Assembly (NCBI GenBank): GCA_947462335.1
Contig: OX381708.1
Coordinates: 38,257,377-38,321,376 of the forward strand
Source: Harmothoe impar
Taxonomy: Eukaryota; Annelida; Polychaeta; Phyllodocida; Polynoidae
DNA length: 64,000 nucleotides
Direction of reading: 5' to 3'
Below are positions 1 through 64,000 of this stretch, in pieces. Within the stretch, counting starts at the first letter, position 1; each line of letters begins with the position of its first letter. Position numbers and translations under genes: made by a program. The notes beneath the pieces are model-generated. The model was not told the DNA's origin. It ran no database searches and was given only the letters and a program-made list of their open reading frames with translations.

Positions 1-993
1 GAGCTCCTACACCTGGATCCCATATATATTTACAATGTTAGACATATCCCAATGCAACATTCCATTGGACACGTGGCTGCATTATGGTTGGTCCATAGTA
101 CTGTATACGCTGGTTGCTTGCGCAGGTTATATAGACTGTGTACAAAGCCGAAAGTGCTGTAGGCCTATCAAATTGCTATTGTTGTACATGACAAGACGTT
201 CATTGTAGGGATGGACGTTTCATCATATGGCTAAGGCATATTCATTTATCTACATAAAGATCCTATAGGCAGAGGAATATGCAAGAATATATCAAAAGGT
301 GTGCATCATTTAACGTCCCTGCATCTATTATCCCACACTTCCTATACTGCTTGCCCTCTGGTAAGCTGGCTTAGACGACAATGTATTGCATATATCTCAA
401 ACTGATGACGCTGACGTTTTAATGCCATTGCCCTTTGTCGTATATATTCTGAGTACAGTCTGCTACTAAGATAAATGTGAAGGGTAGGTCGATCCTTATA
501 TATGTGTACTAAGCCTCTCAAAACTAAAGGGGGGACGCAAACACTATTTTTCTATACATGTCTATGCGCATAATACATAAGATATACCCTTGCCCCCTCC
601 CTTGCCTCTGTGATTCTTCTAAAAAGTATTTAGTATTGAAGAGTTACTTTAGCCTTGTAATGCGCTCATAAAAGTTGGTGCTTTTTGGATTAGTAAAGGC
701 TTTCGACTTGTAACTCACTTCAGTCACAACTCATGAAGAACAGGTTCGAAGAACAGATTCTGATTCATAATGAATCATGAGGAAATCATATTTAAGGCCC
801 GTGTCAGACTGCTGGTAGTCATGCAAAGTTCTGAAAAAAAAAGTGAAAATGCTGAATTGTGCGTGCAAAACTCTGCAAACCACGACTGAATTTTTAATTT
901 GCATGCATGTATTTACCCCTGTTTACCTCAACATGTCTGGGGCCCATTTCTCAAGTCTGAACGATTCATCCTGCTTAATATTGCTTAAGATAA

Positions 994-1090
994 AGCAGTG
1001 AACGATGCATGCAGCCCTTATATATAGCAGTGAACGATTCATGCAGCCTTTATATATAATAGTAAACGATTCATACAGTCTTATGTATAG
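994..1090. repeat. 32-bp tandem repeat, three copies
   Basis: The unit AGCAGTGAACGATTCATGCA followed by a T/A-rich spacer occurs three times at a 32-bp period, with the last copy more diverged. Small minisatellite in non-coding DNA. Confidence 0.75.
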
Positions 1091-1230
1091 CTGAATCTTC
1101 CAAATGGATTGCACACCTAGACGATCACCCCCTGCCATACAAAGCTCTCGTCTGGGACTGGTCAATTAGTGGTTAGTTTATAGGCCAAGGTCCACATAGC
1201 ATATATTATATACGACAAGGTTCTAGGTCA

Positions 1231-1300
1231 AGTACCCCCCGGACAACTACCCCCGGACATCTACCCCCTGGACATCTACCCCCTTGGACATCTACCCCCT
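1231..1300. repeat. 15-bp C-rich tandem repeat
   Basis: About 4.5 copies of GGACATCTACCCCCT with 14-16 bp spacing. The variation in the C-run length is typical of slippage. Confidence 0.8.
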
Positions 1301-4300
1301 ACTATAATATGTTCTACATAGGATCTCTCTTCCTCTCTTTGAATGATGTGTGGATCCTGGCCGAATGCCTCTCTCCATTTGACAGCTCTGTACGACAGCT
1401 CAGTACATCAGCCACACTTTAAACATATAGCTTCCCAAGACATGTAAAAGTTAGAGAACTCACACTGTACAATTTGGCCAGATAGCTATCGTCTGCCTAC
1501 TGTGCTATCGTTTCCCATTGAGAAATGGGCCCCTGCGGCCATGAATAGCCAGTGATATGAGAACACAAAACCCAAAGAAGGCTATCAAATTATCTTTTTC
1601 TTTGTCTGACCGATCCCTTTATTTGGCATTTTAAAGTACATCTAAAATAATGAAATTGCTTTAGTAAAGCAATTTGATTATTTTGTAAGAGAAGCTATTA
1701 ATGTGGTCTCTTTTAAAAAGATTCATCTTTGAATAATTTCTTGTTAATACTGTCTGTGCCAGATTTAAGTCATAGGGTAAGTAGTGTTACGGTGACCTTC
1801 TGATTATTCATTACGAGTATGATCGTGTGCAGGGATTTAAAATGGTGTAAAAAGAGGCCCACACATATAATTTCTCATCTATTATAGAATGTTTAATGGC
1901 ACGAGTTAATCAGCTAATGTAGTGTATTAGTGGTGTAATAATTCAATCAAAGACACCATATACATAAATACCCCCCGAGCCCATGAGTCTAGTAACAGGG
2001 GTAGTATACAGGCAGTCCGTTACGGGAACATTGGGCATAAATCACTCTCCTGAGAGTTCACGCTTTGTGCTGGTAATAGGGAATAGAGTGTTCCATCGTT
2101 AAGTTTTTGATTGATCTGGATGGAAGTTCCTGACTTTTAAAAGATTGATGGCCGCACTGTGTCTGTTTTGATTTTTGCAAGTGAATTTTGGTAATCTATA
2201 TTTAACAAAAATGATCCCAGACAGAGTGGAGTATTTCAACAGATTCCAAACAGACAGAAATGTTCACACATAAAATAAAGTTTCTCTCATGAGTTGGTTA
2301 TTTGATACAAGAAAGCAGTATTTATTTAATCAGGTTCTCCGATTTTGATTTGTTTCAATGTATCCAGGACATTTCTGCATATTGTTTGATGCTGTTTAGT
2401 GGCACAGTTGACCTCGATGAAGAGGTTTTTCGAGACGATTAAACCATGGGACTTTCAGTCACATCTTTGGGTTTCCTTTTGGGTGCTGAGTAAATGGGTG
2501 CTGAGCAGGTGGGCAGCTCTCGCATATATACAGGACCACCACCCACAATGGAACTGCAGTAGTGCACAATGGGGCCAGACACTATCAAATTCGCAGCCTA
2601 GCCTCCTCTAAGGTAATTTTCCCACCAGACAGACAGGTATAGGTGTAGCTATAATTATGTGAGCCTAAACCGGGAACCTAGGTACGGTATTCTGATGATA
2701 TGCCTCTAGAATTACAGTATTCTCTGAATCAATTGTCAGTTCGTTTAGGTTATACCAATCACTCAATGCCTTTAAATTGTCCTGAATGAGTGTTTCAGAT
2801 CTTTCATGCTAGCCATGGCAATATGCCTAGTTGTATGATTTCGTTGTTCAAGAATTGCTGCTGTCTATGATGTGGTCGACCATAGCAGGAGACTCAAGAG
2901 CCTGCTGTTTGTCCTGATAATGGCAGCTGCACTATGGTGATGGGTCCTTGGTGTGTGTCTGCCATTGATACTAGCAGAGAGGCAAGAGGGACCCTGGACA
3001 AGAAACTGTTCCTGCACCAATTTCAATATTAATAACAAGTCCATTGTAAGTATAGACTTTCAAAGCCAGGCTCTCATTTTGAAGTGCCCTTTCAAACGGT
3101 TAAGCTGCTCAATCGGTTTTGCTCTGCCATATGGACCTGAACAGGCGTATGATATACAGGGTGCAGTTAATTGGGTGCAATATTACCAGGTTTGTGTACA
3201 TAGTACTTGTGCAACTCTTAGTCCCCACTGCTTCTGAGTGAACACAAGTTATACACGGTCATATTATGGTACCATAAATAATTATATGAGTGCCAGATCC
3301 AAGGCCTGGAAACATGTAGTTGCTCTCCACATGTGAGCACTAGCTTAACATAAATAACTCCTCTCGAAGATAGACACAGGCTACCAGCCTTACCCTCCTG
3401 TGACAAAGAAAGCAATAACCTGTGCGCATAAATACAATGCACCTAGAAACTAACTCTGTACTATACAAACCTAGTTTAACCTTTCGATCGAAAGAATAAG
3501 GAAATGATTGAGAAGAGAAATCTGAAGTAGTTGTTCAGATTACAAAGAAAAAGACTAATTCTGGATTTTCTTGAACCATTGTCTAAATCTAAAGACGGTG
3601 ATTCCTGAACTGCTGGTTACTAGAAACTAGTTTTTCCTTTGTGTTGAAACCTGTATTATTGCCTTAGTTTAGTTGTAACTCTAAGTTATTAGCATGCGAC
3701 GGCATGTCGACACATGCCAAAGTACCAGACACACCGGATTTGGACAGTGCTCAGCGTGGTTATCATTGAAAAAGTGCTTTCTCACCTAGCTGAAACATGA
3801 TGATTGCCAGAGAAAAAGGTAGTCCTGTGTTAGAAGCGTAGATTCTCAACAAGAGCAATGGCCTTGCAATTACTGCTGGAAGGATATCAATTAAGGCACC
3901 ATGTCGTAATTATGATACTATAAAATGCATGCTCAATCTACTTTAGTACTCTGTATGTGAATGAGTACTACCCACACCATGCCCACACCGATGAAGGGAT
4001 GGAAGTCCAAATCTTACAGTCATATATAAACCTATGCTACTTGTTGGAAACGTAACAGACGTGCTTCATACGAAGCTTGAACACAATATTTGAAAATGTT
4101 GGCAAATTACAGTAAAATATATTTGAATATAGCATTATCACAATCCTTTAGGGAATCCTCCCTCATGGTGTATGTATATGTACCCATTTGCCGGGGTCTC
4201 TAACTTTCCTCCATGATCATCTTGCTTTCTCTACGCATGTTGTTTCCTGCATCTTATTTGGTCTGCATCCTTCCTCTAGGGCCCGGCCACTCACCCTGCA

Positions 4301-4449
4301 ATTACAATCCCTTCTCCATATGTATAGTACATCGTAGCTTAAGCAAAAACATGGATGGAGTTATCGAATCCCCCTGTACATAGAAACAGTTCGAATGTAA
4401 CAAAGTGACTTCAGGCTGTGTCTCATGAGATCGGGCCAATTAAAACGTC

Positions 4450-4526
4450 TTTGACCAGGTGCCAGCTTTGACTGGGTGCCAGCTTTGACTGGGTGCCAGC
4501 TTTGACCGGGTGCCAGCTTTGACCGG
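4450..4526. repeat. 17-bp tandem repeat
   Basis: About 4.5 copies of TTTGACYGGGTGCCAGC with a strict 17-bp period. A run of open codons across it on the minus strand (SWHPVKAGTQSK-like) is the repeat translated, not a gene. Confidence 0.85.
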
Positions 4527-5386
4527 CCACCACAAAAAAAAAGATATTTAAGAAAAATAAATTTCTTCTTTGATATGTAAGGGATAAAATGAAGAAAATG
4601 GTGGTGGTTGTATCTTCATATATGGTTTGCCTGCCCAAAATAAACCGTTTTATGTCAGGATCTAATTGTATGATGCACACTAGTATTGTTAGTTATATTG
4701 TATTCATTATCATTTGTTAAACATAGCTTAAGTGATATTATTGGGCCAAAAAGAAGAAAAGTGTAATTTAGGCAACCCAACCCAAGCTGCAAAATATGGT
4801 TCACCATAGATTTTATTTACAATTTTTTGGGATGGGATTTCTAATAAAAAGATTTTCTTTTTATAATATCTATTTATACCAGTAGTCAATTTGGAAGTCT
4901 ATAAATCAAATTGTACAATGCACAAGTCAACACTGTTTTAAACATAGCCTACATGAATCAAATTGCAACCAGCGAGTCGAAACTAGATTCATAGCTACCT
5001 TTAAGGCTGAAGTTAATTTTCAATCCGAATTACCTACCTTAGGTTTGATACCATGGTGCCAGCCCTGTTTGCTATTGCTTAGTACTTCCATATACCATAA
5101 CTATGACTGCTATTAAGTATTAGGCCCTGCTCTCTTTATTCCTTGATGAGCTGCATTAAGAAACCTTCATCAGATAATATTTTCTTCTGGTTTGCCTACT
5201 AGAAACCTTAGTAAGTATTGTCTTATTGACAAGCTGTAGAAACTGGCATGAGACCAGAGAATGTGCTATCAGGACTTGTAAAGAAACAACGTATCACCCT
5301 AACAGTGTTTGAGAAGGCAGACAAATCTAATTTCAATAAAACGGAACGGTGCTCTTAGGGGTTCTCTTTGATATATTCTGATTATC

Positions 5387-5429
5387 CCAATGATATTTCA
5401 AGTCGGAATCCAATGATATTTCAAGTCGG
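5387..5429. repeat. 23-bp local duplication
   Basis: CCAATGATATTTCAAGTCGG is present twice at a 23-bp offset with no mismatch. A recent small tandem duplication. Confidence 0.8.
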
Positions 5430-5764
5430 CATATCTACGGCCAATATATGGTGCATTACCACTCATCTACAGGCGCGTGGGGCCACGTGCTGATGGACGG
5501 CACTTGATAATATCGCCAGCAGTGGGGGAGTTGAGGCGGAGAGATTTGAGACCCCGCTCCTGGTGGCCAGGAGCTGATGGAAAATTGTAAAGCAGTTCAG
5601 TTATCGATCACCAAGGCCACTGGTAAATGGACAATCGTGAGACTGGAGCTCCGTTTATATTATGGTGTTTCTACACCGATTCTTACCATATCGACTTACT
5701 TCATACTCTTGAGTTAGTTTAATGTCTTAGTATTTTGTTCTATATACCTACATAAAGAACAAAA

Positions 5765-6180
5765 AAGTGTTTCAGGCAACGCGACCCTATATCTAAAAAA
5801 AGAGGCCAAGCCTAGCATTTTTTGCCGCACAGCCAAAAATAGTTATCTCATTTCAAGAAAGTAAGATTATTAAACTCGACTGGCGGACAACCCACTTGTT
5901 TTAAGAAAATATTAAAAAGAAATCGCACAACCAAAAATAATTGTCTCATTTATTTGAGATAATTATTTTTGGCTGTGCGATTCCTTTGTAATTTCCTTTT
6001 TTGAATTTCATATTTTTAGAGATTTTAATAAATTCATGGTCAAGAAGAACAACCTTAGTATTTGTCTGACCTTAGACAACAGGAAAATCCAACAATTGTA
6101 TTAAAGAAAACATTAAAAATAAAAGAATCCCACCGGCCTACCTTCTTTTTTTTTGGACCATGTTGTCTGAAACACACCTT
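5765..6180. mobile_element. Putative MITE with degenerate TIRs
   Basis: The left end reads AAGTGTTTCAGGCAACGCGA; the complement of the right end reads AAGGTGTGTTTCAGACAACA, matching at most positions. The interior has no coding capacity and contains a strong hairpin. No target duplication is clear, so the boundaries are approximate. Confidence 0.45.
5921..5982. repeat. 30-bp-arm hairpin inside the putative MITE
   Basis: AATCGCACAACCAAAAATAA on the left arm is mirrored by the complement on the right arm, with only a few mismatches over about 30 bp and almost no loop. A third partial copy of the same motif (GCACAGCCAAAAATAGTTAT) lies near 5826. Confidence 0.8.
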
Positions 6181-6789
6181 GGTCTAATATATGTACATTG
6201 GTGGGGGTTGTTTACTGAAATATATTATGTGCTGTACTAGCTTGTTGTTAATCAGAATTTACTTGATACTTCACTGTCGTTCAAGATAGAGCACTATATT
6301 GTATAACTAGATGACGGCGTTCTCTACTGTAAATTAGGTACAAGAGCAAATGTCATTGTAAACTGATATTGTTGCAATCGAGATGACAACCCATGCCCTG
6401 TAGAATTCTACCACCAGCAAAATATCATTTTCAGCAGTGCTTATTCAGCATAGAATATAAGTCAAATGCATTGTGTTAATTGTAAATTCCATGCAGAAAA
6501 ATACCTCCTTTATTGTTAATCCGAATTGATAATTGGTATGATTAGGCACACATTATTTTGATCCCCCCCCGTCGACCGATTAACACTTGGTAACCTAACG
6601 TGTTGCCCTCAGCATATTGTGGCTCGGACTTCACCTTATCCAAGTTTAATTATCTCACAATTAACATTTTGACAACTCTTAAATGCCGTCTATGTAAATA
6701 TTCTAGCCACACTTTGTGACTGAAACTAATTATGATAGGGACAGGTAAACATTTCTGCAGGGTCTAGTGGTAGTTCTATGCTTATTTAA

Positions 6790-7533
6790 GGATAGGGAAT
6801 ACCCTCCTCTTTACAGGCAAAATCCACACATTTAATGATCTATAATTTGATGAGTTTTCACCCCAGCATTACTTATTATACACCATTATGACCGTATGTC
6901 ATGCCCCTTTCAAATTTCTGGGTTTAGAATGACCGTTGCTAGGGATGGAATGTGAATGGAACAAAAACGTTCTTTTTTAGGTTCTTTTTCTTTGGACAGC
7001 CCTATGGGGTGGAATTTCATCATTTTTAACAATTCTGATGGATGGAATATAATCTAGACATCATTTTCTAGGGAAGGGTGTCTCATTTTATGAATATTCC
7101 CATTGTTAAGGTCTGTAGAGGCCTTCAAAGTCGAAAAATTGGAAAATAATGGTGATTTTCCAAATTTGTCGATTTTTTTCCCCAATTTTCTAACTTTGAA
7201 CAGCTGTGTAGAGCTTAGTAATTGGAATATCCATAAAATGAGACACCCTTCCCTAGAAAATTATGTCTAGATAATATTCCATCCATTAGAACCGATTTTA
7301 ATGGTGATATTCCATCCCATATGGCTGTCCAAAGAAAAAGAACCTAAAAAGGAATGTTTTTGTTCCATTCACATTCCATCCCTAGCAACGGTCGTTTTAA
7401 ACCCAGAAATCCAAAAGGGGCATAATATAGGGTCACTATGATGTATATTAGTAATGCTCAGATCAAAACTAATCAAATTATAGGTGATTGAAGTTGTGAT
7501 TTCTGCCTGTAAAGAGGAGGGTATTCACTATCC
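6790..7533. mobile_element. TTAA-flanked fold-back MITE, copy A
   Basis: A 744-bp element whose two halves are inverted copies over most of their length (GGATAGGGAATACCCTCCTC at the left; the complement at the right). TTAA stands immediately outside each end (6786-6789 and 7534-7537). A second copy of the same family and nearly the same length lies at 51642-52383. No transposase is encoded, so it is non-autonomous. TTAA targets are used by piggyBac and Kolobok transposases; the GGATA end does not decide between them. Confidence 0.85.
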
Positions 7534-7589
7534 TTAAGCAGATACAAGAAAGATGCACCCGTGTATACTATACTCAATATGAGGACCTT

Positions 7590-7713
7590 GTTAGGCCCTT
7601 ATCCTACAAAGGGCAATTTCTTTTTGTAGGATAAGGGCCTGACCGACAGCCTAATACAACAAACTTATATGTTTTTGTAGGATAAGGGCAATTTTGTAGG
7701 ATAAGGGCTTAAC
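7590..7713. repeat. Inverted-repeat element built from CCCTTATCCTACAAA motif
   Basis: GTTAGGCCCTTATCCTACAA at the left and its inverted relative at the right bracket two further internal copies of TTTGTAGGATAAGGGC. The design, a short motif repeated in opposite orientations in the two halves, is the same as in the larger array at 48480-49385, although the motif differs. Confidence 0.65.
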
Positions 7714-8489
7714 AGACCTACTGACCACTATTAACCAGCACTTATTGTAGCGCACACTTGTGATGCCAGGATGCTGGAGGATGAGGATGTTAACATGGCC
7801 CCAGTCTATAATAGCACTGTGCACTTCATGCAACACACTGTGTAGCACCCTCGTGGTAATGGGACGGCTGAATGAAGGACCCAGCCCCATCAACATATCT
7901 GCGGATTCTTTCTTTCTTCGCCCTCTGTATTGCTCAGTACGTATAGGACACATTTTCAGTGCTGCTAGGGTGGTTGCCTTAGACTAACCTGCAATGTCAG
8001 GTTATAACTCAACTACCATCTACTGCCTTTATAATATTGTGTCTCGATGCTTTTCACATGACAGAATATGCAAATTCAGTCCAACACTAGTTCATATGAA
8101 ATTATCCACTTGGGGAGTGAAACAGTATTCATGCGACACCTTTCAAAACCTTCTTTCTTTTCTGGATTTTGAAGGTGCGAATTCCAGCAGACCAAAACTG
8201 ACGGCATAAAACGCTATTACCCCCCGCCACCAACCCACCCACCCACAGACCTGCACGCTATCGATTCACACGGTAGCTGGTGCGATGTTTGTCGTAGCCG
8301 CATTAATTGTGGGTCACTACTCTAGGGAGGCGGGCCTTGTGCTGGGTTATGACGATGGACAATGACCCGCACACTACTGGTTCATAAATCTGGGTGGCTG
8401 TGTGCAGGCCCATCCTTTCTACTGTTCAACACCTGTTTTTTAACCCACCTTTGGGCAGGCCTACCTCTCTCGGCTTTTCTCTAGCCTGA

Positions 8490-8526
8490 CTACCCCCACC
8501 CAATCACCCACCCACCCACCCACCCA
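8490..8526. repeat. (ACCC)n simple repeat
   Basis: Runs of CACC/CCCA with one interruption; a shorter similar run is at 8219-8246. The C-rich strand could form an i-motif and the G-rich strand a quadruplex. Confidence 0.8.
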
Positions 8527-9495
8527 GCACGTAGAGATAATACGCCTTGCCCAAATCTTCACCATGTCGGCAGGACGCGTGCAGAGACGTTCGTGAGCAG
8601 ATAGCTAGGTAGAAGGCGCGTGCCGATTACATCCACCCCATGTGACCGCCCGTCGACCAATCACCGGCCTGCTCTGTCGTGAGTCCTTGGCGGGCGTCCC
8701 AGCCGGCCGCTCTGAGCTGCTCTCTAAGCAGGGGTAGTTGGTGGAGGCCACATCCCGACTCTACCACCCAGCAGGACCTTACTTTATACTATTAGTAAGA
8801 CTGGCATGCGCTGTAAACCCAGTTCCAGCAACACTCATCTGGAAAGCTTCACTTGGTGACTAAGACTTGACCTGTGTCATATAATGTGCACTGTGCTTGA
8901 AGGTAGATGTTGCCTGGTGGGTACAGGAAGCTGAAGGTAAATTCTGCTGGTATACACTTACAACAAGTGTGCCTGGAGGATAACCTTGGATAATCCTATT
9001 TGAGATTTAAGTAATTGGATCAATCCTGTAGAGGTAAGTCCTGATATAGCCAGTGATCCACGATAAAATATTGTTTAATTATCTGTATAGTACGGCTTAT
9101 CTGTCTTCTTATTAAGTAAGAATACGATACCACCATTGTCGTGAATTTGATATCTGCACAGTGTGTTCCCTTTTCATATTACTTCTTTGCATGGCAATTT
9201 TAATATCAATGTATATTGCTATCACCATGAGATGATTGCTCTTTGTATATTTCCTTATTTTCATCCAGGGCATACTGTTGTACGTTGTGTCCCTTTAGCC
9301 ATGTCATGAGAGTGTAGGATGTCCCTGTACAAATATACCTAGGTGCATTCATCAGTACCAGAACTAGTAGCTACAGGTTATAGTAAGATGATGTGCAATA
9401 TAAGGTGGCCAGCAGAGGCCGTATGCAATACCAAATAGTCTAATAGTATCATCCTTCGCAGATGTTTACGAGCACAGCTTTCAATAGGCAAAAGC

Positions 9496-9497
<2 letters not shown>

Positions 9498-9590
<93 letters not shown>
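9498..9590. repeat. (TA)n microsatellite, about 46 units
   Basis: Uninterrupted alternating TA. It gives a Tyr-Ile repeat frame on the minus strand that is not a gene. Cruciform-prone, and its length is likely to vary between individuals. Confidence 0.97.
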
Positions 9591-9593
<3 letters not shown>

Positions 9594-11451
9594 CTACTTA
9601 TTACTCTAGAAATATACAGCGCATGATAGCAGGTCATATTCATGTATACATAATAAGCCTAGATATACATATATTATAAAAATGACACTAAAACTGTTTA
9701 TTCGACACAGTTACGCTGACCAATTTAGCTGTCAGATTTAAGTTCCACAATATAAGTAGCTTGTCATAGTGTAAGAGTATAATATTTAGATCAATTGGCC
9801 CAGTTTTTCTCGTGGCCCATGGTCTGTATAGTATAATACTACACGTTAGCAGTTAACCTGACAAAGTTCTGTTTATTCTGATACGACTGAAGCTTCACTA
9901 TGGAAATGCATTGTCTAATGTTTCATGTTGTCAATATGAATTTTGTGAATAATGTGAGAAATCGCTATGCATTCAATCCAAGAATGCATTATACCTGCTT
10001 TACAACATACTGAGAAGTTATTCCTTGCTGTTGTCTTTTGCATTTACGGTTGCCATTGTCAATTGATATACAATTAACAATAGACATCAGAAAAAGGAGA
10101 TGCTAAGTTACTGTGCCCAAAGTGCTTCACTTTCCAGTGACCATAATGCTTATATTTCCGTCAGTTTAGATTTACTTTGACTGGCTCCATAGTAAATTGC
10201 ATCAGGTGGAATCCTTTCGATGGGTCCTCATCTCTACAACAGTCCATTAGGAACCTTCGTCCATATTTTCTCTGATGAACTTTGGCGCCAATTGGATTTC
10301 CGACCCTCCCTTCCGCCGGAAAAGGCTTTCAGTCCATTCCCTGAGCTCAAAGTCTCTGTGGCTTGCTCGGTTCAATGATCTGGCAAGCTTTATCTTATTC
10401 CACCATTGTGTACTGGTCTCACCACACTATGGGGCATCACACGTCAATATAATTGGCGGTATTGTCGAGGGAGAAGTATACAGTATGCCTTCATACTAAA
10501 AGATGATTAAGTGGAAAAACAAATCTGGTGTCAAATGTGGCAGCATTTCTGTTGTGGGTATGTTCACATTGTCAATGTATGAGCACAGCTTTCTCCTTTG
10601 TCACAGAATGATGTTATGATAGCTGCCTGCTCCTCTCTCTGGCACAAAATAACAGATGGCTTTGGTAAATAGTGGAAGCATACCCGGCCTTTGATTCTTT
10701 CGGGTAGGCTTTTTGTTCTCATTGTGGGGTAACTCTGCGACAGCGGATCCTGACAGAGTTCGATTTTTTGTTGTGACAACCCGTACATCATTTCTTCATC
10801 ATGTAACTATGTTTCTTTGCGGAAAGCAATGTGATCTAATGCACTATGCCCTTTTATCATCATGTTGTATAGATAAATGCAGTGCTAGCACTGGCCACAG
10901 TTAACGCATCATAAACATGATCTCTTGCGGTTAGTACACAGGCCTATACCATGGAATTTCGCGTATAAGCCTATATAGATTGGTATCAAATCAAAGCTGG
11001 GTCTTACTCGCATACAAGCCGCGGCAGAATCAAATCAGTAAAATAATTGCTTGAATAAGAGTTTCCTGTATCTCAGATTTTATTTAACAAATATTCAAGT
11101 TCCTTTTAACGACGGCATTTAGTGATCATAACGATGGGTTTTCAGCAAAACAAGAGTAATTATGTTCAATTTTTTCTGGACTATTGCGTTTGCTTATTAA
11201 GCGTAGAAACAAAGGAGGTTATGCTACGAGAGGATGTCTATATTCTTCTGGCAACAGATATGACTTTCTTTGTCTTTTCAATTAGTCAACTACGCAGCGC
11301 AAGCAAGACCTTAAAAAAACATGTAGCGTATAAGTGTGGCTACCCTAGGCCAGCCACCGCAGACAGAAGGCAACGTCCTAAAAGAAAGCAAGTGAATCTG
11401 CAGAGCGTAGAAGGATAGTGATGTGGATCAATTGCAGCTGTGATACTTTAA

Positions 11452-11672
11452 CCCTATAAGTGCCGTATATTGCCGCACTGCCTTTGGAGCCTGGCGAGTA
11501 ACTCGCCATTGCTACAGTCGACCATCATGCCAACTATTCGGGAGTGTATTAACCTCGTATTGTCGGTATGATGCGTGAATGCTTCACTGGTGAGTGACTC
11601 GCCAGGGAGGCACTGGTGCATCCCGAGAACAAAAAACATAGCACATTAATGCATATTGCGGTCCGTAAATGG
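11452..11672. mobile_element. piggyBac-like MITE
   Basis: A 221-bp segment flanked by TTAA on both sides (11448-11451 and 11673-11676). Ends are CCCTATAAGTGCCGTATATT and, inverted, CCATTTACGGACCGCAATAT. An internal inverted pair around CTGGCGAGT lies inside. TTAA target and CC-starting TIRs match piggyBac-derived MITEs. No protein is encoded. Confidence 0.7.
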
Positions 11673-12513
11673 TTAACAGACTGTGTCATTGATTCCTGAG
11701 CTAGTTGAGGTGCTCAGCGAGCTGCTCACCAGTGTTTAAAGCCTGGGGCCGACCCCTACTGAGCTAGTCCCCACTTTTCTGACATGAACTTCTCGTGTAA
11801 TCACCACGCGTGAGATGCAGTAATCAGGATACCTTTGATCCCTGGTGTTTCACACCGGTGGCTGACACTTTGTAGACGGGCTAGCAGTGGTGTGGGGTGG
11901 CCGAATCTTGAGAGCAGCTCAAAGAGATTTGGAGTAGCTCAGACCAGGGTCTCTGCACAGGAATGGAGGAGACGATCACTGGGTGAACCAATGTGTTGAT
12001 GGTTGTTGCCTGCGAGCGGGCTTCCTTCCTGCCCCCCTCCCTGAGGTCAACTGTTAATGGCCTTGACGGAAGCCATGCCTGTGGCTTCCGTAAACTCGGC
12101 ATCCTGTCAGGCGGTGTCGGACAGCCCCATAGGGGGAAGCGAAGACGGTTAACATTTCATGGGCGCTGAGGGGGAGATGCCTGTGAGGTGTGAGTAACAA
12201 ACATCATTGGAAAAGTGAAGGCTAGAATGAATTTACGTCCGTTTTTCTACTCTCTTTTCGTGACAGCCGTCAATACTAGGTTTTCAAATGTCACAATGTG
12301 GTGAATAACCTGAGCATAGTGATCGCCATAGCAAAGGACATAAGGACCTTTTTTCTCTGTTGAAATTCAATCATCAACCCATCAGAATCACTTACTGTCA
12401 TTGAAAGGCCACGACTTCTCTTTATTCCCCCTATTAACTCACAGTAATGTAATATCACAATTAATCAGCTTTTGGAATCGCCTGATGAAAAAAACAACGT
12501 CATTAGAATACAT

Positions 12514-12528
12514 GGGGGGGGGGGGGGG
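12514..12528. repeat. Poly-G run of 15
   Basis: A G homopolymer in AT-rich DNA. The two overlapping plus-strand frames that cross it with Gly runs are artefacts. Confidence 0.9.
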
Positions 12529-12984
12529 CTATCTGCTTCAGCGTGTGGCTCATTTTATACAAACGGAGTATCCACTGGTGACATCTTATCGCGTGTATAC
12601 CGCAGTAACAATGACATGCCTCCTTGTCACCCTATAGGGAGCACAATCATGCAACCAATAATAAAGGAGATTAACTAGAAAAAGAAGCAAGCCCGAAGAG
12701 ATAAGACAAAGAAATACACAAATAGGGCGTGCTCCTATTTCTCCTGTCGTCACGTGTCACGCCATTCACTTTCCGTGAGCAGTTCAGAGTTGGTCCTCGT
12801 TATAGAACTAGGCTCTGGGGGCCTAGGGCTACCGAGCGGATCATGGCTACAGAACTGGTGAGAGTTAGGGAACTTCCCAGCATTTGGGAGAAATCGGATC
12901 TGCTCATACACATGAGTATTACTTGTTTAGAGCAGGCACTGTACAGGCCTTGGTAGATGCCTTGTGAACTGCCGGGTGGATAGC

Positions 12985-13340
12985 TCAGAGTGAGGTGAAT
13001 AACTGAGAGTAAACGAGGCAGTTTAAGGTCAGGATTAGTCGGAAGCTCAAGGTATGGTGTGCAGCTGAGGATTAGTGGTCAGATCAAGAATTAGTGGCAA
13101 GATCAAGGCATGGTGGCCAGCTGAGGATTAGTGGGCAGCTCATGGTATGGTGAGTAGCTGGGGATTGGTGGACAGATCAAGGTATGATGAGCAGCTGAAG
13201 ATTAGTGGCAAGATCAAGGATTAGTGGCCAGATCAAGGCATGATGAGCAGCTGAAGATTAGTGGGCAGATCAAGGTATGGTGTGCAGCTAATTAGGATTA
13301 GTGGTATGGCAGTAGTTAGGGGTAAGGGAGCAGCTCACAT
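12985..13340. repeat. Degenerate minisatellite, about 36-bp unit
   Basis: Repeated variants of GATTAGTGGGCAGATCAAGG followed by TATGGTGAGCAGCTGAG, with unit lengths shifting around 33-40 bp. Copies differ by point changes and small deletions, so it is old. AGCAGCT is the most conserved core. Confidence 0.75.
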
Positions 13341-14074
13341 GGAGGGCAGTAGCTAAGGGCAGTGGGCAGAACACAGGAAGGTCAGTAGCTGCTCTATGAT
13401 GAGTGGTCCATCGGTACATGAAGGCCGCCAAATGAGACAAGCATTTCAAAACCAATCTGATACCAGAGTGTCTTGCCGCGGGTACACTATACTACTATAT
13501 GTCTCTCTGACAATATATACCTGAAATAACAATGAGCTATCAAATTAGCTAGTGATACAGGGATGCGGGAAATTTTGAGGACCAAGATTACTCTCTAATC
13601 AATCTAGTCGTGTTCCGATATGTAATAAGTAACGCGATGTAGAATAAATAGAGGTAAGTAAGTGTCTGGTTTCCATAGCACGTTATTTGTCTGGACCTAC
13701 TCTGGACCTACTGTGATGTGTTTGCTCTCATCTGACCACGTACTTCAGCCACATTACCCGAGATACCTGCATTGGTAATTTGCACCTGTTATATTATAGT
13801 TTATATTATATAATCGAATGTACCCTTCCCATTAACACTTTCCATAAACTGCCGCTAACTAGACGATGGACGTTTTACCTTACCTGACCTAGGCTGCTTT
13901 CTTATCCAATTGAAGGGATTGTGCGAAACACAGAATAATCTTATAAATGTAGAATCTATAAGACTGATATATCATGAATAGTCTATGAGCATAAAGGTTC
14001 CTATATCTATCTGTTTGTGCTACTAACTCATAAAATATTGGCTGCACCAGAGGCATCCTCGTTGTGGCTTGACT

Positions 14075-14370
14075 TACACATAGAAAAGAAACAGCGTCAA
14101 AAGGGAGTCCAGGTTATCTCCAGAATGACTCCCCTCTTTAGGGAAGCCCAGGTCGCATAAGGGAGCATAGGTGACTCTCTGGCTGGCCTAAGGGAGTCAC
14201 ATATGGGGAGTCATATATCCAGAGAGCTATATGTCTCCCCCATAGAGTATATGACTCCCAGCCAGAGAGTCACCTAGGCTCCCTTATGCGACCTGGGCTC
14301 CCCCATAGAGGGGAGTCATTCTGGAGGCAACCTGGACTCCCTTTTGACGCTGTTCCTCTTTTCTGTGTAG
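14075..14370. mobile_element. Long inverted repeat, fold-back MITE
   Basis: Two arms of about 115-120 bp pair around a centre near 14225. The left arm begins with ACACATAGAAAAGAAACAGC and the right arm ends with the inverted counterpart. GGGAGTC is repeated within the arms. The pairing is interrupted by small indels. No clear target duplication. Confidence 0.75.
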
Positions 14371-16564
14371 AAGTGTGTAAGGTAAACAGGTAATGCTGGT
14401 CAGGTGGCCGGTCAGTGACGCCAATGGTGTCCAGCGGATCAATATTCCAACCTGTGTTGGTTGTAATCAAAGGAAGATAAGCCCTCGTGCTCATTAGTTT
14501 TCGCCAAGAGCCACCATCGCCCTTAACATGGGCAGTCTGTTAGCAGTAACTCTACCCAGAGTCAACTTCCCGGTATCATATTTATGTGTTAACTCAGGTA
14601 GCATGTTTGAGCACTTTCCTCACGTTTGTCGTTGGAGTATGATTTATTATAATGTGACACCTGACTCTGGGCTACATTTTCAATGGGACTTATTGTAGCT
14701 TTGTGAAGTTTACAGTTATTCTCACATTGCTAGTTAATACGTAATAGAGAATATTATGGCCATTGTTTAGTCTTCCGTGTCCATCAATTTGTAGGGAAAA
14801 TAGTGGGGGGTATTGAAAAAGAAAGTTAGAAAATTAGTGAGATGTATGCTGCTTTAAAAAATATATCAGTGATTGTCTGGGTGTAAAATAAGAGGGAAGA
14901 ACAAAACTAAAAGAACCTCTTCATGTTTTATTATCATGATGCTGTAGATTCTGTGTAGGTACTGTGATGGGAGCCATTGTCCTTTAGTAGAAGGGTAATA
15001 CAAAGGCACAGACATATGTTTTTGCCCATCAGCGACAGGCATTCAACTTGCCTTTGTTTGCTGTAAACCTATTCTAGACTAACTTCCTGACTGTTTTGTA
15101 CAGTAATGTGCATAAAAACGTTACTCACAGTTGATATCAGAACAGAAATTACAAGAGTTTCTATAGTGTGATGGCTTACACTGCATGTGAATAGCCATCA
15201 CAGCATAAAGCCATCTGTGGCCTCGCACAATACACCACATTTGAGTCTCAAGTCCAGATTCAATCCTGACTCCTAACGCAGCTTTGTCATTGAGAGCATC
15301 CGAACTGAATCGAATACAATATGATGTCCATTATGAACGCAGTGCAGTAATTTTATCAGTAAAACTCAACCAATATCAAGGACTCCAACTATGGTTTTAA
15401 TTTATTATAAATTACCACCCATACAGTTTGTTTCAAGTGTAAATTAATTTTATTTCGAGGATGATACATTCTGGAAACATAAAAATAAAAACCAGTAAGA
15501 TGCTTAAATTGGCCATTTCTTACGAAAACTGTGCACGGCTAATTTCCTGTTGTTCCGGTCTGGCATTTTTACCAGGGGCATTGGATATAAAGTTTTTGTT
15601 GTTTATCTGCTAGAACTCAATGAGATCTCGAGGGGGACACCCAATTTGCTACTTAAAAACTGATATTTTGGCTTCCGGACACCTTCAAAGGCTCCAAAAT
15701 GGCCAATTATGTGGAGTGAGCAGGCTTGGCGTACTGGTTTTCATTGATTTTCTAGAAAACATTAACAGGTATGCAACTCTCATTATTTTTTCCCAAGAAC
15801 CTAATGCGTTGGGGGCAATTTGGGCCAAAAACCAACTTCCCAGCATTATTTCTGTATTTGTGAGGCTCAAATAACTGTAGGTGAAGTTGGCTGTCCGACC
15901 TTGTAACCATTGTACATTACAAGGTCTCAGGAAAGAATGTTTATACATATGGGGGTAGTTTCTGTAGTAAAATAAAGTATACCATCTATACATACATTTA
16001 AAATAATAGTGGATGGTCCAGGTCAAATAGTAGCTTTAGTGTGGTGGTTTGAAATTTTATAGACTGGAAACCCAGATTTTGGCAACTTTTGGCCATAGGC
16101 TTATTATTGGCTCTCCTGTCTACAGTTATAATATTTAACTATCTACAGTATATCAGGAATGTGTGCCATCAATATGCCTAAACACCACATGAAATAGATT
16201 TTGTCTAAATTATGATGTATCCATGTAGTGTGTCCAGAAGTGTAAATGTCCGGCCCAGTAATCTGTCCGTCCCGGTAACTCCATCTGGCGGTTGCCATCA
16301 TATTAGAGTCAGACCTATCTGAAGTAAGTAACCAGTCAAAACCTCTAGCATGTGTCGATTTTGATGGATGCCCTCATACAGATGTTGTTGTTACGAGTTC
16401 CCATGATGATTTACACACTTTAGGGCACATGATAGCATTAACAGGGACAGCAAAAGAAGGTGCCTAAAGAAAGTTTGGTTCTCATTTTAGGCCTAAAATC
16501 AGGGATGTAAGTCAGGGAACGTGAGAAAACAGGAAATCAGACAGGCCCTCCCTTACAGTAGCTA

Positions 16565-16829
16565 CAGTGCTCCCGGCCAGCAGAACGGCTGTCCCAGTGC
16601 TCCTGATGCCCTCCCAGCCTCCCCTGCAGTGCCCCCCACCAGCAGAACGACCTAGGCGGTCTCTGTGACCCTCCTGGAATGTTCCCAGTGAGTCACTGGG
16701 AGGATTCCAGGAGGGTCACAGAGACCGCCTAGGACCGTTCTACTGGCCGGGAGTACTGCAGGAGAGGCCGGGAGGGCCCCAAGAAAGTAGTGTGACCGGT
16801 CTAGGACCTTCTGCTGGCCGGGAACACTG
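16565..16829. mobile_element. 265-bp palindromic MITE with TA flanks
   Basis: The ends CAGTGCTCCCGGCCAGCAGA and the inverted CAGTGTTCCCGGCCAGCAGA are bounded by TA on each side. The inside is a second palindrome centred near 16693, around GACCCTCCTGGAAT. GC-rich relative to its surroundings. Nested in the 4.0-kb transposon. Confidence 0.75.
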
Positions 16830-17398
16830 TAATATAGAAAAAATCGTTAAAATTGAAATTCCAGGAATTCCTGGAATTCCAGGAAGAGTTACATTCCTGT
16901 AAAATACACCTCTTTGTTTGTTGATCATCCAGACACATCTAGTGAGTAATTTTCCAAGGTTTTACCCTCATATAAACCCCAAAGAGCTCCCCATTCTAAT
17001 AAACACTTTTTTTTACTGTATATGTCAAGTTCAGAGGACACTTAACTGAACGTTAGGAGACCAAAAATGTAGTCTATCCAGGTTACGACTAATATTTTTC
17101 AGTACACCTGAGTATGTCATGCATAAAAAGAAATGCTTTGTGATGTCATAGTAATCAGAGTTAACCTTGTTCAAAGGTCAGGCCAATTTCAAGACATTTC
17201 AAGAAGTTTTTCAGATACAAATTCCTCAATTCTGCCTCAGCCCACCTCACCTCCCCATTCCCCTGTCCACACTGCCTTCCCTACACAGACATACCTATCA
17301 TAATGATGTATTTCATATCATTTAACCTTTTACATTATGATCAGAATCATGAATGATTTAGGATATAGTTGTACTCCTGTGTTATATGTCTGTTATGA

Positions 17399-17851
17399 TA
17401 TATGTGACCCGTTTTAATGAAATGGGTCGGAAGTCGCATATTAAGAATGTTGTGATATTGCAATAGTCGTGTACAGCTCATCAAGGGGTTTCATTTGATA
17501 TGTGACGTGTAGTATATTGGCCAGTTTTGACCCTTTGGCATTATTTTTGATACGTTTTTGTTGAATTAAATGAAATTCAATTAAAATGAGATGATTAACA
17601 TTTAAATTAGGTATTCACTATATTATACAATAGAATTATGAATCACATGGCCATCATTTTGGGAATAATGGGAGTTGAAATCTGGTTTGTACCTTATGAT
17701 TCCATAAGATTACCATTCATACATTAGAAAGATGTCAAAAACTCATTTTTCAAAAATAATATTTTTTCCACACTATGCTACTTAAAATGCCCATATCTAG
17801 GCTCTTAAATGTGTGACTTCCGACCCATTTTGTTAAAACGGATCACATATA
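17399..17851. mobile_element. 453-bp MITE with about 45-bp TIRs
   Basis: The left end TATATGTGACCCGTTTTAAT and the inverted right end TATATGTGATCCGTTTTAAC continue pairing through a GGGTCGGAAGTC core. The flanks are TA-rich, consistent with a TA target. No coding capacity. Nested in the 4.0-kb transposon. Confidence 0.75.
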
Positions 17852-20692
17852 ACATAGTTTAGGGGGCATAATTTTTTTCACAGTAATATTATGGTCTAAA
17901 ATGCTGTTTCTGGATACTACAAAATTAGTTTATAACTAACTTTTTTATTTGATGGAATTTTACTGTACTTTACAACCACAGAACTGTACTTGATTGATTG
18001 ATATGCTTAAAGTCCAAGTGTGCATTGACGCCCCAGATTTATCTCAAGATAGCAAGGTAGCCATCTACAAATAGTAGTAGTCTTGCTTTGTAGTAGGATA
18101 GATATCTATATGCTGCTAGCCCACTACAACAGTGACTGCATCTATGGATGATCGCATCTATGAGGTGAGGGCACTCCCCTACTCTTTTTGAAGGATAGCA
18201 AGTGTTCTTTTATTTGCCTGGTCCTACTAGTACTACACTCCTACATTCCCGGGATAGTAGCATAGTATGCAGGGCCAGACAAACCACAGCCTTTGATATC
18301 TCAGACACGGTTCACTGAGGAGGGATCCCATGCTAGACCACCAAATGTAAGGTTATTGCCTTTCAAGCTAATGTCCATTGAATAACCTAGAGTAGTCAGT
18401 TTTAATAACTATAACATGCAAATATTCAGTACTGTAAAGCGTAGCGTATAAGTCTAAGTTGTGTATAAGCCACACCTAGACTTTAGGCCAATCCTATAAA
18501 CCGCCCTGATTATGGTGACGCTAGTACTGTACTATAGTAGCTAAAACCCGTGTACCAGCCACACCCCAATTCTGAGCCAATCCTATAAGCTGCATCGGCG
18601 GTCTGATTCACATAATAGCTGCAGCTTATACGTGAAGTTTTATAATGTTGGAAACAACTGACTACCCATCTTTAAATATATATCGACCCATTCGACCCCC
18701 ACAGCTGGGATTTAATATTTTTAGCATTAAGGGTTTAAATAGGGTAAAATGTCCATCCTAGTAACCATTTTTACCTAAGCCAGCCAGGCTGGGTACCAAA
18801 TAACTAAGGAAATCAGTGCTGGCATTATGTATGTCATTTATTGAACATGTAACCAACCATTCAGGATCATAAATTGTAATTCAACTGCTCCCTAACCACT
18901 ACTATACCATATTCAGTTGTACAGCACACTTTGTCCGACCCAGTAACCAAATGACACCTTCTTCTAGTCCAGCTTGCAGACAAACCACAGATTTTTGCCA
19001 CACTAGTGCTATATACCAGCTGCAAGAGGAGGTATCGTGCTGTTGTGTAGGCACCCTCAGTAGTCCTGCACTAACTCATGCTTGCACACAGGCTATTTGA
19101 AAAATTAACATTTTTCAGATGAGTAAATTTGATCAGACAATCCAAGTAGAATTTTCACATTTCTGTCTCAGTATCAGAATATATTCACTTCATCATCACT
19201 CTTAACAACCTAAATCACAGCCAATATATGATTTCTTTGTAAAAACTCAAAAGAAAGCAACTTCCAACCAAAATTTGTTGCTATCTTGACTTATACCCTA
19301 AACACTACCAAGTGGTTACTGGGACGGACAGGCTCCAGCAGTCATCCATCTTTGCCTGGTTGTCATGGCAACAATTTTCAAATTTGACTCATAATATTTC
19401 ACACATATATAGCCTGGCCCATCTACATTAACAAAAAAAAAGAAGAATTTTTGCTTACTCCAATTATTTTCAAAAAGCTGCCTAAAAGGCCCGTGCACAG
19501 TTTTCGTAAGAAATGGCCTTTTATGGAGATCTCTGTCCTACAATAAATGGAGGATGGTCTTAATGCAATTTTACCAACAGCCCAGTTGTTTATTAGTAAC
19601 TGTTGTTTCTCACATCATTGACTCATTATACACTCATTAACACATATTCCACTCAATGCAGCTACCTACCTCAGTTAGTTTTCTCATTGGACTGCTCACC
19701 TGGCCCATGAGCTGCTCATTAGCCATGGTCCTGAGCTGCTCTACCTTGTTGACCTGGGTTTCTGGGTGCCTGGATGCTGTGTCCACACACACACACACAG
19801 CATGTTCTATTTCCCTTCTCACCCAGCCCATCCTACCTCTGTAGGAGTTTGGTTTCACACTTCAATATCACTTCCTCCATTACATTCATTATCACTCAGG
19901 CTACATTTTCCCAGGCTGTGGAAAGGCAGATCAAAGCTTGGGAGGCCTCTCAAGCAAGTACTATTTTTCCTTGTAGGGGATTTCACCCTTAAAGTGTGGA
20001 AAGCTTGGATCAACCACTTAATATTAAGGTAGAATCACTGCTGAGTAGTGTCTGAGGGTGGTGAAGAGTGGTGAATTGGTCAATACTGGATTTATCACTG
20101 ACTTCTGTTTTGTTTAGACTGATGAAATACAGCCGGCCTGACCCTGGAGACAGTCGTGGATAATCAATCTCTCACATGACATTGAATCAGCAGTTGGGAC
20201 GTCGTTAGGGTCATGATGTGCACATGGGAAATAATTATCCCTAGTTGAAAGAAGTACTGGCAGGGAGAATTCCCATGTTTCCCAGTTCGGCAGATGGACA
20301 TACAGGGTAGGCTCCATCTGGGTATTCTGTTACAGAGGAGAGTCTCCTCAGCCATAAGAAATCAACTAGTTAAGAATTTGTACTTGTCGTAATATAATGT
20401 ATTAAAGGAAAGTGCAGGTGTATGTACACCCATGCAACCTTGTTCTTTTCATAATCTTGTTAAATGTTTTCAAATACAAAAGGCTATGGGTGTAGAAACT
20501 TGATGATTTCTATAAACGTGTGTATTTTCTGACAACTGCCCTGTGAATGGATGGGGAAAGTAACCCATGTGTATTGCACACAATTCCTTGTACTCACGTA
20601 CTGAGGTCTACACAAATTGACCAAGAGCAGCTAGATCACCAATACTTTGAGTAGCTCCTCTTCCAGCGGACAGACAGTAAGAGTGCGCTGGT

Positions 20693-22235
20693 GTACATAC
20701 AAAGGTCACTCACATTTTATATCAGAGAAGAAATTACAGGAGAGTTAACCAGAATCAATTTTGTACCCGAAAGCAGCTTTGTCATTGAGAGGATACTAAC
20801 TGAATTGAATATAATAAGATCTGCATTAGGAACTAAGTGCAGTTATTTTATCACTGAAAATCCGGCAATACCAAGGACCAAGATTCCAAATTATGGTTTT
20901 GTATTCGCATTAGACCCACCACCAAAACAGTCTCTTTCAGGTGCAAATTATTTTTATAAACAGACCTTTTCTGCAAGTGATAAAACATTCTGGAGACATG
21001 AAAATACAAACCAGTAAAACATTTACATGGATAACTCTGTCCTAAGATGAATGGAGGATGGTTTTAAGACGATTAAGAGATTCTGGCTTTCAGTCATAGC
21101 CTCTGTTGTTTATCAGTTGACTCTTCAACCATTAATAGATCTTGGTTATTCACTCGTTATCACATATAAATCTTATTCAATTCAGCTGCTCTATCTTGTT
21201 GACCTGGGTTTCTGAGTGCCTGGATGCTGCGTCCACACACACAAACCCGTGTGCATCACCTTCTATTCCCCTTCCCACCCAGCCCATCCTACCTCTGTAG
21301 GGTGGTTTCACACTTCAATATCACTTCATCCATTACCTCCATTATCACTCACACCATGTTTTCCCCAAGCTATGGGAAGGCAGATCAAAGCTTGGGGCAG
21401 GCCTCTCAAGTGCATACTATTTGTCCATGTAGGGGATTTCACACTTAGAGTGTGAAACCACTTAATATCAGGGTAGAATCAATGCTGAGATGTGTAAGAG
21501 GGCGCCGAGGAGTGATGACTTGGTCAATACTGCATTTATCAGTGACTTCTGACTGATGAAATACAGCAGGTCTGACCCTGGAGGCAGTCGTGGATAACCT
21601 GCCTCTCACGGGGCTATTGAATCAGCAGTTGGGACGTGGTTAGGGTCATGATGTGCACAGAGGAAGTAATTATCCCTGGTAGAAAGAAGTACTGGCAGGG
21701 AGTATTCCCATGTTTCCCATGCTCAGCAGATGGATAGATTGGGTATCTCCATTTTGGGTATACTGTTACAGAGTCCCCTTAGCTATAAGAAATTAATTAT
21801 TTAAGAATGTATACATAGTTATATAATGTAGCAGGGAAAAGCAGGTTAATACACAGGAAATACCTTGTTCTTGCCACAATCCTCCTTTCAAACACCTAGA
21901 AGCGTGATGCTACTTATAAGCCTGTATACTTTCCAACAACCAACCCATAAAGCTTATGCAAAATTTACCTCAGGAAACATATAGCATCTGTCTAAAATAA
22001 TTTAATTTAACAGCTGATCTGATGATTGGTAATCCTAGTTGAATATAAATTACCTGATATGAATGATTTAATTAAACGGCTCTTCTTTCTATAAGGATGT
22101 TGATGGGGAAAGTAATCTATGTCTATCCCACACTATTCCTTCTACTCACGTACTGAGGCCCATACAAATTGATAAAGAGCAGCTCACCAACACTTAGAGT
22201 AGCTCCTCTCCCAGCGGACGGACAATAAGGAGCCG
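20693..22235. repeat. Tandem duplication copy 2 (uninterrupted)
   Basis: A 1.54-kb direct repeat of 15107-15510 joined to 19519-20692. A 108-codon plus-strand frame begins at 20691, but the corresponding region of copy 1 (15110-15500) carries stops and indels and shows no coding constraint, so I do not call it a gene. Confidence 0.85.
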
Positions 22236-22968
22236 CTCCTGCCCATACCCAGTCCCGATATAGAGCCGTTAATGATACACCCATGGGGCTTTGTGCATAG
22301 ACACCAGACCCCCGACTACCACAAGATTGGCTGAATTACCATGCATATTGTCAAATCCTACAACGTCAACGTGGCCAGTGTAAAAGTATGGGCATATACT
22401 TCACGAGTTGAGGACTGCATGTGATGCATCTCATGTGAGGCGGAGCCGAGTAGAATGCATCCCAATTACTAGTATAGCAAATGAGTGCAGAATGGTACAA
22501 CTGACTCCGGACTATAGGATGATACTATTGGCTGTCAGCAAAGTGTGTTGAAGGGAGAAGATAATATGGGGTATGGTTTCTCCAATACCATTTTAGATTA
22601 CTTTGGAGACTCATACTTTTATGTACAAAAAATAAGGACACCTCTAGAGATGAGTTATAAACAGACTGAAAACGGACAACTACCGTATGCTTTCAAACAC
22701 AAATTGAGATGAAGCCTCTTGTTCATTATGATGGGTACGTTTGTAACGTATAGGCAATACATAAGTAAACGGAACTACACCTTGCGGCAAGGGCATTCAT
22801 GAACACATTCTAGATAGCGCACTCCTAGTTATATAATCCACCACTATTCAAACCTTCTAGCATTTATATAAGTGTCCTTCAGTTAGATACATATTCAATA
22901 GGTTTATTATTATATGTTTTATATGAACAATGCATTAAAGTAATATGAAGTGATCCTCTTTGGTAATG

Positions 22969-23077
22969 ACCACCGTCCACATGGCATTAATCGGCCGTAT
23001 AATTGTCATACATTTCCTATGTAAATAGCATACATTATGGCCGTATACGGCCGATTTATGCTTTATGGACGGTGGCC
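22969..23077. mobile_element. 109-bp palindromic MITE
   Basis: ACCACCGTCCACATGGCATT at the left is matched by the inverted GCCACCGTCCATAAAGCATA at the right, with a second pairing around CGGCCGTATA inside. The whole unit can fold into a hairpin. Confidence 0.7.
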
Positions 23078-23869
23078 CTAATCACTTAGAGTAAGGGTAT
23101 AGTGTGCAGCTTTATATTCGTCTCTATGTATACTGCTGTAATCCTACGAAATCTAGGTTAGTAGCTTCTTATAACTGTGGCAATAATAACTGCTGCCACT
23201 TCTGTAATGAAACTGTCATCTCGACCTATGTATCTTAAAAAGCTGTAGTATCGACGATGAGAGCAAATACATGTAATATGGATATCTGATTAAGCAGGCT
23301 TAAGTTGTACCCTTAACCTAATCATATAGCTGTTATAGTGATATTCCGTAATGTGTTCTGTAATGTACTATAATCTATTTTCGAAACAACAGAAGGTACT
23401 TAGCCTAATCGTGATATGATATTTATTATAAACGTGCCTTTTCATCAACAAAACTGGTGTTACAACCATGAAAATGCCAACCAACTGAAATCATAGATCT
23501 AAATAATTTTCTCTTCAGATGTGAGAGCTGCTGTTAAAATGCCCATCCAGAAATGCTTTACAGCAACGCCTGACATTTGGATCTGCTAATTAACCCTTTT
23601 TTGTGTATGCCTACTTGGGGGTAATGGGGATGCAATATAAAGGCATCCGAAAATCGTGGGAGGAGGTTACCACGATAGTTGTCAAGATGTTGCATGATCG
23701 GCAAATGACGACTGGTACATGGAGCCCTGGATAAATTAGTGTGTTTTTATCAATTCAGGTTGTAAGACCGGTTTTCTGTGGAACCCATACTTAGGACCAA
23801 AACCATTATAGCATGGGAGCTATGATGAAGCTTTACAAACCGCCCCCTCCCCCAGATCATTTTGTCCAG

Positions 23870-24190
23870 AAGATAAGATGGAGACAGCATAAATCCTACA
23901 TACTCAGGATAAAAGCTTCCAGATGCTTGGATATCATTTACATATCACAAGACTGAGATGCCAAAGGCTTTGCCAACAATACACTGTCTGCACTGGTCTG
24001 TGTTTTTGAACAGCCCCAGGGTATTTGTACCCTGCCTTACAACATTACCACTACAGCTCCATCTTATAGTGCTTCTCTGTGGATGGGTACACTGAGGGAG
24101 ATAAAGAACTCATATCAGATGCATTGCTACTGCGTAAGGGAGCCTTTGAGAATGGCGGCAACGACATATTCCCTCTTCGCATAAGCTGTA
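23870..24190. repeat. Diverged direct repeat related to 35640-35890
   Basis: Shares a collinear series of short identical words with 35640-35890 (AGCTT(C/T)CAGAT, GATATCATTTACATATCAC, CAATACACTGTCTG, GAACAGCCCCA, CTTTGTGGAT-like, CAGATGCATT, then CGCATAAG-like). An old low-copy repeat, no coding sense. Confidence 0.6.
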
Positions 24191-25455
24191 ACAGGTGATG
24201 CAACTTGCCACATATATATCTGTTTTATGATACCCTCTTGGTCAAATCGTAATAACCTATACAAAGGCTATGATACAATAATATGATAAGCAGCTATATA
24301 ACCATTACATTTTGCACGGTAGACACAAAAGCTGATTGTCTGTAGTATTATGAATTTATAAACACTAATACTCGCACACACAACTTATATTATTAGATAA
24401 TATTGGACTTGTCTAAGCAGAACATTCATAGTAATAGTGCTGGTTTGTGGTAATAAATTATACTATACCTTTCAAGAGTTCTCTTTACCCAGTTCCAGAT
24501 GAGCATGTACTGGGTATGTATGATTAGTTCCCCGACATGATCAACAGAGGGTTAACAGAAACGCCTATGTAACAGATAAACAAGCTCAGTATAGTCTTAT
24601 TCACATACAATATCAGAGGCCTAAGACTTTATATATTCTGTAATGCCAGGCAGTCTGGTAACCTTGTCATAGCAGGTCATGTCAGGGGAAGCGCTGAATA
24701 CTAATTGAGTCACAAACAGGGTCTTTTGCTTTCGCGTTGTAAAAACAACCATAAATAATGTTTTAGACATCCTGAGGGGGATGTGAAAAAACACATCTGA
24801 TTGTCCGGTTGAAAGAGTGGGTCATTGCCCTCGATGGTCATTGGTTTGATTTGATCCGGCCAAGCAGAGCTAAAGAACAATTCAAGAGCTTTGAACGCTT
24901 TTAATCTGAGGCATTTCAATATTTCATAAAACATGAAATTGAAACAAAAGGTTTGTTTGTTTGTTTGGGGAGGATTTAGATCACAAGAGGTAGAGAGGGG
25001 TCTCACTAAATAGTGTCAACAAAATGAAATAGCCATCTGTATTCAGATACACCCTCCGATGATAAGATAAGGTGTAGGTATACCACCGCAGGTGTGAGTA
25101 TATATGTGGGCGCATTTGCTGACCAGTGACCACTAATGCATATATGTATACTGTATGTGGGGCTGTGTCTATATACACACATCAAGGTATACATGTAAAC
25201 ATGAACCGGCTCATGGAGGGCTAATGGCTACCATCCCAGGTAAAAAAATACCATGGTCGCTACCATGGTTTACAATTCAAGACCATAGTATACCATGGTT
25301 TACCAGAATGTACTATAGTATACTATTGTAAACCAGTGTATGTGTAACTATAATGTATTACTGTACACCATGGTAAACTACCCAGTGGGCACAGCACCAC
25401 CTACTAAACGTTTAGTAGCCATCTTCCTGCAACGGCTGCCCCGTTTACTAGCTGG

Positions 25456-25960
25456 CTAATTTGGTGGCTAATGCAACACCTTGCAGCACTTACTAGTTGG
25501 GTTTTTGCAGCCCTGCAAAATAAGCCCTTAGTAGTAGCTGCTTATGCAGCACCTTCTAACTGGCTAATTTGGTGGCTAATGCAACACCTTGCAGCGCTTA
25601 CTAGTTGGGTTTTTGCAGCCCTGCAAAATAAGCCCTTAGTAGTAGCTACTTATTCAGTGGTTATTAGTCACTGCAAGTGCAGCTACTATTAAGAACTGCG
25701 AATGCAGCACTAACTAGCTCACTAATTTGGTGGCTAATGCAACACCTTGCAGCACTTACAAGTTGGGTTTTTGCAGCCCTGCAAAATAATCTCTTAGTAG
25801 TAGCTGCTTATGCAGTGGATATAAGTTACTACAAATGCAGCACATACTAGCTGACTAATTTGGTGCCTAATGCAACACCTTGCAGCTCTTACTAGTTAGG
25901 TTTCTGCAGCCCTGCAAAATAAACCTTTGGTAGAAGCTGCATATGCAGTGGCTATTAGTC
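25456..25960. repeat. Degenerate tandem repeat, four units of 107-162 bp spacing
   Basis: CTAATTTGGTGGCTAATGCA followed by CACCTTGCAGC, then GGTTTTTGCAGCCCTGCAAA, recurs near 25456, 25563, 25725 and 25855. The 73-codon frame across it is repeat sequence. Confidence 0.8.
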
Positions 25961-26419
25961 ACTGCAGATAAGCTACTATCATGAGCTTCAAATACATCGC
26001 TTAGTAGATGACTACTGGGTGATTAATGCAACACTAGTAGTCAACCTGGGCAAAGGTGTGATTTAATACTGTAGTATATGACCTTTAAGTAATATACTAT
26101 TATACACAGAAATGGTGTCTCAATCAAATTTGGTTGTAATCTATGTTATAAATCATGCCTAAGCTTATTTAAATTTTTAACAATTGATGTAAGTTCTATG
26201 TTTAAATATTTAGCACATTTTGGTACACACATGACTAGTATATGTCATTAATATAATGATATCAAAAAGTTCAAAGAGTATAAAAGTTCAAAAAAGGAAT
26301 ACTGCTGCCACCTACTGGCAACTAATTTATGCCTCAGCAACACCTAATAAGCCTTTATTATGCAGCAGCTAGTAAGCCCTGCAATAGCTGCCCTTAATAG
26401 TCAGTGCTTCTGCAGCCCT

Positions 26420-27692
26420 GCATTTTGCAGCTACTAATAAGAGCTTATTAGCCACTGCAAAAGCAACAGTTATTAGCCTAAGTGGTCTGGTGAATTCAAA
26501 AGCTATTTAACTCATCCAATCTCGTTGACTATGTGATTTTTATTGATTAAAAAACTCATTTTGTTCATTAAGTATTTGAAGAAATTGAAAATGATGTCAC
26601 ATGCATTGATTCTATTACATTAATCAGGGATATCTAGGTCTGTGGAAATTGCTATGCATAACATAGTGTTTGCAGCCCTGGGTGGATGTTTAAGGAAAAT
26701 CACATATTAACCCAAATCCTGAGGAACATCCTGCTCATGATTTAACACATATGTTATTAGGCTCCACATGGACTGATAGATTTTAATATTTAGACACCCA
26801 TTCAAGTTATAATCCTCATTTTCAGTTGTCTATGGGGATTAACACTAACTTGAGATTATGTGTATTTTGTGAAATATCTAGACAGCAATAGCTGTTGGTC
26901 ATATGAAATATAGAATACTGGAGGGGTAAAGCATGATATGACCATGTCTCATGGAAAAATATTGTGTGGTTTCTGTGCATTCAGGAGAAAACAATGAGTG
27001 ATAATAGGGGATATTGAAAGCACATGGTTTTGAGCAGGCCTGCATTTGCAGCTACTAATAAGAGCTGTTGTGCACCATTTACTAGCCACTGCAAAAGCAA
27101 CAGTTATTAGCCTATGTTAAGCAACAGTGGTCGGGTGAATTCAAAAGCTATTAAACTCATCCCTTCTCATTGACTATGTAATTTTTATTGATTACAAAAA
27201 CACATTTTGTTCATTTAGTATTTGAAGAAATTGAAAATGGTGTCACATGCATTGATTCTATTGCGTTAATCAGGGATATCTAGGTCTGTGGAAATTGCTA
27301 TGCATAACATAGTGTTTGCAGCCCTGGGTTGATATTTAAGGAAAAGCACCAATTAACCCAAATCCTGAGGAACATCCTGCTCATGATTTAACACATATGT
27401 TATTAGGCTCCACATGGACTGATAGATTTTAATATTTAGACACCCATTCAAGTTATAATCCTCATTTTCAGTTGTCTATGGGGATTAACACTAACTTGAG
27501 ATTATGTGTAATTTGTGAAATATCTAGACAGCGATAACTGTTGGTCATATGAAATATAGAATACTGGAGGGGTAAAGCATGATATGACCATGTCTCATTG
27601 AAAAATATTGTGTGGTTTCTGTGCATTCAGGAGAAAACAATGAGTGATAATAGGGGATATTGAAAGCACATGGTCTTCAGCAGCACTGCATT
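26420..27692. repeat. 640-bp direct duplication within the nested element
   Basis: 26420-27047 and 27048-27692 align throughout at very high identity (for example GATTTAACACATATGTTATT in both), so this duplication is younger than the surrounding degenerate units. Confidence 0.85.
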
Positions 27693-29227
27693 TGCAGCGT
27701 CTAATAAGAGCTGCTGTGCACCATTTACTAGCCACTGCAAGAGCTATAGTTAGGCAACAGTTAATAAGCCTTTCTTATGCAGCAACTACTAAGCCCTGCA
27801 TTTGCAGCCCTTAATATCCAGTGCTTCAGCAGCCCTGCATCTGCAGCTACTAATAATAGTTGCTTTACATCGGCTACTATGTACTGCAAATTCAGCCCTT
27901 TTTTAGCTGTGCCAGGCCACAACTAGTAGTCCCTTAAATGCAGATACTAGCTAGCCTTGCATTAGCATCCCTTAATAGTCAGTGCTTCTGTAACCCTGAA
28001 TTTGCAACTACTAATAGGGGCTGCTATACACCATTTACTAGACACTGCAAATGCAGCCCTTATAAAGCTCTGTCATGGAACATCTAGTAATCACTTAAAA
28101 TGCAGATACTAGTAAGCCCTGCATTAGCATCCCTTAATAATCAGTGCATCTGCAGCCCTGCATTTGCAGCTATTAATAAGAGCTGTTATGTACCTGCTAC
28201 TAAGCACTGCAAATGCCGCCCTTATTAAACTGTGTCAAAAGAACAGCTAGTAAGCTATTAATATGTACCACCTAGTAAGCTCCCCATTAGCTGCGTTTAA
28301 TAGCCAGTGCTTCTGCAGCCCTGAAGTTGCAGCTACTTATAAACGCTGCTCTGCTGCAACTAGTAGCAGTTGCATTTGCAGCACTGCAATGCACCAGATA
28401 GTAATAACTTAATAAGCACTACTCAGAATTTTGCCGATCTAGCCTAAAAAGGTTGATGGTTGCATGAGTGACTAGTAAACGTTGCAACGCAACTAGTCAC
28501 TCAAGCAACGACTAGTAGCTGCTGCAGCCGGATGGTGTGCCCACTGGGTATAGTTGCATTTATTACTATTGTAAACAATAGTTAGATGGTTAAAACAGCA
28601 TCGCTGAATACCATAGTATACGACAAACTATTCTGCAAGGATGGAATTTGTAATTTACCATGATGGTTGGATAATTGTTAACCATGGTTTATTATGATAT
28701 ATCATGGTAATACATTTTATCATGGTATATAATGATTGTCATCACTATGATTTACCATGGTATTATCACTATCATGATAAACCATGGTTTATATATCATA
28801 GTATATCATGGTTAACTCATGTTTACTAGGGTGGTTACACTTAATATATGCAACTATAATATACTAGAGTATTCTGTTTACTATGGTATACCACAATGTA
28901 TTTGGATGATAGAAAACTATAGTTTTGATGCTGTAGTTTATCATAGTTTAGTTGGTCATACTAGAGTTATATTGTGTTTCTTTACTTATACTATGGAGTT
29001 TGTCATGGTATCTACTATGGTTCATATTATAAGTACATAATAATAGTTACCATTTTAAACTATCATAGAACATAGTTTATTGTAGTATTTTATCATAGTA
29101 AACTATGGTTAATCTACCCTGGTTATTTGGCCAAACCATAGTATTATGACAATAGTTTACCATCGTATTTACTATGGTACACTACAATAGTTACCATTGT
29201 AAACTATCATAGAATAGACTATAGTTT

Positions 29228-29640
29228 GGTAGTGTGGGCAGCCTGAGATGTACATGTACCTGGGGATGCAGGCAGTGAGTCATACACCAAGCACCCATAC
29301 CAACAGAGGTGTGTGCGGCCTGAGAGGTACCTGAGGGTGTAGGTGGTGAGTTATAAGTGTCATACACCGAGCACTCACACCTATAGAGGTGTGTGCGGCC
29401 TTTGGAGGTACCTGGGGGTGTAGGTGACGAGTTATAAGTGTCATACACCGAGCACTCACACCTATAGAGGTGTGTGCGGCCTTTGGAGGTACCTGGGGGT
29501 GTAGGTGACGAGTTATAAGTGTCATACACCGAGCACTCACACCTATAGAGGTGTGTGCAGCCTGGGAGGTACCTGGGGGTGTAGGTGACGAGTTATAAGT
29601 GTCATACACCGAGCACTCACACCTACAGAAAAACTTGCTA
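29228..29640. repeat. 81-bp minisatellite
   Basis: GTCATACACCGAGCACTCAC recurs at 29359, 29440, 29521 and 29601, about 81 bp apart, with a degenerate copy at the left and another fragment near 29739-29820. 81 is a multiple of three, so frames stay open and give a repeated 27-residue pattern on the minus strand. I regard this as a by-product. Confidence 0.9.
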
Positions 29641-29827
29641 CAGTATACTATAGTGTCAAGGTGTGCGGGAAATACTATTGTAAACTATAGTCAACAGATA
29701 ATAATATAATACATGTACCTACTACTCTCAAAAATAGATGTCATGCACCGAGCACTCACACCTACAGAGGTCTGGGCGGTCTGAGAGGTACCTGGGAGTG
29801 CAGGTATTGTGTTATAGACAACTTACT

Positions 29828-30025
29828 GGTGTCAAGGTGTGCGGGAAATACACTAGTAAATTGTAGTAAAACATGCTACAGTTTACTATAGTGTCAACAT
29901 CTGCGGGAAATACTATAGTAAATCATAGTAAAACACGTTACAGTTTACTATAGTGTCAAAGTGTGCGGGAAATACTATAGTAACTTATAATGAATCATGC
30001 TACAATTTACTATAGTGTCAAGGTA
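29828..30025. repeat. 62-bp minisatellite
   Basis: TTTACTATAGTGTCAA followed by GTGTGCGGGAAATAC recurs about every 62-63 bp; a related unit sits at 29630-29690. It is made from the same ACTATAGT palindrome vocabulary as the surrounding element. Confidence 0.8.
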
Positions 30026-30560
30026 TTGCCTCCAGTACCCGGCCCTATACCCTCCAGTACCCGGCCCTATACCCTCCAGTACCCGGCCCTATACCCTCCA
30101 GTACCCGGCCCTATACCCCCCAGTACCCGGCCCTATACCCTCCAGTACCCGGCCCTATACCCTCCAGTACCCGGCCCTATACCCTCCAGTACCCGGCCCT
30201 ATACCCTCCAGTACCCGGCCCTATACCCTCCAGTACCCGGCCCTATACCCCCCACTACCCGGCCCTATACCCTCCAGTACCTGGCTCTATACCCCCAGTA
30301 CCCGGCCCTATACCCTCCAGTACCTGGCCCTATACCATCCAGTACCTGGCTCTATACCCTCCAGTACCTGGCCCAGATACCCTCCAGCAGTCCAGTACCC
30401 GGCCCCAGCCTCCAGTACCCACCCCTAGCCTCCAGTATCCGGCCTCTGCCTCCAGTACCCGGTCCCAGCCTTTATTACACGGCCCCAGCCTTTATTACCC
30501 ACCCCTAGCCCCCAGTAACTGGCTTCTGCCTCCAGTACCCGGCCCCTGCCTCCAGTACCT
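30026..30560. repeat. 22-bp minisatellite
   Basis: About 16 nearly identical copies of CCCTCCAGTACCCGGCCCTA plus TA, followed by degenerate copies to about 30560 and scattered remnants to 30960. Since 22 is not a multiple of three, the frame advances every copy and gives long Pro/Tyr-rich open frames in more than one phase. These are not genes. Confidence 0.92.
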
Positions 30561-30644
30561 ACCTCGGGGTACAGGTGCTAGAAGTGCTACCATCTTCACC
30601 CAATGACAGCCAATACAATACTGATCCGCTTCAGTGCACATAAG

Positions 30645-30760
30645 GGGTCACGTGACCTCCCTAGCCAATCAGAGGGAGGTCTCGCGGCGGTCACGTGACC
30701 AGGACAGCACCCCCTTTATAATGGGGGTGCTGCTTAGGTTTCTCCCCACTTCACCACTGC
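30645..30760 (+). promoter_or_regulatory. Promoter-like cluster: two TCACGTGACC, CCAATCAGA, TATAA
   Basis: Two E-box palindromes (GTCACGTGACC at about 30647 and 30694) flank a CCAATCAGAG box. A TATAAT sits about 20 bp downstream in a short palindrome (GCACCCCC ... GGGGGTGC). This is the arrangement of a TATA promoter with NF-Y and USF/TFE-type sites. No convincing ORF follows (66 codons at most). Function is inferred from motifs only. Confidence 0.4.
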
Positions 30761-32264
30761 TTGAGCTACTGAACACACCTGCTGCTACAACCCACCTCCT
30801 GCCTGCCAGATTGACTGCCCAGCTGCCTACCTGACTGCCCAGCTTACAGGACCCAACCCAAGCCTCCAGTATCCTGCCCTAGCCTCCAGTACCCGGTCCT
30901 ATACCCTGCAGTACAAACCCCGTGCCCCCAGTGCCCATCCCTATCCTCTAGTACCCGTCCATAGCATCCAGTGCCTGACCCAAGAAAAAAATCCCCTAGC
31001 AATTGACGATTTATATAACCTGACACTGAATGAAATAAAGAACCTAGTAGGCCTATTCATCAGAGTGAACCATTGTTGATTTACTATAGTTTTTTTGGAA
31101 ACACCATAGTATTTAGACAATAGTTTATCATGGTATTCACTAAGGTACGAATTGATAGTTACCATTGTAAACTATCATAGAATATAGTTTATTGTAGTAT
31201 TTACCATAGTAAACTATGATTAATTTACCCTGGTTATTTGGCCAAACCATAGTATTTGGACAATAGTTTACCCTGATATTTACTATGGTACATTACAATA
31301 GTTACCACTGTAAACTATCATAGAATAGAATATAGTTTATTGTAATGTTCATCATAGTAAACCATGATTAAATTACCCTGGTTATTTGGCCAAACCCTGA
31401 TAGGATTACTATGATATACTACGATATCAACCATGATATATGATAATATACAATGATAGAACATAGTAAAATACTACATTTCATCATAGTAGAAATCATT
31501 ATATACCATAGTAAATATCATAGTATATCATAGTATTAATACCCTGGTTTGGCCAAATAACCGGGGTAAATTTACCATGGTTTACCATGGTGAATACCAT
31601 GGTATTTTTTTACCTGGGATACAGTGGGAAACCTGTGTGCAACTGCTAAGTGTATCAATCTTGTTATCTGTAGTAACTACACTTAGTCGTTAACCGTTCA
31701 AATGCACCTTATCAAAATACATGTAGTATTATGTGCATCAACCACATAGATAAACAGCCCAGTTTTCATTAAAACGTAAATTCCTTGGCAAAGTTGGCAG
31801 TTGAACGTCACTATATAGGATACACGCATTTTGATACAGTTAGCAATGGGACGGTTGACTGCTATGTGTAGTTCTACATTTAGCAGTGTTGATGCACTTA
31901 GCAGTTGTACAACTTCATCTGATTAAGCCATATATAAAACGTCCGTCGATTATAGCCTGGTGGACATGCATATGCTATAACATACAGTGAGGATTCGTTT
32001 AAAGCCATCTGCATAGCAGACGAAAAGGGACATGGCTGTAGGCATGCTGTGCCAAAAACATCTCTAAGCAGCTGGGAGAGTCCGGATAGAATTGGACTGA
32101 TGTCAGGGACTACAGAAAGGAAGGAAGTAAAGAAGCCAGGCCATCGCTATGTAGAATGTGTGCCAATTACTTGGCAACGCTAAATGTGTAAGAATTCCTT
32201 AAGAGAAGCCCCATTAGAATATAGGTCCCATTGTACGGTGGGATAATAGAATATGTGACACATA

Positions 32265-32718
32265 ACAAGGACAAGGACATGACAAGACGAACAATAAAAT
32301 CAAGACAGGGATGAGACAGACAAATTGAAAAGGTTTGAAATAACCTATGATTATTTACCTCAACCTTAAAAGAAACTAACCCAGTAAACAAAAAACGTTA
32401 TACAACATTTTGTAACGTTATTTCACGTTATATAACGTTTCCCTAATGCTCCTCACTATGGCATAACGTTATATACAGTTTTAGAACGCTATTTTGACAT
32501 AAAATAACGTTTTTATTATTAGCTGGGAGTGAGGTAGGTAACTGTGTCCTACTCAGTGGCAGGACAAGGACATGACAAGACGAACAATTAAAATAAGACC
32601 TAAGCCCTATAGGGATGAGACAGAAAAATTGAAAAGGTTTGAAATAACCTATGATTATTTACTTCAACCTTAAAAGAAACTAATGAGGTAGGTAACTGTG
32701 TCCTACTCAGTGGCACTT
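32265..32718. repeat. Tandem duplication of about 155 bp, one copy carrying a MITE
   Basis: The segment from GGACAAGGACATGACAAGAC to CCTACTCAGTGGCA occurs twice in direct orientation. The first copy is split by the 32380-32527 MITE; the second (about 32562-32718) is unsplit, so the exact empty site is visible. Confidence 0.88.
32380..32527. mobile_element. 148-bp MITE with CCCAGTAAACA / AGCTGGG ends, copy 1
   Basis: Starts CCCAGTAAACAAAAAACGTT and ends TATTATTAGCTGGG. AACGTTAT palindromes fill the interior. Comparison with the unsplit duplicate (ACTAATGAGG) shows insertion with a 2-bp duplication, AA on the left and AG on the right. A closely similar 149-bp copy is at 60030-60178. Confidence 0.88.
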
Positions 32719-34420
32719 AAACCTTCTTAACCCATTGAGTTACCACGCAGTCAAGAAACCCATTCTATAATTTCGCCTCTCATAGACATTCATTGAGTTT
32801 GGCTTCAAATATTGGTTTCCAAGTATCATATTAGATCCATATCTTCATTGTCCCTAACACTGTTCTTAATTTGGTCTAGCCAGGTAAAGCTGTAGTAAAT
32901 TGTGGTATCAATAGCGTCATTAGTGTGTATACCGACAGAGGAAACATCTATGGTGAGCCGCATAGCAAAATGTCTACCAGATAATACGGGTGTAGGCTTA
33001 CTGTTCTCTCACATTTGAGACTCATATCTTCAGTTTCATTTTAAGCTTCTCAAATATTTAACAGAGACGTTGCAGTTGGAGTTTTATCTCTATGAAATTT
33101 CCTAGTCTAGTATGGGGTATTTTAACGGTGTTGCTCTGCAACATAGATTGATAAAGACGGGAGTTTAACAGTGCTTAATAGGCTAAAGCTCATGCATGAT
33201 TTTGAAAACCTACACTGACAGGGTAGGGGAAAGATAGTATTATTTGAAGATTTTATTATTCAAAATAATCTTTTCTATGTATACTGTTTAGTAGGGAACA
33301 CATTGAACCCCAGTACGAGTAAGTTCAGTTTAAACATGTAACAGATTGTAATGAAACACAATAATTATTTTAGGAAATGATTAAACATTGGATGTTCCAA
33401 TCATTATCTCATGATGCTATAGGACACATTTAACTAAGTGACATTGCGCTGTGCATCGACAAATGCCTTCATTATTTAGGAGATTAGTGATAGATGTTCG
33501 GCACAAGGTAGTTCTTTGAATGCCGCTCACAGCAGATCCCCCATTTCCTTGGTATCCATGTCAAACCTGAAAAAAAAGCTCCACAATCTTGTTTACTTCT
33601 GGAGAATCTTATTTCGGAGGACAATGTATTGTCTTGAGTAGAACTATGTGAGAGTATTCTCCTTTGTTAAAAGTCCATTTAAACTATGACTAACTCTGAA
33701 AAGCACATTTTGCATGATGTATTTTTTATTTCAAATGATGAATGCATGTTCGAGGTGTATAGAAGTAACGTAACCTATAGAGACAATCTAGGACAAAGAT
33801 GATGAGGTAAAATAAATGCATCTATGCCTCCTCTTTTACCTCATTATGTGTAGGCATAGTTCATTATCCTCTAAATACTCACACCAAACTGTTTTGTCAC
33901 TTTGCATACCGCAGGCTATTCGTTTTCTAACAAAAAGCTAAATTGCCAGTTTACAGCATTTGTATTGATGGTTCCCTCAGGAGTATATGAGCCACAGGGG
34001 ATCTATATACGCCAGACAAAATATATACGTCATTCCAAGTGGGATAAGACATAATGCATAGCAAGTCTTATTCTGTAGGATATAATGGTTTATACCACGG
34101 AGGAAAAAAGGAGCCTAGGTATGGGGAATTATATATTGCAGACATGTTCAGATCTGGGAAATAAGTGACATAGTATTATCACCCTTTTTGGCATGGCTAA
34201 GATCTTAGCAACCAAGTGTTCCATTGGACTCATGTATTATTGTTAATAATTCAATAGTATTCATGTTTATTTTTTCCAACCATTCTGTACAATACAGGGA
34301 AAGTTCAAAATCCCTGAGGGATTAGAACTCCAGCTCGGGCAATACCACAGGGAACTATAGGCTATCCTGTTCGCCATAACCATAACCATCTATATAATCA
34401 TGCTGAGAGTAGAAGCTCTA

Positions 34421-34721
34421 CCCAGACAGCAATGGTCCCTGGGGCCCATGTGTGTTTTACTTGGGCCAGCTGGGCTTGCCCATTTCTGGGTTATGGGACT
34501 TTTTGTCCAGGACTATAAGCAGAGCCCAGATGGGCCAGCCCAGGAAAACTTTTCTTTTCATAAATACATTGTACATATTTCAAAGCAAGCTGACATCTGA
34601 TTTTCCTCCTGAAACCATTTTTTGCACATATTTATACAAAAAGGACCATAATCCAGATGTGGGCAAATCAGCTTTCCCAGGTGAAAGCACATATGGGTCC
34701 TACTAAGCAATGTTGGCTGGG
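34421..34721. mobile_element. 301-bp MITE with CCCAGACAGCA ends
   Basis: The left end CCCAGACAGCAATGGTCCCT and the inverted right end CCCAGCCAACATTGCTTAGT are flanked by TA on both sides. The interior is CCCAG/GGGCCAGC-rich and non-coding. It shares the CCCAG terminus with the other 2-bp-duplication elements of the window. Confidence 0.7.
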
Positions 34722-34723
34722 TA

Positions 34724-36286
34724 TAGACCCTATTTCTAACAATGCCAATCAATAGAACTACCCTTGACTCTATCCCTACAACCACAGGCAGAAATTTTGT
34801 GTCAAGTCCAATGGTCTTGAAAAGTAGGGACCTTTAGCAAACCCAAACCTATGAAAGCAGGTTACATGAGTATATCTAGAACATAATGGGGATACCCTGC
34901 CACTGAAATCTCAGATGTCTAAATCAATTTAGAAGCAAGGAATCAGGGTCTCAAATCAAAGGACTTTAAACGCTTGTAAATCATGCCAACAATACTATAT
35001 GTAGTTAAACCTCACAATTTATATAAAGCTCCAGACTCCAAATTATATATGCAGAGCTACACTTGTCTGGTGACACCTCCCCATCCACATATAATACATG
35101 TCTGTCTCTGATGTAGCTGTAAGGGACATTGGTGTCCTGTTGCCACTGTGTACTTGGATAAGAGATACTTGCAAGTGCTTTTACACAGGGGATCCTGGCA
35201 TTTGTAGGAAGTGTCTTTCCCCCAAGAGCATCTGTGGATATTGCATCCGTCTGGGTTGACGTGTTCCATTAGCTCTGGATATCTGTAGCAGGTTGCTTTG
35301 TGATAGGTAGTATACAGGGGACAGGAGAACAAGCAACGTCATTTACTACATATACTTTATAGAGGGGCCTATGATGTGGTGTTATTTCAATTCTTTACTA
35401 AGATGGAGGGGGGAGGCCCGAGGGCAACAGAAATAAAGATGCACCAGCCTCCATATAGGCGGCTCGTTGGTAAGTTCTCAGGCTGGAGAAGGGGAGTGCC
35501 TTGCACCGCTATGCAGGTCTGAATACACATCACTATTGATGTTTTATGAGTTCAGCCTGCAAAAAGATTTTGAGAGTACAGCAGTGGAGCTAGAGGAAAA
35601 TTCATCCTAAGGATGGTTTTGGCAACAAGACAAGAAAGGAAAGTCCTATCAGCTTAGGATGAAAGCTTTCAGATATCGGATATCATTTACATATCACCCA
35701 GATGTTAGACAATACACTGTCTGATGAACAGCCCCATGGACCGGTCTCTGTATACTGCCAGAGAGCATCTTATATTGTCGCTTTGTGGATAAGTTTCCTA
35801 TCTAGATAAAGTACTCTCAGATGCATTCGTACGCTGTATGGGGAGCTATTGAGAATGATGGTGAGAGCTATATCCATCTTTGCATAAGATCAGCCGATGT
35901 ACTTTTCCAGACAGCCATGCACAAGGAGACTTTGTTGTTCCCCAGCCATCTATTTCCTATTGTAGCATCTTCTTCATCGAATCACAATAGTCTGTACAGA
36001 GCCCATGACAGTATGCACAGTGTAGTCATAAAATGAGATTGTCTATAGTTTAATCACTGACTTTGTATTCTCTAATGTATATATTTGGGGGGCAGTCTGT
36101 TTATCACCTTGGTGTAGGTCACGTCAGAAGAAGTGTGGAAGAAAGATTAATCACAAAGAGGGTATTTTTGTTTTTTCTAGGACAAAAGAAATAGTAGCCC
36201 TCACAAGAATTGCCTAGGGTAAATTCACCATAAGTCGGCCACTCTGGCCCGTTTTTTTCCCATGCGATGTTTGTGATTGGATATGG
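34724..36286. other. Non-coding, two diverged low-copy repeats
   Basis: 35085-35470 is related to 47967-48260 and 60345-60660, and 35640-35890 is related to 23870-24190, all in direct orientation. No gene seen; the Cys-containing 91-codon minus frame at 35057-35332 is not conserved among the related copies. Confidence 0.5.
35085..35470. repeat. Diverged low-copy repeat, first of three
   Basis: CACACAGGGGATCCTGG-like, TTTGTAGGAAGTGTCTTTCC and the following ATCTGTGGATATTGCATC-like words recur in order at 47967-48260 and, more weakly, 60345-60660. Roughly three quarters identity by eye to the second copy. Confidence 0.65.
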
Positions 36287-36292
36287 CATATA
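36287..36292. other. Left 6-bp target duplication of the Polinton
   Basis: CATATA directly outside the left TIR; the same CATATA is at 46820-46825 outside the right TIR. Six bases is the duplication length known for Polintons. Confidence 0.95.
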
Positions 36293-36684
36293 AGTAGTAT
36301 AGTATGTATCGGAACGGGACTATAGTTAAGTACTGTTTATTACTCAATCGACATGCAGCCAATCAGAGGCCTCCATTTGGTCACGTGACCCGTTGCCATG
36401 GTAACGTGACCTACTTAGGGCTCTCAGCCAATCAGAAGCCAGCATTCTGGGTGACCTACTGACCTACTTAGAAGCTCTCAGCCAATCAGAGGCCGGCATT
36501 CTGGTAACCATGGTAACGTGACCTAATTACGTCACGTGACCTACTTAGGCTCAGCCAATCAGAAGCCGGCATTCTGGTAACTAGGGTAACGTGACCTACT
36601 TAGGGTTTGTTTGTAAACAACACCACGTGGCTTTCTTGTTTGTAAACAACACCACGTGACACGTGACTGTTTGTAAACAAACAA
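36293..36684 (+). repeat. Left terminal inverted repeat (392 bp)
   Basis: Starts AGTAGTATAGTATGTATCGG. It contains four CCAATCAGA boxes (near 36359, 36428, 36482, 36555), several CACGTG/TCACGTGAC palindromes, and three GTTTGTAAACAA palindromes at the inner end. A degenerate sub-repeat of about 55-75 bp (GTGACCTACTTAGG ... CCAATCAGA ... GCATTCTGG) makes up the middle. Polinton TIRs are the presumed ends for integrase binding and protein-primed replication; promoter function is inferred. Confidence 0.96.
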
Positions 36685-36752
36685 ACAAAAAAAAGTTATG
36701 TAACTTATATATAGAAATAAAAACACAACAAGATAATTTCTTTTCTTTTCAT

Positions 36753-36765
36753 TTTATTCTTTATT
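36753..36765 (-). terminator. Two poly(A) signals at the end of the gene train
   Basis: Read on the minus strand, two AATAAA hexamers lie 33-45 bp beyond the stop of the last minus-strand ORF, just inside the left TIR. They are the likely 3' end for protease and 99-aa ORF transcripts. Confidence 0.6.
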
Positions 36766-36797
36766 TTTTCATTTTCAATCAGAAAAAACACACAAGT

Positions 36798-37097
36798 TTA
36801 TGCTTTTTTAGCTCGCTTCTTCGATTTGCAGCAACTCAACAGGCCGCAAAGTCTCACGCCGCCGTCACTCGCACCACCACACCCCGGACGACTTTTCTCC
36901 AATAGACATTGCACGACTTTGGATAAATCCAACACCATTTCGGCAAGGCAGAGAATCTTTGCTTCCATGAAACGGCCGCCATCGCAACAACCCGTCACAA
37001 CAGCATCATCGATAGCTTCTGACTCACGACCCGGTCGCTCAGCTTTGGGATTTTGCTCATGCGCATGACGCACTTCTTGGGGTTTCTTGTTCGACAT
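36798..37097 (-). CDS. Hypothetical 99-aa protein overlapping the protease end
   Basis: ATG-started ORF of 99 codons whose first 103 bases overlap the 3' end of the protease gene in another frame; it ends close to two poly(A) signals. The N-terminal third is charged, the middle (MEAKILCLAEMVLDLSKVV region) could form a helix, and the C-terminus has several Cys followed by a basic tail (KSKKRAKKA). I do not recognise it. Position and ATG make a gene plausible, but an 80-codon frame on the opposite strand and the short length leave doubt. If real, it closes the minus-strand gene train. Confidence 0.4.
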   Translation of the reverse strand: MSNKKPQEVRHAHEQNPKAERPGRESEAIDDAVVTGCCDGGRFMEAKILCLAEMVLDLSKVVQCLLEKSRPGCGGASDGGVRLCGLLSCCKSKKRAKKA

Positions 37098-37447
37098 GCT
37101 TCAATTAGGAAATGAACGCAATGAGGTCCACAGGTGTCAGCAGAAGTGTCTTGTAGTTGAATGCGGTTTCTTTGCCACTTGAACGGAGCAGAGCGTTCCA
37201 CGAAAGACAAGAACTCCGCACTCAGCGGCGGTAAGCCGAAGGAATCAAAGTAGTACACTTCACCCGTGCTCGACACGTAAAACGCCACCCAATGCTGACC
37301 TGGTAAATGTTGCGGATCTGTGTTGCTCACGAAACAAGTGTCTTTGATAGGGTGCTTCGGAATAGTGTCACAAGAGAAAACGCCCAGGAAACGATGTTTT
37401 GTGTGAACGTTTTCCTTCAACACTCTGCTTATTTCAAGCGTGTTCAT
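36995..37447 (-). CDS. Adenovirus-type cysteine protease (PRO)
   Basis: A 150-aa protein of the adenain (C5) family, which in adenoviruses matures capsid and core proteins and is the PRO gene of Polintons. Visible active-site order is His52 (in GQHWVAF), Asp68 (YYFDSFG), Gln99 (oxyanion; seven residues before the nucleophile, as in adenain) and Cys106 (TCGPHC). The open frame extends upstream into the capsid gene, but ATG 37447, 29 bases after the capsid stop, gives a start that excludes capsid-overlapping residues and leaves a normal N-terminus. Expected substrates are the capsid proteins and the pVI/pX-like protein encoded next door. Length is slightly short of adenovirus protease (about 200 aa) but normal for Polintons. 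Intact. Confidence 0.9.
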   Translation of the reverse strand: MNTLEISRVLKENVHTKHRFLGVFSCDTIPKHPIKDTCFVSNTDPQHLPGQHWVAFYVSSTGEVYYFDSFGLPPLSAEFLSFVERSAPFKWQRNRIQLQDTSADTCGPHCVHFLIEACRTRNPKKCVMRMSKIPKLSDRVVSQKLSMMLL

Positions 37448-37476
37448 ACGATACGCCAAGTACCGCCGTCTTGTCT

Positions 37477-38781
37477 TCAGTTCATGTGGTAGTCGGTGAC
37501 GGGGTGTCGATCTCGGGTCAGCTCGACGACGTTGTCGTACACCAAGTAGAGTAGCACCGTTGTTGTCGCTTGTAGCGCCGAGCGGAAACTGACTTCCACC
37601 CTCAGCTGACCCGCTCTTATAAGGTTCACGCGACACCCGTCGTGCGATCTGTCTGGGGTTAAGTCGAGGGGGAACACCGTGTAACCGTTCAGGAATTGTT
37701 CGTATGAAATACCGCAGGAGCGCGCGCCCTCGTACATCCCCGTTTCCGTGTGTAGCGCCAAGTACTCTCTCACGGCCGCTTTGGTCTTAAAGTCGGGCAC
37801 GTAGGCGTCGTTCGGCACTTTCTGATCGTTCACTATCACTTGAAGCGAGCTGATGTCGTAATGCTTCATCTCGAACGGCTTCTTGGTGTAGCTACCGTTG
37901 AAGGCGTCGTGGTCAAGGAAGCAAATCATCATCGACTTGGGAAGCTGGCCTGTGTTGGAGTGCGTGTAGCTGTGATCTCTGTTACCTTGAGGGATGGCGT
38001 AGGTCGTCACCTCCACTCTGTTCACCGGGTAGTCGAAGGGCCCGTGTTCTATCACCGCTCTCTCGTGCGTTTCCGCTACAGCGTCCGCCACCAGCACGCG
38101 TCGCACGTAGAGCTTTGCTTTGTAGATCTTCAAGCTGTAGCCTCCGTCAGCGGCGCACATCAGATAGAAAGAGGGCGCCGCTTGTTTCAGAGTGAGATTG
38201 ATTTCTGTCTCTCCAACGATGAGCTTCGGTTGATGAGCCAGGTCAAAGTGCAGTCGCGCCATCAGCGAAAAGCGCTTGTTGGAGATTAGCTTCTTGCGCG
38301 CTTTGTACCCCGCATTCGCGTCAGTCAACGTGTCAAACTGACCGGGCGTATCTTCATGCCACCCCTGGGCGCTCATGACGCCGTCCTTCACGTCTTTGTT
38401 GTAGTTGAGTAACCCTTCCAAGTAAGCTCGGTAAGGGTAGGTCTCGGTGTTGCCAGACACTTTGAAACCGCCGATGGAGACTTGGACGTCTTTGAAGAGC
38501 GAGTGAGCCAAGTTGTTCACCGGAGCTACCGCGTCGGTGGCCTCGATCGCCGCTCCGTCCTTTAGCACTTGACATTCCAGATGAAGGTAATTCTCGTTCA
38601 GGTCTGTGTACTCTTGCGACTTGTTGATGGTGAAATTTATGTTACCTCCATCCTCTAAAGAGTTTTTTGTTTCTATCCCCAGGAAAGACGACTTTAAGAT
38701 AGTAGTCTGAGTCGGCGCTACGGTGTGCAGGTCGAGCTCAGAGAGCGCGCACTCGTTACTGCTCTCGTGTACGTAAGCCAT
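37477..38781 (-). CDS. Major capsid protein, double jelly-roll type
   Basis: 434 aa. It matches the Polinton/adintovirus major capsid (hexon-like) family by its conserved N-terminal half: an NNLAHSLFKDVQVSIGG block at 89-105 followed by YPYRAYLEGLLNY at 115-127. Family members form trimeric double jelly-roll capsomers of icosahedral particles. The gene starts at ATG 38781, about 55 bp after a TATAAATA box on the same strand. It is followed by the protease, a pairing common in these viruses. No frameshift or stop. Function is assigned from sequence resemblance, not shown experimentally. Confidence 0.85.
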   Translation of the reverse strand: MAYVHESSNECALSELDLHTVAPTQTTILKSSFLGIETKNSLEDGGNINFTINKSQEYTDLNENYLHLECQVLKDGAAIEATDAVAPVNNLAHSLFKDVQVSIGGFKVSGNTETYPYRAYLEGLLNYNKDVKDGVMSAQGWHEDTPGQFDTLTDANAGYKARKKLISNKRFSLMARLHFDLAHQPKLIVGETEINLTLKQAAPSFYLMCAADGGYSLKIYKAKLYVRRVLVADAVAETHERAVIEHGPFDYPVNRVEVTTYAIPQGNRDHSYTHSNTGQLPKSMMICFLDHDAFNGSYTKKPFEMKHYDISSLQVIVNDQKVPNDAYVPDFKTKAAVREYLALHTETGMYEGARSCGISYEQFLNGYTVFPLDLTPDRSHDGCRVNLIRAGQLRVEVSFRSALQATTTVLLYLVYDNVVELTRDRHPVTDYHMN

Positions 38782-38833
38782 TGTGTTCTCTCTTCACGCG
38801 GCCGACAGACTGACGCCGGCCCCCTCCAGTCTT

Positions 38834-38843
38834 TTTATTTATA
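38834..38843 (-). promoter_or_regulatory. TATA box for the capsid gene, also a poly(A) hexamer
   Basis: The minus-strand 10-mer TATAAATAAA lies 53 bp before the capsid ATG and 18 bp after the stop of the upstream pVI/pX-like gene. The same ten bases hold TATAAATA (promoter) and AATAAA (polyadenylation). Both roles are inferred from position. Confidence 0.55.
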
Positions 38844-38860
38844 CCTGAACGCCTAGGCGC

Positions 38861-39292
38861 TTACCGGTCGAATACATCCCCTCTACGTCTCTTGCAAGAG
38901 CCACCGCCCGTCTGAGGGGAATGCCCACGACGACGTTTCGACCCTTTCTTAGACGCGACAGGCGTCTTTCCTCCCGAGAACGCCGTACTCGCCAGTCTCT
39001 TCAGAGCGCCTGCGCCTCGGTCTTTCACGCTGCTCTTTAAAGTCCGACCCGCCAGCACATCTTTAGCTACGCCCACACCGGCGCGGAGCAGCGTTTTTCC
39101 CACCGACTTCAATAGCGGGGTAGCCGAGCGCATCAGACCTAACAGAGCGCCGCCCAAACCGTGCCCGCTCTGGAAAGAGCGCCCGCTGTACACGGTCACG
39201 CCGTTGCCCAGCTGCGCGTTGTAGTAATCGCTGTACCCTCTGCCGAAGTCGGTGCGCCTGGGTGGAAAGTACGGAACGCGTTGACGCATCAT
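38861..39292 (-). CDS. pVI/pX-like basic virion protein
   Basis: 143 aa (two ATGs in tandem at the start). Layout: a polar Arg/Tyr-rich N-terminus; a Gly-rich amphipathic/hydrophobic stretch at about 45-81 (GLGGALLGLMRS ... VAKDVLAG); then a basic tail with KKGSKRRRG (115-123) and CKRRRG (133-138). This arrangement is shared by a small protein found in most Polintons and adintoviruses. It has been compared with adenovirus pVI (membrane lysis) and pX (DNA condensation). Located between the penton-like and major capsid genes, as expected for a virion component. Cleavage by the neighbouring protease is likely, but I do not mark sites because no perfect adenain consensus is certain. Confidence 0.7.
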   Translation of the reverse strand: MMRQRVPYFPPRRTDFGRGYSDYYNAQLGNGVTVYSGRSFQSGHGLGGALLGLMRSATPLLKSVGKTLLRAGVGVAKDVLAGRTLKSSVKDRGAGALKRLASTAFSGGKTPVASKKGSKRRRGHSPQTGGGSCKRRRGDVFDR

Positions 39293-39303
39293 TTTTCTCT
39301 CTT

Positions 39304-40422
39304 TCAGCGCTCAATAGGTCTCAGATGAAGTGTCACGGTCACCTCGCCTCTACCGAATGGGATGGAATGACCGGATCGGTCTCTTAAATAGATGCCGACC
39401 TCGGTAAACCTCTTGGATTTCAAGGGGAAATAATCCAAATGGGGAAAACTGATAGCTTGCACGCCACCTCGACGCTTTCCGCCTCTGTCCACCGCCACGC
39501 AGCGCAACAGCGGCACTTGCATGTCGCCCACACGTCTCTCCTGGATCATGTCGGTGTATATGTACACAGAGTGCACGTCCCCGTAAACATCCATCGAGTA
39601 GGCGCCGGTAGTCGGCGACGCGAAACACGTCTTCTCTCCGAAGCCTAGAACGCATGCGAGATGCTGACTCAGCAGGACAGCACAGTGTCTCGGCGGTTTG
39701 ATGGTGACGCGTTTCGTCTTGGCGTCGTACGATAAGATCCGCATCGGTTTGAGCAAGAAGCTGTCGCCCTCTAGTCTGTCATCTCGCAACGTCTCACTCA
39801 AGCGCTCGATTAGGGTGTGGTTGCTTCCGGTGAAAATAGGAGGTATCTCGAATATGTTTGGCATGAAACTGCGCACTCCCATGTCCTTCTCCATCTTTTC
39901 GATCATCTGTCTTGCTTGATGGCTGATCGTCTTCTTCTTCACCGCCGGGGACAAGAACTGCTTGTATACGGCATTCGTCTGTCTCAAGTCGACCTCTCTC
40001 TTGAACCTTTTTGTTTCCGGTTTCAATTGCTGCTCTTCCGACGTGTCTGATATCTCTTCCACCGTTACATAGCTCGCTTCCTTCCAGTTCAGCGGGAATT
40101 TTGAGCTGAACGTTAGCTTGCTCAGACCGTTCGCGTTTTTCATTCTCTTCCAGTCTACCTGTGGTTTTTTTCCTTCGGAGAAATTAGTTTCTTTTAAAAC
40201 CTGGATCGCCTCCTCTAGCGAACCTTTGGTGCGCAGAGGAACAACGATGATCAAGTCGTCGTCGTGCACGTTAGTCCATTCTGTAGGGAGGATGATCTCA
40301 GTCAGAGCCGCTTCGTACGCTTCGGGCAGAAGGAGCGGCGAGTCGAAGTGAGTTCGGAAAGACGTCAAGCTGTTGTCAGGATAATACTCCATAGAGCTGT
40401 TGCTAGGTAGAGTGATGTTCAT
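39304..40422 (-). CDS. Penton-like minor capsid protein candidate
   Basis: 372 aa. The N-terminus carries the motif seen in a widespread Polinton structural protein: ITLPSNSSMEYYPDNSLTSF at about 3-22, then a PEAYEAALTEIILP segment (33-46). Proteins of this type are taken as minor capsid (single jelly-roll, penton-position) proteins. Residues 110-160 form a charged region (RFKREVDLRQ); the C-terminal half is beta-rich in appearance. It lies four bases after the integrase stop and 11 bases before the pVI/pX-like ORF. Minor capsid is the best reading; the N-terminal motif is secure, the structural role is inferred. Confidence 0.7.
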   Translation of the reverse strand: MNITLPSNSSMEYYPDNSLTSFRTHFDSPLLLPEAYEAALTEIILPTEWTNVHDDDLIIVVPLRTKGSLEEAIQVLKETNFSEGKKPQVDWKRMKNANGLSKLTFSSKFPLNWKEASYVTVEEISDTSEEQQLKPETKRFKREVDLRQTNAVYKQFLSPAVKKKTISHQARQMIEKMEKDMGVRSFMPNIFEIPPIFTGSNHTLIERLSETLRDDRLEGDSFLLKPMRILSYDAKTKRVTIKPPRHCAVLLSQHLACVLGFGEKTCFASPTTGAYSMDVYGDVHSVYIYTDMIQERRVGDMQVPLLRCVAVDRGGKRRGGVQAISFPHLDYFPLKSKRFTEVGIYLRDRSGHSIPFGRGEVTVTLHLRPIER

Positions 40423-40426
40423 TTTG

Positions 40427-41563
40427 TTACGTTATTTTTTTGACGGGGATCCACTCGTTGAACTTGTCGTCGTAACCTAACCAACGTACGAAAGCTAACT
40501 CTTTACCGTCGACGGTCTTGCGGCGCAACACCTCGTCTATCAGGTAGTTCTTGTCGTAACGACTCTTGTACACCTTCTGAACCTCTTCCGGGTAGAAGAC
40601 GCCTTTTATCTCCTCGCCCTTGTCGTCTTTCAGCTCGAACCCTCTGCTTCCCAACGTGTTAGCAACGTCCACCACTTCCTCGCGCCAGTTTCCCTCGTAC
40701 CCTTTGTCGAAGGCGCCTTTGGTTCTCAACATCCTCACTCTGTCACCCGGAGCGATGACGTCGACGGCAGACGTCTTTGTTTTTTTCTTCTTTTTCCATA
40801 TTTCGTCGATTTGTTTGTTAGTTGGGAGATCTTGTCGGTAGAAAACTGTTTCGCTGTTTTCCGAGCTGACTTGAGCCGGCGCCATTTTCAACGTCTTGTG
40901 GTGAGTGCGATTGTAAGAAGACACTACATGGTGCAGCACGTCTACGTAGCGATACGTGCGCTTGTGTGTGAAATAACGCCACAGCTTCTCCTTCAGACTG
41001 CGGTTCAAGCGCTCCACTAGACTAGCTTTGATGTCGTCGTTCTCGCCAGTGAAGAACTCTATGCCCTCGCTCTTCAAGTGATCTTGAAAGATCTTGTTCA
41101 AAAACTCTTTCCCCTTGTCTGTCTGAACAGTGCGCGGTCGTCTCTCGCCAGGGCCTGTCATCTCTCGGAAGGCCTCGGTGACATCAGCGCCGCTCTTGGA
41201 TTTAATGGGAACGGCCCACGCGTACCTAGAGAAAACGTCGATCGCCGTCACCACGTACCGGAAGCGGTCGTTGTGAGACGCCAAAGCTTGCATGTCCATC
41301 AGATCTATCTGCCACTGCTGATCGATTGCGCCGGTTATAGTCTTGTTCCTTGCGAATTTTCTCCGAATGGGTTTATGTTTAGTGTAGGCGTCCAGCGACA
41401 CTAAAGCATCTCGGATGACGGCCGGGTTCAGGTGGCGAAAATGCTGTTTCTGGAGTTTAGTCACGCTAGTGAAACTGGAGGGCGCTTTGACGTCGGTATA
41501 TCTAGCTACTACGCGCTTCTTTTCTTTTTCCTTCTTGGTCAGTCTCTTCACTGGTTTGCCCAT
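40427..41563 (-). CDS. Retroviral-type integrase with C-terminal chromodomain (INT)
   Basis: 378 aa. The catalytic core has Asp87 (WQIDLMD), Asp149 (VQTDKGKEF) and Glu184 (SLVERLNRSLKEKLW), with 34 residues between the last two, the DDE triad of the rve family. An SH3-like segment follows (GDRVRML, about 273-300). The C-terminal 40 residues (about 338-376) read as a chromodomain with aromatic positions Tyr340, Trp361 and Trp371. Polinton integrases join the TIR ends to target DNA and make 6-bp duplications, which fits the CATATA flanks. The chromodomain suggests targeting to methylated histone. The first 16 bases overlap the end of the upstream ORF. Complete and without stops. Confidence 0.95.
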   Translation of the reverse strand: MGKPVKRLTKKEKEKKRVVARYTDVKAPSSFTSVTKLQKQHFRHLNPAVIRDALVSLDAYTKHKPIRRKFARNKTITGAIDQQWQIDLMDMQALASHNDRFRYVVTAIDVFSRYAWAVPIKSKSGADVTEAFREMTGPGERRPRTVQTDKGKEFLNKIFQDHLKSEGIEFFTGENDDIKASLVERLNRSLKEKLWRYFTHKRTYRYVDVLHHVVSSYNRTHHKTLKMAPAQVSSENSETVFYRQDLPTNKQIDEIWKKKKKTKTSAVDVIAPGDRVRMLRTKGAFDKGYEGNWREEVVDVANTLGSRGFELKDDKGEEIKGVFYPEEVQKVYKSRYDKNYLIDEVLRRKTVDGKELAFVRWLGYDDKFNEWIPVKKIT

Positions 41564-42750
41564 CGCGGGTCTCTTGAGGGCGTGAAAGACGAGCTCGCCG
41601 CTAGGCGGTTGCGCGCTTTCCTTTTCTTACTACGCGGCGCGCTCCTATAGGAAGTCGGAGTTTGGAAAAGTTCACGGTCGTCCTCCTCGTCGTCAGAGGA
41701 TTGATCGTCCACCACCTGCAGAGAAGAGTCTGCTGCTGCTACTGCTGCTGCTGCTGCTGCTTCTCCTTCTTCCGATTCGAAGCTCGGTCGTTTCCGACCT
41801 CTGTCAGCAAGCCGTGTGTCCAAACTTTGGCCAGGTCCGCTCGCTTTATACAGATGGTTTCCGATCAAGGCGTCTGTGGTGGGAACCGCTTCGCGCAGCG
41901 CTTTCGTGAACGGCGAGTAGCCCGCCGGTCTGGGCGCCGTCTTCCTGAACCTGGCGGCGTCGTTCAGTAAGTCCACTATGTTGATGCGATGCTCAGGTGG
42001 TATTCTCCGACCCGACATCTCGCGCACCGCCCCGTCCTCGTTCCACTTGATCACTCCGGATTTCTCCAATTGTTTGTACAGCTCCACGGTCCGGCGGCGA
42101 CTCCTCTTGGGAACTTGGTTCGCCAACCGCTCGAGTAGGGACGCGCTGGCCTCTTCAGCAGACTGACGGAGGTGAGCCAGGGGCGAAGAAGAGTAGGACG
42201 AAGAGATGTTGCTGTTGTGGGGATTCGCGAGAAAAAATTGCAATCTATTCAACAACCTTCGGTATTTCAACATTTTCTCGCGCGATTCCAAAGTGGGGTC
42301 GTTCAACACTAAATCCAAGTCCCTGTAGATAAACTGTAGCACCTGGTGCAAGGCCGCGTCGGGATGAAGGGACTGCTCTGCCTGCTTGTGGTAATAGGCC
42401 ATGTCGGCGGGTAGGCGGGCGGCGGTGGCAGGAGCGGAACTCTCGTTCTTTTCAGTGCGCTCATCAGGAAGAGGAGGAAGGTTTGGAGCAGTAGAAGTAC
42501 TAGCAGCAGCGACTGCAGTAGTAGCAGCGCTAGTAGTAGCAGCAGCAGCGGGCACATGATGAAGTAGACCTGCTCGTGATGATTTGTAGAGCGTCTCAGG
42601 ATCCACGAGCGCTAAACGTTTGTAGTGTTGTTGCTGCTCTGAGTCCGTCATGGGGACGCCGGTGGCAATGACGCTGGTGGTGGCGGTAGCGGTGGTGGTG
42701 GTGGTGGTGGTGGTGCTGTCGGCGAGTAGGTGTCGAATGACGTGTCTCAT
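41548..42750 (-). CDS. Conserved Polinton protein, unknown function (400 aa)
   Basis: Residues 1-115 are low complexity (Thr run at 13-20, Ala/Thr-rich at 68-88). Residues 132-175 look helical (DLDLVLNDPTLESREKMLKY). Residues 222-302 match a block I associate with Polinton/adintovirus proteins of unknown role (a Trp-containing turn, INIVDLLNDAARFRK, then FTKALREAVP and ALIGN). The C-terminus has an acidic run (about 347-360) and a basic KKRKARNR patch. Its ATG overlaps the preceding stop by ATGA, and its end overlaps the integrase start. A structural or scaffold role is plausible from position only. Confidence 0.65.
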   Translation of the reverse strand: MRHVIRHLLADSTTTTTTTTATATTSVIATGVPMTDSEQQQHYKRLALVDPETLYKSSRAGLLHHVPAAAATTSAATTAVAAASTSTAPNLPPLPDERTEKNESSAPATAARLPADMAYYHKQAEQSLHPDAALHQVLQFIYRDLDLVLNDPTLESREKMLKYRRLLNRLQFFLANPHNSNISSSYSSSPLAHLRQSAEEASASLLERLANQVPKRSRRRTVELYKQLEKSGVIKWNEDGAVREMSGRRIPPEHRINIVDLLNDAARFRKTAPRPAGYSPFTKALREAVPTTDALIGNHLYKASGPGQSLDTRLADRGRKRPSFESEEGEAAAAAAVAAADSSLQVVDDQSSDDEEDDRELFQTPTSYRSAPRSKKRKARNRLAASSSFTPSRDPRWANQ

Positions 42751-43079
42751 ATACGGAGAATGCTCTTTATAAGCGGTAAGGCCATCCCTATGAGAGCCGG
42801 AATGAGGAAACCTCCCTCTTGTACCAAGACGCGTCTCTTTTTTTTGATGGGCGTAGATTTTTTGCCGACCTCCCTCAACACGTCAGCCGATTCTCGAAGC
42901 TTGTCCAGTTGTTTGTCGCTGAGCGGGATGTTCCCTACCAGTAAATTGTGACAGATCTCACTCAACGCTGCGATCAGCTCGTCGCTTCCAGAGTCTATTA
43001 GATGCGAGCAGTCCTTTGGCGAGCACTTAGCTAAGTGCTTGAGAGTACCAAAGTGTCTTTCGAGTAGATGAGAAGACAT
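42747..43079 (-). CDS. Small conserved Polinton protein (110 aa)
   Basis: An early helical region, then SEICHNLLVGNIPLSDKQL (40-58), a basic hinge (KKKRR, 79-83) and a C-terminal hydrophobic segment beginning QEGGFLIPALIGMALPLI (87-104). This architecture recurs in many Polintons directly beside the packaging ATPase. The C-terminal segment may insert into or disrupt membrane. No enzymatic motif. It lies nine bases after the ATPase stop and overlaps the next ORF by four bases (ATGA). An A-rich leader precedes the ATG. Confidence 0.7.
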   Translation of the reverse strand: MSSHLLERHFGTLKHLAKCSPKDCSHLIDSGSDELIAALSEICHNLLVGNIPLSDKQLDKLRESADVLREVGKKSTPIKKKRRVLVQEGGFLIPALIGMALPLIKSILRI

Positions 43080-43088
43080 TTTTTTTTG

Positions 43089-43808
43089 CTACTGCTTTCT
43101 GTTGTTCTTTTTTTTGTCTAGCGGTACGAACACTAGCTGAGAGTGTATGGCCGTCAAAGAGGAGCGTATTCTCAGATCGTCAGGTGTTGACTGCTTGAAG
43201 TCCAGGAGGAGGTATGAGTGAGGTCGCTTGAGTTCATGGGTAAATATACTAGAGAGGGCCGCCGCGTTGGACGGAAACACCTGGCGAGACAGACTAGCTA
43301 TTTGCCCCATGTCGCGCGGGTTCTTGAAAACGATCATGTAGTGAGCGTTCAGACTCATAGTTCGAAAGTCGGGTGATTTCTGGAAGAGGTTCTGAGTGAT
43401 GTATATGACGCTCACGTTCCAGTGATGCGAGTATTTAGTAAAGATGTCGGCTACCACTTGCTGATTGGAACTGCTCATCAGATCGTCCAATATCAGTAGA
43501 GTGTGGGGTCGTACAGCGTCTTCTGCTACTTCCACGTCTCCCGCTATAGACTCTTTGCTAGGAAGACCTTCTCTGAATTCCACACCGTACCGATTTGCCA
43601 TTTTTTCAAACAGAGGTTGCCACTCGCCGTAATGGTAAAAAGTCTTTTCCACCGGCGGCGTGACCAAATTGTTCACGTCGCTCAGAAATTGATCCACCAA
43701 GCGCGATTTTCCACAACCCGACGGACCGCTAATGATACAACTAAAGGGTCCTTGTAGTCGAGCGTCGAAATGAATTTCTGTGAAGAGTTTGCTTTTACTA
43801 CTGGACAT
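43089..43808 (-). CDS. FtsK/HerA-type genome-packaging ATPase (ATP)
   Basis: 239 aa. Walker A GPSGCGKS at 28-35, Walker B LLILDD at 104-109, and an ITQN sensor-like motif at 137-140 are all intact. This is the A32-like ATPase of Polintons, virophages and large DNA viruses, which pumps DNA into preformed capsids. Length is normal for the family (about 230-260 aa). It starts at ATG 43808 after an A-tract and is the first of the closely packed minus-strand genes; 357 bp of non-coding DNA with a hairpin and a purine tract separate it from the upstream ORF. Its presence together with capsid genes argues that this element once encoded a particle. Confidence 0.95.
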   Translation of the reverse strand: MSSSKSKLFTEIHFDARLQGPFSCIISGPSGCGKSRLVDQFLSDVNNLVTPPVEKTFYHYGEWQPLFEKMANRYGVEFREGLPSKESIAGDVEVAEDAVRPHTLLILDDLMSSSNQQVVADIFTKYSHHWNVSVIYITQNLFQKSPDFRTMSLNAHYMIVFKNPRDMGQIASLSRQVFPSNAAALSSIFTHELKRPHSYLLLDFKQSTPDDLRIRSSLTAIHSQLVFVPLDKKKNNRKQ

Positions 43809-44009
43809 TTTTTTTTGTTTTTTTTTCAGGACGCGTCAGAGAGCGGTTGTGTGTCTGACTGTCTGCTGTGTTTCTCACTCGAACGGTCGGTGGTGAATGG
43901 TTGTGGAGAAAAGTCCGCCGACCTTTTTATTGATTCCGGTCGGTGTCACAGTAGCGGCGGCAGAAGTGACTTTTTTTTGCGATAAAATTCTATTTTCACT
44001 CAATAGTCA

Positions 44010-44054
44010 TAAATGTTTGTATCAGACTCCAGAGGAGTCTGATACAAATATTTA
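44010..44054. promoter_or_regulatory. Near-perfect 21-bp-arm hairpin upstream of the ATPase gene
   Basis: TAAATGTTTGTATCAGACTC with one more C, then loop AGA, then the inverted arm; one mismatch in 21 pairs. It overlaps an AATAAA-like signal on the minus strand for the upstream ORF. It could be a transcript 3'-end structure, a regulatory palindrome or a replication/resolution site; the sequence does not decide. Confidence 0.6.
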
Positions 44055-44070
44055 TTTTTTTTTAAAAAAA

Positions 44071-44159
44071 GAAGAAGAGGAGGAGGAGGAGGAGGAGGAG
44101 GAGGAGGAGGAGGAGGAGGAGGAGGAGGAGATTAGTTTTTTTTTTTTTTTTTTTTTTTT
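44071..44159. repeat. (GGA)n purine tract followed by T24
   Basis: About 60 bp of GAA/GGA repeat, then ATTAG, then 24 T. Polypurine-polypyrimidine DNA of this kind can form a triplex. It lies between the 216-aa ORF stop and the ATPase start, in non-coding sequence of the Polinton. Confidence 0.92.
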
Positions 44160-44165
44160 GATCAT

Positions 44166-44816
44166 TTAGGCAAAGCTCGTCGCTTTGCCGTTTTTTTTTC
44201 TATTTCTGTGTTGTGACACGATCGTCTCGAAAAAGCAATAAGGCGTGTGAGCGCGGCGGTGACAAATACATATTGGAGCGTATGGTTTAAAATAGTGCGT
44301 CCCTATCTTCTTCAATTCGGCTGCGTTGCAATATGCGGGATAACAAGTGACGACGTCGAAACGTTTAGAGACCGTGTTCACGTCGGCCACAACGCGCGCC
44401 CACCGAGTGGGAGCTGCAGTCGCTCCCAAGAAACCGATCGGCTTGTCGAATCGTTTCATAGCACTTATTCTCACTTTATAAGAGGAGGCAGGGTGAGGAG
44501 AGTAGCGGCGCTCTTTCTTTTCATGAAACGCCCAACGAGTGGGGGCGCTGAGAGCAGCTGTTATGCAATAGTAGAGTAAATGCTGTTCTGAGAAGACGGC
44601 TCTCGGCCATGTCGCTACGTTTTCCTTTTCCGCTCTTGTATAACGACGATGGCGCTCAGCTTTGCATTTCTCGAGAATTCGGTACGCCTCAAGAGAAGCG
44701 TGAACCTCAACTACGTGACGCTCTCTCCTTTGAGATAAAAAAATAGCCGGGCAGTTGAGGAGAGCGCTTTGTTCGCGCGACCGTCTTTTAGAAACTCGCG
44801 CCCTCTGCAGCGCCAT
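44166..44816 (-). CDS. Orphan 216-aa protein of the Polinton
   Basis: Started at ATG 44816, the first ATG after a minus-strand TATAAAA at 45035-45041; the open frame itself reaches 44858 without another ATG. Very basic, Arg/Lys-rich N-terminal 65 residues. The pentapeptide APTRW occurs twice (91-95 and 135-139), each followed by KRFD (121-126 and 151-154 region), suggesting an internal duplication. A Cys/His cluster occurs near the C-terminus (PICICHRRAHTPYC, 181-194). I recognise no family. It sits where other Polintons place additional or replication genes, but I see no polymerase, helicase or Rep motif. A DNA-binding role would be a guess. Confidence 0.55.
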   Translation of the reverse strand: MALQRARVSKRRSREQSALLNCPAIFLSQRRERHVVEVHASLEAYRILEKCKAERHRRYTRAEKENVATWPRAVFSEQHLLYYCITAALSAPTRWAFHEKKERRYSPHPASSYKVRISAMKRFDKPIGFLGATAAPTRWARVVADVNTVSKRFDVVTCYPAYCNAAELKKIGTHYFKPYAPICICHRRAHTPYCFFETIVSQHRNRKKNGKATSFA

Positions 44817-45034
44817 ATTTCTTTCCTCCGAAACAAAAAAGCCTGAGTGAAAATACAAATTTAAGAAAACAAAAAGCTCAAAGAAAAAAAATAAGCAATA
44901 AGCAGACTCAGCTCGAAATTCCCTGCTGGCGTGATGGCGGTGACTGCAGGCGGTGGCGGCGGTCGGCTGGCCGGCGGTGGCGGTGTCGGCGGCGATGGTA
45001 GAAGGGTGTGTGGAAAGAGAGACGCATCTCAGTG

Positions 45035-45041
45035 TTTTATA
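45035..45041 (-). promoter_or_regulatory. TATA box for the 216-aa ORF
   Basis: TATAAAA on the minus strand. Start of transcription would fall near 45010, leaving a leader of about 195 bases without an upstream ATG before ATG 44816. Confidence 0.5.
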
Positions 45042-45546
45042 GGAGCGGCGAGTCTGACATTTTCAGCTGTCGCATGCTGACCTGCTGCTAGCATAAGAGA
45101 AACAAAAGCCCTAATCACACTTTTCAGCTGGATCCTTCCACCCCGCCAGACATGGATCCCAGATGGGAAGGCGGTTTAAAATTAAATCCGTGTACCGACT
45201 GTCATACAATAGGGTAATTAGTTGAACGCGTGTTACCTGTATAAAGGATTAACGGGTCATGGGCTCAGCGTGTGTATAGAAAAACAACTACAGGTAGCGT
45301 GAACAAAGCGACCCCCTCCCTTTCTGTCACTCTGTCTGTGACTAGAGGGTGCGCGTGTGGTAAGCGGCTTATATCTAAAGAAAAAAACAAATCACCCTCG
45401 CCTGTCATCAGCAGACAGCCGGCTGGCGGCTGGAAAATGCGATTAGAGGGATGATGAGCCACGTAGTAAGCGACTTAAGGCTGATCTAAAGACCTGCCGT
45501 GAAGGGGCAGCTGGCCGGTGGCTTGAAAAAAGGCGGGGCGTAAGGG

Positions 45547-45554
45547 TATATAAG
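45547..45554 (+). promoter_or_regulatory. TATA box for the Ala-rich ORF
   Basis: TATATAAG followed about 25-30 bp later by TTCAGCATC, an initiator-like context (TCAG). Transcription from here would exclude the upstream non-ATG part of the open frame and make ATG 45676 the first ATG. Confidence 0.6.
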
Positions 45555-45594
45555 GGGAGTGAAACCACATTCAGCATCGTCATCATCGTTCACG

Positions 45595-45637
<43 letters not shown>
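45595..45637 (+). repeat. (CTA)n microsatellite in the leader of the Ala-rich ORF
   Basis: About 14 CTA triplets. It translates as a Leu run only if a GTG at 45559 is used, which is unlikely in a eukaryote. Confidence 0.9.
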
Positions 45638-45645
<8 letters not shown>

Positions 45646-45675
45646 GCACAGCGCCTCAATTTGCAGATCCTCGTG

Positions 45676-46311
45676 ATGGAAAGTTGCTACCGTGACATGA
45701 AGCGGAATGACGAAGCGGCGCGCGAATGTGAAGCTGATGCTGTAGCCTCTGCTACTGCTGCTGCTAGTGCTGCTCAGCGTGCTACTGCTGCATTTACTGC
45801 GGCTGTTAGTGACGCGGGTCGTGATGACGTTGTTGTTGTTGCCGCTGCGGCTGTGACTGCTGCTGTTGCTGCCGCCGATGCAGCTACTCATGCCACCGAT
45901 GCCGACGCTGCTGCTGCTGATGCTGTTGCGGCTGCCGATGACGCCGCTGATAACGCTACTAGTGCCCGCTCTGCCGCCCTTGCTACTGTCGCTGCTGCTG
46001 TTGTTGCTAATGCTCACGCTACTGCTGCTGCCGCTGCTGCTACTGCTGCTACCGCTGCTGCCGAGGCTGCTGCCGCTGCTGCCGATGCTGCTGCCGATGC
46101 TGCCGATGCTGCTGCCGATGCTGATGTTAGCAGTCGCGTCGACAAAGAATCGTCATTTGTCACTCTTAAAGCCGCTCCAGTGGAACGCGCGACGGGTAGT
46201 AGGGCTACCAACGCGACGGCCGGATGGTGCAAATGGTGTCGTCGCTTCTGCTCGTGCGCTTGCTTTTCTTCCGGTCCTACCTGCTGCTGCTACGGTATGA
46301 TAGTGTTATAG
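45676..46311 (+). CDS. Ala-rich protein with Cys-rich C-terminus (211 aa), uncertain
   Basis: The only plus-strand ORF of the Polinton with promoter support (TATATAAG 122 bp upstream of the ATG). From ATG 45676 it begins MESCYRDMKRNDEAARE, then about 135 residues dominated by Ala with Asp/Thr from expanded GCN codons. It ends in a non-repetitive tail with eight Cys in the last 30 residues (GWCKWCRRFCSCACF, then CCC). The triplet expansion keeps other frames open too (Leu-rich), so coding status is unsure. The unique head and tail in one frame and the promoter favour a gene. Unknown function; no similar Polinton protein comes to mind. Confidence 0.45.
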   Translation: MESCYRDMKRNDEAARECEADAVASATAAASAAQRATAAFTAAVSDAGRDDVVVVAAAAVTAAVAAADAATHATDADAAAADAVAAADDAADNATSARSAALATVAAAVVANAHATAAAAAATAATAAAEAAAAAADAAADAADAAADADVSSRVDKESSFVTLKAAPVERATGSRATNATAGWCKWCRRFCSCACFSSGPTCCCYGMIVL

Positions 46312-46427
46312 TGTTTGAATGAGAACGCGCGTAGTTACACATAGACGCTGTTACAGATGTGCTTTTTTATTCGAAAATATAATTTTAACATAAGATGGAA
46401 CTTGTTGTGTTTTTTTCTATATATACG

Positions 46428-46819
46428 TTGTTTGTTTACAAACAGGCACGTGTCACGTGGTGTTGTTTACAAACAAGAGAGCCACGTGGTGTTGTTTACA
46501 AACAAACCCTAAGTAGGTCACGTTACCCTAGTTACCAGAATGCCGGCTTCTGATTGGCTGAGCCTAAGTAGGTCACGTGACGTAAGTAGGTCACGTTACC
46601 ATAGTTACCAGAATGCCAGCCTCTCATTGGCTGAGAGCTTCTAAGTAGGTCAGTAGGTCACCCAGAATGCTGGCTTCTGATTGGCTGAGAGCCCTAAGTA
46701 GGTCACGTTACCATGGCAACGGGTCACGTGACCAAATGGAGGCCTCTGATTGGCTGCATGTCGATTGAGTAATAAACAGTACTTAACTATAGTCCCGTTC
46801 CGATACATACTATACTACT
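46428..46819 (-). repeat. Right terminal inverted repeat (392 bp)
   Basis: Inverted copy of 36293-36684 with the same length and about six substitutions by eye (for example CCAATGAGAG for CCAATCAGAG in the third CCAAT box). Equal length implies no net indels since insertion. Confidence 0.96.
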
Positions 46820-46825
46820 CATATA
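46820..46825. other. Right 6-bp target duplication of the Polinton
   Basis: CATATA immediately after the right TIR, identical to 36287-36292. Confidence 0.95.
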
Positions 46826-48479
46826 ATATGTGGGTATTGCATAATGCTGAAAATAATGGATGTTGTTAAACAACGAACTCATTCTCTAAGTCTGACGACA
46901 ACTTCAGTCTTTGACATGCAGGACAGTGGTAATGTCCTTCTAAAATGCCACCGGTCCAGCAAATTTACAAGTGTAGCAGGACTGAATGTCCAGTTGCATG
47001 TTGGGCTTTTTCCAGTTGGGCTTCTCAAGCTGAAATATGTATGTCAATATATTGTGTAAAACTATATATCTATCCTGATTCGGCCATAAATGATTACAAA
47101 TAAATTGTATTCTTAAAGGACAAAACTCTTTGATACTTGAAATGCAGAAATCATCAAATATGTAGCTATCCGGTCCTCCAAAAATGTAGCCGGTCCTTCA
47201 ACATTGAAAATTTGCTGGACCGAATGTCCTGTAGGATGAAAAAGCTTTCGCACAGACTGCAACTTCCGCTCAATTTTCCGCCATTCCGTTGGGGGACGTG
47301 TAACATTGCGATGTCCAGCCATAACATACAAATATGTTGATTTTGCTTATATATGTGTCTAGATTAGTAAATACTCTCAGCTGAATCGAGAAATATGTAT
47401 TATCTTTAATATATAGACCGTTTTAGGAGCCTATAACTTAGCCTTATTTTACCACAATCAGTGATTCTTAGGGGACCGTTGTATTAGATTCAGTGCTTTA
47501 TGTCCCCCCAACAAAATGGCTGCCGATTCTGCCCTCAGCGCCCCCTGCAGGCTCGGAGAATAGTACATTTTGTCACTGATTTAGGAGTAGCAAAGAAGTG
47601 ACCTATTGTCCAAACCCTTACACTACAGTCATGTAGCATGGCCGAGATCTTGCTTTCATTTCTGATCAATGTACATGAAGCTGTTCTGAGTTGGCTCTAA
47701 AATTACAACTGTACAAAATGTGTCTGGCCGGTGAATAATAAGTAGTCACATTAATGAGCAATGACAACAATAGGGATACCTGGTTACTTGATCATACATC
47801 TAGGATTTCTTAATCATTTGACAAGTCCAAACCCAAGATGCTAAATAAGAGGGCCTCAAGTTCATGATATGGTATTAACAATTCATCATCTAGGTATACA
47901 AGATATACACTAGACTCTTCATATAATATGCAAGGCATCTATGCTTGTCTGTTGACATAAATTATCCCCAAAGACACACGTCTGTCGATACTGTAGCTGT
48001 AAGGCACAATGGTGCCCTGTTACCGCTGTGTGCTTGGACAACAGATCCCTGGAAGTGTTGTCACACAGGGGATCCTGGTGTTTGTAGGAAGTGTCTTTCC
48101 CCCGGGAGCATCTATGGTATTACATCAGTCTAGGTTAATGTGTTGGATCATTCCATTATACCTGTTGCCCAGGTAGCTTCTTTGGTGGGAGAAGGAGAGT
48201 GCCCAATATGGGGTCGCTGTGATATACAAAACGCATACAGGATGAATGCTGGATATAATACTATCAAGATACATGTCTGAAGTTAACTTGATGACCATTG
48301 TGCTAATACTGCATGAACCTGTAGAGACATTCCCAAATAGCTTGGACAGAGGTTGATCGATTCATTGACTCATTGAGGTATGACTACTGACAATATTCTA
48401 GCCCCCTGTGCAGAGTGATGTCCAGTATGATCATATCACTCCTATAGCTATTATCATAATTATAAAAGAAGGAGTGTGG
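46826..48479. other. Non-coding flank with a weak inverted repeat
   Basis: CCGGTCCAGCAAATTT near 46950 pairs with AAATTTGCTGGACCG near 47207, and GGACCGAATGTCCTG recurs near 62072. It suggests a degraded mobile element. 47967-48260 is a low-copy repeat (listed separately). No gene seen. Confidence 0.5.
47967..48260. repeat. Diverged low-copy repeat, second of three
   Basis: Collinear with 35085-35290 (GGGATCCTGG, TTTGTAGGAAGTGTCTTTCC, GAGCATCTATGG). Direct orientation. Without the Polinton it would lie about 2.4 kb from the first copy. Confidence 0.65.
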
Positions 48480-49385
48480 GGCCTTTATCCCTCAAATTGC
48501 CCTTACCCCTCAAAATGGGACCCTTTTGAGGGATAAAGGCTCTGTCGGGCCTTTATCCCTCAAAAATGGTGTTGAAGCACAAAAGCTTTTATCCCTCAAA
48601 ATATTTGCCTTTATCTCTCAAAAGCCTTTATCCCTTAAAACCTATATGAGTCCCAGCTGTAACTGCCTTTATCCCTCAAAACCTATATGCTGGTCTCATA
48701 AACTAATGTGCACTCAGATATAGACTTGCCTTTATCCCTCAAAACCTATATACTAGTCTCAGAAACCAATCTGCCCTCGAATATCAACTTGCCTTTATCC
48801 CTCAAAAGGCAAGTCAATATTTCAGGGTAGATTATTTTTTGAAGCCAGTAAATAGATTTTGAGGGATAAAGGCAAGTTGATATCTGAGTGCAGATAGGTT
48901 CTGAGGGATAAAGGCAATTACAGCTGGGACTCATATAGATTTTGAGGGATAAAGGCAAGTCAATATTTGAGGGTAGATTGTTCTTTGAAACCAGTTTATA
49001 GGTTTTGAGGGATAAAGGCAAGTCGATATTTGAGGGTAGATTGTTCTTTGGAACCAGTATATGGGTTTTGAGGCATAAAGGCAAGTTGATAATTAAGGCC
49101 TCTTTTAAACCAGTTTATAGTTTTTTTTCATATAAAGGCTGGTTGATATTTCAGTGCAAATCCTTTTCTGGGACCAGTATAGGGTTTGAGGGGTAAAGGC
49201 AAGTTGATATTCGACACCAGATTTGTCCCTGAGACCAGCATATAGGTTTTGAGGGATAAAGGCAAGTCAATATCTGAGTGCAGATTGGTTTCAGAGACCA
49301 GTATACAGGTTTTGAGGGATAAAGGCAGTTACAGCTGGGACTCATATAGGTTTTGAGGGATAACGGCTTTTGAGGGATAAAGGCC
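48480..49385. mobile_element. Palindromic array of GCCTTTATCCCTCAAAA motifs
   Basis: The left part (48480-48812) carries the motif repeatedly in one orientation; the right part (48847-49385) carries TTTTGAGGGATAAAGGC in the opposite orientation, with spacers of 25-60 bp that pair between halves (for example CAGCTGGGACTCATATAG-like). The ends are GGCCTTTATCCCTCAAA and its inverse. A non-coding fold-back structure, probably a non-autonomous DNA element with multiplied terminal motifs. Confidence 0.75.
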
Positions 49386-50197
49386 TCTAGCAGAAGCATT
49401 GTAATAAATAGAGACCCTCATATATGTATGTGAGGTAATAAAATGAATAGAGTGCGGATGAAGTGGAGGCTGTTCGGTTCTGAGAGCAGAGAAAGGAGAT
49501 AAAAGGATCCAAAGTGATGGATGGGATGTTCCTTATTGAAGGATATGAAGCTAAAATATAATGTTGAAGTCCAGGCACCACAAAATGTAAAAGGTCAATT
49601 GGTCTGGGTACATTTTAAGAACACAATGCCCCCCCCCCATAAGTCTCTCTCAGTCTCACTCTGTGTCTGTGTCTGTGTCTGTGTCTGTGTCGCGCTATCT
49701 TCTGTCTGTCTGTCTCTTTCTCTCTTTCTCACTCTAGCTCTCTATCCATTTCTCTCACACACCCTTCCTCTGATCACACAGCATTGATAGACATAATGCA
49801 TAGAGCATAGCGCATGTTGTATACATTGAATCAGACCACAAGAATGTTATCTGTAAAGAGTAATGTCAGTGGGACTTTCAAAATGCATGTTTCTCATGAC
49901 AGTACCATGTCTGGGCTGCATTTATAAACCCAAATACGAGTCGGGTATCATTATATCCCCCATAGCTTTAGAGACATACTTACACTATCCCCTTGAGCTT
50001 CAAGGTGACTTACGAGAATGTAAACCATAAAAAGGAGCGTAGTACCGTAGGTACAGATCGAGTTCCACCAAACACTGACTTTCTGAACATATATGCCCTC
50101 GTCATATTTTTCTCTGCTTGGTGATGAGCAACAACTTTTTTGAATGTAATACACTCAAACGTACTCTCAGTCCATGCATGCTTGTCCGTGCATACTC
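49386..50197. other. Non-coding with simple repeats
   Basis: Contains poly-C (49629-49637), then CT/GT-rich simple sequence with (TGTGTC)n near 49668-49694 and (TCTC)n to about 49755. No gene seen. Confidence 0.6.
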
Positions 50198-50883
50198 CCC
50201 ACTCAACAAAAAGACGCTATTTTGACCCACAATAAACGTTCCCTAAAGGATTGCAAAACGTTTGTTTTCAACGTTTGTTTTACGTAAAAACGTTGACTCC
50301 AAATAACGTATATAAACCCTTTAGAAAAACGTTTGGATCTGGAACCTTATCCTAATGTTATGTAACGTGTTTTGATGGTCAAAATATAGTTTTTTTATGG
50401 AGAAAACAACGTATTTTTATGACCCTCCTGCACCCAACCCAGCAATGAAATAAGTATATTGGTATCATTTTATTTCATTTTGACATTTTTTAAATTTCAT
50501 TTCATTTCCATTCTGGTACAGAGTTCGTCCTGAACATATAACAGTAGGACCCTTAGCTATCCAGCCAAGTCCCTCTGTAACATCTTTTTACCTCCTTGAT
50601 TAAGAGAGATAGAAAATCTATCATTGCAAGAGATATATAATTAGCACAGCCCCAGTTCCAATTGGCTATAAGTAATTCTCAATTCCACATTATGGGTGTT
50701 TGCATCACCATACCCTCCATAAATCGTATATCAATCATTCTTTTGGACATTATTTGTACAATCCATATTTGATATGGAATATTACAACTGCAATAATTAA
50801 AATATGTTTGTAAAAGTATTGTTGTGACACCTATTAATTAAGATAATGAGGTTGAGACGCAGCTAAATCCCATCAGAAAGATA

Positions 50884-51340
50884 GTGCTGCCTCCTGGTAG
50901 GGGGGGTGGTTAGCGCAAATTTTTTGTGGTCTGCAGCCTAAAATATGGTACTCATCATGGGAAACAAGAAGCTGGCTCTCGTTTTTGATTTTGAAAACTC
51001 CTACCCCCCCGTACGCCCCCTCCGAAGATAAAAAGTCGGAAAATAATTAATTAATTCAATTAAAAAATTCCCACATAGTGTGCATCCCTTAATATTCACA
51101 TCAAATCACTTTGAGGTGAAATGTAAAAATAAAGTAGACTAAAATGAGCTATTTTGAAATTTTGGGAAAATTCAAGATGGCCGCCATTGGCAAAAAACAC
51201 AGTTTTCAATGTAATTCTATCCATATTTGGTCTGCCACACCTGAAATCTCTATAGAATCACTTTGCTATGGTTTATAATGACATTCTGCACCAAAGTCAG
51301 CTATTTTTGAAACTTTTGAAAATTCAAGATGGCCACCATT
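50884..51340 (+). repeat. Left arm of inner inverted repeat
   Basis: Pairs with 54560-55025 inverted; shared words include CCGTACGCCCCCTCC, CCCACATAGTGTGCATCCCT and TCAAATCACTTTGAGGTGAA. Confidence 0.85.
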
Positions 51341-51490
51341 GGCAAAAAACACTGTTTTTTAATGTAATTCTATCCATATTTGGCCTGCCACACCTGAAAT
51401 CTCAATGGAATCACTTGGCTATGGTGTATAATGACATACTGCACTAAAGTCAGCTATTCTGAAGCTTTTGAAAAATCAAGATGGCCGCCA
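51170..51490. repeat. 152-bp tandem repeat, two and a part copies
   Basis: TTCAAGATGGCC(G/A)CCATTGG recurs near 51171 and 51323 and, changed, near 51475, followed by the shared CTATCCATATTTGG(T/C)CTGCC and GAATCACTT(T/G)GCTATGG. Inverted relatives are found near 53790 and 54565-54730. Confidence 0.8.
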
Positions 51491-51641
51491 TTGAGAAAAA
51501 AAACATCATTTTCCAGTGTTAATTATGTCCATACTTGGTCCGTATAATTACATTCTTATATAGTCGACTACACAGGAAACCTATACTGATACTGTTTCTA
51601 AAATATCCAAAATGGCTGTCATCAGACAAAAGCAATGTTAA

Positions 51642-52383
51642 GGATACACACTACCCTCCTCTTTCCAGGCAGAAAATACACATCAAATGGCTTATAATTT
51701 AATGAGTTTTTGTCCGAGCATTACTTATTATACACCATTATGACCGTATACTATGCCCCTTTCAAATGCCTTGGATTAGAATGACCGTTGCTAGGGATGG
51801 AATGTGAATGGAACAAAAACGTTCTTTTTTGAGTAATTTTTTTTCAAACAGCCCTTTTGGATAAAAACTAATCAAAATTAACATTTTTGAGGATTCTAAT
51901 GTAATCTACACATAATTTAGCAGGGAACCGTCTTTTTGTTAATGGATAGTCCTATTATTAAGGTCTACAGAGCTATTTAAAGTAAAAAAGTTGGGAAAAA
52001 AATGAAAAATTGAAAAATCACCATATTTTTCCAATTTTCTTGCTTTAAACTGCTCTGTAGACCTTAATAATAGGAATATCCATTCACAAAAAGACGGTTC
52101 CCTGCTAAATTATGTCCAGAATAGTTTCAAATCATCAAAAATGGTAATTCTGATGATATTCTACCCCATAGGGCTGTTCAAAAAATAATGACCTAAAATA
52201 GAACGTTTTTGTTCCATTCACATTCCTTCCCTAGCAACGGCCATTAAAACCCAGGGAATTTGAAAGGGGCATTATATACGTTCATAATGGTGTAATATAA
52301 TCAATGCTCAGACAAGAAATCATCATGCTATAGATCATTCAATGTGTATTTTCTGCCTGGAAAGAGGAGGGTAGTGTGTATCC
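51642..52383. mobile_element. TTAA-flanked fold-back MITE, copy B
   Basis: 742 bp, flanked by TTAA (51638-51641 and 52384-52387). Ends GGATACACACTACCCTCCTC and its inverse. Same family as 6790-7533 (744 bp), including the AATGTGAATGGAACAAAAAC and CCGTTGCTAGGGATGG segments. Inserted in the 5.2-kb fold-back element, so it is younger than that element. Confidence 0.88.
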
Positions 52384-53096
52384 TTAAATCTTTTATAGAC
52401 TGAAATGTAGAGTGTTGCATAGGACAATTATAATCAAAACTAAATTCACTCAAAACCTTGAGAAATAAATCGCTGTGGGTTACAACAGCTTTTCTAGCTA
52501 TAGTTTTGGCTCCTAACACCAAATGTATGAATCAACTCCTCATATGACAGTCATACATTGATTATCTCCTGTGGGATTTGCTCTTATGAATAGACTTCAC
52601 TCCTATGGTTATCTATTGTATGTATATTCCACTTTTCTGGTGGATTACCTGCTATTTCTGAGACTATTTTGGAATCATCCTATAATGGATCCAGTAACCA
52701 ACCCCTGAACTTATAGCCTCATTGTCCAGATACCAAGGTAGTCTTCTATCTTGGGTTAAACTGTGTAATATGAGAAAAGGGAAGAAAAGGGTATGGGTTT
52801 AAACCAATCCAAAGGGCGTTGGTAATTTTATTGATACTGGTGGGATCTGTAACGTAGTTTGTATGTGTATCGCAGCATTTACGCAGAGTATGTTAACCCT
52901 TTGACCACTGGATTCCTGGCAGTGACTCTTATTAAGGAGGCACTACTGTTATCTGGGATCCCTGTAGTGCCCCAATTGGGATAAATGAGGTTTTGTTTTA
53001 ACTCTGAATTTTGTATATTGCATTAATTGTTCATGCTATAAACATTCTAATATGTAGGCTCTACCAAGATTTTTTACGAATTTTCCAACCGTATAT

Positions 53097-53719
53097 ACCG
53101 CGGTAAATACTTGCATATAACTGGCATGTCACAAATAACCTGCATCCCTAAGCCTGCACACTCAAAAAGATCCTGTGACTTGCACCTCCTATGATTTTCG
53201 GTACTTTGGTATATATACCATAAATTCCTGCATACTACCCACGGGTACCAAAACACCAGTGCGGGTTTAGGATTTTCCCAAAGTCTAGGTGTGGGTAATA
53301 TGAGGGTTCTTGGATTTTCTAATTTGAGAAATTGCTGTAAAATGACCCCTCCCCTTCTTCAGCTCCTTTGGGCATCACACCTCCCACTGCCATCAGTCCC
53401 CACCCACGGCAGGCAGCAGCTTTAGAGGTCACAGCTTACAACAACCCCCCCCCCTCCTCAAGTCCCCAGGATACATTGTTTTATTATTTGGCGGTTACAA
53501 CTCCCCACCACCCACCCACCAACCCCAACTGGGCAACTTTGGCGTTCACACCTTACTCACTCTAGGGCAGGTAAACAGCATTCAACTGCTGGCAGAGGGG
53601 TGGGGTGTATGGGTAATACATGTACATATAGCTATTTTACAAAAGTCTAGGTGCGGGTTTTTCCCTGGGACCACTCAGACCCTTAGTTGGGGTGCAGGTT
53701 ATACGCGAGAATTTACGGT
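53097..53719. mobile_element. 623-bp MITE with ACCGCGGTAAATACTTGCAT ends
   Basis: The left end ACCGCGGTAAATACTTGCAT and the inverted right end ACCGTAAATTCTCGCGTATA pair through ATAAC and GCACC; the flanks are TA-rich. The interior carries CTAGGTG(T/C)GGGT in two places and a C-rich patch (53440-53530). The 65-codon Pro-rich frame there is not a gene. Confidence 0.65.
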
Positions 53720-54559
53720 ACATCCAGATAGCCTATAACGAGCAATCTGACTTTGGGGACCTTCTATGATAAATATTTTTACCATAGGCAGCCATCTTGA
53801 AATTTGAAAAAACTTAATGATAGCTGACCATCCTATATCAAAGTGCTTTTGTGTGGGTTTCATGCATGGTAGACAAAAATACGAATATAAAATTACATTG
53901 AAAAGCAATGTTTCCAGCTATTGGTAGGGACCCAGGAATCCGCTAGGTGCGCCCCTGTGCACAGTGCACACAGCAGGTTGGTATTTTGGTGCAGCTATCT
54001 ATATAAGAAATAGGTGAAACCCTATGAAGTTGTGAATGCTACCAGTTGCTACTTGGTATGTGATTTTGTCCAATATGTTGTTATATGGTGTTAAAGAATG
54101 GAAGCAAACAGAGGAAGCTCTCACCTGTTCCTAGGCCAAAACATTAAAATGATTATGATTGGTTCATTAAGACAATTTGTTTACTCTATACTTACACCCA
54201 CTGAGGTGACTTGCAGTGTATTGGGTGATCATGTTAAGAGGGTCTGTCAATCATGGTCCAGCCTGGCCAGTACTCCAGATGCCCTCCAAACCCCTTACAT
54301 AACTACTTCCCACTCACCAGCCTGACACAAATAGGCACCACCACCTCTCAGATTGACTCCAAATCTAGATAGCAATTACATAGAAGATATACTAGGGGAA
54401 CTTGGTAGGTTTTGATGACACATATCTGATGAATGCCTGGGTTCTAGGATGGATAGAAAGAAAATTCCAAAAGATTTGCATTATATTTCTTATGTTCTAC
54501 ATAATAGAAGAAAAGAAATTGACTTTTTAATAATTCTCAATTTTTTCTGGAGTCCCTAC

Positions 54560-55025
54560 TATTGGCGGCCATCTTGAGATTTTCAAAAGTTTCAAAATAG
54601 CTGACTTTGGTGCAGTATGTCATTATAAACCATAGCAAAGTGATTCTATAGAGATTTCAGGTGTGGCAGACCAAATATGGATAGAATTATATGCAAAACG
54701 GTGTTTTTTGCCAATGGCAGCCATCTTGAATTTTCCCAAAAGTTCAAAATAGTTCATTTTAGTCCACTATATTTTTACATTTCACCTCAAAGTGATTTGA
54801 TGTGAATATTAAGGGATGCACACTATGTGGGAATTTTTTAATTGACTTAATTAATTATTTTCCGACATTTTATCTTTGGAGGGGGCGTACGGGGGGTAGG
54901 AGTTTTCAAAATCAAAAATGAAAGCCAGATTCTTGTTTCCCATGATGAGTACCATATTTTAAGCTGCAGACCGCATTCCTAACTTCATTTTGACCAAATA
55001 ACCACCCCCCCTACTCCTGGCAGTA
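54560..55025 (-). repeat. Right arm of inner inverted repeat
   Basis: Inverted partner of 50884-51340; identity is high but with several small indels. Confidence 0.85.
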
Positions 55026-55446
55026 GATACCTAAATCAACAAAAACGTTTACTAACGTTAAAAAAACGTTTTTCTACTAAAGTTTTTTCCAAACTATGTG
55101 GAAACATTGAATAATGTGTTTAACGCAAACGTTTTTGTCTAAACCATAAAGAAACTTTCTATAATATTGTAGATAAAAACCTTGGTTTGTCCAAAACCAT
55201 GTAGAAACGTTAAATAACATTCTAGATGCAAACGTTTTCATCCAAACCATAGAGAAATGTTCAAAAACGTTGTGGAAACAAATGTTCTCATTTAAACCTT
55301 CTAGAAGGGTTAAATAATGTTCTGGATAACAACGTTTCTATTATGAACTATGTAGGAACGTTTATAAAACGTTTTTAATCAAACGTTCTCCTGCAAACCA
55401 TGTTGAAACGTTTGCAAATGTTATCAAACGTTTTTTGTTGAGTGGG

Positions 55447-57402
55447 TCTTTTGTACTACAGAAACCCTTTTTCCACACTGTTATGTTTTCTGTATTCCTA
55501 GCTCAACCTGTAACAATCCCCAGTGGACGATTGTCTATAACATAGTGGTCCTGTCACTGTATGGCACTGCATATGCCACACAGGGGTACAAACAGACGCC
55601 GACATATCTACAACTGTGACATAGAGAAAATGGCAAATGGCAAAATGTTGCTAACCCTTGTCCCAAAAGCACAATCCAGTGATACATCAGTCCCGCCAAG
55701 CCCAGACTGACCATGCTGGGCCCTGAGCTCTCCATGGAACACAGCAACATTGGACTATGCTTTGCATTATACTGATTGATGACGTGTATTTCTGAGAGCT
55801 TTGGGTGCATGTATCAGTGTCCATTTGGGATAAAGGGAATATATCGTTTTTAGTATGAGGTCAAAGATTACCTTCATGCCTATATATTTTGTCTTAACTA
55901 CGGTATAGAATCCTATGGGCATACATATGATGCATAGGTAGCATATGTCCAGATACATGGTTTGGGAATATTATCACATGTAGTAATAAGAATTCAGCTG
56001 AAAGAAGACATTTTAGAAGTTCTGTGTATCAGCCTGGATTCCTCATTCAAGACGGTATCGATAGTTATGTGGCAGGATTGCCCACGAGTAATATTCCCCT
56101 ATTTGTAAATGAGATCTCTAGGCCTGATTGAGTTTAACTGGTCAGACATGTCCAACATATACTATACTATAGTTGCTAAATGTCACCATGAGCTTTTTAA
56201 CTATGCTGTCCTTTGCATGATCCCCACTGGCCGGCGTGATCATAATGTGTACAATCGAGGGAAAAGGGTCCTTGGAGGTAACATTTCAAATATAACATTG
56301 AGGTCATTAGCTTTCCAGTGATACATTTCATTAATCAGCAGGTACCACATCTAGTTTTTTTAAGTGGCTCCTTGAATATGTGTGGGCACTGCCCAATCTA
56401 AGATCCAATCTTTTTCATATTTTTGTATATGATTAGCATAATTATTATGATAATAACCAAATACCCAAACATTTTGTCACAGCTTCAGCTACTCAGTTGG
56501 ATCCAGGCCCTGGATGAGTGATTCAAATTGTCTATCCCTCAGTTTCCTGCCCCCACATTCCAATCCACCACCCAACTCCCAACTTCCCACAAGCTTATGG
56601 ATAGCGTGGTACATCATGTAGATATTGACAGTGTACTGCCCCCTCCCCCTCCCGCCAAACATCGCTTAATTCTGTGCCGCGCAACTCACCTCGTTTGCAT
56701 AATGTATATTTGTAGGTTGTACCCTTTTATGTTTCCCACGAAAACTGGTCATTTGCGTACGCTCTGGTCCTCACAGCGCCGTCCAACTAAATTTGACCCA
56801 TGGCCTGCATGCCAGATAAACTAAGTTTACTTCCCATAGGTAGGCGAACATACTCAGGCCACGAAATACCAATGGAATTTCCAGCAGCCAACAGCACATG
56901 GATACATCTCCTCAGAATGGTGGGAACTATAGTTTGTCAATGCTGCCTAAACAGTGTATAACACATGTAAGCAAGATAAACAGGATACATGCACCAGAAT
57001 TATATTTCTACCCTGGTGGTACATTATGACTGAGGTGCACTCCGCACAGGATCCCTCACAAGTGTGTGTCAGATATGGATACACATGAGTAGCTGTATAA
57101 GTATTATAAGCATTGTACAATGGTAATTATGACTGCTGGCACCTCGGCAATTACCCTGTCTTTGGCTTATACAACAACTCACTTGAACCATATTTACCAT
57201 ATAATCATTTTCTTATATATTTCATTCCAAATACCAAAAACTAAACAAATATGCCTGGGACCATAACAGTTTATGGCAATGCAAGAAAGGATGTGGGCAG
57301 CACAAATCATACAGGAAGACGATATAGCTTGCAGATACAGTGGATATCATGATCACTCCAGTGAGAAGCCAGGTTCGTCAACAATATCCTGTCTATGGCA
57401 AA
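55447..57402. other. Non-coding DNA, nothing recognised
   Basis: No gene, RNA, tandem repeat or palindrome that I can support. The longest frame (98 codons, near 56528-56824) is Pro/His-rich without a motif. Confidence 0.55.
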
Positions 57403-58770
57403 CCTATTGGATAAACTCAACAGAAACCAGGTTTCTGTTAGAGAAACCGGGTTTCTGTAGAGAAACCTGGTTGAGAAACCAGGATTCTCCCCACATAAAC
57501 CCACTTTCTATAACAGAGTATGGGTTTTCATATAAACCCCTGCTCTCAGGACAGAGGATGGGATTTTTTTCACAGAAAGCAGGTTTATTTTACAAAACAG
57601 AATTATTTAGAGCAGAAATCTCATTTCTCTAGCACAGACTACGTGAATATTTTGAAAATCTAGGTTAATTAGCCATAAGAGTGGCGAGCTCATTAAGGTA
57701 TTTTGTCTGCAGAAATGGATACCAGACCAGTTGTATGTCTCATGTGCAGTGTTTATATCTGTTTACAAAACAGTCCTGAATCACCCTAATTATTGTGCTA
57801 ACGAGGGTAATTAAAGGACTAAAGACTATTTGACACCAATTGGGCCCATCCCAAAGCTGCCCAAGTCAATTTGCATGCAAAAGAATCAAGTAAATTGAAT
57901 TTCTTGAAATTCTAGGTCAATTAGTTACAAAACGTGGCTAGCTTGTTAAGGTGTTTTCTGTGCAGAAAAGGATACTAGACCAGTTGTATGTCCCATATCA
58001 GCTGTTAATATCTATACAATAGTACTGAATCAGCCCAATTAAAGTGCTAACGAGGCTAATCAAAGTGTAGCAATATAATAATACAAATTAGATTGATGCA
58101 CTATGCAAGTCAACTACTGTAAACGTATTTTATTTCACGCTGTACATATTTTCGCGGATCTTAAAATCCGCGAAAATATGTACAGAGCCAAAATTTATCC
58201 AATATAGTCATATAACTGAAATGTTTCAATATCAGCGAATTAAAATCCCAGCGAAATTGTATTTTAACACAAATCCGCGAAAATTTATACCAGCGAAAAT
58301 ATGTACATCTACAGTATATATAGCAGAAACACACCCTCTGTACACAGATGAGGGGTTAGATGTGAGAGGATGCATATATGGGTTTTTGTTTGAGAGGAGG
58401 GGTTATTTTCAAACCCCCCTCTGTGTACAACTGGTGTATATGCAGAGGATGGGTTTGAGAGAACAACCAGGTTTCTGCATACAGAAACTGGTTTCTGTAC
58501 ATATAATCCTGGTCTCTTCAGTAAACCCACTCTCTGTACACAGAGGAAGGGTTAGATGTGAAAGTATGGGATTTTGTTTGAGAGGAGGGGTTTTGCTGAA
58601 ACCCCTACTTTGTCTACAGGGGAGGGGTTTAGGAGAGAAACCTGTTTTCTCAAGCAGACACTGGATTTCTGTAGAGAGACCTGGTTTCTGAGCACAGAAG
58701 GTGATTTCCTGTACAGAAACGTTTCTCTAAGAGAAGCCCAGTTTTTGTTTCTGTTGAGTTTACCCAATGG
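57403..58770. mobile_element. 1.37-kb inverted-repeat element rich in GGTTTCTG
   Basis: The left end CCTATTGGATAAACTCAACA and the inverted right end CCATTGGGTAAACTCAACAG pair, and subterminal blocks (57420-57640 and 58310-58740) consist of repeated AAACC(T/A)GGTTTCTGT variants in both orientations. The 119- and 156-codon frames here run through this repeat and are not genes. It contains a nested 202-bp MITE. Confidence 0.65.
58115..58316. mobile_element. 202-bp MITE with CGCGAAAATATGTAC palindromes
   Basis: Ends TACTGTA at both sides (inverted). An internal perfect stem of 19 bp (58141-58159 with 58166-58184, loop CTTAAA) is centred on TTTCGCGGAT, and further GCGAAAAT copies occur to 58305. 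TA target likely. Confidence 0.75.
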
Positions 58771-59124
58771 ACTCACACCTGTCTGTGTTTTGCGTCAGCC
58801 CCTTGATATTAGTTCCCCATACAGCTCTTGGTATTCGTCTGCTATAAACTGATAAAGCGTCCTTGCTACTTAAATACAGATCCACAGCATATAAGTATGT
58901 GTTTCGAAATCCTTACTTCGATATCAGATGTATTACTGTCGGCATCAGATGTATTACTGTCGCATCAAAGGCACATATTGACCTTTGATTTTATAATATA
59001 TGAGGGCCGCCTATTTCATCGATTGGAGTAGGTATATAAATGAGAGAGAAATATTCAGAAATGCCAATGCAGGTTTACAATTGCAGAGTTACTATGTGTG
59101 GGCACACTCACTAACCACCTACTC
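58771..59124. other. Non-coding spacer
   Basis: One small direct repeat, ATCAGATGTATTACTGTCG, appears twice at 58922-58966. Nothing else seen. Confidence 0.55.
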
Positions 59125-59782
59125 CAGTGGGGTGTTTCACAAGGGAGACATACAATTAATTGTAGAATAAGTGTTTCCATAGGAGGTGTTAATTGTATAA
59201 AACCACTAAGACCGACATTTGGTTTTATCAATTGTATACTGCTTATAAAAAAGTGTTTCACAAAGGTCTACAACCAAGATGTTAAGTCAGAGTCTTTGGC
59301 CTACAATCTAGATACAACTAATGTAAAAGTGTTTCACAATGCATATTAGCGTGGAGCTCATACCATGCCCGCTAATATTTTCCTTACATATTTTTTCACA
59401 TTTTTTTCATGCAATATATGTGTCATACTACACACAAGAAATCCCTGCAAAGATCTGTTTATTCAGGATGAAAGTAAACTGGTTATACACATTTAAACAA
59501 CACTTATGTTGATCCTATGTGATCATCATACAAGGGGAGCGTATTTAAGATTATTGCTACATGGTTATCAAGGTTGACTTACTTTTACCAAATGTTAGTC
59601 TTATGTTGGTGTTTCACAAGCCACATTATTATCTTCAATTGTATCTAAGTATAATTATGACCATAGATACAATTGAAACTTGTGAAACACCAAGATAAAA
59701 TTAACATTGGGTGATATTAAGTTGGTCTTAGAAAACATGTAAAATTAATTGTATCAATTTCTCCTTGTGAAACACCCCACTG
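59125..59782. mobile_element. 658-bp hAT-like MITE
   Basis: The inverted ends CAGTGGGGTGTTTCACAAGG and CAGTGGGGTGTTTCACAAGG match completely over 20 bases. GTGTTFCAC-type words (GTGTTTCACAA) recur in both orientations inside (near 59253, 59330, 59612, 59690). CAGTG ends suit the hAT superfamily, but no 8-bp duplication is visible. The 83-codon plus frame is repeat sequence. Confidence 0.7.
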
Positions 59783-60029
59783 TGTGCACTAATGTATACT
59801 GCATGCGTGACTTCATTGACATAAGCACTCCATTTTATGTAAACATATGCCTTTCTCACAGGGGATTAGTATGCTATATATCTTGAGGAGAGGGTATGGT
59901 ACAGTCAGGAAAGGGCAAGTACACCATTCAATAATCTAAGCTTTTATTAAAGAGAACTTATTGATTCTCAGGTGGGCAAGGTCACATTGTTGTATGTTGT
60001 TATATATTATTGATGTTAATATAAGCTCT

Positions 60030-60178
60030 CCCAGTAAACAAATAACGTTATACACCATTTTATAACGTTATATAACGTTATATGTCAACGTTTTTCTAAG
60101 GCTCTTCATTATGGCAAAATGTTATGTAAAGTTTGAAACGTTATTTTGACGTAAAATAACGTTTTTTTATTAGCTGGG
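60030..60178. mobile_element. 149-bp MITE with CCCAGTAAACA / AGCTGGG ends, copy 2
   Basis: Starts CCCAGTAAACAAATAACGTT and ends TTTATTAGCTGGG; CT on both sides as the target duplication. About four fifths identical to 32380-32527. Confidence 0.85.
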
Positions 60179-60344
60179 CTGTTGCTAGCTCTCTAACCAT
60201 TTTCTTCAGATGGCAAACTGATATTGTGCATAAAATCAATCGTAAACCAGAAATATACGTGGGAGCGGCCGCTTTCCTATACCTTATGAGGTATATCTAC
60301 ACGTCTGACCATGTTTATCAAATGAAGCACAATGTTGTCTTACT

Positions 60345-60660
60345 GCGACTGTTTGAGAAATGATACCTCCGGGTGTTGCCACAATTAACCAGAGAGCCCT
60401 CATTTGTAGGAATTGTCTGTTTCTGAAGGTGTCTGGGGATATTGAATCAGTCTGTGTGGGCATGTCACAGTACTATTGGGTAGTGCTGTAATGTGACTTT
60501 GTGATAGATGGCATACAGTACAGAAGGGGAACAAGCAAGATCATTTACTAGTAACAGGTTTAGTGTTTTGTCATTCCAAGCATGGGAGAAGGAAGGAGGG
60601 AAAAAGTAGAAAAGGCCTATGGACAATAGAAATGAATAACCCAACAATACTGGAATTAGG
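60345..60660. repeat. Diverged low-copy repeat, third of three
   Basis: Shares TTTGTAGGAATTGTCTGTTT-like, GTGTCTGGGGATATTGAATC-like and TTTGTGATAG(A/G)TGGCATACAG-like words in the same order as 35140-35470. More diverged than the other two copies. Confidence 0.5.
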
Positions 60661-63600
60661 TTCCTCAAAAATCCTTGTGCTCTTTTGGTTCCATTCAGGA
60701 AATTTACCTTTTGGCTTTAAACAGTTGTTTTACGTTAAATGACAGATGCGAACGAGTTGCTTAGTCACTAGAAGTAAAGTAGGATATAGTATGAGGTAGA
60801 ACCCTGGGTAGAACTAAATCAGTCGACGATAAGAAGCTAATGTTATATTCTAAAAAATCAAAAGGGAGATGGATACAGGAACAATATAGAAATTAACAAT
60901 ACAAATACAATGAAGGTTAACAATGAACTATGTAGGCCCTATAGAAACTTCGTCCAAATAAAAATTGTTCAAGCTCAAACTCAAACCCTATGTATATACA
61001 AAAATGATACCACTTTACGGAATAAACCGGTACTCAGATTTAGTATGGAGAAAAAGACATGCCCATTTTGTGCAAAACAAAGGGGATGTAGAACTCTACA
61101 GTAATATTTTAATATAATTGGCATATTTTACCTGGAAGGAAGGAACACCAATGGAAATCTAAATCAGAGGGGCCGTCGTCATTAGAGACCTCTAGGGAGT
61201 CGGATTCTACTCAGCATAATTCATATAAGGACATCGATGCAGCCTCTTCTTTAATTTGTGTTTTAATTCACTGTGCTGGTAACAGTCACCCTATTTGCAG
61301 TTCCCCTGAAGGTCAAATCTCACAAAGTGAAAAATGGGATAGAAACGTAGTATATTAGGAAATAGGGTCTCTTAGCTGATATTGCTCGGGTATATCGACT
61401 AGAAGGGTGCAAAGTTATGGTTTGGGGGCACTTCAAATATCATAACTGTTTAAGGCTAGGTCATAGGGAACAATCAAAACAAACCAGACTGTGAAGTACC
61501 CCCTTCTCCCACGAACTAGAACCATTAATTTGTCTAATATGCAACACTTTATCTATATCAGCTACAGTGGACTTTGAAAGGACTTAAGATAGCGGAAGAA
61601 GTGTTGTGTATTGGCCAATAATCAAGAGCTATATACATGACAAGGGAGGCAGTACGCTACATGACACTCTCATTCTCATTTCCAACCTAGTGGGATTTGT
61701 CCTTAAATAACAGATGCTGCTGGACACCGGATATAGCCAAGTCGGCAGAAAGAGGCCTACTGCCGGACCAAATGACTGGCAGTATCCTAGAGATTCTTGC
61801 CTATACGTGCAAATTTCTACAGCTTGTAAATCTGACCATTATAAAGGTTTCTACAGCATAAAACAGAAAGCTTGAACTTTTTCTGTAATTTTCTTCAGCA
61901 ATTTACATATTAAAATGATTCATATAACTGTAACATATAGAGCAACTATATTCATTGTCAGTACAAACGCTCGCTTTATATTTCGTTTTTAAATGGCAAG
62001 ATTTCACTCGAATCTCTGGGCATGCAAAAACTAAGCCGGGCCTGCAAAGAAAAAGATCTTCAGGACCGAATGTCCTGCATGGGGAAAAGTTTTCGTATAA
62101 ATACTGCCTTGAGGTAAATCCCAGGGGGTAAATAATTATTATCTTATCCTCAGAAGGAGTAGACATCTTTCTTGCCTCTTTATGCATAAATCTATACTAT
62201 CCCTCGAGTATTTATACAATAAAATAGCGAGGTTTAAAGCATGACTGTGACATTGGAGGTGTCCTCTCTACTAACCTCTTTGGAAAGAATCCTTACCGAC
62301 GTCTGGTCAGATAAGGAACAGGATCTTGTAGAGCTGCATTAAATTGACGTTTTTTCAAAATCATAAATAAAATCTATTTCAAGAGGGTCAGTAGTTGCTG
62401 TGATAATGGATAAGGAAGTTTGATATCACACTCCACATCCTATTACTTCAATATTAGGCAGACACGTTTACATGGGTCATTGACATCTTAAAACTGATTG
62501 ATCGGCAGTAAAGGGCTGGGAAGAAGCCAGGTGTCCACCATGCTGCTGCAGGTTATCAGGGACTGAGAACAGATCTCTGGCGCTGGTAGTTACCAGGCCC
62601 TACAGCCCATTCCTGTGTAACTTGTCAGACTGAAGAGGGGAGTGGCCTGGATGGGACCCCCAGGATGCATAAAACACCTATAGGAAGGATGCTGGACATA
62701 ATGGGATGGCTGAAGCTCAGCTCCATGGTCATTACACTGATACCGAACCAGAGGCAACATCCCTAGGTAGCTTTTGTGGACGTTGGTTGGCATCAGTAAA
62801 GGAATAAATTGGCTCTGGTTCAGCGACAGGGAGTTTCATTGAGATGTTATAATGGATGCCAGCCTTATCCCCAGTGCAGACCAGCACTATATAGCCCTCT
62901 AGCTTAGATTCCATGATGCAATTCATCACTGTTCCTGTAGGAAATTGAGCATTTTGGAATGTGATGATGGGACCGCCCTCCAGATTGCAACAGCAGCAAG
63001 GTATATGGTTGCTGAGACCCTGTTGGGATTTAGGCCCATACTAATATCTAGATATTTAGACATTCTTTCTGCCTTAAATGAAAGGTCTACACTTTGATGT
63101 TGCAAAGTAACCATAATGATATGAAAACATGAATATAAGGCAATTTCTTTTCTCTCCAAGGTCGACATTGCAACAGATACTAGTATGGCCAAACTGCAGA
63201 GACCCTAATCGTTATGTACATATACATTGTAAGAACTTTGCAATAGAATCCTTGAAATTTGGAGAAAATGTAAGGTACCCAAATTCTATAGAGGTCTTGG
63301 AGGCATAGAAAATTGTAGGATTTCGATTGTGACTCGTGGAAATGCATGTTGGAGTTGGCTGCTAAATCAATAAGCAATAACAAAGCTTGCATATAATGCT
63401 CCTTGCCATTCTAAGCCCTAGTTTCTTATCCAATCATGTATTTTCTATCGGGATAATTGATAACAGTGTGAAAGTGGATATAGATCTGCTGGTCACTATA
63501 CCAGAGGTGGGGAGTATATACTGTATGTGTATATATAGTAGGGCCGGAGATTCAGGTTAACTGGAGTAATACGATTAATCGAGTTTAGATTAGGTTTGGT

Positions 63601-64000
63601 TGCTGGGTTATTGAATAGAAGAAGACAGGATAAGATTCCTCATGGTGGTGGTCGGAGTGTCTTTTATTGGAGGCATGGGTAGCGGAAGTATATGAAGGAG
63701 GTGTTAGGTCCATAAAAAATTGAAAAAGTGAATTGACCACATTGTTATCAAAATATAATGAAACCTCCCTTAATTGACTATAATATCTCTATCGAACAGA
63801 CACACACACCATTTATATGTTTGTTGAATTAGATATCATGCACTGCCCCCTACGATTATGCAAGACGGGCACTTATTTTGAATCAAAAGTGAAAGTATAG
63901 TATAGTGCACTTATATAATTATTTCAATAGCACTCCACCCCTGCATTCATGTGAGACCGGCGCTTTATTTCATAGTCTGGATCACACAAACCTCTACGCT
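60661..64000. other. Non-coding DNA, no supported gene
   Basis: No domain, exon or strong repeat. Minus-strand frames of 88-94 codons (61903-62187, 62926-63192) lack motifs. A GGACCGAATGTCCTG segment near 62072 recurs near 47217. Confidence 0.5.

What the first reader, a model, noticed from the sequence alone, without database searches (positions are those of the whole stretch)
36293..46819. Complete, young Polinton that has all particle genes but no DNA polymerase B
Seen: TIRs of equal length with about six differences, an exact CATATA duplication, and an intact integrase, packaging ATPase, protease, major capsid, penton-like protein and pVI/pX-like protein. No part of the element is long enough or similar enough to be pPolB. 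Known: Polintons are regarded as self-synthesising because they encode a protein-primed polymerase. Inference: this is a natural replication-dependent Polinton, a satellite that packages and integrates itself but borrows a polymerase in trans, or one that replicates by host enzymes. Intact genes argue against simple decay.
Basis: partly seen in the sequence, partly recalled or inferred. Interest (0 to 1): 0.88.

Follow-up and report, generated by a model that had tools for sequence, protein, structure and literature searches.

The report
Polymerase-less Polinton with thousands of copies
One genome carries about ten thousand ends of a young virus-like mobile element that keeps its shell and insertion genes but shows no DNA polymerase gene in any copy tested, so it likely borrows a polymerase from related elements in the same genome.

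Summary
36293-46819 (10,527 bp) has 392-bp inverted repeats with six differences, a CATATA duplication, protease, double-jelly-roll capsid, integrase and ATPase genes, and no PolB trace. It is one of a huge young family: its exact 36-bp end occurs 10,421 times in this 1.51-Gb genome (control 0). Of 40 paired end-to-end intervals among the first 100 ends, 38 measure 8.7-10.5 kb; two longer ones were not read. Nine both-ended copies of this subtype measure 10,513-10,541 bp; 8 of 8 checked have their own perfect 6-bp duplication. The best-scoring integrases (109 of 109) and capsid genes (97 of 97) are open. A second subfamily copy is also PolB-less and open where read. Dozens of open PolB genes lie in other, distant Polinton families; one such locus shares a noncoding block with this element. 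Replication by a borrowed PolB is the likeliest reading but untested. A shorter class with the same ends (27 of 40 intervals, 8.7-9.9 kb) could not be read. New variant of a known kind.

The parts
36287..36292 (.). CATATA target-site duplication, left
   Evidence: Read; 8 of 8 other copies checked have their own perfect 6-bp duplications
36293..36684 (+). left terminal inverted repeat, 392 bp, begins AGTAGT; holds repeated 53-bp modules with CCAATCAG and CACGTG boxes
   Evidence: its last 391 bp (36294-36684) 100% identical in 40 of 40 scored places of 627 candidates
36995..37447 (-). adenovirus-type protease (PRO), about 150 aa
   Evidence: PF00770 E 2.9e-4, slightly under the curated cut-off
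37477..38781 (-). major capsid protein, 434 aa, F54H12.2-like
   Evidence: double-jelly-roll fold; protein relatives; 97 of 97 scored genomic copies open, of 2,817 candidates
38861..39292 (-). small basic protein in the PW / pVI-pX position
   Evidence: ORF; name by gene order only (PMC8097293, section 7)
39304..40422 (-). minor capsid (penton-like) protein, 372 aa
   Evidence: 26-29% identity over 87 aa to proteins of two PolB-bearing Polintons of this genome, E 7e-8 and 5e-7
40427..41563 (-). retrovirus-type integrase with a C-terminal chromodomain-like stretch
   Evidence: PF00665 E 3.6e-13; PF00385 E 0.0015, under its cut-off; 109 of 109 scored copies 100% identical and open, of 6,690 candidates
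41548..42882 (-). ORF of 444 codons of unknown function in the PZ position (stop to stop)
   Evidence: five protein relatives at 52-95% identity
42747..43079 (-). small hydrophobic-tailed protein in the PM position, 110 aa
   Evidence: 38% identity over 55 aa to a stretch of the PolB-bearing C7 locus, E 2e-5
43089..43808 (-). packaging ATPase, 239 aa
   Evidence: PF02456 over its curated cut-off; 33-34% identity to ATPases of PolB-bearing families
45062..45430 (.). noncoding block, two pieces (45062-45144 and 45222-45430), shared in inverted orientation with a PolB-bearing Polinton locus
   Evidence: 74% identity over 222 columns, E 2e-25, and 76% over 89, E 2e-6; a 17-nt core occurs 3,037 times, control 0
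45544..46311 (+). alanine-rich ORF opening at a TATATAAGG box; also open in the subfamily B copy
46428..46819 (-). right terminal inverted repeat, ends ACTACT
   Evidence: 46130-46819 is 100% identical in 40 of 40 scored places of 1,487 candidates
46820..46825 (.). CATATA target-site duplication, right

Best explanation
This is a young Polinton-derived virus-like element that has kept its capsid, packaging, protease and integrase genes, shows no pPolB in any copy tested here, and has multiplied through its genome, likely by having its ends copied by the protein-primed polymerase of other Polintons living in the same genome. Shown: the gene content, the PolB-less length of the measured copies, separate insertions with 6-bp duplications, near-identity of copies, and open PolB genes in distant families. 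Inferred: its own proteins would make a particle; a foreign pPolB with its attached terminal protein would start synthesis at the AGTAGT//ACTACT ends, the doubled triplet that allows jumping back; its own ATPase would package the copy and its own integrase insert it. The shared noncoding block would let element and helper be switched on together, or is the trace of an exchange between them.
For: Copy number and youth: 10,421 exact ends, control 0; 1,375 exact copies of a 54-nt integrase segment, control 0; the 30 fetched loci have 28 different flanking hexamers (CCCATG and TATATA occur twice) and 24 private changes in 30 x 1,495 bp. No PolB: 9 of 9 both-ended copies 10,513-10,541 bp; 21 of 22 integrase-to-right-end distances 6,265-6,401. 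Open genes: 109 of 109 integrases, 97 of 97 capsid genes, and 97 of 97 further capsid genes nearer to a public relative, P0001, than this copy is; all are the best-scoring candidates. Constraint while PolB-less: one subfamily B copy differs by about 77 coding changes without a stop (3.3 expected, P 0.035); non-synonymous share below neutral (P 0.023; integrase alone P 0.006); its three gaps are 3, 3 and 30 bp. Polymerase supply: 129 PF03175 match rows, several per gene, many in open frames of 1,100-1,570 codons. Link: a noncoding block at 74% identity shared with a PolB-bearing locus whose proteins are only 24-38% identical. Doubled AGT ends are the commonest ends of vertebrate Mavericks and are tied there to jumping-back (PMC8097293, sections 7 and 14 part 1).
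Against: No PolB-bearing element with the same end was found, and no TIR of a PolB-bearing family was identified. No dependence on a helper was tested. Penton-like, capsid and ATPase genes taken singly do not reject neutrality (P 0.44, 0.23, 0.22). Two of 40 paired intervals (13,245 and 15,926 bp) and the whole 8.7-9.9 kb class (27 of 40) were not read. Left and right repeats keep six differences in identical ends across the burst, so homogenisation of the two ends was rare in it.
Confidence: 0.5

Rival explanations
1. The element moves without any dedicated polymerase: its integrase cuts and pastes it like a Ginger-type transposon, and host replication and repair raise the copy number.
For: Integrase is intact in 109 of 109 scored copies; the six differences between the two repeats are preserved across copies, as expected if the element is moved as a double-stranded unit.
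Against: Thousands of ends in a near-identical state fit replicative spread better; integrase alone does not explain why capsid and ATPase genes stay open.
Confidence: 0.2
2. The helper is an outside virus (an adintovirus or another DNA virus) that infects the host now and then, so the element behaves like an animal virophage.
For: It keeps a shell gene set; relatives of the capsid protein (72-94% identity for the six nearest) and of the 444-codon protein (52-95%) occur in public contigs of unknown host.
Against: Open PolB genes are already resident in the genome, so no outside helper is needed; two viral contig scans with the capsid protein found no relative.
Confidence: 0.13
3. A PolB-bearing sister with the same ends exists and was missed, for example among the two longer intervals or the unread 8.7-9.9 kb class, so element and helper are two halves of one family.
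For: These intervals are bounded by the same 36-bp end; the shorter class has the shared noncoding core about 2.5-2.7 kb from one end in 9 of 27 copies, against about 1.5-1.6 kb in 4 of 11 longer copies, and 0 of 27 carry the exact integrase segment (10 of 11 longer ones do), so its gene content differs.
Against: PF03175 gave 695 first-look candidates in the whole genome, fewer than the several thousand copies of the shorter class that searches suggest; none of the listed PolB matches (83 of 695 candidates scored) lies in C1:1-5.26 Mb, where 27 such copies lie.
Confidence: 0.12
4. The element has its own replicase of an unknown kind in the 444-codon ORF or the alanine-rich ORF.
For: Both are unexplained; the alanine-rich ORF stays open in the subfamily B copy.
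Against: No polymerase, helicase or primase domain in either at E up to 10; the alanine-rich ORF is low-complexity.
Confidence: 0.05

Closest known systems
Polintons / Mavericks of vertebrates (PMC8097293; sections 7, 8 and part 1 of 14 read, other passages seen)
   Same: AGT-doubled ends, inverted repeats of about 400 bp, 6-bp duplications, gene order atp-pm-pz and int-mcp-pw-MCP-pro
   Different: pPolB is missing; 10.5 kb against 12.7-24.6 kb for intact elements there; thousands of ends against at most 38 intact and about 287 total copies in a genome surveyed there
Mavericks of Trichomonas vaginalis (PMC7845603, passages seen)
   Same: about 5,000 copies in one genome; its table of analysed genes lists fewer PolB (1,491) than integrase (3,551) entries, so PolB-less copies may exist there too
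   Different: elements up to 30 kb in a family that does carry PolB genes; a protist
Adintoviruses and other midsize linear DNA viruses of animals (PMC11071296, passages seen)
   Same: adenovirus-like virion genes with a retrovirus-like integrase and chromodomain
   Different: adintoviruses are defined with PolB; genomes lacking recognisable PolB and integrase are mentioned there, whereas this one lacks PolB only
Polinton-like viruses and virophages (PMC12747079, PMC11071308, passages seen)
   Same: capsid-bearing elements that often lack pPolB; virophages depend on helpers
   Different: they carry other replicases or helicases, none of which was found here

Membership tests
[quoted passage not shown]
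   window copy plus 8 of 8 other copies checked
Polinton / Maverick | retrovirus-type integrase | tested here: met
   PF00665 E 3.6e-13
Polinton / Maverick | packaging ATPase and adenovirus-type protease | tested here: met
   ATPase over cut-off; protease 21.0 bits against 21.3, just under
Polinton / Maverick | double-jelly-roll major capsid protein | tested here: met
   model pLDDT 84; Sputnik, PBCV-1, mavirus capsids E 1e-16 to 1e-15
[quoted passage not shown]
   so it is called Polinton-derived here, not a self-synthesising Polinton
Adintovirus | PolB with OTU-like domain | tested here: not met
Polinton-like virus | alternative replicase or helicase in place of pPolB | tested here: not met
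   no convincing domain of that kind in the ORFs scanned; the weak helicase hits fall on the packaging ATPase's P-loop
Virophage or satellite virus | dependence on a helper's replication enzymes | not testable with these tools
   would need expression or replication data
Virophage or satellite virus | sharing of cis signals with the helper | tested here: inconclusive
   noncoding block shared with one PolB-bearing locus, function unknown; no other family sharing 13 end bases above chance

The most novel reading that the evidence does not exclude
A genome-resident satellite of Polintons: an element that builds its own shell and inserts itself, lost its polymerase, hijacks the PolB of distant Polintons in the same genome, shares a regulatory block with such a helper, and has outgrown them to thousands of copies, making a complete helper-satellite system inside one nuclear genome.
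Probability: 0.4. Interest if true: 0.9.

Novelty: new variant of a known kind. Interest (0 to 1): 0.77.

Why it matters
Polintons are called self-synthesising because they bring their own polymerase. A lineage with no PolB in any copy tested, which still spread recently and kept its shell and integrase genes open, would show that self-synthesis is dispensable for a Polinton. It gives a natural test of whether Polinton polymerases work in trans, whether Polinton particles really form, and how satellites of DNA viruses arise. The scale, about 10,400 ends or roughly 50 Mb (3.3% of the genome) if all belong to full copies, would also make it a large recent force on its host genome.

Tried and rejected
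Rejected: a single recent deletion, an assembly accident or a decayed copy. Rejected: a recognisable PolB remnant in the element. Rejected: recent descent from one of the seven PolB-bearing loci sampled here; their capsid, integrase and ATPase proteins, where covered, are 22-26%, 31-34% and 33-34% identical.

Led nowhere: two viral contig scans and the phage collection hold no relative; the capsid profile against PDB sequences returned only ribonucleases, taken as chance. No inverted repeat was found between the outer stretches read of a PolB-bearing family on C3, and none beyond low-complexity sequence for the C7 locus. In the C7 locus an ORF start that I recall as PolB-like follows a PC4-like gene; Pfam supports PC4 just under its cut-off and does not confirm PolB.

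Print searches for a PolB-lacking Polinton (open-access library only, listings read, passages of eight papers seen) showed none in animals. The 2006 founding paper and Repbase reports were not read, and one 2024 review and the adintovirus paper were not held, so a prior mention is possible. One survey (PMC4028283, passage) dropped elements under 10 kb as incomplete, and another (PMC8097293, passages) appears to have built its candidates on integrase and pPolB hits, so both could miss such elements.
Full report
What is there. The element spans 36293-46819, 10,527 bp, between CATATA duplications. Its 392-bp inverted repeats begin AGTAGT, differ at six positions and hold repeated CCAAT and CACGTG modules. 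The genes with support lie on the minus strand in the order ATPase, PM-position protein, PZ-position ORF, integrase, penton-like protein, PW-position protein, capsid, protease; one alanine-rich ORF lies on the plus strand next to the right repeat. This is the order given for vertebrate Mavericks without ppolb (PMC8097293, section 7 read). The names PM, PZ and PW are by position only. The capsid protein is related to an F54H12.2-like protein of a tardigrade at 31% and folds as a double jelly roll.

No polymerase. Eight PolB-type frames from six loci of this genome find nothing in the element (best E 1.2), Pfam at E up to 10 finds no polymerase, helicase or primase in the seven ORFs scanned, five of them from the right-hand region, and the genome-wide PF03175 list, with 83 of 695 candidates scored, has nothing in the window.

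It is a family, not a locus. The left repeat without its first base and the right-hand 690 bp are each 100% identical in 40 of 40 scored places, of 627 and 1,487 candidates. A union of four capped searches gives 160 distinct loci of this subtype. Nine show both ends, the window copy included, all 10,513-10,541 bp; 22 show integrase and right end, 21 of them 6,265-6,401 bp apart and one 7,556; 31 show left end and integrase, 4,028-4,138 bp apart. Eight of eight other copies checked have perfect 6-bp duplications, all different. Whole-genome counts are larger: 5,198 plus 5,223 exact 36-bp ends, control 0, and 705 plus 670 exact copies of a 54-nt integrase segment, control 0. Of the first 100 ends listed, 80 form 40 pairs: 11 of about 10.3-10.5 kb, 27 of 8.7-9.9 kb, and two of 13.2 and 15.9 kb; 20 ends are unpaired. 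Ten of the 11 longer copies carry the integrase segment and 4 of 11 the exact noncoding core; of the 27 shorter ones 0 carry the segment and 9 the core. The gene content of the shorter class is unknown.

Youth and selection. In 30 loci, 24 changes are private to one copy in 30 x 1,495 bp, 0.054% per copy; with an assumed 3-5e-9 changes per site and year this is 0.1-0.2 million years, with 1e-9 to 1e-8 it is 0.05-0.5. Integrase is open and identical in 109 of 109 scored loci of 6,690 candidates, capsid open in 97 of 97 of 2,817. These are the best candidates, so decayed copies are not counted. Subfamily B was found around a nested insertion. It is 4-5% different in the right-hand noncoding part, 30 other loci are 99% identical to that copy over 1.1 kb or its pieces, and it has no PolB where read. 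A search with the public relative P0001 gave 97 of 97 further open capsid genes at 95-96% identity, against 94% for the window copy and for the B copy read; 9 of the 11 on C1 have the exact integrase segment at the same spacing. The B copy read differs from A by about 77 coding changes with no stop and gaps of 3, 3 and 30 bp; its ATPase, integrase, penton-like and capsid frames are open where covered. The non-synonymous share is below neutral overall (P 0.023) and in integrase (P 0.006), but not singly in capsid, penton-like or ATPase genes.

Where a polymerase could come from. PF03175 gives 129 match rows, several per gene, many in open frames of 1,100-1,570 codons, in several families; two of these have near-identical copies. 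Their other proteins, in the seven loci sampled, are distant from the element's: capsid 22-26%, integrase 31-34%, ATPase 33-34%. One such locus on C7 shares a noncoding block with the element, 74% over 222 columns and 76% over 89, in inverted orientation, between the ATPase gene and a plus-strand low-complexity ORF that has the same TATATAAGG box. A 17-nt core of it occurs 3,037 times, control 0. Noncoding DNA more alike than the proteins beside it points to exchange or to a shared signal. The other 12 stretches of PolB-bearing loci compared, two of them from the same C7 locus, showed no such block. Against a shared end: no family that shares 13 end bases and then differs was seen above chance.

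Mechanism. Shown: the parts, the spread, the missing gene, the available polymerases. Inferred: that a resident PolB copies the element in trans, that particles form, and that the block acts as a switch. I put this at 0.5, with integrase-only movement at 0.2, an outside viral helper at 0.13, a missed PolB-bearing sister at 0.12 and an unknown replicase at 0.05.

Compared with what is known. Intact vertebrate Mavericks measure 12.7-24.6 kb, with at most 38 intact and about 287 total copies per genome surveyed (PMC8097293, sections 7 and 8). About 5,000 Mavericks are reported in Trichomonas (PMC7845603, passages), with fewer PolB than integrase genes listed. Polinton-like viruses that lack pPolB carry other replication genes (PMC12747079, PMC11071308, passages). 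The element fails the polymerase criterion of Polintons and adintoviruses, so it is filed as a Polinton-derived, PolB-less variant.

Noticed in passing
L086, L073, L087, L088 (G000:C7, about 690600-709980): A PolB-bearing Polinton locus with a PC4-like plus-strand gene (PF02229 E 2.7e-4, under its cut-off) followed by a zinc-finger ORF start that resembles a PolB N-terminus from recall; possibly two polymerase genes in one locus.
   Followed up: partly
L061, L062, L074, L075 (G000:C3, about 73504500-73528000): A PolB-bearing locus with integrase, ATPase and, by eye, protease- and capsid-like ORFs, whose inverted repeats were not found in the stretches read; nine of the 30 PolB loci fetched are 99-100% identical to each other.
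   Followed up: partly
L021 (G000:C3, about 5698190-5708713): A young copy of the element inserted inside a subfamily B copy, so nesting occurs.
   Followed up: yes
G000:C8, integrase at 35983244: One copy whose integrase-to-right-end distance is about 1.2 kb longer than in the other 21.
   Followed up: no
window 30029-30387: Sixteen copies of a 22-bp minisatellite that reads through as a proline-rich frame; other long tandem arrays at 25448-25963, 27777-28350, 29279-29629 and 51147-51538.
   Followed up: no
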